Translations under genes and position numbers: made by a program
Origin: Asterias amurensis
Lineage: Eukaryota > Echinodermata > Asteroidea > Forcipulatida > Asteriidae
Direction of reading: 5' to 3'
Assembly (NCBI RefSeq): GCF_032118995.1
Contig: NC_092669.1
Span: forward strand, 12,572,335-12,636,334
DNA length: 64,000 bases
In this document: positions 1 through 64,000 of the stretch, in pieces
Layout: every line of letters starts with the position of its first letter
Position numbering within the stretch: position 1 is the stretch's first letter
Notes under the pieces: model-generated
Seen by the model: the letters and a program-made list of their open reading frames with translations, nothing else
What the model was told of the DNA's origin: nothing
The model's database searches: none

Positions 1-194
1 TGTACACCCATACATTTGTCCAAGCCTGACTTCACGGAGGCAACAAAGGCGGTTATGCCCCAGGATCATTGCCTTGGTGCCCTTGATGTTTTCAAAACAA
101 ACACAAAAACAGACAGATGGCTTTACATTGTTGATTAGCTTTCAAAGCTGTTAGCAGGCCCTTTCAAAGTCAATATTTGACTATGGCCTTACAT

Positions 195-660
195 GTAAAA
201 AGGCGACTGCCTCCATGCCCCCTGGTCATGGCTTTGGTGCCCTTGAAACGCTCCAGTAGAAACTGATACTTCATGGAGGCAACGAAGGCGATTGCCTCCA
301 TGCCCTCTTGTCATTGCCTTGGTGCCCTTGAAATGATCCAGTAGAAACTGATACTTCACAGAGGCAACAAAGGCGATTGCCTCCATGCCCCCTGGTCATT
401 GCCTTGGTGCCCTTGAAACGCTCCAGTAGAAACTGATACTATGTAAGGAAGCAATGAAGGCGATTGCCTCCATGCCCTCTTGCCATTGCCTTGGTGCCCT
501 TGAAATGATCCAGTAGAAATTTACAACTTTCTCCCTTAACCAAGTAGGAAATGACTTGGTGCCCATGAAACGCTCCAGTAGAAACTGATACTATGTAAGG
601 AAGCAGCGAAGGCGATTGCCTCCATGCCCTCTAGTCATTGCCTTGGTGCCCTTGAAATGC
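195..660 (-). repeat. 85-bp tandem repeat array, about five units
   Basis: The phrase GCCTCCATGCCC recurs at about 209, 294, 379, 466 and 618, giving an 85-bp period with one longer step. Each unit carries GGTGCCCTTGAAA and CTCCAGTAGAAACTGATACT. The same unit is present in the opposite orientation at 3316-3560 and once at 16818-16897. Open frames through it are a by-product of the repeat. Confidence 0.85.
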
Positions 661-1289
661 TCCATTTAAATTTACATTTTCCTCCCTTTACCAAGGAAAA
701 AAATTACTTGGCAGCCTTGCCTTTTCAAAAACGATGTCACTCTTGTGGAACGAGGATTTGGCGTGCTAAGTTCACAATACTCGTTAAAGCTTTAACCCAC
801 ATAGCTTACAAAACGACTAAATGATTGATTAGTGGGTGTCAGGAAATAATACTAATTGTGTCTAGGGTTTTGAAAATCTTTTGAGCTACATTTTTATTAT
901 TATTTTTTTCTTCAAAAGAATGTTATCAAAGCGTTGCTCTTGGCTGGTCATGGTCGAGCAGTTTAGTGCACCCTGCACAAAAAATGTCTGGGCCCAATTT
1001 TGTAAAGGGGTGCTTAATGGTTGACTTTGTGCTTAACTTGGTAAGTTTCCATTTCATAGCGCTGCTAACCGTAAGCACACAAATAGGCATACTAACCTTC
1101 CGGTACTTCTTCAAGTTCTTATGTAAATGAATGGCGTAAATGTATGCAAACTTATGGTGAGATCGGCAGGCCATGGTGAACACGCAAGCTGTATGCCTAA
1201 TTTATTTGCTAACCTGTGAAATCTGCTTAACACGTAATGCTTTAAAGCAAATCTTTTCTGCTGAAATGAGCATGAAAATTTGCTTACCG
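661..1289. other. Gene-free stretch with transposon remnants
   Basis: No credible gene is seen. Positions 980-1289 begin with GGGCCCAATTTTGTAAAG and contain several GTGCTTA/TAAGCAC words, typical of the GGGCCC-ended MITE family that is better preserved at 36948-37148 and 51424-51641. Confidence 0.4.
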
Positions 1290-1293
1290 TTAA

Positions 1294-1610
1294 AGGCACT
1301 GGACACTATTGCTACAAACTAAAAATAATTGTTAGCAATTAGCAAAGTTGATAATGAGCAATGGATAGCTGTTGATGATAGTATTTTGAGAAAGAGGTGA
1401 TTCTCACTTAAATATCTGAATATGATAAGAGACTATGAGGACTCCGGCCTTTTTTAGGCATCTGAAACTTAAAGCAAACAAATTTGAGCAACAAGAGTGT
1501 TTTCTCTTTCATTATCTTGAAACTTTGATGACCAAATGATTTAAATGTTGTTGTGATAGACCAAGTGAAAATACTGGTCTTTGACAATTACTAAAGGTGT
1601 CCAGCAGCCA
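1294..1610 (+). mobile_element. MITE, TTAAAGGCA family (family 1), divergent copy
   Basis: It starts with TTAA then AGGCACTGGACACTATT and ends near GGTGTCCAGCAGCC, with the family's internal word GGTCTTTGACAATTAC. It has no coding capacity. Better copies are at 13443-13869 and 38470-38810. The stretch from 1610 to 2445 shows nothing I can name. Confidence 0.65.
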
Positions 1611-2445
1611 ATTTCACCAAACTCTTCCTAACTAAAAGGGTTAATCTTAGGACGAGTTAAGTTTCATATCCAAAGAAGTTAGAAAGCATTGAACCCATCC
1701 GAAGTTAGGACGACTTATGTTTCATGAAATTGATTGCAGTGCTTTAAAGTTCACAGATTGACAAATAATTTACAGGGTTTACCGAAGATAATGGTGAAAG
1801 ACTTCTCTTGAAATATTACTTCATGAAAAGCTTTACTTTTTGAGAAAACATTAAAACAACATCAATTCTCAATATCGAGAATTATGGCAAAAAATGCAGA
1901 AACAAGGGTAGGTTTTCCAGACCCCGATGACCGATTGAGCCTAAATTTTCACAGGTTTGTCATTTTATATATCAGTTGTGATACACGAAGTGTGGGCCTT
2001 GGACAACACTGTTTACCAAAGGTGTCCAATGGCTTTAAAGCAGCGCAATGGAATAATGACCCAATACTGGCCAAGTCCAGTCATCAGAGTGGATTTGAAT
2101 TCTGGTAGTGGCAGTCATTACACGTCTTTGAGCAAGACACTTCACTATAATTGCTTCTTAACACCCCAGGGAAAATGGATACCTGTGAGGGCAGAGATAA
2201 TTCTTAATTAAATTAACTTTTGGAGATATGATACTTGGTAGCAAAGGGTGTATACTCCACAGGGAGCTGAGGTGGTCTAAGGAATGAAATAAATGGGCCA
2301 GTGACTAGGGGTAAATAATGTTTTAAAATAGAAATTAATTTTTTCTCTTGAACTGAGCAAGTTCTTTTGTACACATAAATCATGTATTCTAGCTGTACAG
2401 GAAGTAGGATTATCCTATCATTCATAAATAATAATAATAATAATT

Positions 2446-2821
2446 TATTCATGAAGAAACATTACACAATTAGGTTTTGCTAACAGTTGCTGGCAGTGTA
2501 TGCACTTTATGTAATCCATCATACATAAACTGACAAACCTGTAGAAGTTTGAGATCGATGGGCCATCTGGGTCATGAGAGATTATATAGTTAAAAAACTG
2601 ATAACAAATTTTGCATTGCATCGATGCCAAAATAAAAATGAATAAACGCTCACTGAGCAATAAACTCCAAATGCAAAATTAGATTATTGTTTGTTTCTCA
2701 TCAAATATGACATTTCAGACAAAAGTATTTCAAGGGATGTTTTCAACTATCATAGATGTAAGTTTTACGTAAATCGGTGATCTTCACAAATTTTGTTTCT
2801 TACCAATTCTGTAACATTCCT
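2446..2821 (-). mobile_element. MITE, TTAAAGGAATGTTACAG family (family 2)
   Basis: The right end reads CTGTAACATTCC followed by TTTAA, so on the minus strand the element opens TTAA-AGGAATGTTACAG. Inside are the family words GCTCACTGAGCAATAAACTCC and ATCGATGGGCCATCTGGGTC in minus orientation. The same family in plus orientation is at 42073-42449. From 2830 to 3200 there is AT-rich sequence with no feature I recognise. Confidence 0.75.
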
Positions 2822-3202
2822 TTAACATAAACAGTACTTTGTTAGTGTCTTACAGAATCTCAAAACGCTGTATACAGACATTATGCTAAAGTACAGCGAG
2901 ATTACATTATTATAATAATTTACAAATGGTCAGTTATCATTTAATATTACAAAGCCTTTGTTCTTTGAGCCGTAAAGTAGAGCAGATTGTACTGTAAGTC
3001 GACGTCATCAAACTGTACTTTGTATTGTCTGTAAGTAGGTGGCATGTGGCGGCAATCAATTCGATTTATTTGCCATTCATTCATTTACATACCAAGTGTT
3101 GTAAAAACATTTTACGGATGCATAAGCCATGTATAATAAACGTATAAATAAATGTAGCGTATCGTGTACTATAAAACTCTTCAATGTTTTTCTGATTGTC
3201 TG

Positions 3203-3260
3203 AAAGGCATTGGACACTATTGGTAATTACTCAAAATAATTGTTAGCAAATATAATAACA
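3203..3260 (+). mobile_element. Family 1 MITE, left-end fragment
   Basis: AAAGGCATTGGACACTATTG and TAATTACTCAAAATAATTG match the family 1 left end, then similarity stops. Its right part is absent. Confidence 0.6.
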
Positions 3261-3315
3261 CAAACAAAAATGACGGGAAAACGTCAAAAAACATTTTGTA
3301 TTAATCAAGCTTTCA

Positions 3316-3560
3316 AAATGGAGCATTTTAAGGGCACCAAGGCAATGACCAGGGGGCATGGAAGCAATCGCCTTCGTTGCCTCTGTGAAGTATCAGTTTC
3401 TACTGGAGCGTTTTAAGGGCATCAAGGCAATGCCCACGGGCATGGAGGCAATAGCCTTTGTTGCCTCCATGAAGTATCAGTTTCTACTGGAGCATTTCAA
3501 GGGCACCAAGGCAATGACCAGGGGGCATGGAGGCAACTTCGTCTACATTGCCTTTATGAA
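3316..3560 (+). repeat. 84-bp tandem repeat array, three units, inverted relative to 195-660
   Basis: GGAGGCAATxGCC-type units start at about 3359, 3442 and 3526. The 84-bp spacing is a multiple of three, so an open frame with a repeating KYQFLLExFKG peptide runs through it. This is the reverse complement of the array at 195-660, about 2.7 kb away. From 3560 to 4480 only AT-rich sequence was seen. Confidence 0.8.
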
Positions 3561-4479
3561 GTATAAGGCCTGTGTTATACAAGCTGAGAACATGTGGAGT
3601 GCATGTTTTGTACCTTCAGGGGGAAACGTCTATACTTTGGATTCACTGTCAAGTGTGGAGTCAAGTTTCACTGGAACGTGTTTCATATTCAAAGCATTCA
3701 GGTGAAAAAAACAGTCAAGATTATTCTATTTCAATGTGGACAGGTAGAATATTGGCTTTTCTAATTCAAAGAGGAGTGTACACTATGTACTTTATAAAAC
3801 AACTCTTGTGTTTTTCTGATTGTCTGGAACATCCTTAAAAGGGAAGCTACACATGTATATACATGACGCATGGGGCTTAAACAGAGTTTGAATTAGAATA
3901 ATTTATTCAGCCAAATTTAAAAAGTTGAAAACCAAAGCATCGGACATTCTCTCCTTAACCAATTTTTATGTTTCATTTTTGTATAAAGGTAATTTTTGCA
4001 TGCTTAATAAACTGTGACATACATGTATTCTCTGTATATTTTCCTGTAATTTGACCCTTGGGTCTCCACAGCAAATCGTTTAAAAAAAGACAAACCAAAT
4101 ATTAAGTACAGTATTCATTCATTTCTTTTTTTAACAAATAAAAAACTGGCAGCACAAAGCTGAATTATGTGGAATTACAACGTGAAAATATTGATAAACA
4201 TTGCACAGAAAAAAAGGACATAAAATTGCACCACTGCAGTATGGAAGTGTACATACATGTACTTGTACAATAATTTAAACAAAGACGACCAAAAATAGAA
4301 TGATAAACCACTAGAAGGCACTGTAAAAATGCACAGGAACCCTCCTAAACATGTACTTGAAACCCCACGATGACCAATTAAAAGACAGGGTACCCTTACA
4401 ATTAAAAACTGAACAGCCCCCCAACAACATGTACATGTAGGGCCTAAATATTTTTAAAAGATGACCCAAAATGGGAATA

Positions 4480-4810
4480 AAAATTTGATAAAACAATAGA
4501 AAGATTTATCAAAACGAAAATGTACGTACACCCGTACATGTATTACATGTATTACATGTACAGTACAATTTACATACTGTAAGAAGTTACTTGCATTGAA
4601 ATTAAAAACTGAACAGCACAAGCACACAAATACAACAATAGCAAATAGTAGCTCCATGTATAAATGTGTACGTACTGTGTACACACATGTTGTACGTACA
4701 AGCGTACATACACGTACGTACAATTTACATACTGTATACACATCGCTCACGACTGTAGTATCATGTACGCAAAATACACAATATGAAGTTTACAGTGTAC
4801 ATGTCTACAG
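4480..4810. repeat. GTAC/ACATGT-rich self-complementary tract
   Basis: Short palindromes TACATGTA, GTACGTAC and GTGTACAC recur densely. The 18-mer AATTAAAAACTGAACAGC occurs at both about 4401 and 4601, pointing to a local 200-bp duplication. No gene is supported. Confidence 0.6.
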
Positions 4811-4987
4811 ACAGTGTGCATTGAAGGTTGAACTGAATTGCACAAACAACCTCCCACAGCTTGATTCAAAATGCCACTGCCTCAGAAAGGTCATGTCCAT
4901 GACCTACATTCTAATGGCTGTATACAATCCAGGTGCTGGCAGAAAAGCATAGCAACATCAACATGTATTGTACGTTATACACACAGG

Positions 4988-5180
4988 TAAAGACTCTGGA
5001 CACCTTTGGTTATTGTCAAAGACCAGTCTTCTCACTTGGTGTCTCTCAAATTAATGCATGAAATAACAATACAAATTTGGACTCAATTGGTCGACCAAGT
5101 ACATGTACATGTAGCAAGAGAATAATGGGAGAAAAAGGGTCAGCCATTTTCATTTCGCAAAGGGCACTCAACCTTTACTT
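4988..5180 (-). mobile_element. Family 1 MITE, partial
   Basis: GACTCTGGACACCTTTGGTT and GTCAAAGACCAGTCTTCTCA match one arm of the family 1 MITE. The other arm is missing. Confidence 0.55.
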
Positions 5181-5241
5181 GATCGCTAGCTAGACCAGCA
5201 TGCACCTAATTCACTGCCTGCAGTGCACCTACTGAGTATTT

Positions 5242-7422
5242 GGGCAGTTCCACGTCATGGACATTACGTTTTGAGACATTTTTAGAACTTTGTTGGTCAG
5301 TTAAACACACCAAGTAGCTTTGATTTATAGTTTTGTGCTTGATACTAGTATCTTGTGTCCTAGTAAGTCAAATGATACTATGTATTTGGAAAAGTTCAAA
5401 TTAATTAAGGAGTCAGAGCACAGCTAACGAGCGTCATGGACATTACGAAAAACGGAAGTGGGTTTTGGGTACAACACACTCAATTCCAAAACTCTGTGAA
5501 GTTAAAGTTCAAAATTTTTAGAATACCTTTTTATTTGCTAAACAGGGAAGTAGTTAACATGAACATTGATAATATTTTTAAGAAAACCTGTCAACTTTCT
5601 TGTTACACATCTTAATAGAGCGTCATGGACATTACATTTTGGGTTATTTTTAGCGTCATGGACATTACGTCAAACTTGTAAAATGATGCATCATGCTTTT
5701 ACCCTGAATTTGTAAACCCATGTGCTGCCTTGCTCTTAATATGGGTTTTAAACTATAATAAATGTCCCTATCTTAATGTTTAACCTCTTCCAAACATTTT
5801 TAAGAACCAAACCTCCCCCAGAATCTCACTTAAACCCCGCCCCTCGGTAAGTCCCCTTTTTGCACTTTCCGTCCACATCCAACCAGGCTGGCTTCTGCCT
5901 TGAAGTAGTTATGATAGACCAGAGATGTAGGTATACATGAAGTAACCTTTTTTCTAATTATCTTTAACATAATTCCCTTTTATGTGTTTCTCACATGGTA
6001 ATTGTTCATCTTGAGTAATATACTGAACATCTTGCGTCAACATTTTGTGACGACAGTAAATGGAAGTTAAACATTAAAGGTTTCTGTAATTTTCAAAGTT
6101 GATCTGGATACTGCTATGTTCAAGACTGGGTGAACAATTCCCAGAAGATCAGTTAAAATGAGTTGGGATGACTTCTTGGGAGGAACAGGTCAAACGTAGA
6201 TGCTTCCTTAGTTTTCCAAATACAAGACAGTCATTGAGGTCATCCTCTACACGTTCCACCTAGATTGACCTGCAAAACAAGAACGGAGAACAACAAATGA
6301 AGGAAAGATTGGCTGCATAGGGCTTTGTTTATCACAATCATGTTTCCATGGTTTGTCTTGTTTTCTCTCTATACTTTTTCTGCCTCTCTACTCAAGTCTT
6401 AGCCATTCTGAAATTATGTAAAAATAAAAAATTACTTTATGTATGACGTCTTTGTATCCAAGCTATCCGTAGATGTGTACAAATCTGCACTACGCCTAGG
6501 CCTTGAGAAGTCCTCTTTGATGATAAAGTCTGTTTATAATGTCCTAAATTCATCTAAACATGTCTCACCAACAGTTCACATACATTTCAATGTCACTTGA
6601 ATGTTTTTAGGAAAGAACAGTTCCATGAGAAAACTCACCTGAAAATCTCGGATTTGAGCTGTCAGTTTGTAGAATCTGTGCACGATGTTGCCACTAAACG
6701 CGCTGCTAAAAAAGAGCTCGAAACAAATTTCTGATGAGGTCTATGACAAATGTTCTCTTTGACTAGTCCAGGTTTACCTACAGTAGGTCCAATTGATAAA
6801 TTGCAGCATTTACCTTCAAAAAGGTAAGTTTCATGTGACATGTAATGTCCATGACGTAATGTCCATGACGCTAAATGTAATGTCCATGACGCTCGTTAGC
6901 ACAGTTGTAATTAATTTTTTATGAATTTTCTTGCATTATAGGATTAGCCCCTAAAAACTAGCTTTGCGTATGAAGTGTCATGAAAATATCTCTTACTGGC
7001 TTTAGAATATAAAACTAAACACCATATAATGTCATGGACATTACATTTCATAATTGGTAATTAAGGGCTAATTAAAACGAGTGGCACCACCCTGTGAATA
7101 AATTGACAATGAAGTTTCTTTAAAATTGTGAATACTTACCACCAGTTATATGTTTTAAGCCAAGAATAATTGAAATATCATCTAAAATGTAACCAGGAGA
7201 GCATTTTAGACAATTGTGCCAATCATTTCCCAAAAATCATGAATTTGGCTCAAAAAAAACTTTTTTAATAAACGATGAAAAACATGGAAAACCAAGGGAA
7301 AAAAATGAAACAAACATAGATTTGAAATCACTGGGTATCACTCTTTCTTGCTACTTTAAATTTAAATCCACAAATTTGACTTCAATTTTTTGGGCCGAGG
7401 ACACTTTTTGGTGGAATTGCCC
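5242..7422. mobile_element. Candidate non-autonomous DNA transposon, about 2.2 kb
   Basis: The left end reads ATTT-GGGCAGTTCCAC and the right end GTGGAATTGCCC-ATTT, so there is a 12-bp terminal inverted repeat (11 of 12 match) and a possible 4-bp ATTT target duplication. Inside, the word GTCATGGACATTAC occurs about eight times: in plus orientation near 5254, 5435, 5623, 5655 and 7030, and in minus orientation three times between 6843 and 6895. Such clustered subterminal words are typical of transposase binding sites. No transposase domain was recognised, so it would depend on another element. The superfamily is not assigned. Confidence 0.55.
6639..6705 (-). other. Exon-like block inside the 2.2-kb transposon candidate
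   Basis: On the minus strand a pyrimidine tract and AG precede 6705, the 67 bases to 6639 are open in one frame (reading about SAFSGNIVHRFYKLTAQIRD), and a strong donor CAG|GTGAGT follows. A possible next acceptor (TTTTGCAG) lies at about 6265-6275, but the frame after it closes within about ten codons. It could be a host exon carried by the transposon or a chance open block. The product is not recognised. Confidence 0.3.
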
Positions 7423-7594
7423 ATTTGCGACTTAAGGTCTATGGCTTTCCCGAGTGTGATTCCACACACAGCATTGAAAGTCGTCTCGCGACTTTTTTCT
7501 TTTCCTATCTGGGGGTTTTTTGAACCCAGAAAGAAGTGACCTACATGTGTTGTGAACCTGATTTCCTCAATTCACTTTTGGAACCGGGGTTTTA

Positions 7595-7985
7595 AACGGT
7601 ACTTTTTGTAGGACAAAAAAACGCAATGTCCGCAGATTTACATTAAACTTACATGTAGTTTGAAGATAATGATAATAGAAAGCTTCCCTGAAAATATTAG
7701 TTGCAGAAGTGCTGCAGTTTTTGAGAAAAGAGTTAAACAATCTCACGAAAATAATTCTCATCTCAGTGATCATGGGATGAACATTATTTTAACATAAAAA
7801 TATAAAAACTTCATTCATTAAATTATTTAACTCGTTTCTCAAAAACTACACTACAGCACCTCAGCAACTTATAAACTTATATTTTAAGGTTAGATTTCTA
7901 CTATTGTTATCTTCAAACAGTGTGAAAGTTTTACGTAAATCTGTGGACATTGTGTTTTGTGTTACATAAGTACCCAAAGGCCACG
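7595..7985. mobile_element. Foldback MITE (family 4, GTACTTTTTGTAGGAC ends)
   Basis: The left arm contains GGTACTTTTTGTAGGACAAA, CAGATTTACATTAAACTTAC and GAAAGCTTCCCTGAAAATAT. The right arm carries their reverse complements up to AAGTACCCAAAG, with CTCAAAAACTACA-type words flanking the centre. The same element is at 39262-39622, and right halves occur at about 41895-42068, 50745-50830 and 57660-57750. Confidence 0.75.
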
Positions 7986-8739
7986 TTGTGAATCATAGAC
8001 AATCCTCTTGGTGTTAGTAAAGCCTGGTTCATACTTCCTGAGAATGCGAATGCGTCACATTGCAATAAATTATTCGCAGCAGTTGAACTGTTGTTATTAG
8101 TGGTTTATTAAAACACATTTAAACATTGCAGCTACAAGCTGAATTGAGTGCGCAACTTTGGCAAAACATTCGCTGCGTAAACATAGTTGCGACGTCGAAT
8201 TAACGTCAAATTCACTTCCCATTTGCAGAAAGTTTGATGGCGCTCCTTTTTTATATTAACAATGTGCTCCATCCAACCCAATCACTATGTTCATTCACCA
8301 TGTTCACTGAGACCAATGACCATAATTGAAAAGTTTATTTTTTCAACGAGGGGCTGTAAGGTCAAATTTAGTTCTGTGACACACTCATTTTCAAATAGAT
8401 AGAATCATTATGAAAATGAGGAAAAAATACTAGAAGTCTCTTATCTGACGTCACAATGGTACCTAGGCCTAACCTTTCATTTTATTTTATACACTTCCAA
8501 TGCAAATCTTGTCAAAATCACAAACCATTTCATCACATTTCAAGAACTTGTTTTTATTATTTCAAAATGGGTCATTTCGTTTTTGTCTAGGAATTTGTCT
8601 TAAGTTCATTTGTCTGAATTTCTATGATAACCAATCGAAACTGGCATTGAATTTAACCTTACGACCGAAAACAATTCCTTGTTGGAATGCAGGCATTAAG
8701 TTGCTGATAAGCGAAGACGTCATGTTTACAATTTCGCTC
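7986..8739. other. Gene-free stretch
   Basis: AT-rich sequence. Short open frames here have no recognisable domain and no convincing splice context. Confidence 0.4.
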
Positions 8740-8744
8740 TGGTG

Positions 8745-9095
8745 GTGTGTCGTGGCCGAGTGGTTATAAAAGAGCACAGAGCCCAGTTTTACAGAGCTGC
8801 TAAAGCACAAAAAGATGCTAAGCACAACAACATTGTGCTTACCAGAATAAGGTTACCAGCTAAACTACCATGTCACATGTACCATCTGTGGCTGGTCTCC
8901 TGCTCATTTCTGCTAAGCAGAGAGTTGTTAAGCAACATTTACTGCTTAAAGCAGCTCTATGAAGTTTGACACTTGACTCCAACTCTGGTGTTTATGATAT
9001 TAGCAGAGTGTGTGGGTCCCAGTCAAGACATATTGTGGTTTGGGAATACTTTACCATAATTGCTTTGTACTTCGGATGAGACATTATACGCCGTA
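8745..9095 (+). mobile_element. tRNA-derived SINE interrupted by a GGGCCC-type MITE
   Basis: TCGTGGCCGAGTGGTTATAA is an A-box-like tRNA head. Then GAGCCCAGTTTTACAGAGCT opens an insertion that closes near CAGCTCTATGAAGTTT (about 8965), with inverted words GCTAAGCAC and GTGCTTA. The SINE resumes with AACTCTGGTGTTTATGATAT, a B-box region and CTTCGGATGAGAC, the conserved body also seen at 41058-41335. The nested order shows the MITE is younger than the SINE. Confidence 0.65.
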
Positions 9096-9125
9096 TAAAT
9101 TTGAAGTTGGGTCCAGGTATACAGG

Positions 9126-9270
9126 CCAGGAAACATGCAGACCATGGAGGACATGACCTTGGTTGCCCTTGTCTTGGCCTTGGTGCCCCTTCAAAAGTTT
9201 CACATGGACTTCAAGATTATCAAACAGAAGTGCCTTTTGCAAAATGAAAATGGCCTTGCCCTTTCTAAAA
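9126..9270 (-). repeat. Diverged relative of the 85-bp repeat family
   Basis: CCTTGGTTGCCCTTG and TTGGTGCCCCTTCAAAAG match the less conserved outer parts of the 85-bp repeat family (195-660). Similar remnants are at about 10000-10140 and 17256-17385. Confidence 0.45.
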
Positions 9271-9318
9271 TGATATTCTAGGCCTGGTGGTATTTAAATT
9301 ATATCTAAGTTCGCTCAC

Positions 9319-9486
9319 CGATTCTGTTCCCAGATCCTGTTCTGTGATTGGCCACCGGCGACGTTGCTATATCTGGACTCCCATGCCCAAAGTTCGTCGG
9401 AGATGAGGCTGTACTGCTGCCTGGGCCTGGGCTCACATTAGTCGAATCCTTAACCTCCATGAGACTTATCTTCGTTCCCTCACTCA
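9319..9486 (-). CDS. Probable internal exon, Ser/Pro/Gly-rich protein of unknown function
   Basis: On the minus strand TTGCTTTTTAG is followed by 168 bases open in one frame and then AATCG|GTGAGC, a good donor. The encoded piece contains SEGTKISLMEVKDSTNVSPG followed by SSTASSPTNFGHGSPDIATS and then NHRTGSGNRIG. This is a disordered, low-complexity segment with no catalytic motif. Both splice phases are known (two bases before the first full codon, and an exon length divisible by three), so it could be a skippable cassette exon. No partner exon was found within a few kilobases. It may equally be a chance open block, but the two good splice sites and absence of stops favour a real exon. The family is not recognised. 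Confidence 0.45.
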
Positions 9487-9489
9487 CTA

Positions 9490-10779
9490 AAAAGCAAAGT
9501 TACAACAAACATGAATCAATTGATTTGAAAACTTTATTTTTTAGTTAGGCCATGGAGGTAGAATTGTTAGCCCTATGACTTCCTACGAACCGATACGTTC
9601 GTTTCCTCACTCACTTAACAGCAAAGAGTCAAGTAACAAACATAAATCAGTTGTTTATCATCATCATCAATTGTCGTAGGCTACTTCCCGTTGACGCAAA
9701 CGGGTGCAGGGGTGATTTTGTGTTGCTGTCGTGTCGCCACAGTTAGTTAAGTTCAGTCACACTGAATTGTTGACCCTCTCACAAATATCTAGAGACCTTG
9801 TAATAACACACGGCACCCACATCAATAGACCGTAATCATGCCGCCTCCATCTTGGTCATGTTCCTCGTATCGAATAACAATAATGCATTCTAATAATCAT
9901 CTTGCATTTAGGAACTCAGACTATTTTGTTTTTCCAGCCTCGGTTTTGGTAACATTAATATCAATTGGAGACATTCAAGATGACTGTACTATAATAAAGG
10001 TCTAGCCTTGGGTGGGGGTCTGTGCTTACAGTATATGCTGTTGGTGCCCTCAGCAAAGTTCCAATCTAAACTGACACAACGTTTCCCGTGCCCCTTCCCA
10101 GAGGGAAATTACTGTGGCCCTTCAAGAGAGAAGTTCAAGGCTTGGTACTTTGTACACCGGTACCCTGTTACTAACCACAGCTACATTGGCTTTGTGTATT
10201 GAACATTGTCACACTTGGTTGCTTACAAGCTTTTATAACTTGCACAATTTCATATCATCACAAGCGCTTTGTCCAAGTTGTGTGGTAGTCAGCAATCAGC
10301 CATTTTGTAATAAATTTAAGTTATCTGTGTGAGAGTCGCTTTAAATTGATATACTACAGAGTTTCCCTTTACTTTCTCTCACTGGACAACAGGACGTGGG
10401 GTGGATTTCACAAAGGTAGTCCTAACTTAGGGCTAGTCCTAGGCAATGCTAAGAGATAGGGCCAGTCTCAGCAAAAAAATGACAAAATTCAACAAAGAAT
10501 TGGGTTGCATTAAAAAACTTTGCTTGAAGATTTAGTAAGTGTAGCCTCAGCCCTTAGCAAAAAATTCTAATAAATCTCATCTAATTATAATGTAATTGAC
10601 ACCTTCCTTGTTAATGCAAGCGTCAGGTCACAACTGACGTGTAGTAGTGGTACTAGCAGGTCGGGCTTTGTAGTGTACTTGTACCAGAATGTTTACGACA
10701 TCCAAGTACAATAACCTTCAATTAATGAAGCAGCACTTGAAAATGAAAGGAAAAAGAAGTAGATCTTTGTCATTTTCAT
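9490..10779. other. Gene-free stretch with weak repeat remnants
   Basis: Positions 10000-10140 resemble the 85-bp repeat's flanks. Positions 10397-10480 carry GGATTTCACAAAGG and CCTAACTTAGG, the outer word of the ACTAGT-rich MITE better seen at 39200-39880. No gene is supported. Confidence 0.4.
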
Positions 10780-10930
10780 TCATTTAGTGAATGCGGAGCA
10801 TCGGATGATGGCCCTCCAAACACGTTGGTCCTCCATTGCTATACGCAGCTCTTCCCAACGCAGTCCAGAGTCCCGGACCAAGGTGTCCACATAGGTGGTT
10901 TGTGGTCTACCTCGGGAACAGTGGGCTTGA
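10780..10930 (-). mobile_element. LINE fragment, C-terminal tail of an endonuclease/reverse-transcriptase ORF
   Basis: The minus strand reads GRPQTTYVDTLVRDSGLRW followed by EELRIAMEDQRVWRAII and a stop at about 10780. This matches the conserved tail of non-LTR retrotransposon ORF2 proteins (GRPRxTWxDxL, then W-rxxV), as seen in RTE/CR1-like families. Only the tail remains, so it is a 5'-truncated dead copy. The clade cannot be settled from about 40 residues. Confidence 0.7.
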
Positions 10931-11454
10931 GTAGGGGCCCAAAGCACATTTTGATTGGAGGATAAAACTTTCAAAACAAAATTGTGACATTACACCCATT
11001 CGCAACCATTTCTTTTGGTTCGGCTTGTTTGGAGTAATATTAACAGGACTAAGTGCGTTTGAGACACGGGGGCGCCGTAAAGTAATGTAACATCATGTGC
11101 CTTGCAGTAACTATCAAGTAATGATTTGGTAAGCACGGTGAATGGAACGAAACTGCACTGTGAATGAAGTAGCGAACAATAGTTCTATCAGTCGCGTGAT
11201 GGACAATCCTCCAATCAAATGGCAAGGATCTGCTTGGGTGTTGTACTAGTTTCATTAAGCGGATGCAGACCAAAATTTGTAATTTTTGCACTTCAAGATC
11301 AAGTTCCCAGTAGTCGGTAGGCCTAATTCTAGTTAAAAGTTACTTTTAGTTTTAATAAGACAGATTTTTATAACGAATCAAACCCGATTATGGTTGCAAA
11401 CAAATTATCCTTAGTGACCTTAACCTGCCTTAACATGCTTAAGGGCCTTGATTG

Positions 11455-11633
11455 AGGCCCGGTCACACAGGCCCCGATAACAAGAACGAAAACGAGAATG
11501 ATAAAAATGCACGCCCTCGATTGGTTGAATGAGCGTGGGGGTATTCTGCGTGGAGCATTTCAACCAATCGAGGGCGTGCATTTCTATCGTTCTCGTTATC
11601 GTTCTCGTTATCGGGGCCTGTGTGACTGGGCCT
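11455..11633. mobile_element. Foldback MITE, CACACAGGCCCCGATAAC ends
   Basis: The left arm (AGGCCCGGTCACACAGGCC, then GATAACAAGAACG and CACGCCCTCGATTGGTTGAA) is the reverse complement of the right arm ending GGCCTGTGTGACTGGGCCT, with only a short spacer. It spans about 180 bp. The long, nearly perfect arms suggest a young insertion. No clear target duplication was identified. Confidence 0.8.
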
Positions 11634-11639
11634 TAACCC

Positions 11640-13442
11640 TTAAATTAAAATAACCTCAAAACATTTCTTCTATCTACATGGGATTTAACTTTTTCACACG
11701 CCACAGTTTTCAGTTTTTACGCTTCCCAATCCATCCACGGTGTTGAGCATGTTGAGCTTGCTGTTTAACTGTCAAGTTAATGAGTCAATGCAGTGTCAAC
11801 AACCTTCCTGTTTTTTATTGAATGTAAATGAATGATTACTAACAAAATACTAGCCAGTAATTTTATATCAGTATCATCATATAATTATATCAGTAGGGCC
11901 TATCACATCAGTCACTCAACATCATTTAATGACAAATGAATCCTAGCAAACATAACATTTGTTAGTGAATCACATTCATCATATGACATAGACTTGTTTT
12001 CTTTTGAAGTCGAAGAAAACAACGTGAAATCCCCGGGTAAATAAATACACCTAGCGCCGTAGCGACACAACCTCCCGCGGGGTTTTGCGGGGTGCGAACG
12101 GCAAGCACGTCCCTTGATGACCGCCCGCACACACCATCACCATGCCACCACCGCAAGAATTTGACATAGTTTTCAATGCCCCCAATTTACATGACTTACC
12201 TGGATTTCAGTCACATTCACACATGAATGAAATTAACGTCTGTAATGTTGTCAAACTCAGCTCACCGCAAATGATAATGATGATGTTCAAATAATTTTAG
12301 TCCAAGCAATGAAGTAACGATGAGTAGAGCCGCGAGTTAGAAATGCGAGCAGACAACCTTGCCATTGGTGTTTGTTGATTGAAGCGCCAACACTTTTTTT
12401 TTGCAAAGTCTTTGAACTTCACACACAAAAAACGCCGTAAATTTCACATTTCCGAAGGTATTTCGTCCAATTAAGTTGATGAGACCATTGTAAGACTTGT
12501 CCTGATGGTGGGTTGGTAGTTTAGCGACGTCTGAACAGAGGTTTGAGGGTAAAATGTGGGGTTTTCGTGGCTGTTTTTGCGTCTTCTGTGTGACCCCGAA
12601 ATGAGTGCAGAATACACGACGTGATAACACAAAAATTAATGCATTGAATGCAATGTGCGATGGCAGCAATAACGTGACCTTGTTATCTAAAGGTCATGGG
12701 CACAATCCATTATTTCTTTGGGGGTTTATAATATTTAGCTCGTTTATGTCAACAACTATATGGCACGTTCTTGTGTGAAATTCTCTCTATACGTTTTTAG
12801 AAATCTACATTAAAATTTCAGAAATAAAGGTGCGGGGAAATACTGAAACAGCTGCAGCATGCACTGCTAGATGTACTTTTGCAGGAGGGGGCGTGTCAGG
12901 ATGCAAAGTGAGGTGGCTCTGCGCCGCAATCTCCACCACTGGAGGTCGCCCTATCACTTTAATGAACAGAGAATGAAAATAATTAACTTTTAGGTGGATG
13001 GTGGTGTGTGGCACTGGCAGGAGATTCTGTCCCCTTGAGATTCTGACAAACTTCTTCTAATAACACCCTCGTTTGAATCATCCTCCTTCAACCCATGTTA
13101 ATTTCCCATAATATGGGGGACAGAATTCCCCGGGACACACCGACCTATTCGTAAAGTTCTTATTTTGTTTAACTGACCATAAAAACTTCTGGTAAAAATA
13201 AGAAGGAACGCTGAAGGGCTGTGTAAGTAGTAGTTTGAAATAAAGAGGTTATTGTCACCTCAAGCATTAAGCCTTTCTTAGGCATCTGCAAAGCACATAA
13301 CTGCAACAAGAATGGTTTTCCCCATTAATTTCTCACATTATTTTGACAGATTAGGTTTAAATTTTCAGTTTTATAATCTCTGGGTACACCAAGTTATAGA
13401 TACTGGTCTTTGATAATTACAAAAAGTGTACCTAACCTTTAA
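11640..13442. other. Intergenic; moderately CpG-richer patch at about 12040-12140
   Basis: The patch with GCGCCGTAGCGAC and CCCGCGGGGTTTTGCGGGG could mark a promoter, but no exon with both splice signals was found nearby. Short open frames on the minus strand have no domains. Confidence 0.3.
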
Positions 13443-13869
13443 AGGCAGTGGACATTATTGGTAATTACTCAAAATAATTATTATCATAAAACCTTACTTG
13501 GTAACAAGTAATGGGGAGAGGTTGGCAGTATAAAACATTGTGCGAAGTTTTCAAGAAAGAAGCAATTTTTCATAAAATTTGATTTCGAGACCCCCCCCCC
13601 AAAAAAAAAAAAATAAAAAATAATAATAATAATAAATAAATAAATAAATAAATAAAATTAATTTAGAGTTTGAGTTCTCGAAATCAAGCATCTAAAAGCA
13701 CACAACTTCGGGTGACAAGGGTGTTTTTTCTTTCATTATTATCTCGCAACTTCGGTGACCGATTGAGCTCAGATTTTCACAGGTTTGTTATTTTATGCAA
13801 AAATAATGAGATACAGAAAGTGAGAAGACTGGTCTTTGACGATATTATTAGCAATAGTGTCCACTGTCT
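13443..13869 (+). mobile_element. MITE family 1, near full length
   Basis: Flanked by TTAA on both sides (13439-13442 and 13870-13873). It opens AGGCAGTGGACATTATTGG and closes GTGTCCACTGTCT. It includes CGAAATCAAGCATCTAAAAG and GACCGATTGAGCTCAGATTT, family hallmarks. A poly-C, poly-A and TAAA microsatellite (about 13589-13660) lies in its middle. Confidence 0.8.
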
Positions 13870-14167
13870 TTAAAATAATATATTACGGCCGCGACGGACT
13901 TTGTCGATCATTCAATCTGCTTGGGAACAGCTCTAGCTCTGCAAGATTGAGAATTATGAATGTTGTGAAAATACTTTTTCGGGTAAACTTGGTGAACTGA
14001 ATTGGTGTGATGGCTTTTCCACAAGCTAAAATAGAACTAAGTAAGGTAGTTAATTTTAGGGGAAAATAATTATTAGTAGGCTACAGTTGCACACAGAGAA
14101 AAACAAACACAAAGGATTTTCGGACATAACAATGGAGGTCTATTATTTCCAACAAATGATGATTCAA

Positions 14168-14574
14168 GGCACTGGACACCTTTGGTAATAATTGTCAAAG
14201 ATCAGTCATCTAACTTGGAGTATCTCAACATTATGCAAATAAAAACAAACCTGTAAAACTTTGAGCTCAGTTTGGTTGTCGGAGTTGCAAGTGAATAATG
14301 AAAGAAAAAACTCCCCATTCGCACAAGTTGTGGTCTTTCAGATGTTGAATTCGAGACCTCAGGTGAGGTCACAAATTCAATTCATTGACAAAAATGTGAA
14401 AGTACACGCTCTTCTTTCTCAAAAATTACGTTAGTTTAGAGAGAAACGTTTTTCATAATGTTTAAACTACCGAGCTCTCCCTTGCTCGTTACCAAGTAAG
14501 TTTTTATGCTATCAATTATTTTTAGTAACAATATTGGTTTTTGTTGTTGTAATTAGTATGGTCCACTTCCTTTA
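14168..14574 (-). mobile_element. MITE family 1, near full length
   Basis: AAGGCACTGGACACCTTTGG on the left and TATGGTCCACTTCCTTTAA on the right, with the centre around GGTGAGGTCACAAATTC. The arm order is opposite to 13443-13869. From 14580 to 15330 there is a 110-codon open frame on the plus strand (14581-14913) without any domain, which I do not call a gene. Confidence 0.75.
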
Positions 14575-15334
14575 AAAGTCATGAAGTCTGCCTCAGAATT
14601 CATCCAATGGGTAGTGTTTAGTGGTATTGTATTCATTTTTCCCTTTAGTGGTCTCCAGCAAGTTGTTTTGCTCTCACCAGCCACAGACCTACCCGAAGCC
14701 CTGCATTTTGAATCAAAATTAATCAACAATCCTTTTGGGGAAAAAAAAGAAAGTGAGTTTGAAGAAATAGGCCCAAAGTTAATCCTTGAACTTTATCTCA
14801 CGATGCATCGAAATAACGAAGACAACGAAGAGGGATTGTTTGGGTTTCTTTATTGTTTACTACGCGAGCAAAGTACAAAGCGGTATTACAAGAATGGAGA
14901 TGGCACTGGCTGATTTGTATCAGTTTATGACAGAAACAAAAAGTGTGACCCGTCTATAAAGTTGTTCAAATAATGTAATTATTTTCCCAAATGACTAGTA
15001 CAGTGTTTTGCCTGCCAGAAAGGACCTCCAATGTACAAAGTCCACCATTGTTGTCAATAAAGGTCATATTGTCGATATATACCAACCGTAGCCCTTTCAT
15101 CCCACCTTTAGACAACTTTAAATAAAATGGTAATGAAAACAATGGGTAAACTTTTGAGGGGGTAAAATTTATTGAAAATTAAACAAAACGCGAGACGCAA
15201 GCCTTTGAAATTGTATTTTGTTGTTTATAAACAAATCTTCAATCATAAAAATACCCTTAAATGCATAATAATTTGTGGGCGTATAACTCTTTAAAAAAAT
15301 AATTATCTCTCAAAACCTCAATTATTGAGTTCAA

Positions 15335-15490
15335 CGCTGAGGGCACTGTCTTCAATTTATGGCAATATTTGTTCGCCGAAGAGGGCGCTGTCGTAAATTT
15401 GGTGTAAAAATAGTTTTACATCACGAGAGGGCGCTGTCTTCAAATCGTGTAATTATTATATTATTTTTCAACCGAGAGGGCGCTGTTCCG
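15335..15490 (+). repeat. Cluster of GAGGGCGCTGTC words
   Basis: GAGGGCACTGTCTTCAA (about 15339), AGAGGGCGCTGTCG (15380), AGAGGGCGCTGTCTTCAA (15426) and AGAGGGCGCTGTTCC (15475) occur about 45-50 bp apart. The core resembles the 3' half of a CTCF site, or it may be a degenerate 46-bp repeat. It lies 0.4 kb upstream of a candidate first exon. Confidence 0.55.
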
Positions 15491-15507
15491 TCCCAAATTT
15501 TGCTATC

Positions 15508-15835
15508 GGCCCAACTGTAGTTGGGGCAGGTCCCCAACCCGAGGGTCTCAACTGTAGTCCGGCACTCCAACTGTAGTTTGGACCGCTTATAGAACTCTCT
15601 GCAACACTGCTGTATGTGTGTGTGTGTAAACAAAGCCTCCACCTAAATTCACTCTGGAAACAAATTTGACTTTAAATGTTTTTAACAGAACAAGAAAGAA
15701 CTCCAAAAGTTATACATACAAAAATAACAAATTTGGGCTGCACCACATTTTTGTATAATGAAGTCTCGGATTAGGAATGCACTGTTCGCTGCTATCTTTC
15801 CCAATTACCAATGACCCAACTATAGTTGGGACACC
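15508..15835. promoter_or_regulatory. Palindromic CAACTGTAGTTGG motifs
   Basis: CCCAACTGTAGTTGGGG (about 15511), CAACTGTAGTCCGG (15549), CCAACTGTAGTTTGGA (15566) and CCCAACTATAGTTGGGA (about 15818) are near-perfect palindromes within 320 bp. Dimeric transcription factors bind such sites. A regulatory role for the candidate exon at 15.9 kb is inference. Confidence 0.35.
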
Positions 15836-16504
15836 CAAACTCGAACACTCAAGCTGGGACTAGTGATTGCCAAGTTCGGATTGGGCGGAAATTCTGCATA
15901 GTGCACTGCACAATCTTCGTAAACATGTCGTCTGCTCAAGATGGATTTAAAATCAGAATGTTTTCACCATAAAAGATCGGTAAGTAAGGATTTGTTTGTT
16001 TAGTGTATTGTTAATTTCGTCTGGAAATAGCTGGTAGATTCGTGGTGTGTATCTAGATGCCATGGGACACAGGTAGCACCCTTTGTAAAGTGGGATTCAA
16101 ACAAAAACTTGTGGGTTCGAATTTAATATGGTCGGACACGTTGGTTGGCTATGGAGTTTGTGTACATTGTTTATGTTATACTTGTTTTGACTTATATTAT
16201 GATGATGATGGACGGGACAGACGCAATTTTGAGTAATTAGTCATGGTTCTAAGTTTAGCCCCCAACCTTATACCTAGGGACCATGAATGAGCGATCATAA
16301 ATAGCAACTTAGCTTGTTGATGTTGTTCATTGATGTTTGCACTGTCTGACTCGGTGAGTGATTGTATTTGACACTCTTATAATGTACCTGTACAAAAACA
16401 TCAAACATTGAATGTGCATCACTCACAGCCACCAATGTCCAAATGTCAAAGAATAAAGTTTCCTTACCTCACTAATGAGCCGATTCTTGACGTCAATATG
16501 CAAG

Positions 16505-16575
16505 GGTTAACGGTTGTCTAGTGGTAAGACTGCATGACTGGCAATCACACGGTTGTAGGTTTGAATCTTACCAAG
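16505..16575 (+). repeat. tRNA-like SINE head
   Basis: GGTTGTCTAGTGGTAAGACT resembles an A box and GGTTTGAATCTTACC a B box at tRNA spacing. The acceptor ends do not pair well, so a functional tRNA is unlikely. Confidence 0.4.
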
Positions 16576-16817
16576 CTTATCGCTAATTTCAAAATGAATA
16601 GAATAAGTTGTGTTGCCTAGTTACTGAATCACAAGTTCTTGATTTGTGCAATTCATAATCATGTTGGAAACCAATGTTTGTATGAGATAGATTGACTGTT
16701 GCTAGGTTGGTGTTTATATCCAGACCCCTTGTGGGAGTTTGTCGAGTCCCCTTCACCAAGGCACCAAGGCATTTTCTTCTTGGTAAAGGGCACCCTATGA
16801 TGAAATTGCAAATTTGT

Positions 16818-16897
16818 ACTGGATCATTTCAAGGGCACCAAGGCAATGACCAGGGGACACGGAGGCAATCGCCTTCGTTGCCTCTGTGAAGTATCAG
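16818..16897 (+). repeat. Single unit of the 84-85 bp repeat
   Basis: GGCACCAAGGCAATGACCAG and GGAGGCAATCGCCTTCGTTG match the arrays at 195-660 and 3316-3560. The neighbourhood 16900-17545 has only weak repeat remnants. Confidence 0.75.
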
Positions 16898-18314
16898 GCC
16901 TGCCCCTTGATTGGAGGTGCAATCTAATCAATCAAACAATATACACAAATAAAGAGAGTATTTGTAGTACATGAATCTGAAGACATTGTTTTAGGAAGTG
17001 AAAAGTAGAAGGCCCTGTTCGTTTAGCAGCTCCTACTTCTGACATGCTGTTGATCTCAGTTCAATCACGGAGGAAGGAAAAGTTGTAGAAGTCAAGTCCA
17101 AGTTTAAAAAAATAACTGTCCTTTAAAAGATAAGATTCAACTTGATGTTTTAAAATATTTTTTACTGAACATTTTTTATTGAACATCCTAAAAAGTAAAG
17201 GCTAAATGGAAAGTATTTAATTTCAGGCCTTGAATTAACTCATTTACCATGGGGCTCTGTGCTTTTGCTGTCAAGCCATTTGCAAGGTTTCAAAACGAAT
17301 TTACATTTTCCTCCTAGAAGTAACCCTTACCAGAGGATAATTGCTGTGCCCGTTTCAAGAGCAAATTTTTAAAAAGGCCTGTAATTGTTTGATTGCTTGG
17401 ACCCATAGGAGACCATTGGCTACTGCTGAATGGGCCACAAAGTTGAAATTGAAATCAATAATTAGACCCTTAAGAATAATAAAATGAAAGATCCCAAACA
17501 ACCACTTTTTGACTCATGTGTTGTTGCATGTTTTCCCCTCTGCAGGAATCCTTGAAGTAACCTCGCTGTGTAATGTACATCATTTCAACAGACACGGTTT
17601 AAGTCATCACAAACCATCGGCACATCACAAGGAGTCCTCAGCAGATGAAAGTTTTAACTAAACGCTCCACCTCTCAAAATTACTGCAAATACTGGTGAGT
17701 TACAACTATATTTTCTTCTTATTTATGATGAATTTGATTTTCAGTGTGTGGATCATGTTGATGAATCCAAGTGCCTCCCCAGGTCACGCTGTCTTGTACT
17801 TCCATCTCAACCTCCCACTCTTTCTTTCCATCTTGAACCGCCCCCAAGATGTACCCTTTCTACTATTAGCCTTGTACTTTCATCCCAACCTCCCCCTTTT
17901 TTTTCCATCTTGAACCGCCCCCAAGATGTACCCCTTCTACTATTAGCCTTGTACTTTCATCCCAACCTCCCCCTTTTCTTTCCATCTTGAACCGCCCCCA
18001 AGATGTACCCCTTCTACTATTAGCCTTGTACTAGACCTCCCCTTTTCTTTCTTTCTTAAACCGCCCCCAAGATGTCACCCCTTCTATTATTAGCCTAAGA
18101 CAATCCATCTCAACCACTCTCTTTTCTTTCTTTCTTAAACCGCCCCTAAGAGATACCCCTTCTACTATTATTACCATCCCAACCTCCCCTTTTTTTTTCT
18201 TCTCTTGAACCGCCCCCAAGATATAAACCCCTTTTACTATTAACCTTGTACTTCCATCCCAACTTCCCATTTTCTTTCAAAGTTCTTGAACCGCCCCAAG
18301 ATCTAGCCCTTCTA

Positions 18315-18440
18315 CTACTAACCATACCTCCCCCTCTTCACATCCGTGACTCATCCTCTATCAGCTCATTCAAGACTCGGCTAAAAACACATAATTTTCA
18401 GACAATGTTAAAGCGCCTTCAAAGTGCCAGTGAAAAGCAC
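18315..18440 (+). mobile_element. LINE fragment, reverse-transcriptase ORF C-terminus
   Basis: Within the minisatellite the plus strand reads HIRDSSSISSFKTRLKTHNF and ends SASEKH-stop. The FKxxLKTHLF-type tail is typical of CR1/L2-like non-LTR elements. It appears to be a 5'-truncated insertion that split the array, since minisatellite units flank it on both sides. Confidence 0.6.
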
Positions 18441-18659
18441 TAGGCCTGCACACAAATGTTATAACCTTATTGTTATTGTCAATTATTTTTTTTCTTCCTT
18501 CTACTATTAAAAGCCTTGTACTTCCATCCCAAACTCTCCCTTTTCAGTCCGGATCTAGAACCGCCCCAAAGACAATCTCCCCCTTCAATTATTATCCTTG
18601 TACTTCCATTCCAACCTCCCCCATCTAGAACCACACCCAAGATATACCCCTTCAACTAA

Positions 18660-19110
18660 TAGGCCAAACAAAATACGAGTTTAAGGCCTGCCATTTTTGA
18701 AAAAAACGGAAGGAGGGATTTATTATTTATATTTTTCAAAATGGCTGCCCCGCACATTTTTCTTAAGGGGGGGGGGTTAAAAATAACTGGCTATATACTT
18801 GGCTTTTAAAAGCCTTGTACAGTTCCAACCTCCCGCTTTTCCGCCATCTTGAACCGCCCCAAGATGTAGGTCCCCATCTATTACCAGCCTACACATTAGA
18901 GTATTATAGTCCCACTTTTGTGAAACAAATGAACAACTCATACGTTTTCTGCTCAATTCCATTTTAGTTTTATTCAAAATGCCACTGTCACAAGAGCAAA
19001 AACTTGAACAAAAAAAATAAAAAGTACATTTAAGTAAACCCTTTACTTGAATTGACCTTGATTAAACTTTTAAATTCAGCTGCTCTCTTATAAGATATGA
19101 AATTGTCAAG
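18660..19110 (+). repeat. Flank duplication, copy 1
   Basis: The run from a TGGCTGCC-containing block through CCATTTTAGTTTTAT and GCCACTGTCACAAGAG is repeated in diverged form at about 20935-21400 (CCATTTTAGTTTTATTTATT and GCAACTGTCACAAAATT). The minisatellite therefore spread together with a larger unit. Confidence 0.6.
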
Positions 19111-20940
19111 ATGTACCCCTTTCTGCTTTTAGCCTTGTACTTCCATCCCAACATCCCCCTTTTGTTTCCATCTTGAACTGCCCCCAAGATGTACCCTTTC
19201 TTTCAATTAGTCTTGTACTTCAATCTCAACCTCCCCCTTTTCTTTTCATCTTAAACCATCCCCAAGTTGTACCCTTTCTTTCAATTAGTCTTGTACTTCA
19301 ATCTCAACCTCCCCCTTTTCTTTTCATCTTAAACCATCCCCAAGTTGTACCCCTTTCTGCTTTTAGCCTTGTACTTCCGTCCCAACCTCGACCCCTTGTT
19401 TTTCCATCTTGAACTGCCCAAAGATATACCCCTTCTATTAAGCCTTGTACTTCCATCCCAACCTCCCCTTTTCTTTCCATCTTGAACCGCCCCAAGATGT
19501 ACCCTTTCTTTCCATTAGTCTTGTACTTCAATCTCAACCTCCCCCTTTTCTTTTTGTCTTGAACCGTCCCCAAGATGTACCCCTTTCTGCTTTTAGCCTT
19601 GTACTTCCATCCCAACCTCCCCTTTTCTTATCATCTTGAACCGCCCCAAAAATATACCCCTTCTATTTAAAGCCTTGTACTTCCATCCCATCCTCCCCCT
19701 TTTCTTTCCATCTTGAACCGCCCCCAAGATGTACTCTTTCTTTCCATTAGCCTTGTACTTCCATCCCATCCTCCCCCTTTTCTTTCCATCTTGAACCGCC
19801 CCCAAGATGTACTCTTTCTTTCCATTAGTCTTGTACTTCCATCTCAACCTCCCCCTTTTCTTTCCATCTTGAACCGCCCCCAAGATGTACCCTTTCTTTT
19901 CATTAGTCTTGTACTTCCATCCCAACCTCCCCCTTTTTCTTCCATCTTGAACCGTCCCCAAGATATACCCCTTTCCATCTTGAAATGCCCCAAGATATAC
20001 CCCTTCTATTAAGCCTTGTACTTCCATCCTAACCTCCCCCTTTTCCTTTCATCTTGAACCTCCCCAAAGATAAACCCCTTCTACCATTAGTCTTGTATCC
20101 ATCTCAACCTCCTCCTATTATTTCCATCTTGAACCACCCCCAAGATGTACCCTTTCTACTATTAGCCGTGTACTTCCATCCCAACCTCCCCCTTTTTCTT
20201 CCATCTTGAACCGCCCCCAAGACATACCCTTCTGCTATTAGCCTTGTACTTCCATCCCAACCTCCCCTTTTCTTATCATCTTGAACCGCCCCCAAAATAT
20301 ACCCCTTCTATTTAAAGCCTTGTACTTCCATCCCATCCTCCCCCTTTTCTTTCCATCTTGAACCGCCCCCATGATGTACCCTTTCTTTCCATTAGTCTTG
20401 TACTTCAATCTCAACCTCCCCCTTTTCTTTCCATCTTGAACCGCCCCCAAGATGTACCCTTTCTTTCCATTAGTCTTGTACTTCAATCTCAACCTCCCCC
20501 TTTTCTTTCCATCTTGAACTGCCCCCAAGATGTACCCTTTCTTTCCATTAGTCTTGTACTTCAATCTCAACCTCCGCCTTTTCTTTTCATCTTGAACCGT
20601 CCCCAAGATGTACCCCTTCCTGCTTTTAGCCTTGTACTTCCGTCCCAACCTCCCCCTTGTTTTTCCGTCTTGAACCGCCCCAAGATATACCCCTTCTATT
20701 AAGCCTTGTACAAAATTTCCATTCAAACCTCCCCCTTTTCTTTCCATCTTGAACCACCCCCAAGATGTACCCTTTCTACTATTAGCCGTGTACTTCCATC
20801 CCAACCTCCCCCTTTTTCTTCCATCTTGAACCGCCCCCAAAATATACCCCTTCTATTTAAAGCTTTGTACTTCCATCCCAACCTCCCCCTTTTCCGTCAT
20901 TCTTGAACCGCCCCAAGATACCCCTTCAACTTTTACCCCC

Positions 20941-21400
20941 CCCCCCCCCAAAAAAAAAAAAAAAAAACATGTTTATGAGCAGCCTGCCTTTTTCCTTTTC
21001 TTTTTCAGAATGGTCGCCTGACACTTTTTTTTTTAAAGACAACCAGGCTATTTTCTCAAAATTTATTTTTCTCATCTGAGATTGTTAAAATTTATCCTCT
21101 TTTTGCAATTAGAAAAAAAGAGGGATGCTCACCATGTTTTTATTTTTACTTGGCCTTAGCCTTGTACAATCCATCCCAACCTCTCCTTTTTCAATCTTAA
21201 ACCGCCCCTAAGATGTACCCCCATCTCTTACCAGCCTACACTATGTGTATAACTTATTTAATAATGTTGTGAAACTAATGAACAACTCGTAGGTTTTCTG
21301 TTCAATTCCATTTTAGTTTTATTTATTTACTTCAATAGTCAAAGTGCAACTGTCACAAAATTTTAATAAAACAAACTTTAAAAGTACAGTTCTAAGTTGG
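20941..21400 (+). repeat. Flank duplication, copy 2
   Basis: Diverged copy of 18660-19110. It begins with a poly-C then poly-A run and includes one isolated minisatellite unit and the shared AACAACTCGTAGGTTTTCTG segment. Confidence 0.6.
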
Positions 21401-21807
21401 TAGATTAAACTTTTAACAATTTTACTTCAGAGACTGTTGGTTTGAGTTCAGCTGCTCACTAGTGGGATAGGAATTTTTTTCAAACATTTCATACAGATTT
21501 TAAAAAGTAAAATAAATAGGCCAATACACTTTTTGTTTGAACTTTAAAATTCTGTGTCTAAATTTAGACACAGACCGTCAAATTTGATCAATAGATATTA
21601 TAACTAATACAATTCTTGATTCTTTGATTTCTGTTTACAGGTCCATTAAGATGATGAGGAGCAGCAGTTTCCTCACAAAAGATGCACCGAGGCTTTGATG
21701 AGAACACTTAGATTGCAGCTTCATCACGACTTCAAACACTTCATCATCTCTCACTGCAAGCTTCTCGTACTTCAACTCTGTAAAGTATTCAATACTAGGA
21801 TATTAAG

Positions 21808-23600
21808 GTAGGCTTTTTGTTTTGGGTATGAATTGTAAAAAGGTCTGTTTACAAATAAACGCTGTGACAGGGCAGCACTGTGACTTCATCATCAATGTAC
21901 TTAAAGGGCCTTGTCACACAAGTCAATTTTGAGTCAACTGCTCCAGTGCAGACAAACAAAAAAACACTTTGATATCAAAGTACATCTTCAATCATGGCCT
22001 TACTATACATGTACCTCTAATGAATTTCTGTGAAAATTCAGATGGCAATGTTGTTTTCTTAGTGGGCATTGCCTGAAAGTGGTTGCCTATAAATTGCCTC
22101 ATGGGACTTGGATATTTTGCATTTATTGCAGTCCAGTCCCCCAACCTGTGAGGCAGTAGCAGGGTATGGCTATTGGCTTGGAATGTCACCCAAGGTCAAT
22201 TTGCCTCTGAAATCTTTTTACAATCCAAATAAATTGTTCAAAAATGAGATGAAGCACAATTGATGAAGTCCTACATTTTGTAAACAGACCTTTAGTAATA
22301 TACAGTCCATTTATTGTGACTGTTGATGTAAGGTTCTATCGATTGGTGCTGGCAGAAGAGTATTTAAAGTTACATATTTGTGCCATTTTGTTGGCAACGC
22401 TTAGTACAACAATCAACTCATAAGCAGAAAGCACACTATGATTTGCAATTGCCACATTTCTGCTAAGCTGAAAAATAAACATGTGTTGCTACATGTAGAA
22501 TTTGTCTTATCCAGTCGTTCCTAATTCATTCTCTTGGAGAGTGCTGTCCTACAAAGACCAATAAATGTTTTGGTTTATCGAACTCTCCAGCTCAGCTTTT
22601 TCATAGCGTTGCCAATTAAAGTTGAATCATGCTGAGGGGTTTATGCCGGGAGTACTTCTCCTGGAGTTCTTCTGCCAGCACATATCTATAAAATAATGGA
22701 AAGAAAATTAATTAGTATGAGTAGTATACAATCGTGAATCTATGTGATGCTTAAGTGGCTCAAAGATAGGGGTGTGTGACGTAGCTTTGTCAAAGATCAC
22801 ATCAAGTTTGTCTAATAGATTTACACACCAACCCTACTCAATTGTTAAAATTCTAACAAATTATGTTCTGTTCTAATACTTTGTACCATTCATATTTTCA
22901 TTTCAATGGCACTTCTAGAAAGACAAAAGTTGAATTACAACGGTATCAATTGGTGGTTTTAAGTTTTGATTTTAGATTCTATCAAGTAGTAAATGTTTTG
23001 GGGTTGAACAAAACGTCAAACTGACTACAGCAGGGTGTGAACCAATGCGTATTTAATTATGCCGGCGCACAACTTAGTCAGCCGGCCCTATGTTGGTAGT
23101 CTCCCTATTTTGTCAATGTTTGCTTCGGGTGCCAGTTCTTGTTTCAAGCCAAATTTAGTTTAAGTTATTAGATGATAAGTCTTTTTTATCCCAAGTACCA
23201 GTAAGCATGTATCCTATTTATTCTGTAACATTTATAAGCAGAGACTGTGATACTTATTTAGTAATCGTATAAACGGATTGATCACCAATGTCAAGTTGTT
23301 GAAACAACAATGGTTCGTTCAGAACAAACATTTGCATTTGGGTAAGAGTTTTACTTGTGACAATTACAACTTCATTGTTTTGGGAATCAGTGAATTCATT
23401 CACATCATCTTGTTTCAGTAAACACACCAAATTACCAACTTTGAATTGGAATGACCCATAAATGCTAACATAACAGGGGTGCGTCAATCAACACACTTGT
23501 AAGCAAGAATGATTTATATCAAAGGAAGGTAACAATCTGAAACTTATTACCCTTGAACTTTCAGATTAAAACGAATTCCTCAGTTTTGTTGTTGATGTTG
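21808..23600. other. Gene-free stretch with a tRNA-like remnant
   Basis: The block at 23000-23110 (GGGGTTGAACAAAACGTC, TATGCCGGCGCACAACTTAG) matches the tRNA-like repeat at 51980-52130. The word TTAAAGGGCCTTGTCACAC at about 21901 looks like one end of another TTAA-type MITE. Nothing else is supported. Confidence 0.4.
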
Positions 23601-23619
23601 ATACATTGTAGTCGAGCGA

Positions 23620-24740
23620 ATAAGAACAACGGACTCAAGCTCTATTGATGTTTCTATATACAGCAGAGCATGGGTTCGAGTCCAAGTTGTGACACTTGTG
23701 TTCTAAAGCAAGACACTTAACCGTTATTGACACGTAGTTGAATGGATTTAAGAATACGGACTCAAGCTCTGTCGCTGTTTCTATTCAGCAGAGTGTGGGT
23801 TCGAGTCCCGGTCGAGACACTTGTGTTCTAAAGCAAAACACTTAACCATTATTAATACGTAGTTGAATGGATAAGAACACCAGACTCAAGCTCTGTCGCT
23901 GTTTCTATTGAGCAGAGTGTGGGTTCGAGTCCCGGTCAAGACACTTGTGTTCTAAAGCAAGACACTTTACCATTATTGATACGTAGTCGAGTTGATACAT
24001 ATAAAAATACCAGAGCATGGGTTGGAGTCCCGGTCAAGACACTTGTGTTCTAAAGCAAGACACTTAACCATTATTGATACGTAGTTGAATAGATAAGAAC
24101 CCCAGACTCAAGCTCTGTTGCTGTTTCTATTCAGCAGAGTGTGGGTTCGAGTCCAAGTTGTGACACTTGTGTCCTAAAGCAAAACACTTAACCATTATTG
24201 ATACGTAGTTGAATGGATTTAAGAATACGGACTCAAGCTCTGTCGCTGTTTCTATTCAGCAGAGTGTGGGTACGAGTGCCGGTCAAGACACTTGTGTTCT
24301 AAAGCAAGACACTTAACCATTATTGAAACATAGTTGAATAGATAAGAACCCCAGACTCAAGCTCTGTCGCTGTTTTTATTCAGCAGAGTGTGGGTACGAG
24401 TCCCGGTCAAGACACTTATGTTCTAAAGCAAGACACTTAACCATTATTGATACGTAGTCGAGTTGATACATATAAAAATACCAGAGCATGGGTTCGAGTC
24501 CTGGTCGAGACACTTGTGTTCTAAAGCAAAACACTTAACCATTTTTAGTACGTAGTTGAATGGATAAGAATACCGAACTCGAGCTCTGTCGCTGTTTCTA
24601 TTCAGCAGAGCATGGGTTCGATTCCCGGTCAAGACACTTGTGTCCTAAAGCAAAACACTTTTAAACCTTAATGATACGTAGTTGAATGGATTTAAGAATA
24701 AGGACTCGAGCTCTGTCGCTGTTTCTATTCAGCAGTCCTT
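23620..24740 (+). repeat. Tandem array built from a SINE tRNA head, about nine units
   Basis: Units contain GCTCTGTCGCTGTTTCTATT, then CAGCAGAGTGTGGGTTCGAG (a B-box-like core), then GACACTTGTGTTCTAAAGCA and CACTTAACCATTATTGATAC. The B-box core occurs at about 23682, 23796, 23920, 24013, 24141, 24268, 24392, 24489 and 24609. Spacing is mostly 114-128 bp, with two shorter units of 93-97 bp. The sequence is the same as the head of the dispersed SINE (compare 41098-41150), so a satellite arose from a mobile element. Confidence 0.9.
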
Positions 24741-25200
24741 AGGTTGAGTTTTAGATGCTCAAAGATCGTGTTAAAATGATGTCTTTGACCCCACTTGCCA
24801 CCCCTCCCCCTCCCTCCCCCCTCCCTCCCAAATCTCTGGTTACACCACAAACGTTGTAAACAACTTGGCTACTCAATATTGTTATGAATCTTGTAAATTA
24901 CTCACAGTTAAAAGTCCTTTGGTTGAGTTTTAGATGCTCAAAGATCGTGTAAAATGATGTCTTTGCCCCAAGATCGTGTAACTGTAAAATGATGTCTTTG
25001 CCCCAAGATGGTGTATCTGTAAAATGATGTATTTGCCCCCACTTGCCACCCCTCCCCCCTCCCTCCCCAATCGCTGGTTACTCCACAAACGTTGTAAACA
25101 ACTTGGCTACTCAATATTGTTATGAATCTTGTAAATTACTCACAGTTAGAGATCCTTTGGTAGAGTTTTAGATGCTCAAAGATCGTGTACTTTGTACTCA
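24735..25200 (+). repeat. Local tandem duplication, about 2.5 units of 176-240 bp
   Basis: GAGTTTTAGATGCTCAAAGA recurs at about 24749, 24925 and 25165. The units share CCACAAACGTTGTAAACAAC and CTACTCAATATTGTTATGAA. Unit 2 is longer because the AAAATGATGTCTTTGCCCC piece is triplicated inside it. Confidence 0.85.
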
Positions 25201-25739
25201 AATGCTCAAGACATGATGTTTACATATGGCAACCGTCTATGTCTAGTTCCCAGTCTCTAAGAAGTGGTAATACAGGTAGTGATGGGTGTCTGACTATTTT
25301 TTCCTTTGATATTTACTAGGAAAATATACGTAAATAAGTGTTCGTTTTCAGAGTTTTTTTGTTGAAAATGCGTTGTTTTTGACTCGCAATGTATGTAAAG
25401 TGTTCTAATTGTCTTAGAATTGGTTAAAAAAGGTACAATAATTGTAAATATCGATGTACGAAAATGCGTTAGGTGTAGTATGCATGTTATTGTAAGTTGA
25501 ACCGTAGGGCTGTACGCCTATACACATTGTTAAAGCCAATTAAGATGCATTTAAAGGCCGTTTTTTGAGTGAAGTTGTATATTTTGAATGAATTTTGAGG
25601 AGGAAAAGGTTTGGATTGCTGTAATAGAACGGTGTAAGCAGTGTGAAGGTGTTTAGAAGTATTTTGGGGACGTTTTAGAGATGTAAATCGTAACTTTTTT
25701 GTGAGTTTCATGACTTTTGCACTTTGAATTTTTTTTTTT

Positions 25740-25980
25740 TTCACCGATTTTGACCAAAATTAACGAGCGTACGTTTCAAGCGATTTTAAGAAAATGATTT
25801 TCCAAAAATGCGTAAAAAATGTAAGTTTTTGGTAAAAAAATCTTTTCTACCAACTTTTTTCACCAAAATTAACGAGCGTGCGTTTCAGGCGATTTTAAAA
25901 TTTTGAATCACCGTTAAAAAAAAAATTAACGGTGATTTTTTTTTTTTTTTTTTCCCAAAAATGAGATTTTATTGAAAAAA
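25740..25980. repeat. Short duplicated A/T-rich block
   Basis: ACCAAAATTAACGAGCGTAC (about 25754) recurs as ACCAAAATTAACGAGCGTGC (about 25862), each followed by a GCGATTTTAA run and poly-A/T. From 25200 to 25740 nothing was recognised. Confidence 0.5.
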
Positions 25981-26164
25981 TCTTGCCTCCCTCTCCCCCT
26001 CTCTTCCCGGTGCCGCCTCCCCCTCTCTCTCTGGTCCCGGTGTGGTCCCCTCCTCGTGGTGCCGCCTCCGTGTTGCCTCCTGCTGCTGCGTCTCCTGTCC
26101 GGGCGTCGGGTACCTATCATGTTCCTGTGGAAGAAACGTGGGTTATTTCTTTATTTCGCTTACC

Positions 26165-26250
26165 TCATGGTCCGTGCCGGGGCTCGAACCTCTCACCTTG
26201 TCCTCGCGAAACTGTAACCTTAACCACTAGGCCACAACGATGACTGTACA
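26165..26250 (-). repeat. tRNA-like SINE head with a C/T-rich flank
   Basis: On the minus strand GTGGCCTAGTGGTTAAGGTT is an A-box region and GAGAGGTTCGAGCCCCGGCA a B-box region. The acceptor stem does not close, so I read it as SINE-derived, not a working tRNA. Confidence 0.45.
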
Positions 26251-27104
26251 GATCATACATTTTTTGGAGTGATGAATATTACACAACCACCTATGTATAG
26301 CATTGCGCTATATACTTACGGGAATAAATAATTAAATAGCCCCCTCTGTTGGTCAAAAATAAATTAAACAACCCCCTCTGTTGGTCAAAATTGTCCAGTG
26401 TGAAATAAAAAAACTTGTTACTGTTATAAAAAAATAAAAATAAAACGTTTTTGCCAATCAGTTATTTAAGGAGTCCAATTTCACGTAAATAAAGTTTACC
26501 CTTTTCATAGCTTCTATAATTAAGCTCAAATATTTTAACCCACCATTTTAAAATATAATATTTAGAAAAAAGACGATTATTAAAAAAAACCACATGGCAC
26601 ACTTTCTTTTATTAAATTCATACTCCATATTTTATTCGAACAATTATAAATAATAGGCAAATTCTAACACAAATTATTAGTCGAGTTATGCTATAACAGT
26701 TTTAACAATTCGTGACAAATAAGTTCTTCACAAGAAAAATAGCTCTATTTTCTACACTGGTGATGAAAACTCACAATAAAAGTGAAAGAAATAAAAAGAC
26801 TGTAAATTTAGATAAATTATTGATATTATATCTATCCTCTCGGTAGAGTGTCTGTTTTTGAATTACACAAACTTAAGTACTCAGATTTCTAATTACAACA
26901 TTACAGAAGTGATTGGTAGAGCTGACAATGTCAAACTTGCGAAGGAGAAATTATAGTTTCAAAAATGAGAATAATCATGAATTTTGATCGTAACAACTAA
27001 AATCAGCTATCCAGACATTTTCCAGATATTTTAAGACAGATTTCTTAAAAATAATAAATTTCTAAATATTAAATTTTAATCCTGCCCAATCTTGTATAAT
27101 ACCT
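26251..27104. other. AT-rich gene-free stretch
   Basis: A 33-bp direct repeat, ACCCCCTCTGTTGGTCAAAA (about 26339 and 26371), is the only structure seen. Confidence 0.4.
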
Positions 27105-27109
27105 TGTGA

Positions 27110-27352
27110 GACACTGGACACATTTGGTAATTATTGTCAAAGACCAGTCTTCTCACTTGATGTACCTCAACTTATGCATAAAATAACCAACCTGAAAATT
27201 TGAGCTCAATTGGTCGTCAAAGTGGCGAGAGAATAATGAAAGGAAAAACGCCCTTGTTGCGCATTAGTTGTGTTCTTTCAAAGAAAACTATGTACTTCAG
27301 AGGGAGCTTAACAACTATTTTGAGTAATTACCAATAGTGTCCAGTGCCTTTA
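27110..27352 (-). mobile_element. MITE family 1, internally shortened
   Basis: GACACTGGACACATTTGG at the left and CCAATAGTGTCCAGTGCCTT at the right. The central AGACCTC inverted core of longer copies is missing. Confidence 0.7.
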
Positions 27353-27399
27353 ACTTTCAGTTTATTGAAAGATAACTTTTAACATAATTTATTGGTGGT

Positions 27400-28580
27400 C
27401 ACAGCCAAGCCAAACAAAATCAAAGTTATGTTTCCTTTAACATGTACACTTGAAATAAATTGGTAGTTTTCAGTTGGGCCACACAGAAATATAATCACGT
27501 TTCCTATCACACTGAATTTAGTTAAAATTTGGGCAACATTTGTCTTTATAGTTTGGCCAAACAAAAACTACATCATGTTTTCTTTTCCCATAAAAATGAA
27601 CAATTTGTAGCCAGGTAGTCTGGGCCAATTAAAAATATAGTCATGTTTCCACTGAAAAAGGGGAAGTGCACAGGTGGGCAATGCTTTTAGAATTTTTATC
27701 CTGTAATACTGAAAACAAGGCGAGTGCAACAACATGCTGGGTGTTGCTAAAGGGGTCAACAAGTAGGGTGGATAGGCTCGCGATATTTCTATTTGCAATC
27801 TTTGTCTTCCACAAATGTCAGATTTGACTGACAGTCCGTCTGAGTTCATTTAATTTCTGCACTCAACTGTAAAAGTCAATTAAGTCAATTCAGTTTAATA
27901 GAAAACTTGATTATTTTTTTGTTTGGCCCATCTACACTTTTCCTTACTCCCAAAATAATCCTTCAAATTTACAAATGTTGTTTGAAGCTTTTACAAAGTA
28001 GGTTTCTTACTCAGCCTTTGATTCTACACCATTGACAGCATCAGCAAAGCATTGATGGTTGTCCACTCAATCAAACTTGGAGTAGCATTTAGCAATGAAG
28101 ATGTAACCGAGGATCCAAAGAGCTCCCAGGGGGTAGGGGTTTACGAAAGTCCATTCTGATGATTCCACTCACGCAAAGTGTCTGTCTCCCCTCTCGGTTT
28201 CCTGAAATGCAAGACAAGGAGAATATCATTTACATCAGTTATACTCAAGACAACCCAAGAGGGTCAAAGGAAAAACCAGCTCTTTTCAGAGCCACTATAT
28301 GGGTACTCAAACAAATTTATAAAATCTCACCAACTAAATTTATTAGTTTCTGAAGACATCTCTGCAAGAACACAAAATGTCATCAGCCAACAAAAATTAA
28401 TCAACAGTTTCTTCAGTTTGGCCAAACAAAAATATAATCATGTTTATCATAACATTGATTTTAGGTAAAACAGGTGGGCAGTATTTCTTTTATAAATTCG
28501 GCCAAACAAAAATAATTTATGTTTCCCACTATGGAAAATTGGGAGGTGTTAGGGCCAAACAAAATAGGATTGTTTCCAAG
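27400..28580 (+). repeat. GGCCAAACAAAAATATAATC repeat, two clusters
   Basis: The word GGCCAAACAAAAxxxxATCATGTTT recurs at about 27405, 27472, 27552 and 27627, and again at 28416, 28497 and 28549, all in the same orientation with about 80-bp spacing. The aspartic-peptidase pseudo-exon lies between the clusters. Confidence 0.65.
28024..28201 (-). pseudogene. Decayed last exon of a cathepsin D-like aspartic peptidase
   Basis: On the minus strand a good acceptor (CTTGCATTTCAG) is followed by a frame reading RQTLCVSGIIRMD and ending in LPPG. The frame then shifts and continues LGALWILGYIFIAKCYSKFD, a stop, and VDNHQCFADAV. Cathepsin D-type enzymes (family A1) read about CLSGFMGMDIPPP, GPLWILGDVFIGxYYTxFD and NNRVGFA here. 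So the order is conserved, but a frameshift near the proline run, a stop after the FD, and a D-to-Y change in WILGD show decay. The retained splice acceptor argues for an old duplicated gene, not a processed copy. An upstream exon with the active-site motif is at 31133-31295. Confidence 0.65.
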
Positions 28581-28916
28581 GTATGTCATCATCAGCTAAA
28601 CAAATTAATCATCAGTTTCTTGGAGTAAAAATATACACTATTAAGGTAGAGGTGATGGTTACACAACTAACCCTTATCCTAACCCTATCCCTAGGAAACG
28701 GGTTTGGAATAGGGTTAAACCAGTTTTGCAGGATGCTAACTATACTACCATTGCCACCAACTTTATCAGCCATACAAAATAGTAGACTTTCGGACGGATG
28801 CAAAATACAACTTTTTTTTAAGGTCATTACAAGTATGAGTTTACCATTGAAACTGGATGGGATGAATTGTTTGGGTCTAAAATTCACACAAAAGTTAACA
28901 CAAAAGTACTGCCTTC

Positions 28917-29110
28917 ACAAACATTGGACACATTTGGTATATTATTCAGACCAGTATTCTCACTTTATGTATCCCAACATTTTGCATAAAGTATCAATCT
29001 AAGAAAGGCATTAGGCCTGAACTCTTTTTCAAATTCAAATATTTTACTGAGAAATTCCCTCTTTCTCAAAAACTATGTTACTTAAGGGGGAGTTGTTTCT
29101 GACCATCAAC
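28917..29110 (+). mobile_element. MITE family 1, left part, split by a satellite
   Basis: CATTGGACACATTTGGTATA and CAGTATTCTCACTTTATGTA match family 1, but the right end (TGAGTAATTACTAAATGTGT, CCAGTGCCGTTAAC) lies at 31015-31052. The C/A-rich tract at 29110-31010 was inserted into, or expanded within, this element. Confidence 0.55.
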
Positions 29111-31010
29111 AAAACACAAACAAACCATACCCCACCCCCAAAAAAAAAAAAGATATCTGCCCCCCTCTCAAAGAAAAAGTCACCCAAAAAGACCCATAAT
29201 TTTTTATTTACGAAAACAAGAGTAAAGGCTGCCCCTCTCAAACAAAATTCAAATACAATGAGCCCCCCCCCCCTAAAAAAATGTTTAAAAAATAAAAAAG
29301 GAAAAGGAAATCGCTCACCCAAAAATAAAAGCACATAAAAAACATAACCCCCCCCCCAAAAAAGGATGAATAAAAAAAAAGGAAAACAATCGTCCATCGC
29401 AAAAACAAAAACAAAACATTACCCCCACCCCACTCCCCCCCCCCCAAAAAAAACATCTGCCCCCCTCGAAGTAAAAGTCCCCAAAACGCCCGTAAACATC
29501 TTTTAATGAAAAAATGGCTGCCCCCAAACAAAACCCAAAAATTGAAAAAAAGAAAGACCTGCCCATCTAAAAAAAAGTCCCCCCCTAAAAAAATGTTTAA
29601 AAAAGTGAAAAAAAGTCCGTCCCAAAAATAAAACCACAGAAAAAGAAAAGAAAAAAAAAACATCCGCCACCCCCCCAAAGAAAAGGTCCACCAAAAAACG
29701 CCCTTAACATTTTTTTTATGAAGAAAGGGTGCCATTCCCCCTGCCCCCCTAAAAAAAGAGGTCTGCCCCCTAAACAAAAATGAAAAAAAAGGGGGAAAAA
29801 AGCCCGTCCCAAATATAAAAACAAAGAAAAAAAAAAAGAGCAAAAAAAGCCCATGATCCACTCCCCACCCTCAAAGTAAAAGTCCCCCAAAACGCCCCAA
29901 AAAACTTTTAATTAAAAAAGGATGCCCTTTCAAAAAACCCTAAACAAATTTAAAATCCAACCTGCCCCCCGAAAAAAAAGGGTCGGCCCCCTAAAAAAAG
30001 TAAGAAAAAAAAGGAAAAAAGGTCCGCCCAAAATAAAATCACAGAAAAAACACAAGAAAATCCATCTGCCCCACTCAAAGAAATATTCCTGCAAAGCTCT
30101 CAATTGGTTTTAATGACAAACAGGCTGCCCCCCCCCCCTCAAACAAAACCCACAAACAAATTTAAATACCATCTGCCCCAAAAAAAGACAAAGGACCGCC
30201 ATCTTTCAAAAAAAGAAGGAAAACAAAAAGTCCAGCCCCAAAAATAAAAACACGAAAAAAGCCACAACCCCCCCCCCCAAAAAAAATATACCCCCAAATG
30301 AGAGGTCCCCCAAAACGTCCCTAAAAAAATAAAAAAAATAAAAAAGGCTGTCCCCTTAAAACAAAACTCGCAAACAATCTGCCCCCTTAATTGAATGTGA
30401 AAAAGGAAAAAAATTCCGCCCCAAAAATAAAAGCACAAAAAAACATAAAGCCCCCCCCTTAAAGAAAAATTCCCCCCCAATAAATTTTTGTTTGAAAAAA
30501 GGCTGCCCCCCCCTCAAACGAAAGCAACAAACAAATTTAAAATACAATCTGCCCCCCTCCCCCTTAAAATCATGGACAAAACATAAAAAATAAAAAAAAC
30601 ATCCGCCCCCCTCAAAGAATAAGTCCCCCCCGCCCCCAGAAAATCAAAACTGACAAAAACTCGCAAACAAATTTAAAATACATTCTGCCCCTCAAGAAAA
30701 AATGTAAAAAACAAAGGAAAACAAATCTGCCCCCAAAACATACCCCCCCCCCTCAAAGAAAAATTCCCCCAAAATGCCCCTAAACTTGTTGAAAAAAAAA
30801 TATGCTGCCCCCTCAAAAAAAGAAAAAATTATAAAACCAATCTGCTCCACCCACCCCCTCAAAAAAGGTTCGACCCCTAAAATAAAAAGTCTCCCAAAAA
30901 CGCCCCGATTTTTTTTTTAAGGCTGCGCCCCTCAAACAACCCCCCCCCCCCCCAGAAAAAAAAAATAAAATAAAAATAAAATAAAATACAAATATTTAAA
31001 AATTCCTAGT
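29110..31010 (+). repeat. Degenerate C/A homopolymer-rich satellite
   Basis: Runs of C and A alternate for 1.9 kb with recurring words such as AATCTGCCCCC, GTCCCCCAAAACGCCC, AAAAAGGCTGCCCCC and ACAAATTTAAAAT. They suggest a decayed unit of about 190-260 bp. The minus strand shows long F/G-rich open frames that are compositional artefacts. Poly-C lengths make assembly errors likely. Confidence 0.8.
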
Positions 31011-31132
31011 TATGGGCCTGTGAGTAATTACTAAATGTGTCCAGTGCCGTTAACAAGCAAGTTCTAGTGCTCCGGTAAGTAGCACTCTTATCTGCATCTA
31101 CCTCGTGTCCTGAAAGTCTCCATTGAACCTAC

Positions 31133-31295
31133 CTTTACTTTGACGAGATTGACAAGAGGTGCAGCTCCCATCAAGATCAGAAATCTATTCCTCGTCGGCT
31201 GTTGGCGAAAACAGAGGTTCCTGTATCACAGACTGCTTGCCAACCTCCATCATAGAACTTTCCTAGTGGAGATTTTCTCTGTTCGGCAGTAGACC
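31133..31295 (-). pseudogene. Decayed active-site exon of a cathepsin D-like aspartic peptidase
   Basis: The minus-strand exon is bounded by an ACCATTTCAG acceptor and an AAAG|GTAGGT donor. It reads KFYDGGWQAVCDTGTSVFAN, then GIDF and a stop. After a shift of frame it reads MGAAPLVNLVK. In family A1 peptidases the second catalytic aspartate sits in GGCQAIxDTGTSLxxGP, followed by about AIGAxPLVxGEY, so both halves are recognisable and collinear. The DTGTS motif is intact, while the cysteine of GGC is replaced by tryptophan. With the last exon at 28024-28201 this marks a pseudogene on the minus strand. Intermediate and earlier exons were not found. Confidence 0.65.
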
Positions 31296-32303
31296 CTGAA
31301 ATGGTAAGAAAAATACAAACTTTGACTCCACATTTGTGTAGGGGTTGCAAATTATTAGCATTTGTAATTATCAGTTAAATTTACAATAAAGAAATTCTTA
31401 CATGAACTTGAAGGGGAAATAAGCTACTTAGGGGCCTTTAAGAATAGTCAATGTTGAATAACAGATATGTTTTAATAATTGGTGTGCAATCAAAACAAGG
31501 ACAGGATTTCAAAACACTTAAAAAATGGGTAAGTGGGTGACAGGTTTCCTATAATTAATTAGCCAAACAAATATATGTTCTGGTTTGTTTTGTTACCAAA
31601 TCTACTCAAAATTACACTGTGAACTACGCAACACCTAACTTTTTATTTGTCTTTTATACATATACAACCCTAAAACTAATGTCATTGATGACTGACCAAG
31701 TTGGCATGTGTAGCTCACACATTCACATGTAGGCATGGGCAGTCTGTACTCAGTACGTATGAATCGTTATACACTGATGTGTGTAAACATAGTATAGGTA
31801 TTTTACCAGGTGCAGGGTAATAGTCACAGGGCTGTCACTCCAATAGGATTCAAACCCAAGACCATTGAAAATAATTCCATGATTATTTCTAAAAATCATA
31901 TATTTGACACATCTCACAATGCAAGGTGTTCAAGTTCCATATAACAAGACTAGAGAAGCAATAACCTCTACCCAACCTTTTACTCTATACATTGTACCTA
32001 TGGTGGGGTACTACTCTGAGCCTATTACTTGAAAAACACACATTTGAAGTGTCTACTGCACATGACAGACTTTTCTATATGTGCGCATAATTAATTAAAT
32101 CCCGCCCATTCTAGCTGTCCAAAATAAACATCCATAATATATACACATGAGGGTGACTACCTTGTTCCCAACAGTACTTGATGATCAGACTCTTGTATGT
32201 GGACTAAACATTGTGGGGATGAGCAAGCCACCTCTTGCAATATTTGCATGAGGGCCTTTGTGTTATTCCACTTCCAGGCCTATAAAAAAGTTCTCAAGCT
32301 TAC

Positions 32304-32448
32304 CAGGTCCATCTTTCCCAAGTTTAGGTTTGGTGAGTCCATTGTTCTCTGTCAGTCTTAGTCTCTCTGAAGCATTACAAGTCAGATAAGCTCTGGATGG
32401 ATCTGTGCGTAGCTCTTTGATCTCGTTGAACGCCTTAAGTAGCAACTC
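32304..32448 (-). CDS. Probable exon of an unrecognised protein
   Basis: On the minus strand TTTGTATTTAAAG precedes an open 145-bp block and GACCTG|GTAAGC follows. It encodes ELLLKAFNEIKELRTDPSRA, then YLTCNASERLRLTENNGL and KPKLGKDGP. Codon use is normal, charged and hydrophobic residues are mixed as in a helical domain, and there is no repeat homology. Those features make it the most protein-like unassigned exon in the left half. It begins in phase 0 and ends in phase 1. The next exon-like block downstream (31295) is phase-compatible but belongs to the peptidase pseudogene by homology. The first exon at 36082-36161 ends in phase 2, so a direct join is not possible without an intervening exon. 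Confidence 0.5.
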
Positions 32449-32754
32449 CTTTAAATACAAATAATAAATAAATTTTATCAAATCGAAAATATAGCAGTGG
32501 AGCCAACCTGGTTCCTTGAATATCAGGGTTTGTGCCTCACAAAGTTTTTATAGGGAAATAAAGTCTAAAAACTGGTCAACATCAAAAATGTTTCAAAAAT
32601 ATGAAAATAATATGTAGAAATTTTTAAAGCAACTGGGATATTAACAGAGAAAAGTTATGACTTATTTGCAAACAGGGCTATGAACTTTGATTATAAATAC
32701 AAATGAGGCTCGATCAAAAAAGCATATTTTGTATTCAGTAAACAAATAGTAAAA

Positions 32755-35235
32755 GAAACAAATAAGGGAAGGAAACGGTTGTTATTATTATACAACAAAA
32801 AATACTCACAAAATGGGATTATTTTAAAATACAAGATTTAAGCAAGAAGTAAGGGAAGAAACTGTTGTTAATATTATACAACAAAAATATTTACAAAATG
32901 AAATTATTTTAAAATACAAGATTTAAGCAAGAAGTAAGGGAAGCAACTGTTGTTATTATTATACAACAAAAATATTCACAAAATAAAATTATTTTAAAAT
33001 ACAAGATTTAAGCAAGAAGTAAGGGAAGAAACTGTTGTTATTATTATATATTCACAAAATGGGGTTATTTTAAAATACAAGATTTAAGCAAGAAATAAGG
33101 GAAGAAACTGTTGTTATTATTATACAACAAAAATATTCACAAAATGAAATTATTTTATAATACAAGATTTGTGCAAAACATAAGGGAAGAAACTGTTGTT
33201 ATAATACAACTAAATATTCACAAAATGAAATCATTTTAAAATACAAGATTTAAGCAAGAAGTAAGGGAAGAAACTGTTGTTATTATTATATATTCACAAA
33301 AAAAATTATTTTAAAATACGAGATTTAAGCAAGAAATAAGGGAAGAAACTGTTGTTATTATTATACAACAAAAATATTCACAAAATGAAATTATTTTATA
33401 ATACAAGATTTGTGCAAAACATAAGGGAAGAAACTGTTGTTATAATACAACTAAATATTCACAAAATGAAATCATTTTAAAATACAAGATTTAAGCAAGA
33501 AGTAAGGGAAGAAACTGTTGTTATTATTATATATTCACAAAAAAATTATTTTAAAATACAAGATTTAAGCAAGAAATAAGGGAAGAAACTGTTGTTATTA
33601 TTATGCAACAAAAATATTTACAAATGAAATTATTTTAAAATACAGGATTTAAGCAAGAAGTAAGGGAAGAAACTGTTGTTATTATTATATACTCACAAAA
33701 TGGAATTATTTTAAAATACAAGATTTAAGCAAGAAATAAGGGAAGAAACTGTTGTTATTATTATGCAACAAAAATATTTACAAATGAAATTATTTTAAAA
33801 TACAGGATTTAAGCAAGAAGTAAGGGAAGAAACAGTTGTTATTATTATATATTCACACAAAAAATTATTTTAAAATACAAGATTTAAGCAAGAAATAAGG
33901 GAAGAAACTGTTGTTATTATTATGCAACAAAAATATTTACAAATGAAATTATTTTAAAATACAGGATTTAAGCAAGAAGTAAGGGAAGAAACTGTTGTTA
34001 TTATTATATACTCACAAAATGGAATTATTTAAAAAAAAAAGATTTAAGCAAGAAATAAGGGAAGAAACTGTTGTTATTATTATATACTCACAAAATGGAA
34101 TTATTTTAAAATACAAGATTTAAGCAAGAAATAAGGGAAGAAACTGTTGTTATTATTATATACTCACAAAATGGAATTATTTTAAAATACAAGATTTAAG
34201 CAAGAAATAAGGGAAGAAACTGTTGTTATTATTATGCAACAAAAATATTTACAAATGAAATTATTTTAAAATACAGGATTTAAGCAAGAAGTAAGGGAAG
34301 AAACTGTTGTTATTATTATATACTCACAAAATGGAATTATTTTAAAATACAAGATTTAAGCAAGAAGTAAGGGAAGAAACTGTTGTTATTATTATGCAAC
34401 AAAAATATTTACAAATGAAATTATTTTAAAATACAGGATTTAAGCAAGAAGTAAGGGAAGAAACAGTTGTTATTATTATATATTCACACAAAAAATTATT
34501 TTAAAATACAAGATTTAAGCAAGAAATAAGGGAAGAAACTGTTGTTATTATTATGCAACAAAAATATTTACAAATGAAATTATTTTAAAATACAGGATTT
34601 AAGCAAGAAGTAAGGGAAGAAACTGTTGTTATTATTATATACTCACAAAATGGAATTATTTAAAAAAAAAAGATTTAAGCAAGAAATAAGGGAAGAAACT
34701 GTTGTTATTATTATATACTCACAAAATGGAATTATTTTAAAATACAAGATTTAAGCAAGAAATAAGGGAAGAAACTGTTGTTATTATTATGCAACAAAAA
34801 TATTTACAAATGAAATTATTTTAAAATACAGGATTTAAGCAAGAAGTAAGGGAAGAAACTGTTGTTATTATTATATACTCACAAAATGGAATTATTTAAA
34901 AAAAAAAGATTTAAGCAAGAAATAAGGGAAGAAACTGTTGTTATTATTATATACTCACAAAATGGAATTATTTTAAAATACAAGATTTAAGCAAGAAATA
35001 AGGGAAGAAACTGTTGTTATTATTATGCAACAAAAATATTTACAAATGAAATTATTTTAAAATACAGGATTTAAGCAAGAAGTAAGGGAAGAAACTGTTG
35101 TTATTATTATATACTCACAAAATGGAATTATTTAAAAAAAAAAGATTTAAGCAAGAAATAAGGGAAGAAACTGTTGTTATTATTATATACTCACAAAATG
35201 GGGTTATTTTAAAATACAAGATTTAAGCAGGTACA
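32755..35235 (+). repeat. 75/86-bp satellite with higher-order structure, about 31 units
   Basis: Every unit contains AAATACAAGATTTAAGCAAG and AAGGGAAGAAACTGTTGTTA. Two versions exist: a longer one (84-87 bp, with GCAACAAAAATATTTACAAA) and a shorter one (72-77 bp, with ATATACTCACAAAATGG). They alternate to give a dimer of about 160 bp. Toward the right (34.6-35.2 kb) they form a trimer of about 235 bp (75+75+85). Confidence 0.9.
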
Positions 35236-35971
35236 CCTACAAATAAATGATAACTAAACAGAAATTATTCAAAACAAATACAAGAAGCAAGAAATATTAT
35301 TATTATTATTGGTCTATTGAAACTGCAAATAATGGCCTGACAAAAAGCCAAATTTGGGATAAACGTTTTTTAGTAAAAACATTTCAATTAAAGGTATTTG
35401 GATGGAACTTAAAGAGGAAGGTTACAATAAACTACAAAATGTACAATCAATGTAGGAACACTAATAACAACCAAAATATATGAAAAGGTGAAAAAATTTA
35501 AAGTACAAGATAAGAAGAAAGAAATAAGGACAGGAAAAAGGGGATAAACCAGAGAAAAATTGTGATTATTTATTATTTATTATTTGTCTATCTTAGAATT
35601 GCAATTATGGCTTGACCATAAAGCAGATTTGAGGATACATTGTAATGTAATACAAATGCATGGCAAAAGTAATTTCAATATTGTCAGGTCAAATTTTGAC
35701 ACAATTCGCCAAGTGTGAGTGGGGGAGGGGGAGGGGGCAACATCTCTGGGGTACGGAATCAAAACTTTGGTATTGAAAAACACAAGATACTATATGTACA
35801 TGTAATGTAAGCAAGAAATCAAGACAATCTCTTGCTTGGGTACAAAATCAGTCCCACACACCGGCATAGGCCCTACCGGCACCACATGACAGTGCCAGTT
35901 ATGACTCGTTAGAATAAGGGCATTGTGGAAATATTATGGGGAAATCTAACCACAACAAAGTAGAAGAACAT
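35236..35971. other. Gene-free stretch left of the large duplication
   Basis: AT-rich sequence with no repeat or exon recognised. The duplicated block begins at about 35972. Confidence 0.4.
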
Positions 35972-36081
35972 CAATCATTCCTATTCAATCAGAATGTTAT
36001 GCAATCGACAGACGGCCGGGCAAGAGACATGACTCTTGCTTGGCGTCGTTCATTCAACTTTCAAGATTCAACAAAACTTAC

Positions 36082-36161
36082 TCAAAATGCCGGGTGGTCT
36101 GCCTGAAATTTACTCCCATTCTCCGGCTGGCTGTTCTCTGTGATTTGATGTGAATTCCCAT
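36082..36161 (-). CDS. Candidate first coding exon of an unrecognised gene, copy 1
   Basis: On the minus strand GTCACCATGG is a strong start context. The frame runs 26 codons (MGIHIKSQRTASRR, then GVNFRQTTRHF) and two more bases to the donor GA|GTAAGT. A longer open frame in another phase (up to 36294) overlaps it but has no support at the donor. The N-terminus is basic and arginine-rich, which could be a mitochondrial presequence or simply a basic tail. The following exon must start with one base of a split codon and was not identified. The exon at 32304-32448 is on the same strand but in the wrong phase to follow directly. An identical copy is at 58584-58663. Confidence 0.4.
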
Positions 36162-36947
36162 GGTGACACTCGCATTCGCAGACGACAGACAGCAAACAGA
36201 ATATTGATTTAAAAAGAACTGTTTCCATCACAACAATAAAAGCTTTATTTTCGTTGCAGAAGTCAAAACAACGACCAGCAGTCTTAGTCCCCAATCGTTT
36301 TCCATTAGTGCTTGTTTGTTCTTACTAATATCTACGTAATAGCAATACTTTAGGTACCATACTAATTCTGTAACTTCTCAAAAGAGGGCGCTGCTTACAT
36401 TTTGTCGAACTTTTTTTTCGACCCGCGTCAGAAATTACGCCCCCCCCCCCCCCAAAAAAAAAAAATAAATAAATAAATAAATAAATAAAGTTGAAGAATT
36501 TAAATACAAGAACTACATGTATTCAGTAATGAGTTAAAACGGCAAAAATCTATGAATTTATCGTCAACAAATGAGTTATCATTTTCCCGGTCCCAATGCT
36601 TCCTCCGATACTAAAAAATAATGGAAACAAGATAAAAAGCCTTTAAAAAAAAAGGGAAAAAGATTTTTCTTCGTATGAGTATTTTGAGCTTTTGTTTTAA
36701 TAAGGGGCGTGATTCACGGGGCCACCGTCGTTCATATAAAACCACCCCCTCTATGTTTATCTTTCCTTAATTTTCCCCTTTTTGGGGGAGGGGGGAAGGC
36801 ACTGGAAATTTTGTGGGAGGCGCCCCTCCCATTCCCTGCCGGCTACGCGCCGCTGCCTGTGCCTTGGTGACTCCTATACAAGGGATAGGACTAGGTGGTG
36901 GTCGCAAATTTCGGATCCCTCGTTTCGAAATGTGTGACCCGCTCCCT

Positions 36948-37148
36948 GGGCCCTATTTCATGAAACATGCTAAGCAAAATTCTGCCTGACAAAATTAATA
37001 CACAATATTTTGCTAAGCAAAATAAAAAAGTTAATAATTGAGTGGTCACAACAATGTCAGTGGGCTGGTAGCCCGTTTCTGTAATGGCAATTTTTTGTCT
37101 ATGCTTATGTGAGTTTTTGTGCTTACAGGTTTTATAAAATCCTTGGCC
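36948..37148. mobile_element. MITE with GGGCCCTATTTCAT ends
   Basis: GGGCCCTATTTCATGAAACA and GCTAAGCAAAATTCTGCCTG on the left, with TTGTGCTTACAGGTTTTATA on the right. It is present at the same place in the second duplication unit (59461-59660). Poly-G runs at 37180 and 37270 follow. Confidence 0.65.
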
Positions 37149-37149
37149 T

Positions 37150-38469
37150 TGGTGTCAGTGTCAACATGACCCAGGGGGCGGGGGGGGGGGGGGGGGGTCA
37201 GGGGTTGATGAGTTTGTCTAACTACTTTCAGACCCAGAAATCTCAACGTTCAAGGTTTTTGAAAAGGGGGGGGGGGGCACCAAAATTCAGGGTGGCTGCT
37301 TCAATTTTAAGCATAAACTACAACCTGAAATCTTAAAATAAAATAAAGGGGCAAGCCTGACATGTTTAGCAGATCACAATAATCAAAATTTTAAGCCCCG
37401 TTTGTTATGCTCTTTTTACTAATGAATTTTAACAAATCTTCGGACAGGATTTGCCAGATGTTTTGAAATATTGATAATTCTTGGACAAAACTTGAAACTA
37501 ATTTTGCTTGTTGAATATTTGGGAAAATACTGACAGCAGTTTTGTGTGAAGTTTTCCCCTCACCAAAATAAACTCTAGTAAAGAAAATGAAAGGAAATTG
37601 ACTCAAAAAAATTAATTATTCACTACTGACCATGGAACAAATTATCTACATTTTAAAAACCTTTATTTATTACAGACATTAAAATAATATTTAATTAACA
37701 CAATTTAAAGGTAAATATTAAACTTGGCTTGCTGTCATAAATGAACGATCTGTGGTTTCCCTCAAAATGTTAAAAATAAAAACAAATTATACACATGAGC
37801 CTTTTATACACATACTTGTCATGTGTGCAGTTATACCATAAATATTCTTTTGATTGGTAAGTAGTTTGCAACAGCCAAGTCTATTTTCTTTTTCAAAAAC
37901 TGCCATATTCTTGAGTCAGCCATTTTAAGTCTTATTCCCTGACTGACAGGGTTTTGGATACACACAATGCTCATGAGAGTAACCAGACTGTTTTTGTTTA
38001 CTGTGGAATATCTAATAGATGTAAATGAATTGTCAAACAGGCTTAAAGGAATATTACAGAATTGTTTTTTTTTTGATAACAAAACAGTTGCTGGCAGTGT
38101 AAGAACTTTTTGTAATCCACCATATACATAAACTGACAAGGGTTTAGAAGTTTGAGATCGATCAACCATCTGGATCAGAAGAATGATATTGTGCGCTTTC
38201 TGCATTGGGCTAGAAGTCATTTCAGAGGGAAATATTTCATAGAAAAAAATGGTTCTCAAATCAGAAAAGATTTCAGATTAAAATTAACCAATGTTTTAAA
38301 TCTTTACTAATCCTGTACAATGCCGAAAACTGTTATTGACCACCCGCCCCCCCCCCCCCAAACCACCAAAAAGGAAATGCAAATAAACAGGTTTTAAATA
38401 CTCCATATTGGAAAACAGTGTCCCAGTAAGCATCTTACATCATTGTCTTCTTTAAAGGGAAAGTATTAA
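37150..38469. other. Duplicated intergenic region with a partial family 2 MITE
   Basis: Positions 38046-38260 match family 2 (GGAATATTACAGAATTG, GATCGATCAACCATCTGG) but are truncated. The rest is AT-rich and carried in both duplication units without a recognised gene. Confidence 0.5.
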
Positions 38470-38810
38470 AGGCAGTGGACACTATTGGTAATTAATCAAA
38501 ATTAGGTTGATAGTATAAAACAATGTGAGAAACGGCTCCCTCTGAAGTGGAGTAGTTTTCGAGAAAGAAGTAAATTGCCACGAATTTGATTTCAAGACCT
38601 CAGATTTAGAATTTTGAGGTCTCGAAATCAAGCATCTGAAAGCACACAACTACAAGGGTGTTTTTTCTTTCATAATTATCTCCCAACTTCAATGACCGAT
38701 TGAGCTCAAATTTTCACTGGTTTGTTATTTTATGCATAATGTTGAGATACACCAAGTGAGAAGACTGGTCTTTGACAATTACCAATAGTGTCCACTGTCT
38801 TTAAAGGCAA
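38470..38810 (+). mobile_element. MITE family 1
   Basis: Flanked by TTAA at 38466 and 38811. Opens AGGCAGTGGACACTATTGG and closes AGTGTCCACTGTCT. Immediately to its right the sequence TTAAAGGCAAAGTATACC begins what looks like a different TTAA-type family (38815 to about 39030). The second unit has the matching copy at 61016-61390, which is longer inside. Confidence 0.8.
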
Positions 38811-39261
38811 AGTATACCTTTGGTTTTTGGAACCCAATGATTGTTTTAATCCTTTTTGAATGTAAATATTATAAACAATAAAACTAACCTGTGAAAATTT
38901 CATTCTAAAAGGTGGCAGCGTTTTGGAGAAACCGCTGAATATCAGAAGCGATTTAGTCGCCGCAGGGAAAATAATCCCTAATAGGCGGTCGTAACAAATA
39001 ACTTCTTTGGTTGATTGAGCCATTGGTTAATCACAAGTCAATAACCGAAATAGTTGATGGTTACAGCTGCCAAAACTCACCCCTACTTCCCCCAGATTTT
39101 TTTTTTTCACCCAAGAAATAAACCAAATAAACACAACATTAATTATGGAGTGGGAAGCGGGGATAAGTAGTGGGCGGAGACTGGGGAGGGGGCGTGGTTC
39201 CAGGTCAGGATATCACAAAGAGTTAAGACTAGTCTTTTCTCGACTTAGGACTAGCAGGCCT

Positions 39262-39622
39262 TTGAGTGTTTGTACTTTTTGTAGGACAAAAAACACAATG
39301 TCCACAGATTTACACTAAACTTACACAGTTTGAAGATAATGATAGTAGAAAGCTTCCCTGAAAATATTACGTGCTGAGATGCTGTAGTTTTTTGGGAAAT
39401 GAGTACAACAATGTCATTAAAATAATTTTCGTCTCATGAGACGAAAATTATTTTAAGCATTTACAAACAGATTTTCATGACATTGTTTTACTCATTTCTC
39501 AAAAACTACAGCACCTCAGTAAGTAATATTATTTGAAGGGAAGCTTTCCACTATCATTATCTTCAAACCCTGTAGGTTTAATGTAAATCTATGGACATTT
39601 TGAAAAGTACCCAAATCCTTTA
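39262..39622. mobile_element. Foldback MITE family 4, present only in unit 1
   Basis: TGTACTTTTTGTAGGACAAA and GAAAGCTTCCCTGAAAATAT on the left and their reverse complements on the right, with GTCTCATGAGAC at the exact centre. Same family as 7595-7985. It is absent from the corresponding place in unit 2 (about 62170). Confidence 0.8.
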
Positions 39623-39639
39623 TGTTTTTAATATCTCCT

Positions 39640-39830
39640 AGGACTAGTCCTAAATAAGGACTAGTCCAACTAAAGACTAGTCCAACTAAGGACTAGTCCT
39701 AACTAAGGACTAGTCCTAACTAAGGACTAGTCCTAACTAAGGACTAGTCCTAACTAAGGACTAGTCCTAACTAAGGACTAGTCCTAACTAAGGACTAGTC
39801 CTAACTAAGGACTAGCCTTAGGTTTTTAGT
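39640..39830 (+). repeat. 17-bp tandem array, about 11 units
   Basis: GGACTAGTCCTAACTAA repeats with 17-bp period. Each unit holds the palindrome GGACTAGTCC. The array grew from the ACTAGT words of the host MITE. Unit 2 has only the unexpanded motif. Confidence 0.9.
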
Positions 39831-39936
39831 ATCTCCTAAGACTACTCCTAAGTTAGTACTAGTCTTAACTCTTTGTGAAATCAACCCAAGGGGACGATCT
39901 GGAGCCATAGATGTGACTCGTGGGCGTTCTTATTAA

Positions 39937-42900
39937 TCACGACGCCATCATGACTGGCCTGGCTTTCTTGGCTTCAAGCGAAGACTCTGCAGCACTCGCA
40001 AATCCAGTTCCTCCCTGAGCAGTTGAAATAAAAAAATTAACATTATTAAATACAGACTTTTAGACACTTGTCATTGTAAGGATGTAGGCATGGGTATCAT
40101 CCACTAGGAGCCTGACTGGTAGAGCAGAATACACTATAGGAGAGGGCTACTGCCACCAGGGGCATGTTGCCACCTACTCCTGGGGCTGAAACAGGGTTAC
40201 CCCCTTCACAGTCCATAAGGATGTAGGCATGGGTATCATCCACTAGGAGCCTGGCTGGTAGAGCAGAATGCACTACCTCCCTAACTTTTTACAAAGCATT
40301 TATGCATAAGTGCCTTAATCATCAAGGGCACAAGTGTCATGGTCAGGATCGAACAAGCACTCTGCTGGGGGTCCCGTGGGCTAAGACATGCCACACACAA
40401 AAAGAAAAAAAAGAAAAAAGCAAGTTGCCAGACACACAAGGCCTGAAGGCCACTTCAAGGTGTGGACTACAATTGTTTTTTCCAGAGGCTGTTGCCACCT
40501 ACTCCAAGGGCTGAAACAGGGTTACCCCTTTAATAGTCCACACGGATGTAGGCTTGGGTATCATCAGTCCGAAGCCTGGCCGGTAGAGCAGAAAGCACTA
40601 CCTCCCTGTGTGACCCGGAATCGCCCCCAAGTTTACAACTCAACCTTGGAAGCGGTAGCCAGGGGATCACCTGAAGATAGTCTACGCTATTCGTATAAAA
40701 CTTACCCGTCTGATTTTGATGATGTCATTCTCCTTCAGTGTGTCTCCTGTGAAGGGGTCCGTCATGTCCTTCTTTATGATTTTCTTGATACAGTCCATCG
40801 TGACGACCTTCCCACTTAGAAAAAACAATGGAAAAGTACAAGTTAATACTTAAAGTAGGATTATAAATTTTGCGTGGTAGAAGTACAACTGAGAGATGTT
40901 TGCAGTAGCACCATGTGAAAATCTCTTGAGTAGTGTTGATTCTGAGAATAACTGGTTGTTAAGGACTCCCACCTTTATGTACCAACGAGCCCAGCCCATC
41001 CACCAGTTAATACTTTACAAGGCAGTAAATATTGAAGTGTGAAAGTACGCTGGAAGTGTCGTGGCCGAGCAATTAAAAGAGTACCGAATTCAAACTCTGG
41101 TGTTTCTGATCAGCAGAGTGTGGGTTGGAATCCCCAGTCATGACACTCAAGCAAGACATTTAACCATTGCTTCGTCCTTCGGATGGGACGTAAAGCCGTT
41201 GGTCCCATGTGTTGTGAAACGCATGTAAAAGAACCCAGTGCACTTATCAAAAAGAAAAGGGGTTCGCCCCGGTGTTCCTGGCTAAGGCTGCTGTTTGCGC
41301 CGTAGAACCTTGTAAACCCTTATATATTAACAGTTTAGATGTAAGTTTTGCATCAGGTCAAATAATATAATTTTTGTTACGTGTTTTATAAGCACTATAT
41401 CCTGTGTTCTGTGAAAATATTCAACAGGCTTAAATAATATATTTGTATACAGTCACATAAATCTACCTTGGTCGCAGCACAGCACAAGGCGTCTTGTTTG
41501 ATAAGATGTCATGCGTGACAGCACATTTATAGCGGATCTGCTTGGCCACCAGAGGGCGCTTGTCGTTGACGTCATCAGCTCGTACGAAGTTCACCTGGAT
41601 AAGGTTCTTTATCCTCAGAGGCTTCTTGCTCATGGGGCAGTAAACTGCTTTGCTCTGTAGATTTGAAAGTGCGATAATAAGTTTATACAAAGTGCTATTT
41701 TTATGTAGATAAAGGTGCTGTGACAAAAAGAAAATAACGCAATAAAAGCGTAATTTTTGATAACAATAGACCCCTTGCAATACGCGCAGCGTACTCACAT
41801 GTGCCTATCCTGGGTGTCATTTTGGGTGTCAAAATCTTATACAAACATGCACAACAGAGAGTTGACACCCAAAATTCCGCGCATTGTTCGGAGGCGCGTT
41901 CTATATTGTGTAAGACAAAAATTATTTTGTGACTTGTTTTACTCATTTCTCAAAAACTACAGCACCTCAGTAATTAATATTTGAAGGGAAACTTTGCACT
42001 ATCTGTATCTTCAAACAGTGTCAGTAAAATGTAAACCTGTGGATATTTTTAAAAAGTACCCAAATTCTTTAAAGGAATGTTACAGAACTGGTAAGAAACA
42101 AAAATCGTGAAGGTCACAGATTTACATAAGACTTACATGGTCTAATGATGGTGATTCCGTCTGAAATTTCATATTTAATGAGAAATAAATAATCCAATTT
42201 CGCATTTGGAGTTTATCGCTCAGTGAGCGTTTTATTCATTTTTGTTTTGGCATTGATGCAATGCAAAATGTGTTATTGGTTGTTCACTATTCTCTCGTGA
42301 CCCAGATGGGCGATCGATCTCAAACTTCTACAGGTTTATCAGTTTATGTCTACTTTCTTCCTCCATGGTTTATGTATATGGTGTATTACATAAAGTGCTT
42401 ACACTGCAAGCAACTTTTTTGCTAGCAAAACCAAATCTGTAATGTTCCTTTCAGACTTAAAAAGAAAATGCTTACAGGTTTTTCAATTAAAGTCGCTTTG
42501 GCTTGAGGTGTTAAAGATGGAATCCAGAAACTTGGAAGTTCTGATTTCTTGTCGCCGTTTTCAGAGACAGCTGCTGCTGCTGCTGCAGTGCCGCTGCTGC
42601 TGCTGGTGCTAGTGCTTGGGGTCTCGGAATGATCAAGTTTGGCCCTTTTGGTGGGTGGGGCCTCAGAGAAGGGGTTGAGGGGCTTACTGGTGATACTACG
42701 CTCTGGAAAAAAATAAATAAATAAATTCACACATTTTGATACCATTTTCAGGGATGAACGGCGAAAAAAAAAAAATATATTTTTATAATGGACGGAAAAG
42801 GCAGGTAATGTTTTTTGTCCATTTTAAATAATATGGAGATTTGAGGATGATTAATTAAAATTAAAAAAAATGGCTAGAGCGGGATTTGACGTCAAGCAGT

Positions 42901-45050
42901 TGGTCCCATGTGTTGTGTAACGCATGTAAAAAGAACCCAGTGCACTTTATCGAAAAGAGTAGGGGTTCGCCCCGGTGTTCCAGGCTGTGGCTGCTGTATG
43001 CGCCACAGCACCTTGTAAACCATTATCAGGTGCTACATAATTGGGTCTCAGAATTCATCACTGCAATAACCTATCTTTCTGAAAGTTTGTATATACTCAG
43101 CGCCTTGAGTACCTTGTTTGGTAGATACGTAAGCTAAAGACTTTGATATTATTATTATTATTAAATTCAAAGAAAATCACCATTTCTCGAAAACTACGTT
43201 ACTTCAGAGGGAGCCGTTTCTCACAATGTTTTATGCTATCAACAGCTCTCCATTGCTCGTTACCAAGTAAGGTTTTGTGCTAATAATTACTTTGAGTATT
43301 TACCAATAGTGTCCACTGCCTTTAAGAGGCGACCCTTTAAAGTCATGTTCTAAGAATTCCATCTCCGTACCTTTCTCAATGAAAGCCTTGACCTTGTCTT
43401 CCTTCACCGTCTTCTTCACTTGGCTCACCTCTTCCTAAAAAAAAAATTAAAAACAAATTTATCAAATGAATTATAATAATTATAAACAGCCTTTATAAAA
43501 GTTTCTGACAAAAATGCCATTCAAGGGCGCAAGTTCGCAAATTTAGACAAAGTCCAGATAACTCAAAACAAACCATCGTTAAATTTATAAGGCACCAGTA
43601 CAGTAGGCTTCAAAAAAAGGTGAGATTGAAGCAAAGTTTTGAAATTGGTTAATAAATGAGAATGCCTGATTTTTATTTTATTTTTATGCACGTCGCCAGA
43701 CACACAAGGCCTGAAGGCCACTTCAAGGTGTGGGCTACAATTTTTTTTTTTCCCAGAGGCTGTTGCCACCTACTCCTAGGGCTGAAACAGGGTTGCCCCT
43801 TTTACAGTCCATACGGATGTAGGCTTAGGTATCATCAGTCCGAAGCCTGGCCGGTAGAGCAGAGAAAGCACAACCTCCCCAATTTTACGTAGAAAGTGTC
43901 ACAACCGGGACTCGAACCCACACTCTGCTGGTCAAACACCAGAGCTTGAATCCGGTGCTCTTAACCGCTCGGCCATGAAGAAGATGATTCCATAGAAACG
44001 TAGAAATCACATCCCTAACGCCTAATACTAATAATAATATTTACATACGCACATATCCGCCCTCCTGGGTTTTCAAGGCGCAATAAACCCATACCCCCCC
44101 CCCCACTCCCGAAAAAAATAAAATAAAAATACAAACCTGTTGGAGGCGACACTGACGATGGTATTCCTTCATCTGTTTCTCATAGTCTTGTTTCTGCTTC
44201 AAGACATACTCAATAATTGCCTCCTTGTCATACAGATACCCCTCCTCACTGGAAAAGATAAGATTTGGGGTTAAGAGTGTCATGGCCGAGTGTTTAAGAA
44301 CATCGAATTCCAGTTCTGGTTGACATAGACACTAGTGGTAATTGTCAAAGACCAGTCTTCTAACTTGGTGTATCTCAACATGCATAAAATAAAAAACCTG
44401 TGAAATTTTGTGCTTTCAGATGAATGATTTCGTGATCTCAAATTCTATATCTGAGGTCTCGAAATCAAATTCGTGGAAAATAACATCTTTCTCGAAAACT
44501 AATGTACATCACTTCAGAGGGAGCCGTTTCTCACAATGTTTTCTACTATCAACCTCTCCTATTACTCGTTACCAAGTAAGGTGTTATGCTAATAATAGTG
44601 TCCACTGCCTTTAAGTCATCGGGGTGTGGGTTCGAATCCCAGTCATGGCAAGATACTTTCCCAATAATTGCTTCTCTTCATCCAGGGGTATTAAACAAGT
44701 CAACCCAAGGGACGGTAGGCCCTTTTCACATCCCGCAGCGAAAATAAAGGCGCATCTCCTGATTGCCATTTTGTGGGTCAAAAATGTGCACGAAAGGAAT
44801 GGATCCCCAAAAAGGCAGAAATGGTCGACGCACATTGTTCGCAGACACCATCCTTTTCTGCGCGTTTTTGACACACAAATTGCGGAGAGGAGGTGTGCGT
44901 GTATGTGTGCTGAGCGTTGTGAATAGGGTATATACAGTACATACGTTATGACTGGGTTGGCGCAGGGCTGTAGGGTCAAGCAACAACAATCAAAGTCACC
45001 CACGGAGTCCTTCCCAAGACGGGTCTTGTTAGTTCCATAGCCGGATTGAG
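39937..45050 (-). CDS. NOSIP: NOSIP-like protein (nitric oxide synthase-interacting protein), start exon not found
   Basis: Seven minus-strand exons with proper splice sites join in frame: 45050-44945, 44248-44137, 43434-43371, 42702-42476, 41654-41467, 40814-40706 and 40014-39937 (stop). They read in order SGYGTNKTRLGKDSVGDFDC, CCLTLQPCANPVIT, EEGYLYDKEAIIEYVLKQK, a charged helix (EEVSQVKKTVKEDK), SITSKPLNPF, LPSFWIPSLTPQAKAT, CPMSKKPLRIKNLIQVNF, CAVTHDILSNKTPCAVLRP, DCIKKIIKKDMTDPFTGD and GGTGFASAAES. This follows vertebrate NOSIP from about residue 25 to the end, including the split U-box-like RING, which acts in E3 ubiquitin ligation. In mammals NOSIP binds endothelial nitric oxide synthase. 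An alanine/serine-rich stretch lies in exon 42702-42476. The exon for the first 20-odd residues (MTRHGKN-type) was not found before TRIM-A, so the gene may lack its start here. Confidence 0.93.
40080..40645 (-). mobile_element. Degraded SINE copies in NOSIP's last intron
   Basis: The body words GGATGTAGGCATGGGTATCA, TGGTAGAGCAGAA and CCACTTCAAGGTGTGG occur in order, partly duplicated at 40080-40290 and 40425-40640. They match the better SINE at 43687-43985. Unit 2 has the same insertions (62580-63180). Confidence 0.6.
41058..41335 (+). mobile_element. tRNA-derived SINE with a conserved body
   Basis: GTCGTGGCCGAGCAATTAAA (A box), CAGCAGAGTGTGGGTTGGAA (B-box region), then CTTCGGATGGGACGTAAAGC, GCATGTAAAAGAACCCAGTG and GGGGTTCGCCCCGGTGTTCC. 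The head is tRNA-Leu or tRNA-Ser-like. The window end (64000) falls exactly at the start of the matching copy in unit 2. Confidence 0.75.
41895..42068 (+). mobile_element. Family 4 MITE, right half
   Basis: ATTTCTCAAAAACTACAGCA, TTGAAGGGAAACTTTGCACT and AAAAAGTACCCAAATTC match the right arm of family 4. The left arm is missing. It ends next to the family 2 element at 42073. Confidence 0.65.
42073..42449 (+). mobile_element. MITE family 2, near full length, in a NOSIP intron
   Basis: TTAA then AGGAATGTTACAGAACTGG at the left, TCTGTAATGTTCCTTT at the right. It holds GAGTTTATCGCTCAGTGAGC and CCAGATGGGCGATCGATCTC. Its right end lies about 25 bp from the NOSIP exon at 42476. Confidence 0.8.
42893..43165 (+). 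mobile_element. 5'-truncated SINE
   Basis: It starts inside the SINE body (TGGTCCCATGTGTTGTGTAA, AAGAACCCAGTGCACTTTAT, GGGGTTCGCCCCGGTGTTCC) and keeps the 3' end CAGCGCCTTGAGTACC with an ATT microsatellite tail. Same body as 41058-41335. Confidence 0.75.
43146..43325 (-). mobile_element. MITE family 1, one arm
   Basis: TCGAAAACTACGTTACTTCA, GGGAGCCGTTTCTCACAATG, CTCGTTACCAAGTAAGG and CCAATAGTGTCCACTGCCTT form the second arm of the family. The first arm is absent. Confidence 0.7.
43687..43985 (-). mobile_element. SINE, near full length, minus strand
   Basis: Read on the minus strand: a tRNA-like head (TTCATGGCCGAGCGGTTAAG, then GTGGGTTCGAGTCCCGGTTG), then a body with GGCCAGGCTTCGGACTGATG and GTAGCCCACACCTTGAAGTG. 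The same body type is at 61590-61885. It sits in a NOSIP intron. Confidence 0.75.
44276..44720 (+). mobile_element. SINE split by a family 1 MITE (44326-44614)
   Basis: The SINE head GTGTCATGGCCGAGTGTTTA stops at about 44325. Family 1 follows (TAGACACTAGTGGTAATTGT to ATAGTGTCCACTGCCTTTAA). The SINE then resumes with GGGTGTGGGTTCGAATCCCA and a body that runs to about 44720. This gives a relative age: SINE first, MITE second. Confidence 0.7.
44725..44930. repeat. Imperfect inverted repeat
   Basis: GCGCATCTCCTGATTGCCAT and TTTTGTGGGTCAAAAATGTG have diverged reverse complements at 44865-44905 (CGCGTTTTTGACACACAAAT, GCGGAGAGGAGGTGTGCG). Probably an old foldback element in the first observed NOSIP intron. 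Confidence 0.5.
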
Positions 45051-45685
45051 CTGCAAGATAACGAACAAAGAATTTCATAAGGGCGTCACAATTTATTCAG
45101 TCTCTTGTTATCTGGTTAATACATTATAGAACCTTCATAAAAGATTTATTGATTGAGGAACATCATTTAAAGGGATTGAGAAGTATCACTTAAAGGGAGA
45201 CGATTCTTTAAAAAATTGATAAATAAAAAATAAAAAAAATAAAAAAAATATCACGTTTCAAAATATTAAAATTCTTGTTTTATATGGAACCTTGAAGTAT
45301 TTATAAATGCACTTTTGTATTTCATTTAGCATGTTTAGTCAGATTATAAAACCATGACTTGTCTCAAATCAGTTTGTGATGAAATCACAGCAATTAATAT
45401 AAAACTGTACACCAAAGTTCTTCTTTGCCCAATTGGTGCTAAGCACAAATTCGTTTCATGCTCGAGTCCCATAGCAAATTGTGCTAAGCAAAACTTCACG
45501 TTAATTACAGAATCTAGAAGTATGTAACCAACTTATTGATTCAGAATTATCATTTATAGATTAATGTCATGATCAAACAATGTAGCAAGCCTATCAATGT
45601 ATGGAATTGTGAACTCTTAAAAGTGATTTGGGGTTGGACAAAAAAATTGTCTAGGGTGAGACTCAAACCAAAGACCTCCAGATTA

Positions 45686-45860
45686 ATTGTATTGTATTGT
45701 ATTGTATTATGTTTTATTCCAAACTGGAACACACCCCGTAACCCTGGGGAGGGTAACAATTTATATAAAAACAAATTACAGTTAATGAATAAGTCATACG
45801 GAAAGGAGTTTAACTTAGAACAAAAACAAATAATCACACAGCATATAGAATTCATCTAAA
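45686..45860 (-). mobile_element. Possible 3' end of a LINE, unit A only
   Basis: A short tail of ATTGT repeats (45687-45712) adjoins GTTTTATTCCAAACTGGAAC and ACAATTTATATAAAAACAAA. It interrupts the tRNA-like block that is continuous in unit B (51980-52130). Short tandem tails are typical of CR1/L2-like ends. No protein part remains. Confidence 0.35.
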
Positions 45861-46189
45861 CAAGTCTACATAAGCAATAATCAACTGCAATATCAATCTA
45901 GATTTATTGACAATGTCTAAAGTTGGGAGTATAATAAGAGACAGATATAGCATTCATCTAAACAAGTCTACATGAGCAATAATCAACTGCAATGTCCATC
46001 TTGGTTAATAGAAAGGTCAAACTTACTCCAAAAACTACAATTCAACTACTTTACAGTCTAGTCAGTCTTTGCAAACAATGATTTGAAATCATGGACAAAA
46101 TGATTTCTGTTGCAAGAGTCTCCAGAGTCACTCACTCCCAAACAACAACAAATGTACACAAAGGAAAGTTTGGAAATAACTTTTATGAA

Positions 46190-46433
46190 TGCACACAGAT
46201 ATTGGGCCATCTGGGTCACAAGAAAATAGTGAAAAACATGACAATGATGCAAAATATAAATGAGCAAAACGCTCACCGAGCAATAAACTCCAGACAGGAA
46301 ATTAGTTTTATTTAGTTCTCATCAAATGCGACATTTCAGACATAAATATTTCAAGGGATGTTTTCTGCCATCACCATCATTAGATCGTGTAAGTTTTATG
46401 TCAATCTGTAATCTGAGCAGATCTGTAATGTTC
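46190..46433 (-). mobile_element. MITE family 2, partial, in both TRIM units
   Basis: GGGCCATCTGGGTCACAAGA, CTCACCGAGCAATAAACTCC and TCTGTAATGTTCCTTTAA. Matching copy at 53180-53417. Confidence 0.7.
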
Positions 46434-46436
46434 CTT

Positions 46437-46804
46437 TAAACGCCCTGGACACAATTGGTAATTACTCAAAATAATTGTTAGCATAAAAACTTACTTTGTA
46501 ATGAGCAATAGTATGGAACATGGTGAGAAACGGCTCTCTCTGAAGTAGGTAGTTTATGAGAAAGAAGTAATTTCTCACTAAAACATTTGAATTGAAATCA
46601 AGACCTCGGCTAAGGTCTCGAAATCAAGCATCTGAAAGCACACAACTTGTGAGGCAAGTTTTTTTTTTTCTTCCATTACTCTCTCGCAACTTCTACGAAC
46701 AATTGGGTTCCAATTTTACAGGTTTGCTATTTTATGCCTATGTTGAGATACACCAATTGAGAAGACTGGTCTTTGACAATAACCAAGTGTGTCCAGTGCC
46801 TTTA
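46437..46804 (+). mobile_element. MITE family 1 downstream of TRIM-A
   Basis: TTTAAACGCCCTGGACACAA to GTGTCCAGTGCCTTTAA. The copy in unit B (53416-53783) is almost identical and in the same place, so the insertion predates the TRIM duplication or was carried across by conversion. Confidence 0.8.
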
Positions 46805-47421
46805 AATGTGATGATAACAATAAAATAAACAATTCACATTATTTTAGCTGTTATGGCATTTTCATAATTGCTTACAACTTTTTCCAATAAGAAGAGGGGA
46901 TTTTATTTACAAAGCAAATTATGGCAAAATATACAATAATTAGTTTTATTACATTTTGATGAGTAATGATTTTCAAAGCAACTCGTTGCATGCAATGTTA
47001 AACTTCATAGATTGCTTCCCTTATCAAAAGGAAAAGGTTGCACTACAAATGAACAACCACATGTAATAATCAACCCTCTGCATGCTTCTATTTCTTGCAA
47101 ATACTATTTACTGCCCAAAGGAATGTTTTTACAAAACCACTTATAATAGACAAGCCTGTATTCAAGATATTTTTTTCTCAAAACAACATTTTACTGCAAA
47201 ATGCAAAATAAATCAACAATTACAGTTGATTAGCAAACAAGTATTACAAAATTTATCAACTCAATGTCATAATATTGAGAATTGAAAATTAATGGTTATA
47301 ATATAAGAACTTTTTAGTGAACAATTTGCATATTTTGGGGATTTAATTTGATTGACATATTTTGATGGTCAGTCCAATCCATGAGACAGTATTTGACCAG
47401 TACCATCATTATTAGATAAGA

Positions 47422-50062
47422 TTACACCTTGTTATAAATCTTCACTGATTTCCAATCTGCCACTGCAAGCTGCTGACCATCTGATGTCAATGAGATTCCA
47501 CATGGGTCATACAGACCCTGAGCAATACAGCTGAGAAATCTACCCTGAGTGTCATACTGATGAATATAACCAGTGTTGCAATCCCCATTGCTCACTGCAA
47601 TGTAGATAGCTGAGCTGTCACAGCATACACCACAGCAGGATGTAACTTGTTGACTATCGATCTTTGGATTGATGCTGAATAATAAAGTACCAGTGACTTC
47701 AACAATGTCTACTTGTTGTTTCCCCCCACCACTGACTACAACTCTGTCCTTGCTGTCAATGGCCAAGTAGCAAGGTTTAGTCTGAACTGAAACAGTGCCA
47801 ATGAGTGAACCATCACTGGATCTGTGTTTAGTTATAACTGACCTCCCCACATCCCCGACCATGATTGATGTATCCTTCATGATTGCTACACTGCTGAGTT
47901 GTACTGATGTCTTGCCCACTTCACTATGAGGCACTGTGTGGAATTCAAACATCTTGGTGCCATTCCTATTGTACATCTTGACAGAGTTAGTCCCATCTAC
48001 AATCACTAACTGATTCTGGAATGCAGCAACAGCCACAGGGTCTGGAAAACAAAAGAACAAATGGATAGGACCTAATATAATGAATGATGATTCATTTGCA
48101 AATTACAATGTACTTTAAATTATTTTGATTTTTGTACAAATACAAAGAGATGATTTTAAAAAAATGTTTCCTGTGTTGTAAAAGCTCTTTGAAAGTTGCT
48201 TCCAATTCAACTGTATACATGTACAGTCTGACAGTGTCAATAACAACAATTTCTACTGATCAAGAAAGAAATTGTACTGAATTCATTCTTTTTAACCTTT
48301 TTTTCAGATTTAACCTAAATTGCAATACTTATTGATATTTATTTTAATCATTTTGTATAAATTTCCTTTGTTGGTGTTGGATAGAGGAATGTCAATTATT
48401 GAGAATGACACCAGCAGAGGGGATTTAGTGATCATGCAGCAGATGAATGTAGTCCTAGTCTACAAGGTTAAGTAAAATATCAATAACCATTCAATTTAAT
48501 GACATACAGTTTGACTACCATGGAAACCTTGTATTGATCACAACCAATGCTGTGATGTTTGAACATTTTAATGGTTGACTTTAGTTGAGAACTGAAACAA
48601 TGTTTGGTAAATATTCTCAGATTTGTTTGTGGTATTGGATTAGAATAAATCCTTATTTTAATGGAATACTCTTCGACTGTCAACCTGAAAACTAATTATT
48701 CAAGAGTACTTTTTGCTAAGTTTTATCTGAGATTTACAACAATATACCTCTGACTACAAGATTTGTAGGGAACTTACTTCTTGATAGTGGGATAGATTTC
48801 TTCTGGCGTCCCTTAGTGTCGTAGATTACCACTCTTCTATTCCCGTGGTCTGCCACTGCCATCTCATCCCCAGGTACAGAGGCATCAATATTCCAAGCCC
48901 CAATGACTTCTACATCACACTCCAAACTAAGCTCCCACTTTGGCTCCTTCATAGACTCCTTAATACTCAGATTACCCAGGGAGATGTCACAAACCCCTGG
49001 ATTGAATCCCAGATGGTCAAGGGTCAAATCTATCTTGGGTTGATTTTGATCTCCAAGTAATTTCAAGTCCTTACTGATTGTTGGATAGCTTGCAAGGAAG
49101 TCAGGCACTGATGAATTGGTGCCGACATCTTTGGCAGTCTGCAGTGAATGCTTTATTTGCTGTGAGTTTAGACTCACCGTTTGCTCAAATTCCTCCAATT
49201 TCTTGTTCCGATCTTTAAGAATAGTTTGTATTTCATCCATGATGCGACTCTCTTGAGCTGTTACCTCAGCCCTGATCTCATCCGCTCTGTTCTTCACCTC
49301 TGCCATGGTTCTCTTAGCTGCAATGTTTAGGTTGTCTTTCATTGTTGAGGCAGTTGCTTGAGATTGATCAAGGTTCTTCAGGGTTTCTTCAAGGGGAGGA
49401 AAGAGTTGAGCCAATGACTGTTTATATGTGGATGAGGCTTGGTCGCAGTCAATATACTCATGTTGTGGATTACGGTGATCTATGACAGTGCAATCTCTAC
49501 AAATCATCACATCACATGTTGTACAGTAGAACCTCATCACTTCACCTGCATGAGTTTGGCATTCTGGATGACGCTTTGGTTTTGTCTTTTTCATTGCAAT
49601 CTTTCCATCACTAATATCTTTCAAAGTCGCTACTGTATGGCTTGCCGATGCTGGAATTTGATTGTGTATTTCATTGCAGTTTGCACAGATGATCATGAGG
49701 CAGTCACAACAGAAATACGTTGCTTCATTTTTCTCTTTGCATAATTTACAGACCAACTTGCTGTTTGCAGATAAGCTGACCTGCTCCAGTTGACCTGCAA
49801 GACCCGTTAAAATGAAGTTACTCTTGAAATCTTCAACACCCGTCTCAGGAAGTTGTGTCTCCTTTCGACACAAAGGACAAGTAAGCATCTTTGCATCTTT
49901 GTAGTTGGTAGTGAGATATTGAAGTAAACAGTGTTTACAGAAGCTGTGAAGACAGTCTAGTAGTTTGGGTTCCGTGTACTCCTCGTGACAAATACTGCAC
50001 TCCAGATAATCCTTTCGGATTTTCTCTAGAGCTGAACCTTGTGATGGTTTAGAATATGCCAT
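47422..50062 (-). CDS. TRIM-A: RING/B-box/coiled-coil/NHL-type E3 ubiquitin ligase
   Basis: Two coding exons: 50062-48778 (428 codons plus one base; donor AGAA|GTAAG) and 48041-47422 (acceptor TTTTCCAG), together 634 residues. A C3HC4 RING spans about residues 22-65 (C22, C25, C37, H39, C42, C45, C62, C65). B-box 1 spans about 105-142, B-box 2 about 168-201 and a coiled coil about 210-315. From about 380 to the end are NHL-like propeller strands (MAVADHGNRRVVIYDTKGRQ, and near the end QLAVADWKSVKIYNKV). The RING should transfer ubiquitin in the cytoplasm and the propeller should select target or RNA. The plan matches TRIM2/3/56/71-like proteins, a group expanded in echinoderms. The start ATG lies 6 bp after an acceptor and a non-coding exon lies upstream (50959). 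Intact, no defects seen. The exact target is unknown. Confidence 0.93.
48060..48770 (-). other. TRIM-A coding-exon intron
   Basis: The intron between the TRIM-A coding exons is AT-rich. It aligns with 55030-55680 in TRIM-B with several small indels, so it is more diverged than the 3' flank of the genes. No element is nested in it. Confidence 0.6.
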
Positions 50063-50157
50063 TTTGATCTGAATAAAAAAAACCACAATTAACAAACTAA
50101 TTAATCAAATATTATAAACCGCAAGGGAATCTGACTCGGTAAACTTGAAATAAAATG

Positions 50158-50364
50158 GGTTGAACAAAAAAAATTGGACTAAAGTGGGACTCGAACCAGC
50201 GACCTTCGAAGTAGCATGCCAACGCTCTACCAACTGAGCTATCTAGCCAACATAGAGAGACATACAACACATGGCTTATAGCTCAGTTTGTAGAGCGCCA
50301 GCACATATTATCTGGAGGCCGTTGGTTCAAGTACCACTCTAGTAAAATTGTCTTGGTTCAACCC
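50158..50364. repeat. Two tRNA-like blocks in inverted arrangement, upstream of TRIM-A exon 2
   Basis: GGTTGAACAAAAAAAATTGG and TTGTCTTGGTTCAACCCC are inverted ends. Between them, one block on the minus strand (GTTGGCTAGATAGCTCAGTT, GGTCGCTGGTTCGAGTCCCA) and one on the plus strand (GGCTTATAGCTCAGTTTGTA, CCGTTGGTTCAAGTACCACT) face each other. Anticodon and acceptor stems do not close, so these are not working tRNAs. The same structure is at 57078-57284. Confidence 0.65.
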
Positions 50365-50958
50365 CAAATAAAAAGAATTAACATGTAATTTGCACAAACA
50401 GCTGTTGCTATTCTACATCAAAATGAACCATGCATCATACATTAAATGGTAATGTAATGAAACATTAACATTCTATGTGAACATGAAAATTTCTTTGATG
50501 TAGTATTTTTCAATCAGCTTTTAAGCAACCATTTAAGCATCAATTTTAAGTCAATTACCAATAATTTGTTACCAATGGGTGGGACTCTTTAGTTCAGCAC
50601 TGAATATTGGGGATGCTAAATGACATAAAGAGAACTAGCGTAATCTGATTAAATAGTTGTTAACACTAAGGTTCAAGTATTTTACAATTTTTTGTTACAA
50701 AGCGGATCTGCTGCACTTTTCTTGCAAATACTTATTTTTGTCTCAGTTTTAGCATAAAAGTAATTTTTGTCTCACTGAAATTATTTTTGTGACTTTGTTT
50801 TACTATAATTTCTCAAAAACTACACATCCTCAGTGAGCATAAAATGATGTACTGCACAATTTAAGTGGTCTTGGTAATAATATACAATCTTAGGCCTGTT
50901 TTAAATAAGCTGGCAAAGTATTTGAGCATAAATGAATCAGATTGTGATCTGTACTCAC

Positions 50959-51070
50959 CTAAGCACTTAGTACTGTTGGAAAAGATGTCCAAGATACGTC
51001 TGCAATCTTGTCAGTGTCAGGATGTTCACTGAGTTTACACCAGTCTAGAACCAGTTTAGAACGCAGGATT
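50959..51070 (-). other. TRIM-A 5' untranslated exon and likely promoter side
   Basis: On the minus strand the segment ends CACTTAG|GTGAGTAC, a strong donor, 0.9 kb before the acceptor that precedes the TRIM-A ATG. The start of the exon is not defined by sequence alone. The matching exon of TRIM-B ends at 57857. Confidence 0.55.
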
Positions 51071-51423
51071 ATGTCGCAACAAATAGTCACAAAAACACCT
51101 ACGTAGCAAGTTTGTACTATGTACTGTGCAGGGTGTGTCCACAGTTACTGGATTAATGCATATTACATGTACAGGTACAACTTTGGTAATGCAGTACTGT
51201 ACATTGTGTATGTTGACAATGAACTTCAGTGTCAAAGGTCATGGAGCTAGCGATACTGCACGTTGTCTGGGCTGTTATCAATGAACTTGGCAGTGTACAT
51301 GGTGTACTGTAAACAACTCCATGAGTGCACAATACGATACATACATAGAGTGATGAAGTTGTAAAGAGCGATATAGAAATAGGTTATTATATATATTACT
51401 ACCGTCTACAGTATGAAAGGTCT

Positions 51424-51641
51424 GGACCCAATTTCATACAGCTGCTAAGCACAATTAAATTTCTTCTCTGGTAAAAACAGGATTACCAACCAAATTTTCA
51501 TTTGTTGCATTGCTTGATACTTAGCTGTTTGCTAAATCCTGAAAATCTTGGGGAAATTTGGTTTGTAATCCTGTTTTTAACAAGGAAGAAATTTCATGCT
51601 AAGCAAATGTTTGTGCTTACAGGCTTTATGAAATAGGGCCC
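51424..51641. mobile_element. MITE with GGGCCCTATTTCATA ends, complete
   Basis: GGACCCAATTTCATACAGCT and GCTAAGCACAA on the left. GTGCTTACAGGCTTTATGAA and ATAGGGCCC on the right. Central words GGTAAAAACAGGATTACCAA and TTGGTTTGTAATCCTGTTTT are complementary. The copy at 58270-58468 in unit B is cut off by the duplication junction. Confidence 0.8.
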
Positions 51642-51979
51642 TGTATGCTACGGGAAATGAAACAGCACACAGGTGCACTTTCGTATTTTATTTCAAGTCG
51701 GATTATAAAAAAACATGACTTGTCTCAAATTATTTTGTGATGAAATCACAGCAACTAAAATAAAAATGTACACCAGAGTTCTTCTTTGCCCAATTGGTGC
51801 TAGGCACAAGTTCATTTTATGCTAGAGTCCCATAGCAAATTGTGCTAAGCAAAATTTCACGTTAATTATAGAATCTAGAAGTATGTATTACCAACTTATT
51901 GACTCGGACTAATCATTTAAAGAATACTGTCATGATCAAACATTGTAAATGTATGGAATTATGAACTTTAAAAAATGAT

Positions 51980-52130
51980 TTGGGGTTGAAAAAAGGAAAA
52001 TTGTCTAGAGTGGGACTCAAACCAACGACCTCCAGATTTATGCCGGCGCTCTTCCAACTGAGTGAGCTAGTCCTATGTTGGCGGTCTTCCTATTTTATCA
52101 GTTTCTTTGTTCAGGGGTACCAGTCATTCC
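51980..52130 (-). repeat. tRNA-like repeat
   Basis: GAGTGGGACTCAAACCAACG, CCTCCAGATTTATGCCGGCG and CTTCCAACTGAGTGAGCTAG read on the minus strand as a tRNA-like molecule with A and B boxes. Similar blocks are at 23000-23110 and 45615-45686. Confidence 0.5.
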
Positions 52131-52309
52131 AGTTTTCATAAAAGGCCACAAGATTTATACACAATGCACACAGACCAAGTTTGTACAATTGGAAAATACC
52201 TCTTAGCTCAGAGCAGTTTTTACAAGACAAAGGAAATTAAATAAGGAAGAGAGATAGTGGAATAAATCTTCACTTGACAAGAAATAATAATAGAGTAGGA
52301 ATCATCTCC

Positions 52310-52800
52310 AGATTTATTGACAATGTCTAAAGTTGGGAGTACAATAAGAGACAGATATAGCATTCATCTAAACAAGTCTACATGAGCATTAATCAACTGC
52401 AATGTCAATCTTGATTTATTGACAATGTCTAAAGTTGAGAGTACAATAAGAGACAGATATAGCATTCATCTAAACAAGTCTACATGAGCAATAATCAACT
52501 GCAATGTCAATCTTGGTTATATATACAGATCAAACTTACTCCAAAAACTACAATTCACCTACATTAAAGTCTGTGCAAATAATGATTTGAAATCATGGAC
52601 AAAATAATTCTGTTGAAAGAGTCTCCTGAAACCCTCATAAACAACAACAAAAGTACAAAATTGAAAGTTGGGATTATAAAAACAGAGAAGTACCATTAAA
52701 TAAACTGACATGAGCAATAATCAACTGCAATGTCAATCTTGGTTATATAGTCCTACAGATCAAACTTACTCCAAAAACCACAATTCAACTACTTTACAGT
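52310..52800 (+). repeat. 113-bp local tandem repeat
   Basis: GATTTATTGACAATGTCTAA, GAGACAGATATAGCATTCAT and GCAATAATCAACTGCAATGT recur at about 52311, 52412 and in part at 52710. Unit A has two copies (45843-46010). The segments between 52540 and 53100 repeat the CTACAATTCAACTACTTTAC and ACAACAACAAA words several times. Confidence 0.75.
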
Positions 52801-53415
52801 CGAGTTAGTCTGTGCAAACAATGATTTGAAATCATAGACAAAATGATTTCTGTTGCAAGAGTCTCCCAGGTCCCTCCCATACAACAACAAATGTACACAA
52901 AGGAAAGTTTGGAAAATATAAAAAACAGAGAAGTACCATCAAATAAATTTCCATAAAACTACAATTCAACTACTTTACAGTCTAGTTCTTCCTCCACGGT
53001 CTGTGCAAACAATGATTTGAAATATGGGCAAAATTATTTCTGTTGTAGGGGTTCCCTGAAACCGTCCCAAACAACAACAAAAAGTACAAAAAGGAATGCT
53101 TAGGAGAAATGGTCAATTAGCATGAAATCAAATAGCCACTTCCGACTGTGTTTTAAATAGCTTTTATGAATGCACAAAGATATTGGGCCATCTGGGTCAC
53201 AAGAAAATAGTGAAAAACATGAATGATGCCAAACATAAATGAGCAAAACGCTCACCGAGCAATAAACTCCAGACAGGAAATTAGTTTTATTTATTTCTAA
53301 TCAAATGCGACATTTCAGACATAAATATTTCAAGGGATGTTTTCTGCCATCACCATCATTAGATCGTGTAAGTTTTATGTCAATCTGTAATCTGAGCAAT
53401 TCTGTAATGTTCCTT

Positions 53416-53783
53416 TAAACGCCCTGGACACAATTGGTAATTACTCAAAATAATTGTTAGCATAAAAACTTACTTTGTAATGAGCAATAGTATGAGACAT
53501 GGTGAGAAACGGCTCTCTCTGAAGTAGGTAGTTTATGAGAAAGAAGTAATTTCTCACTAAAACATTTGAATTGAAATCAAGACCTCGGCTAAGGTCTCGA
53601 AATCAAGCATCTGAAAGCACACAACTTGTGAGGCAAGTTTTTTTTTTTCTTCCATTACTCTCTCGCAACTTCTACGAACAATTGGGTTCCAATTTTACAG
53701 GTTTGCTATTTTATGCCTATGTTGAGATACACCAATTGAGAAGACTGGTCTTTGACAATAACCAAGTGTGTCCAGTGCCTTTA
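53416..53783 (+). mobile_element. MITE family 1 downstream of TRIM-B
   Basis: Nearly identical to 46437-46804, including the same short internal open frame, and lies in the same position relative to the TRIM stop codon. Confidence 0.8.
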
Positions 53784-54400
53784 AATGTGATGATAACAAT
53801 AAAATAAACAATTCACATTATTTTAGCTGTTATGGCATTTTCATAATTGCTTACAACTTTTTCCAATAAGAAGAGGGGATTTTATTTACTAAGCAAATTA
53901 TGGCAAAATATACAATAGTTAGTTTTATTACATTTTGATGAGTAATGATTTTCAAAGCAACTCGTTGCATGCAATGTTAAACTTCATAGATTGTTTCCCT
54001 TATCAAAAGGAAAAGGTTGCACTACAAATGAACAACCACATGTAATAATCAACCCTCTGCATGCTTCTATTTCTTGCAAATACTATTTACTGCCCAAAGG
54101 AATGTTTTTACAAAACCACTTATAATAGACAAGCCTGTATTCAAGATATTTTTTTCTCAAAACAACATTTTACTGCAAAATGCAAAATAAATCAACAATT
54201 ACAGTTGATTAGCAAACAAGTATTACAAAATTTATCAACTCAATGTCATAATATTGAGAATTGAAAATTAATGGTTATAATATAAGAACTTTTTAGTGAA
54301 CAATTTGCATATTTTGGGGATTTAATTTGATTGACATATTTTGATGGTCAGTCCAATCCATGAGACAGTATTTGACCAGTACCATCATTATTAGATAAGA

Positions 54401-56977
54401 TTACACCTTGTTATAAATCTTCACTGATTTCCAATCTGCCAGTGCAAGCTGCTGATCATCTGATGTCAATGAGATTCCACATGGGTTGTACAGACCCTGA
54501 GCAATACAGCTGAGAAATCTCCCCTGAGTGTCATACTGATGAATATGACCAGTGTTGAAATCCCCATTGTACACAATGTAGATAGCTGAGCTGTCACAGC
54601 ATACACCTCTGCAGGATTGAACTTGTTGACTATTGATCTTTGGATTGATGCTGAATAATAAAGTACCAGTGACTTCAACAATGTCTACTTGTGGTTTCCC
54701 CCCACCACTGACTACAACTCTGTCCTTGCTGTCAATGGCCAAGAAGTAAGGTTTAGTCTGAACTGAAACAGTGTCAATGAGTGAACCATCACTGGATCTG
54801 TGTTTAGTTATCACTGACCTCTTCACATCCCCTACCATGATTGATGTATCCTTCATGATTGCTACATTGTGGAGGAGTACTGCAGTCTTGCCCACTTCAC
54901 TATGAGGCACTGTGTGGAATTCAAACATCTTAGTGCCATTCCTATTGTACATCTTGACAGAGTTGGTCCTATCTACAATCACTAACTGATTCTGGAATGC
55001 AGCAACAGCCCGAGGGTCTGGAAAACAAAAGAACAAATGGATAGGACCCAATATAATGAATGATGATTCATTTGTAAACCACAATGTACTTTACATTATT
55101 TTGTTTTTTGTACAAATACAAAGATTTTTTTTTTAATGTTTCCTGTGTTGTAAAAGCTCTTTGAAAGTTGCTTCCAATTCAACTGTATACAGTCTGCCAG
55201 GATAACAATAACAACAATTTCTACTGATCAAGAAAGAAATTGTACTGAATTCATTCTTTTTAACTTTTTTTCTTCTTCAGATTTTACCTAAATTGCATTT
55301 CTTATTGATATTTATTTTAATCATTTTGTATAAACTTCCTTTGTTGGTGTTGGATAGAGGAATGTCAATTATTCAGAATGACAGCAGCAGAGTGGATTTA
55401 GTGATCATGCAGCGGATGAATGTAGTCCTAGTCTACAAGGTACAGTGAAATATCAATAACCATTCAATTTCATGACATACAGTTTGACTACCATCCATGG
55501 AAACCTTGTATTGATCACAACCAATGCTGTGAGGTTTGGACATTTGAATGGTTGACTTTGGTAAATGTTCTCAGATTTGTTTGTGGTATTGGATTGGAAT
55601 AAATCCTTATTTTAAAGGAATACTTTTTGCGAAGTTACATCTGAGATTTACAACAATACCTCTGACTAAAATAATTGAAGGGAACTTACTGCTTGATAAT
55701 GGAATAGATTTCTTCTGGTGTCCCTTAGTGTCGTAGATTACCACTTTTCTATTCCCGTAGTCTGCCACTGCCATCTCATCCCCAGGTACAGAGGCATCAA
55801 TATCCAAAGCCCCATTGATTCCTTCATCATACTCCAAACTAAGCTCCCACTTTGGCTTCTTCATAGGCTCCTTCGTACTCAGGTTACCCAGGGAGATGTC
55901 ACAAACATCTGGAGTGAATCTCAGATGGTCAAGGGTCAAATCTATCTTGGGTTGATTTTGATCTCCGAGTAATTTCAAGTCCTTACTGATTGTTGGATAG
56001 CTTGCAAGGAAGTCAGGCACTGATGAATTGGTGCTGACATCTTTGGCAGTCTGCAGTGAATGCTTTATTTGCTGTGAGTTTAGACTCACCGTTTGCTCAA
56101 ATTCCTCCAATTTCTTGTTCCGATCTTTAAGGATAGTTTTTATTTCATCCATGATGCGACTCTCTTGAGCTGTTACCTCAGCCCTGATCTCATCCGCTCT
56201 GTTCTTCACCTCTGCCATGGTTCTCTTAGCTGCAATGTTTAGGTTGTCTTTCATTGTTGAGGCAGTTGCTTGAGATTGATCAAGGTTCTTCATGGTTTCT
56301 TCAAGGGGAGTAAAGAGTTGAGCCAATGACTGTTTATATGTGGATGAGGCTTGGTTGCAGTCAATATACTCATGTTGTGGTTTACAGTGATCTATGACAG
56401 TGCAATCTCTACAAATCATCACATCACATGTTGTACAGTAGAACCTCATCACTTCACCTTCATGAGTTTGGCATTCTGGATGACGCTTTGTGCGTCTTCT
56501 CCCTTTTTGTTCAATCTTTCCATCAACAAAGTCTTTGAATGTTACTACTGTGTGGAAAAGTAGTGAAGGAATTTTCTGGTGCAATTCTGCGCAGTTTGCA
56601 CAGATGATCATGGGGCAGTCACAACAGAAATACGTTGCTTCATTTTTCTCTTTGCATAATTTACAGACCAACTTGCTGTTTGCAGATAGGCTGACCTGCT
56701 CCAGTTGACCTGCAAGACCCGTTAAAATGAAGTTACTCTTGAAATCTTCAACACCCGTCTCAGGAAGTTGTGTCTCCTTTCGACACAAAGGACAAATAAG
56801 CATCTTTGCATCTTTGTAGTTGGTAGTCTGATATTCAAGTAAACAGTGTTTACAGAAGCTGTGAAGACAGTCTAGTAGTTTGGGTTCTGTGTACTCCTCG
56901 TGACAAATACTGCACTCCAGATAATCCTTTCGGATTTTCTCTAGAGCTGAACCTTGTGATGGTTTAGAATATGCCAT
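54401..56977 (-). CDS. TRIM-B: RING/B-box/coiled-coil/NHL-type E3 ubiquitin ligase
   Basis: Two coding exons, 56977-55690 (donor AGCA|GTAAG) and 55017-54401, encode 634 residues. All RING and B-box zinc ligands of TRIM-A are kept. Differences cluster in the B-box 1 to B-box 2 linker (AELHQKIPSLLFHTVVTFKD, then IEQKGRRRTKRHPE) and in the propeller (for example SAIYIVYNGDFNTGHIHQYD against SAIYIAVSNGDCNTGYIHQY). The RING and coiled coil are nearly unchanged. This suggests conserved catalysis and oligomerisation with a changing recognition surface, as expected for a TRIM gene under diversifying selection, for example in immunity. That reading is inference. The gene looks intact. A non-coding first exon lies upstream (57857). 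Confidence 0.93.
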
Positions 56978-57077
56978 TTTGATCTGAATGAAAAAAGAGC
57001 AATTAACAAACTAATTAATCAAATATTATAAACCGCAAGGGACGTCAATCTGACTCGGTAAATTTAAAATGATATGG

Positions 57078-57284
57078 AGGTTGAACAAAAAAAATTGAAC
57101 TAAAGTGGGACTCGAACCAGCGACCTTCGAAGTAGCGTGCCGACGCTCTACCAACTGACCTATCTAGCCAACATAGAGAGACATACAACACATGGCTTAT
57201 AGCTTAGTTAGTAGAGCACCAGCACATATTAACTGGAGGCAGTTGGTTCAAGTCCTACTCCAGTAAATGTTTCTTTGTTCAACC
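57078..57284. repeat. Two tRNA-like blocks in inverted arrangement, upstream of TRIM-B exon 2
   Basis: Counterpart of 50158-50364, with GAGGTTGAACAAAAAAAATT and CTTTGTTCAACCTC ends. Point differences occur in both tRNA-like halves. Confidence 0.65.
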
Positions 57285-57856
57285 TCAAATAAAAAGAATT
57301 AACATTCAGTTTGCACAAACAGCTTTTGCTGTTCTACATCAAATTGTACCATGCATCATACATTAATGGAAATGTAATGAAACATTAACATTCTATGTGA
57401 ACATGAAGATTTCTTTGATGTAGTATTTATCAATCAGCTTTTAAGCAACCATTTAAGTCAATTACAAATAATTTATTACCAATGGGTGGGCTCTTTGGTT
57501 CAGCACTGAATATTGGGGATGCCAAATGACATAAAGAGAATTAGCGTAATCAAGTATTTCTGATTAAATAGTTGAGAACACTACGGTGCAAGTATTTTAC
57601 AATATTTTGTTACAAATAAGCGGATCTGCTGCACTTTCCTTGCAAATCTTAGGTATTTTTGTCTAGCAGTTTTAGCATAAAAATAATTTTTGTCTCACTG
57701 AGATTATTTTTGTGACTTTGTTTAACTATCATTTCTCAAAAACTGCAACACCTAAGCGAGCACAAAGTAAGTGGTATTGGTATACAATCTTAGGCCTGTT
57801 TTAAATTAAGCTGAAGTATTTTAGCAAAGTTGAATCAGTTTGTGATCTGTACTCAC

Positions 57857-57950
57857 CTAAGCACTTAGTACTGTTCAAAAAGATGTCCAAGATACGTCTG
57901 CAATCCTGTCAGGATGTTCACTGAGTTTACAACAGTCTCTTATTTCATGG
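57857..57950 (-). other. TRIM-B 5' untranslated exon
   Basis: Ends CACTTAG|GTGAGTAC on the minus strand, as in TRIM-A. The segment is shorter than in unit A because part of the GTCAGTGTCAGG region is missing. Confidence 0.5.
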
Positions 57951-58269
57951 TAAAACTCAAAACTCTGTCGCAACAAATACAGTCACAAAAACACCTACGT
58001 AGCAAGTTTGTACTATGTACTGTGAAGGGTGTGTCCACAGTTGCTGGATCAATGTAAAACATACAATGTACTGCAGTACTGTATGTTGACAATGAACTTC
58101 AGTGTCAAAGGTCATGGAGCTATGGATACTGCACTACTGTTTGTTGTCTGGGCTGTTTTAACAATGAACTTGGCAGTGTACATGGTGTAAACAACTCCAT
58201 GAGTGTACAATACATACATAGGTATAGAGTGATAAAGTTGTAAAGAGCGATATAGAAATAAGGTTATTA

Positions 58270-58468
58270 TTACTATTCATAGGGCTGCTAAGCACAACAA
58301 ATTGCTTAGCATGAAATTTCTCGGTAAAAACAGGATTACTAACCAAATTTTCATTTGTTGCATATTGCTTGATACTTGTGTTCAGCTGTTGTTTGCTAAA
58401 TCTTGAAAATCACGTGAAAATTTGGTTGGTAATCCTGTTTTGTAACAAGGAAAAAATTTCATGCTAAG
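58270..58468. mobile_element. GGGCCC-type MITE truncated at the duplication junction
   Basis: Matches 51424-51641 up to TTTCATGCTAAGCAA, where the sequence jumps to the start of the large duplication (CAATCATTCC). The right 30-odd bases of the MITE are missing. Confidence 0.75.
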
Positions 58469-58583
58469 CAATCATTCCTATTCAATCAGAACGTTATGCA
58501 ATCGACAGACGGCCGGGCATGTCAAGAGACATGACTCTTGCTTGGCGTCGTTCATTCAACTTTCAAGATTCAACAAAACTTAC

Positions 58584-58663
58584 TCAAAATGCCGGGTGGT
58601 CTGCCTGAAATTTACTCCCATTCTCCGGCTGGCTGTTCTCTGTGATTTGATGTGAATTCCCAT
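58584..58663 (-). CDS. Candidate first coding exon of an unrecognised gene, copy 2
   Basis: Identical to 36082-36161, with the same start context and donor. The duplication begins about 115 bp past its donor, so the downstream exons of copy 1 are not next to it. Unless it splices into TRIM-unit sequence it is an orphan first exon. Confidence 0.4.
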
Positions 58664-59460
58664 GGTGACACTCGCATTCGCAGACGACAGACAGTAAACA
58701 GAATATTGATTTAAAAAGAACTGTTTCCATCACAACAATAAAAGCTTTATTTTCGTTGCAGAAGTCAAAACAACGACCAGCAGTCTTAGTCCCCAATCGT
58801 TTTCCATTAGTGCTTGTTTGTTCATACTAATATCTACGTAATAGCAATACTTTAGGTACCATACTAATTCTGTAACTTCTCAAAAGAGGGCGCTGCTTAC
58901 ATTTTGTCGAAATCTTTTTTCGACCCGCGTCAGAAATTACGCCCCCCCCCCCCAAAAAAAAAAAAAAATAAAATAAATAAATAATAAATAAATAAATAAA
59001 GTTAAAGAATTTAAATACAAGAACTACATGTATTCATTATAGTTAAAACGGCAAAAATCTATGAATTTATCGTCAACAAATGAGTTATCATTTTCCTGGT
59101 CCCAATGCTTCCTCCGATACTAAAAAATAATGGAAACAAGATAAAAAGCCTTTTAAAAAAAAAAAGGGAAAAAGATTTTTCTTCGTATGAGTATTTTGAG
59201 CTTTTGTTTTAATAAGGGGCGTGATTCACGGGGCCACCGTCGTTCATATAAAACCACCCCCTCTATGTTTATCTTTCCTTAATTTTCCCCTTTTTGGGGG
59301 AGGGGGGAAGGCACTGGAAATTTTGTGGGAGGCGCCCCTCCCATTCCCTGCCGGCTACGCGCCGCTGCCTGTGCCTTGGTGACTCCTATACAAGGGATAG
59401 GACTAGGTGGTGGTCGCAAATTTCGGATCCCTCGTTTCGAAATGTGTGACCCGCTCCCTG

Positions 59461-59660
59461 GGCCCAATTTCATGAAACATGCTAAGCAAAATTCTGCCTG
59501 ACAAAAATTAATACACAATATTTTGCTAAGCAAAATAAAAAAAGTTAATTGAGTGGTCACAACAATGTCAGTGGGCTGGTAGCCCGTTTCTGTAATGGCA
59601 ATTTTTTGTCTATGCTTATGTGAGTTTTTGTGCTTACAGGTTTTATAAAATCCTTGGCCT
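59461..59660. mobile_element. GGGCCC-type MITE, second-unit copy
   Basis: Counterpart of 36948-37148 with one- to four-base indels. The stretch to 61015 mirrors 37150-38469 with no new element. Confidence 0.65.
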
Positions 59661-61015
59661 TGGTGTCAGTGTCAACATGACCCAGGGGGCGGGGGGGGGG
59701 GGGGGGGGGGACACGGGTTGATGAGTTTGTCTAACTACTTTCAGACCCAGAAATCTCAACGTTCAAGGTTTTTGAAAAGGGGGGGGGGCACCAAAATTCA
59801 GGGTGGCTGCTTCAATTTTAAGCATAAACTACAACCTGAAATCTTAAAATAAAATAAAGGGGCAAGCCTGACATGTTTAGCAGATCACAATAATCAAAAT
59901 TTTAAGCCCCGTTTGTTATGCTCTTTTTACTAATGAATTTTAACAAATCTTCGGACAGGATTTGCCAAATGTTTTGAAATATTGATAATTCTTGGACAAA
60001 ATTTGAAACTAATTTTGCTTGTTGAATATTTGGGAAAATACTGACAGCAGTTTTGTGTGAAGTTTTCCCCTCACCAAAATAAACTCTAGTAAAGAAAATG
60101 AAAGGAATTGACTCAAAAAAATTAATTATTCACTACTGACCATGGAACAAATTATCTACATTTTAAAAACCTTTATTTATTACAGACATTAAAATAATAT
60201 TTAATTAACACAATTTAAAGGTAAATATTAAACTTGGCTTGCTGTCATAAATGAACGATCTGTGGTTTCCCTCAAAATGTTAAAAATAACAACAAATTAT
60301 ACACATGAGCCTTTTATACACATACTTGTCATGTGTGCAGTTATACCATAAATATTCTTTTGATTGGTAAGTAGTTTGCAACAGCCAAGTCTATTTTCTT
60401 TTTCAAAAACTGCCATATTCTTGAGTCAGCCATTTTAAGTCTTACTCCCTGACTGTGACAGGGTTTTGGATACACACAATGCTCATGAGAGTAACCAGAC
60501 TGTTTTTGTTTACTGTGGAATATCTAATAGATATTATTGAATTGTCAAACAGGCTTAAAGGAATATTACAGAATTGTTTTTTTGATAACAAAACAGTTGC
60601 TGGCAGTTGCTTTTTTGTAATCCACCATATACATAAACTGACAAGGGTTTAGAAGTTTGAGATCGATCAACCATCTGGATCAGAAGAATTATATTGTGCG
60701 CTTTCTGCATGGGGCTAGAAGTCATTTCAGAGGGAAATATTTCATAGAAAAAAATGGTTCTCAAATTAGTAAAGCTATCAGACTTAGATTAAACGCATGA
60801 ACTTCATAGTCAGAAAAGATTTCAGATTAAAATTAACCAATGTTTTAAATCTTTACTAATCCTGTACAATGCCGAAAACTGTTATTGACCACCCGCCCCC
60901 CCCCCCCCCCAACCACCAAAAAGGAAATGCAAATAAACAGGTTTTATATACTCCATATTGGAAAACGGTGTCCCAGTAAGCATCTTACATCAAAGATTTA
61001 AAGGGAAAGTATTAA

Positions 61016-61390
61016 AGGCAGTGGACACTATTGGTAATTAATCAAAATAATTATTAGCAAAAAACCTTACTTGGTAATGAGTAATGGGGAGAGGTTGATA
61101 GTATAAATCAATGTGAGAAACGGCTCCCTCTGAAGTGGAGTAGTTTTCGAGAAAGAAGAAAATTGCCACGAATTTGATTTCAAGACCTCAGATTTAGAAT
61201 TTTGAGGTCTCGAAATCAAGCATCTGAAAGCACACAACTTCAAGGGTGTTTTTTCTTTCATTATTATCTCCCAACTTCAATGACCGATTGAGCTCAAATT
61301 TTCACAGGTTTGTTATTTTATGCATATGTTGAGATACACCAAGTGAGAAGACTGGTCTTTGACAATTACCATTAGTGTCCAGTGCCTTTA
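61016..61390 (+). mobile_element. MITE family 1, second-unit copy
   Basis: TTAA-AGGCAGTGGACACTATTGG to TTAGTGTCCAGTGCCT-TTAA. It keeps AATTATTAGCAAAAAACC and CTTGGTAATGAGTAATGGGG, which are deleted in the unit 1 copy at 38470-38810. Confidence 0.8.
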
Positions 61391-61589
61391 AAGGCAAAGT
61401 ATACCTTTTGGTTTTTGGAACCCAATGATTGTTTTAATCCTTTTTGAATGTAAATATTATGAACAATAAAACTAACCTGTGAAAATTTCTTTCTAAAAGG
61501 TGGTAGCATTTTGGAGAAACTGCCGAAAACCCAGAGCGGTTTAGTCGCCGCAGGAAGAATAATCCTTAATTGTTTTTTTTATATTTTAT

Positions 61590-61885
61590 TTATGCAAGTC
61601 GCCTGACACACAAGGCCTGAAGGCCACTTCAAGGTGTGGGCTACAATTATTTTTTCCAGAAGCCGTTTCCACCTACTCCTAGGGCTGAAACAGGGTTAAC
61701 CCCTTTACAGTCCATATGGATGTAGGCTTGGGTATCATCAATTCGAAGTCTGGCCGGTAGAGCAGAAAGCACTACCTCCCCAATTTTATGTAGCAAGTGT
61801 CACGACTGGGATCCGAACCCACACCCTGCTGATCAAACAGCAGAGCTTGAATCCAGTGCTCTTAACCGCTCGGCCATGACACTGC
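61590..61885 (-). mobile_element. SINE inserted only in the second unit
   Basis: Read on the minus strand: GTGTCATGGCCGAGCGGTTA, GTGTGGGTTCGGATCCCAGT, then the body with CCCTGTTTCAGCCCTAGGAG and GGCCTTGTGTGTCAGGCGAC. The first unit lacks it between about 38983 and 38990, where the flanking words GTCGCCGCAGG and AACAAATA are close together. Confidence 0.8.
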
Positions 61886-62256
61886 CACGAACACTGACAC
61901 TGGTGGTTAGAACAAATAGCTTCTACGGTTGATTTAGCCATTGGTTAATCACAAGTCAATAACCGAAATAGTTGATGGTTACAGCTGCCAAAACTCACCC
62001 CTACTTCCCCCAGATCTTTTTTTCACCCAAGAAATAAACCAAATAAAAACAACATTATTTATGGAGTGGGTAGGGGGAGTACGTAGTGGGCGGAGACTGG
62101 GGAGGGGGCGTGGTTCCAGGTCAGGGTATCACAAAAAGTTAAGACTAGTCTTACCTCGACTTAGGACTAGCGGACCTTAAGTTTTTAGTATCTCCTAAGA
62201 CTACTCCTAAGTAAGGACTAACTAGTCTTAACTCTTTGTGAAATCAACCCAAGGGG

Positions 62257-62399
62257 CCGATTTCAAAAAGATCTAAGACTGATCTTAACTCCAAATCAAT
62301 CATAGGTGCTTAGTAATGTGTGATGTCACAATACAAATCACCATGGTGATACTGACAACACATCTTACGATGAATCTTAGTGATTTGTGAAATCGGGGC
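62257..62399. mobile_element. Short MITE inserted only in the second unit
   Basis: CCGATTTCAAAAAGATCTAA on the left is inverted at GATTTGTGAAATCGG on the right, with TAAGACTGATCTTA and TCTTACGATGAATCTTAGTG inside. The first unit has no such block at about 39892. It lies about 40 bp from the NOSIP stop codon. Confidence 0.75.
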
Positions 62400-62438
62400 C
62401 CTGGAGCCATAGATGTGACTCGTGGGCGTTCTTATTAA

Positions 62439-63363
62439 TCACGACGCCATCATGACTGGTCTGGCTTTCTTGGCTTCAAGCGAAGACTCTGCAGCACTCG
62501 CAAATCCAGTTCCTCCCTGAGCAGTAGAAGAAAAAAAACATTATTATTATTAAATACAGACTTTTTGACACTTGCCATCGTAAGGCTGTAGGCATGGGTA
62601 TCATCCACTAGGAGCCTGACTGGTAGAGCAGAATGCACTAGGAGAGGGCTACTGCCACCAGGGGCATGTTTCCACCTACTCCTGGGGCTGAAACAGGGTT
62701 ACCTCCCTTCACAGTCCGTAAGGATGTAGGCATGGGTACCATCCACTAGGAGCCTGGCTGGTAGAGCAGAATACACTACCTCCCTAATATTTTACAAAGC
62801 ATTTATGCATAAGTGCCTTACTCATCAAGGGCACAAGTGTCATGGTCAGGATGGAACAAGCACTCTGCTGGGGGTCCCGTGGGCTAAGACATGCCACACA
62901 CAAAATGAAAAGAAAAAGAAAAAAAGAAAGATATATTTTTAAGTAAGCCATAATTCTTTTTCTTCTATGCAAGTTGCCAGACACACAAGGCCTGAAGGCC
63001 ACTTCAAGGTGTGGACTACAATTGTTTTTTCCAGAGGCTGTTGCCACCTTCTCCAAGGGCTAAAACAGGGTTACCCCTTTAATAGTCCATACGGATGTAG
63101 GCTTGGGTATCATCAGTCCGAAGCCTGGCCGGTAGAGCAGAAAGCACTACCTCCCTGTGTGACCCGGAATCGCCCCCAAGTTTACAACTCAACCTTGGAA
63201 GCGGTAGCCAGGGGATCACCTGAAGATAGTCTACGCTCTTCGTATAAAACTTACCCGTCTGATTTTGATGATGTCATTCTCCTTCAGTGTGTCTCCTGTG
63301 AAGGGGTCCGTCATGTCCTTCTTTATGATTTTCTTGATACAGTCCATTGTGACGACCTTCCCA
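62439..63363 (-). CDS. NOSIP: NOSIP second copy, last two exons (partial at window edge)
   Basis: Exons 63363-63255 and 62516-62439 (stop) encode DCIKKIIKKDMTDPFTGDTL with the following KENDII, and GGTGFASAAES to the C-terminus, as in the first copy. At least two single-base differences are synonymous: ACG to ACA before ATGGACTGT and AGG to AGA near the end. Splice sites are intact. The earlier exons should lie beyond 64000. The copy therefore looks functional or is the other allele. It encodes the last part of the U-box-like domain. Confidence 0.9.
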
Positions 63364-63513
63364 CTTAAAAAAAACAATAGAAAAGTACAAGTTAATACTT
63401 AAAGTAGGATTATAAATTTTGAGTGGTAGAAGTACAACTGAGAGATGTTTGCAGTAGCACCATGTGAAAATCTCTTTTGAGTAGTCTTGATTCTGAGAAT
63501 AACTGGTTGTTAA

Positions 63514-63899
63514 AGGAACACGTTGCCTTGGATTGGTCGAGTTGGTCTTTGAAAAGCGTTTGTAACCGTTTTTTTTTTATAAAATGCATATGATTAGAAA
63601 GATGTTGTAAAAGTAGAATACAATGATCCACACAAACATGCCTCGAAATTGCACGGTTTTCCTTTTACCTCGTCGACTAACACGGTCGGCCATTTATGGG
63701 AGTCAAATTTTTGACTCCCATAAATGGCCGACCGTGTTAGTTCGCACAGTATTTGGAAAACCACGCAATTTCGAGGCAAACTTGTGTGGATCATTGTATT
63801 CTACTTTTAAAACATATTTCCAACCATATGCATTTTATAAAAAACGGTTACAAACGCTTTTTATAGACCAACTCGTCCGATCCAAGGCAACGTGTTCCT
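63514..63899. mobile_element. Foldback MITE (family 3) with TTAA target duplication, very young
   Basis: Flanked by TTAA at 63510-63513 and 63900-63903. The arms AGGAACACGTTGCCTTGGAT and CCAAGGCAACGTGTTCCT are complementary. The two halves stay complementary almost throughout, meeting at GAGTCAAATTTTTGACTC (about 63707). The first unit has the empty site (GGTTGTTAAGGACTCCC near 40960), which proves a clean TTAA insertion. Confidence 0.95.
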
Positions 63900-64000
63900 T
63901 TAAGGACTCCCACCTTTGTGTACCAACGAGCCCAGCCCATCCACCAGTTAATACTTTACAAGGCAGTAAATATTGAAGTGTGAAAGTACGCTGGAAGTGT

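Follow-up and report, generated by a model that had tools for sequence, protein, structure and literature searches.

We analysed a window of 64,000 nucleotides from the sea star Asterias amurensis (contig NC_092669.1, positions 12,572,335 to 12,636,334). Two genes of the TRIM type, termed TRIM-A and TRIM-B, are encoded in it (positions are those of the window):

47422..50062, minus strand: TRIM-A, gene model; RING and B-box above the Pfam cut-off
48778-50062, minus strand: TRIM-A exon 1; RING, B-boxes, helical region and putative first propeller blade
48042-48777, minus strand: TRIM-A intron (GTAAGT...CAG)
47422-48041, minus strand: TRIM-A exon 2; rest of the propeller, stop codon TAA at 47422-47424
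54401..56977, minus strand: TRIM-B, gene model; RING and B-box above the Pfam cut-off
55690-56977, 55018-55689 and 54401-55017, minus strand: TRIM-B exon 1, intron and exon 2

The RING (PF13445) scored 35.2 bits in TRIM-A and 37.4 bits in TRIM-B (cut-off 25.2), and the B-box (PF00643) 45.2 and 38.6 bits (cut-off 24.1), with two B-box stretches in each gene. Long helical Pfam families matched residues ~200-315 of both proteins, all below threshold. The Pfam NHL family (PF01436, cut-off 20) fell short in both, with 12.9 bits in TRIM-A and 13.6 bits in TRIM-B, and we therefore named the propeller NHL-like; in a distant paralogue, L026, the same family exceeded the cut-off (23.3 bits). An AF2 model of the exon-2 part (pLDDT 94, pTM 0.90) comprised about five blades, and its best fold match was the NHL domain of TRIM3 (E 2.2e-11, TM 0.82), to which a profile match was obtained as well (6e-15). 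Judging from the sequence, a sixth blade probably lies at the end of exon 1. The window also contained tRNAs, one according to Rfam and two according to ARAGORN. Amphioxus was rejected as the source: of the genetic codes 2, 5 and 9 applied to COX1, codes 5 and 9 gave an uninterrupted frame, and code 9 (echinoderm and flatworm) yielded the conserved residues. The assembly comprises 22 contigs in addition to the mitochondrial contig, in line with the chromosome number of sea stars.

At least 52 close copies of this gene type were found in the one assembly, organised in tandem clusters, all of them no more than 2.9 Mb from a contig end; genome-wide, 150 matches were scored out of 291 candidates. 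Copies g7 and g10 lack the RING. The 36-copy set of last exons was compiled without the distant copies c14 and c17, which were included in the 120 pairwise comparisons and excluded from the 14-gene site tests. Thirteen of the 33 C4 copies were not taken in, and L044 was left out as the trimming rule misplaced its start. Tests on exon 1 were run without g7, g10 and c6a (exon 1 truncated or unaligned). For a second subfamily, 19 of 20 copies were used, L065 being left out for a stop codon.

According to a preliminary description of the locus, the coding exons of TRIM-A and TRIM-B differ far more than their 3′ flanks. Alignment of 45310-51677 against 51678-58468 bore this out: 11 of 1223 positions were mismatched in the 3′ flank (46197-47421; 0.9%), as opposed to 34/576 (5.9%) in exon 2 above the breakpoint and 74/1285 (5.8%) in exon 1. 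The intron differed by 6.2% (41/661), the near 5′ flank by 6.9% (50/722) and its farther part by 13.2% (93/705), and each of these five segments differed from the 3′ flank (Fisher p ≤ 1.6e-9). The near-identical 3′ flank is hence the exception, with intron, exon 1 and 5′ flank diverged like the last exon. The earlier estimates by eye were close to the measured values, with 5 mismatches in 46434-47420 (about 6 differences per kb guessed) and 24 amino-acid differences in the 204 last-exon codons compared (about 20 in 205 guessed). A single-changepoint fit over 46150-48777 placed the switch at 47462/47463 (2-lnL interval 47425-47508), and none of 2000 permutations was equally good. Given the stop codon at 47422-47424, the switch falls within the last ~40 bp of the coding sequence, in agreement with the preliminary description.

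The preliminary description had attributed this step to gene conversion, diversifying selection or both, with a last-exon dN/dS above 1 as a check. On the A–B pair this check failed: dN/dS was 0.85 (0.47-1.77) in the last exon and 0.77 (0.50-1.28) in exon 1, neither value being above or well below 1. Taken on its own, the pair does not show positive selection, pairwise dN/dS being uninformative here. Codons outside the selected set described below (24/543) did not differ from the intron (41/661) in A–B divergence (p = 0.20). Since the exon is no more diverged than intron and 5′ flank, and the non-selected codons resemble the intron, a conversion-like tract is by itself sufficient to explain the sharp step between flank and exon. 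For the family as a whole, the option 'both' fits.

The tract and further segments that distinguish the two genes are located as follows:

46197..47462, minus strand: homogenised tract, TRIM-A side; 3′ flank and last ~41 bp of the coding sequence, 11/1264 mismatches to TRIM-B
53178..54441, minus strand: homogenised tract, TRIM-B side; outer end approximate, from pairwise alignment
49520..49700, minus strand: B-box1 patch; TRIM-A and TRIM-B differ by ~20%, with a maximum of 28% in the 100-bp window 49610-49709
50063..51600, minus strand: TRIM-A 5′ flank; by block 0.2-1.7% from copy g3 and 7-10% from TRIM-B

Four genes, TRIM-A, TRIM-B, g3 and g7, had the tract in common, TRIM-A differing from g3 and g7 by 0.5-2.1% by block. 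Comparison with nine C22 copies revealed that the nearest relative of TRIM-A changes along the gene: g3 from the 5′ flank to B-box2 (0-1.7%), with g5 equally near in the far 5′ flank; g7 in the intron (1.2%); TRIM-B, g3 and g7 in the 3′ flank (0-2.1%); and g8 and g3 in the far 3′ flank (1.9-2.3%). Exon 2 was 3.7-9.2% from all nine. In the B-box1 patch, beside which most windows differ by 1-4% between TRIM-A and TRIM-B, TRIM-A is like g3, g5, g8 and g9, and TRIM-B like g4 and g6. TRIM-A is a mosaic, and the 3′ flank it shares with TRIM-B is a conversion-like tract. Among eight full-length C22 genes, the shared runs of the top 14 of 28 gene pairs were unmatched by any of 500 permutations, and the PHI test indicated recombination in exon 1 (p 0.001). 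These data show that near-identical blocks of flank, intron and exon 1 occur in shuffled combinations among the copies. In exon 2 the PHI test was not significant (p 0.11) and thus gives no support for shuffling inside this exon. Between TRIM-A and g7, the silent sites of exon 2 were more diverged than the intron (pS 5.2% vs 1.8%, p 0.02), so that part of the exon-2 difference is linked or imported and does not stem from point selection.

Site models M1a and M2a, computed with our own program instead of PAML, were applied to the propeller, with the following segments concerned:

48778..48920, minus strand: putative first propeller blade in TRIM-A exon 1; selected residues 384, 390, 406, 407, 409 and 427 (posterior >0.9)
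47422..48039, minus strand: TRIM-A exon-2 propeller; 23 codons at posterior >0.9, residue 1 being the codon 48037-48039
54401..55015, minus strand: TRIM-B exon-2 propeller; 13 of the 23 selected codons differ from TRIM-A

For the 36 last-exon copies, M2a was favoured over M1a with a 2ΔlnL of 739, assigning 12% of sites to an omega of 10.7. The signal recurred within ten C22 copies (162) and in three thirds of the copies, each with its own tree (222, 134 and 225). It also extended to the putative propeller blade in exon 1 (64.7), which indicates that selection tracks the domain and not the exon. The RING-to-helical part of exon 1, serving as control, yielded 0.70 (2.36 without the B-box1 patch) and zero selected sites. 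Pairwise omega exceeded 1 in 86 of 120 pairs for exon 2 (19 of 28 within C22) versus 0 of 120 for exon 1. Diversifying selection is family-wide, with very strong support from the site models. The exon-2 residues concerned (posterior >0.9) are 2, 16, 47, 49, 65, 88, 90, 91, 105, 106, 108, 115, 131, 133, 134, 136, 150, 154, 155, 178, 180, 196 and 197.

By convention, the top face of a propeller is the one that carries the DA and BC loops. In the predicted structure, 17 of the 23 selected sites fell strictly within these loops (Fisher 4e-6), and 20 within the loops or directly adjoining strand residues (Fisher 8e-7), with two to seven selected codons per exon-2 blade. The other three are residue 49 (second position of an A strand), residue 136 (third position of an A strand) and residue 115 (V/L/I) in a CD loop. 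In the model, the selected sites are therefore seen to concentrate on the putative ligand face. Altogether, about two dozen codons, mostly in DA/BC loops, are under very strong diversifying selection on a conserved scaffold. The second subfamily, one-third identical to the first, possessed 13 selected sites, 12 of them no more than one residue away from a site of the first set (p 3e-7); its variation was confined to the later blades.

We consider it probable that TRIM-A and TRIM-B belong to a family of TRIM-NHL-like E3 ligases whose copies swap blocks while their loop codons are under strong diversifying selection, forming a putative germline recognition repertoire. Shuffled blocks are what is to be expected from ectopic gene conversion or unequal exchange, and the A–B 3′ flank ending at 47463 is one of them. 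The loop face might bind a varied set of ligands, with pathogen proteins or RNA as the likeliest; the helical region would dimerise the protein, and the RING would ubiquitinate the bound target. In this view the cluster would be a repertoire of recognition proteins encoded in the germline and diversified through duplication, exchange and selection, with homogenised shared parts and a binding face that is driven apart. Ligand and immune role are inferred.

Several other readings were weighed. Functional constraint on a 3′ UTR or on regulatory DNA might keep the 3′ flank near-identical next to normally diverged exons, and poly-A-signal-like hexamers indeed occur at matching positions in both flanks; moreover, g4, g6 and g8 remain fairly close (2.5-3.2%) in the outer block, 0.8-1.2 kb from the stop. 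However, divergence over the first 0.4 kb is 8-11% in g4, g5, g6 and g8, just 11% of the next 0.4 kb is covered in g4, g6 and g8, and in g5 and g9 less than half of the outer block is matched, at 13-15%. Low divergence along the entire tract is a property of one haplotype class and not of the position, and we rejected constraint, a highly improbable reading, because other copies diverge there. An unlikely scenario is that the two genes are a very recent duplicate (~1% old) in which later exchange with paralogues overwrote exons, intron and 5′ flank. The mosaic TRIM-A, whose 5′ half is almost exactly g3 and possibly derived from it, would agree with this, yet nearly the entire remainder must have been replaced, and local block exchange is simpler for a flank type common to four genes. 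There is a negligible chance that positive selection is absent and that recombination or misalignment produced the codon-model signal artefactually. Frequent exchange among copies does inflate the M1a/M2a statistic, seven recombinant null simulations giving 2.7-17.8 and between 0 and 3 false sites each; some of the 23 selected sites, though few, may therefore be false. The observed 739 nevertheless stands against 0.70 in the recombinant exon-1 control, and selected sites are found again and again at loop positions, across six predicted blades as well as in the second subfamily. On the basis of this control and the simulations, recombination was rejected as the source of the signal.

The variable codons might instead arise through targeted mutation or through a templated mechanism, in the germline or in somatic cells. 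All 36 copies differ from each other at the selected sites, where 498 of 721 distinct-codon pairs are separated by two or three bases (elsewhere, 152 of 401) and just 6% of second positions are C. We nonetheless regard such a mechanism as very unlikely: the selected sites lie dispersed over loops encoded by two exons, their residues are of kinds that suit a binding surface, and ordinary mutation plus exchange is enough. A weightier alternative, though still improbable, is that self/non-self recognition, gamete interaction or developmental RNA regulation drives the diversification. Against it, the copy number, tandem arrays and selection pattern of the family are generally typical of pathogen recognition. 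The literature speaks for it in that characterised TRIM-NHL proteins bind RNA via the top surface of their NHL domains and act in development (PMC9070667, PMC5908797), Brat and LIN41 among them (PMC9634614, PMC9070667, PMC5908797). A sea urchin study speaks against it: UV damage raises TRIM genes in immune cells, including genes named TRIM71 and TRIM56, the trigger there being stress and not infection (PMC13043383).

Extending the preferred reading of block exchange and loop selection, a broader proposal, which we consider as likely as not, is an echinoderm germline repertoire of perhaps at least 150 TRIM-NHL-like recognition ligases in at least two long-separated subfamilies with hypervariable corresponding loop positions, in which ectopic exchange homogenises scaffold and flanks and selection drives the face apart. 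If true, this would be a propeller counterpart of the antibody- or VLR-like principle, in which a variable face sits on an invariant scaffold, with a direct link to ubiquitination. Echinoderms are not known to have V(D)J-type receptors, and the family is a testable candidate for a large recognition repertoire there, with the residues to test for ligand binding named and exchange and selection at work in neighbouring DNA with measurable boundaries. Among the titles and abstract openings of the literature matches listed, which include few subscription papers, none described an NHL-type TRIM family that is hypervariable or under positive selection.

TRIM2, TRIM3, TRIM71 and Brat have the order RING, B-box, helical region and propeller that is predicted for TRIM-A and TRIM-B, and fold matches to the NHL domains of all four were obtained. 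These are conserved genes with few copies, unlike the family found here, whose close copies number at least 52, have a hypervariable face and score weakly against the Pfam NHL model. The sea urchin Sp185/333 (SpTransformer) proteins are, to our knowledge, unrelated to TRIM-A and TRIM-B and devoid of RING and propeller. Like the starfish family with its putative immune role, they form a clustered, repeat-rich and rapidly diversified echinoderm immune family, according to PMC5103432 and PMC8634487. The starfish family joins two known things, diversifying B30.2 TRIMs and the diversifying propellers of fungal NLRs. According to PMC2657112, the finTRIMs of teleost fish are also a large, recently duplicated TRIM family with a positively selected C-terminal ligand domain (M1a-M2a 2ΔlnL 208, 16 sites, mostly in loops; one recombination point found). 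Their ligand domain is, however, a B30.2 and not an NHL-like propeller, and their RBB region is under positive selection (2ΔlnL 25, 4 sites), whereas the starfish RING-to-helical part is without such sites. In the Podospora WD-repeat NLRs het-d, het-e and nwd, a beta-propeller receptor is likewise under diversifying selection on its interaction surface, with four selected positions per repeat and repeats exchanged within and between genes (PMC4986451). Those fungal NLRs carry highly alike WD repeats in variable number, in contrast to the fixed, unlike blades of the putative animal TRIM E3 ligases described here.

TRIM-A and TRIM-B (A and B for short) have the same two coding exons around an intron that begins with GTAAGT and ends in CAG:

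47422-50062, minus strand, TRIM-A
54401-56977, minus strand, TRIM-B

Exon 1 encodes a RING, two B-box stretches, a helical region and one propeller blade; exon 2, the last exon, encodes the remainder of the propeller. RING and B-box scored above the Pfam cut-off in both genes, and the Pfam NHL repeat model scored below it. A profile built from 40 exon-2 proteins matched TRIM3 NHL (6e-15), the WD-40 propeller 2ymu (3e-13) and TRIM2 NHL (6e-13), and the best fold match of an AlphaFold2 model (pLDDT 94, pTM 0.90) was TRIM3 NHL (Foldseek E 2.2e-11, TM 0.82 by query). A tRNA-Ser(gct) (50176-50248) precedes the TRIM-A start codon by about 115 bp and has the same orientation; a tRNA-Leu(caa) (43898-43981) was called by ARAGORN and is absent from the Rfam report.

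The A and B units were aligned and mismatches tallied region by region. The preliminary description of a near-identical flank beside a diverged exon proved accurate: in the pairwise alignment, the 3' flank (46197-47421) carries 11 mismatches in 1223 positions, and exon 2 above the breakpoint 34 in 576. A single-changepoint fit over 46150-48777 placed the switch at 47462/47463 (rates 0.0099 and 0.0606; 2-lnL interval 47425-47508), matched by none of 2000 permutations. The emphasis shifts, however, since the intron (41/661) and the near (50/722) and far (93/705) 5' flanks are as diverged as the exons (exon 1, 74/1285), so that the 3' flank is the part needing special explanation. Inside this homogenised flank, both genes carry a dispersed repeat (46433-46806) found in both orientations, with copies roughly 70-88% alike and relatives near 13436, 14163, 27109, 38510, 43183 and 61012. 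The far 3' flank of TRIM-B (52311-52515) holds two nearly identical tandem copies of a 102-bp unit, and related repeats seem to vary in copy number among family members. A block upstream of TRIM-B (58469-63513) recurs piecewise at 35972-40962, the largest pieces being 93-94% identical; the repeated block breaks off at 35972, at the place corresponding to TRIM-B and close to a tandem array (32753-35229).

Blockwise comparison of TRIM-A with the nine other copies on contig C22 (B and g3-g10) gave a different nearest relative from block to block. From the far 5' flank through B-box2, g3 was closest (0-1.7%, tied with g5 in the outermost block), in the intron g7 (1.2%), in the 3' flank B, g3 and g7 (0-2.1%), and in the far 3' flank g8 and g3 (1.9-2.3%); in exon 2, none of the nine was close (3.7-9.2% by half). 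The other six copies were 7-11% off TRIM-A in the 0.4 kb adjoining the stop codon, several of them mostly lacked the next 0.4 kb, and g4, g6 and g8 were back to 2.5-3.2% in the outer block. Near-identity over the 3' flank is thus a haplotype common to A, B, g3 and g7. A patch in B-box1 (49520-49700 in TRIM-A) differs by about 20% between A and B because the two carry different family types; it is a further case of the process seen in the 3' flank. In a shared-fragment run test on eight full-length C22 genes, the top 14 of 28 pairs were unmatched by any of 500 permutations (e.g., fragments of 816 bp in A-g3 and 698 bp in B-g9). Blocks are shared among the copies, and conversion and unequal exchange fit this alike. 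In g7 (assembly stretch L012, 4058-4663 and upstream) and g10 (stretch L016), exon 1 is open but short (703 and 697 bp), keeping the helical region and propeller and lacking RING and B-boxes; they are possibly RING-less forms.

A last-exon dN/dS above 1 had been named beforehand as the value to look for. The A-B pair did not reach it, giving 0.85 (0.47-1.77) in exon 2 and 0.77 (0.50-1.28) in exon 1. Among 16 genes, values above 1 occurred in 86 of 120 exon-2 pairs (median 1.23) and in 0 of 120 exon-1 pairs (median 0.50). A and g7 are 1.8% apart in the intron and 2.2% in the 3' flank; taking the intron as a rounded 13/730, both pN (7.2%, p = 5e-6) and pS (5.2%, p = 0.02) of exon 2 exceeded it, so that the silent sites of exon 2 are raised as well.

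A search with the TRIM-A last exon against the same assembly (491.5 Mb, 23 contigs, C23 being mitochondrial) yielded at least 52 copies at ≥70% identity, tallied among 150 matches scored out of 291 candidates. They lie on C4 (33), C22 (10), C6 (5), C10 (2), C14 (1) and C17 (1), and 51 are free of internal stops. None is farther than 2.9 Mb from a contig end, and 27 are no more than 1 Mb away. In 36 exon-2 copies, variation was packed into few columns separated by nearly invariant stretches (entropy <0.5 bit in 153/212 columns). We ran the codon site models M1a and M2a, without and with a class of positively selected sites, in our own implementation. M2a was strongly favoured (2ΔlnL 739), assigning omega 10.7 to 11.9% of codons, and a posterior >0.9 was reached at 23 sites, with 3-11 residue types each. 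The signal recurred in the C22 copies alone (162), in a 14-gene set (313), in exon-2 thirds given their own trees (222, 134, 225) and in the exon-1 propeller blade (64.7). As a control, the RING-to-helical part of exon 1 gave 2ΔlnL 0.70 (2.36 once the B-box1 patch was removed) and no selected site in either case, although its recombination signal is clearer than that of exon 2 (PHI p = 0.001 vs 0.11). Seven null data sets simulated under M1a, the tips being shuffled separately for each third, reached 2.7-17.8 with 0-3 false sites.

The residue strings at the 23 sites differ in all 36 copies (mean 17.0 differences per pair, minimum 4). Between A and g3, 19 of the 23 codons differ and elsewhere only 12 of 543 bases; for A and B the counts are 13 and 24. 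Some last-exon copies on C4, between 2.45 and 2.89 Mb, come in pairs that score identically and sit at constant spacings of ~118 kb and ~369 kb; these may represent large recent segmental duplications or assembly duplication. The ten C22 copies, each different at the selected sites, are less exposed to this doubt. The selection and exchange results rest on genomic sequence from one assembly. Contig C5 carries two full-length COX1-like stretches (658874-660214 and 675294-676634), likely nuclear copies of mitochondrial DNA. COX1 on the mitochondrial contig C23 reads through without stops under both the invertebrate and the echinoderm/flatworm codes, and the second of these yields the residues conserved in COX1; given usual chromosome numbers, the 22 remaining contigs make a sea star likely.

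By DSSP of the predicted model, DA or BC loops hold 17 of the 23 sites (Fisher p = 4e-6), a number that rises to 20 when directly adjoining residues are included (p = 8e-7). Sites 49 and 136 belong to A strands (second and third residues), and a CD loop contains site 115, a conservative V/L/I position. DA and BC loops form, by convention, the top face of the propeller. Characterised NHL domains bind RNA by their top surface (PMC9070667, PMC5908797), and diversity at the top opening has also been described (PMC9634614).

A large, distant TRIM-NHL-like group on C4 (5.36-6.68 Mb), C10, C12 and C21 is about 30-36% identical to TRIM-A exon 2 and apparently intronless, given its many open frames of ~650 aa. 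Of 20 propeller stretches taken from C4, one with a stop was left out; the other 19, an effectively smaller sample because several are near-identical, gave 2ΔlnL 122.7 and 13 sites reaching 0.9. In an alignment at about one-third identity, 9 of the 13 coincide with a first-family site, and 12 are no more than one residue away from one (p = 3e-7). These C4 copies are hypervariable at top-loop sites too, but vary in the later blades only, from residue 89.

The scaffold and enzymatic part are conserved, and diversifying selection is concentrated in one loop set. The loop face would bind fast-changing ligands, e.g., pathogen proteins or RNA, which the RING would then mark. The finTRIMs (PMC2657112) and the Podospora WD-propeller NLRs (PMC4986451) are the closest parallels; among the literature matches listed, none described an NHL-type TRIM family undergoing diversification. 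In sea urchin, about 140 genes carry the annotation of tripartite-motif proteins, and several of them increase in immune cells following UV damage (PMC13043383); this is compatible with an immune role without proving it. At the selected codons (47422-48039 in TRIM-A), C occupies the second position in just 6% of cases, and Ser, where noted at ten selected sites, is encoded by AGY at 8 and TCN at 2; both may reflect residue preference or mutational bias.
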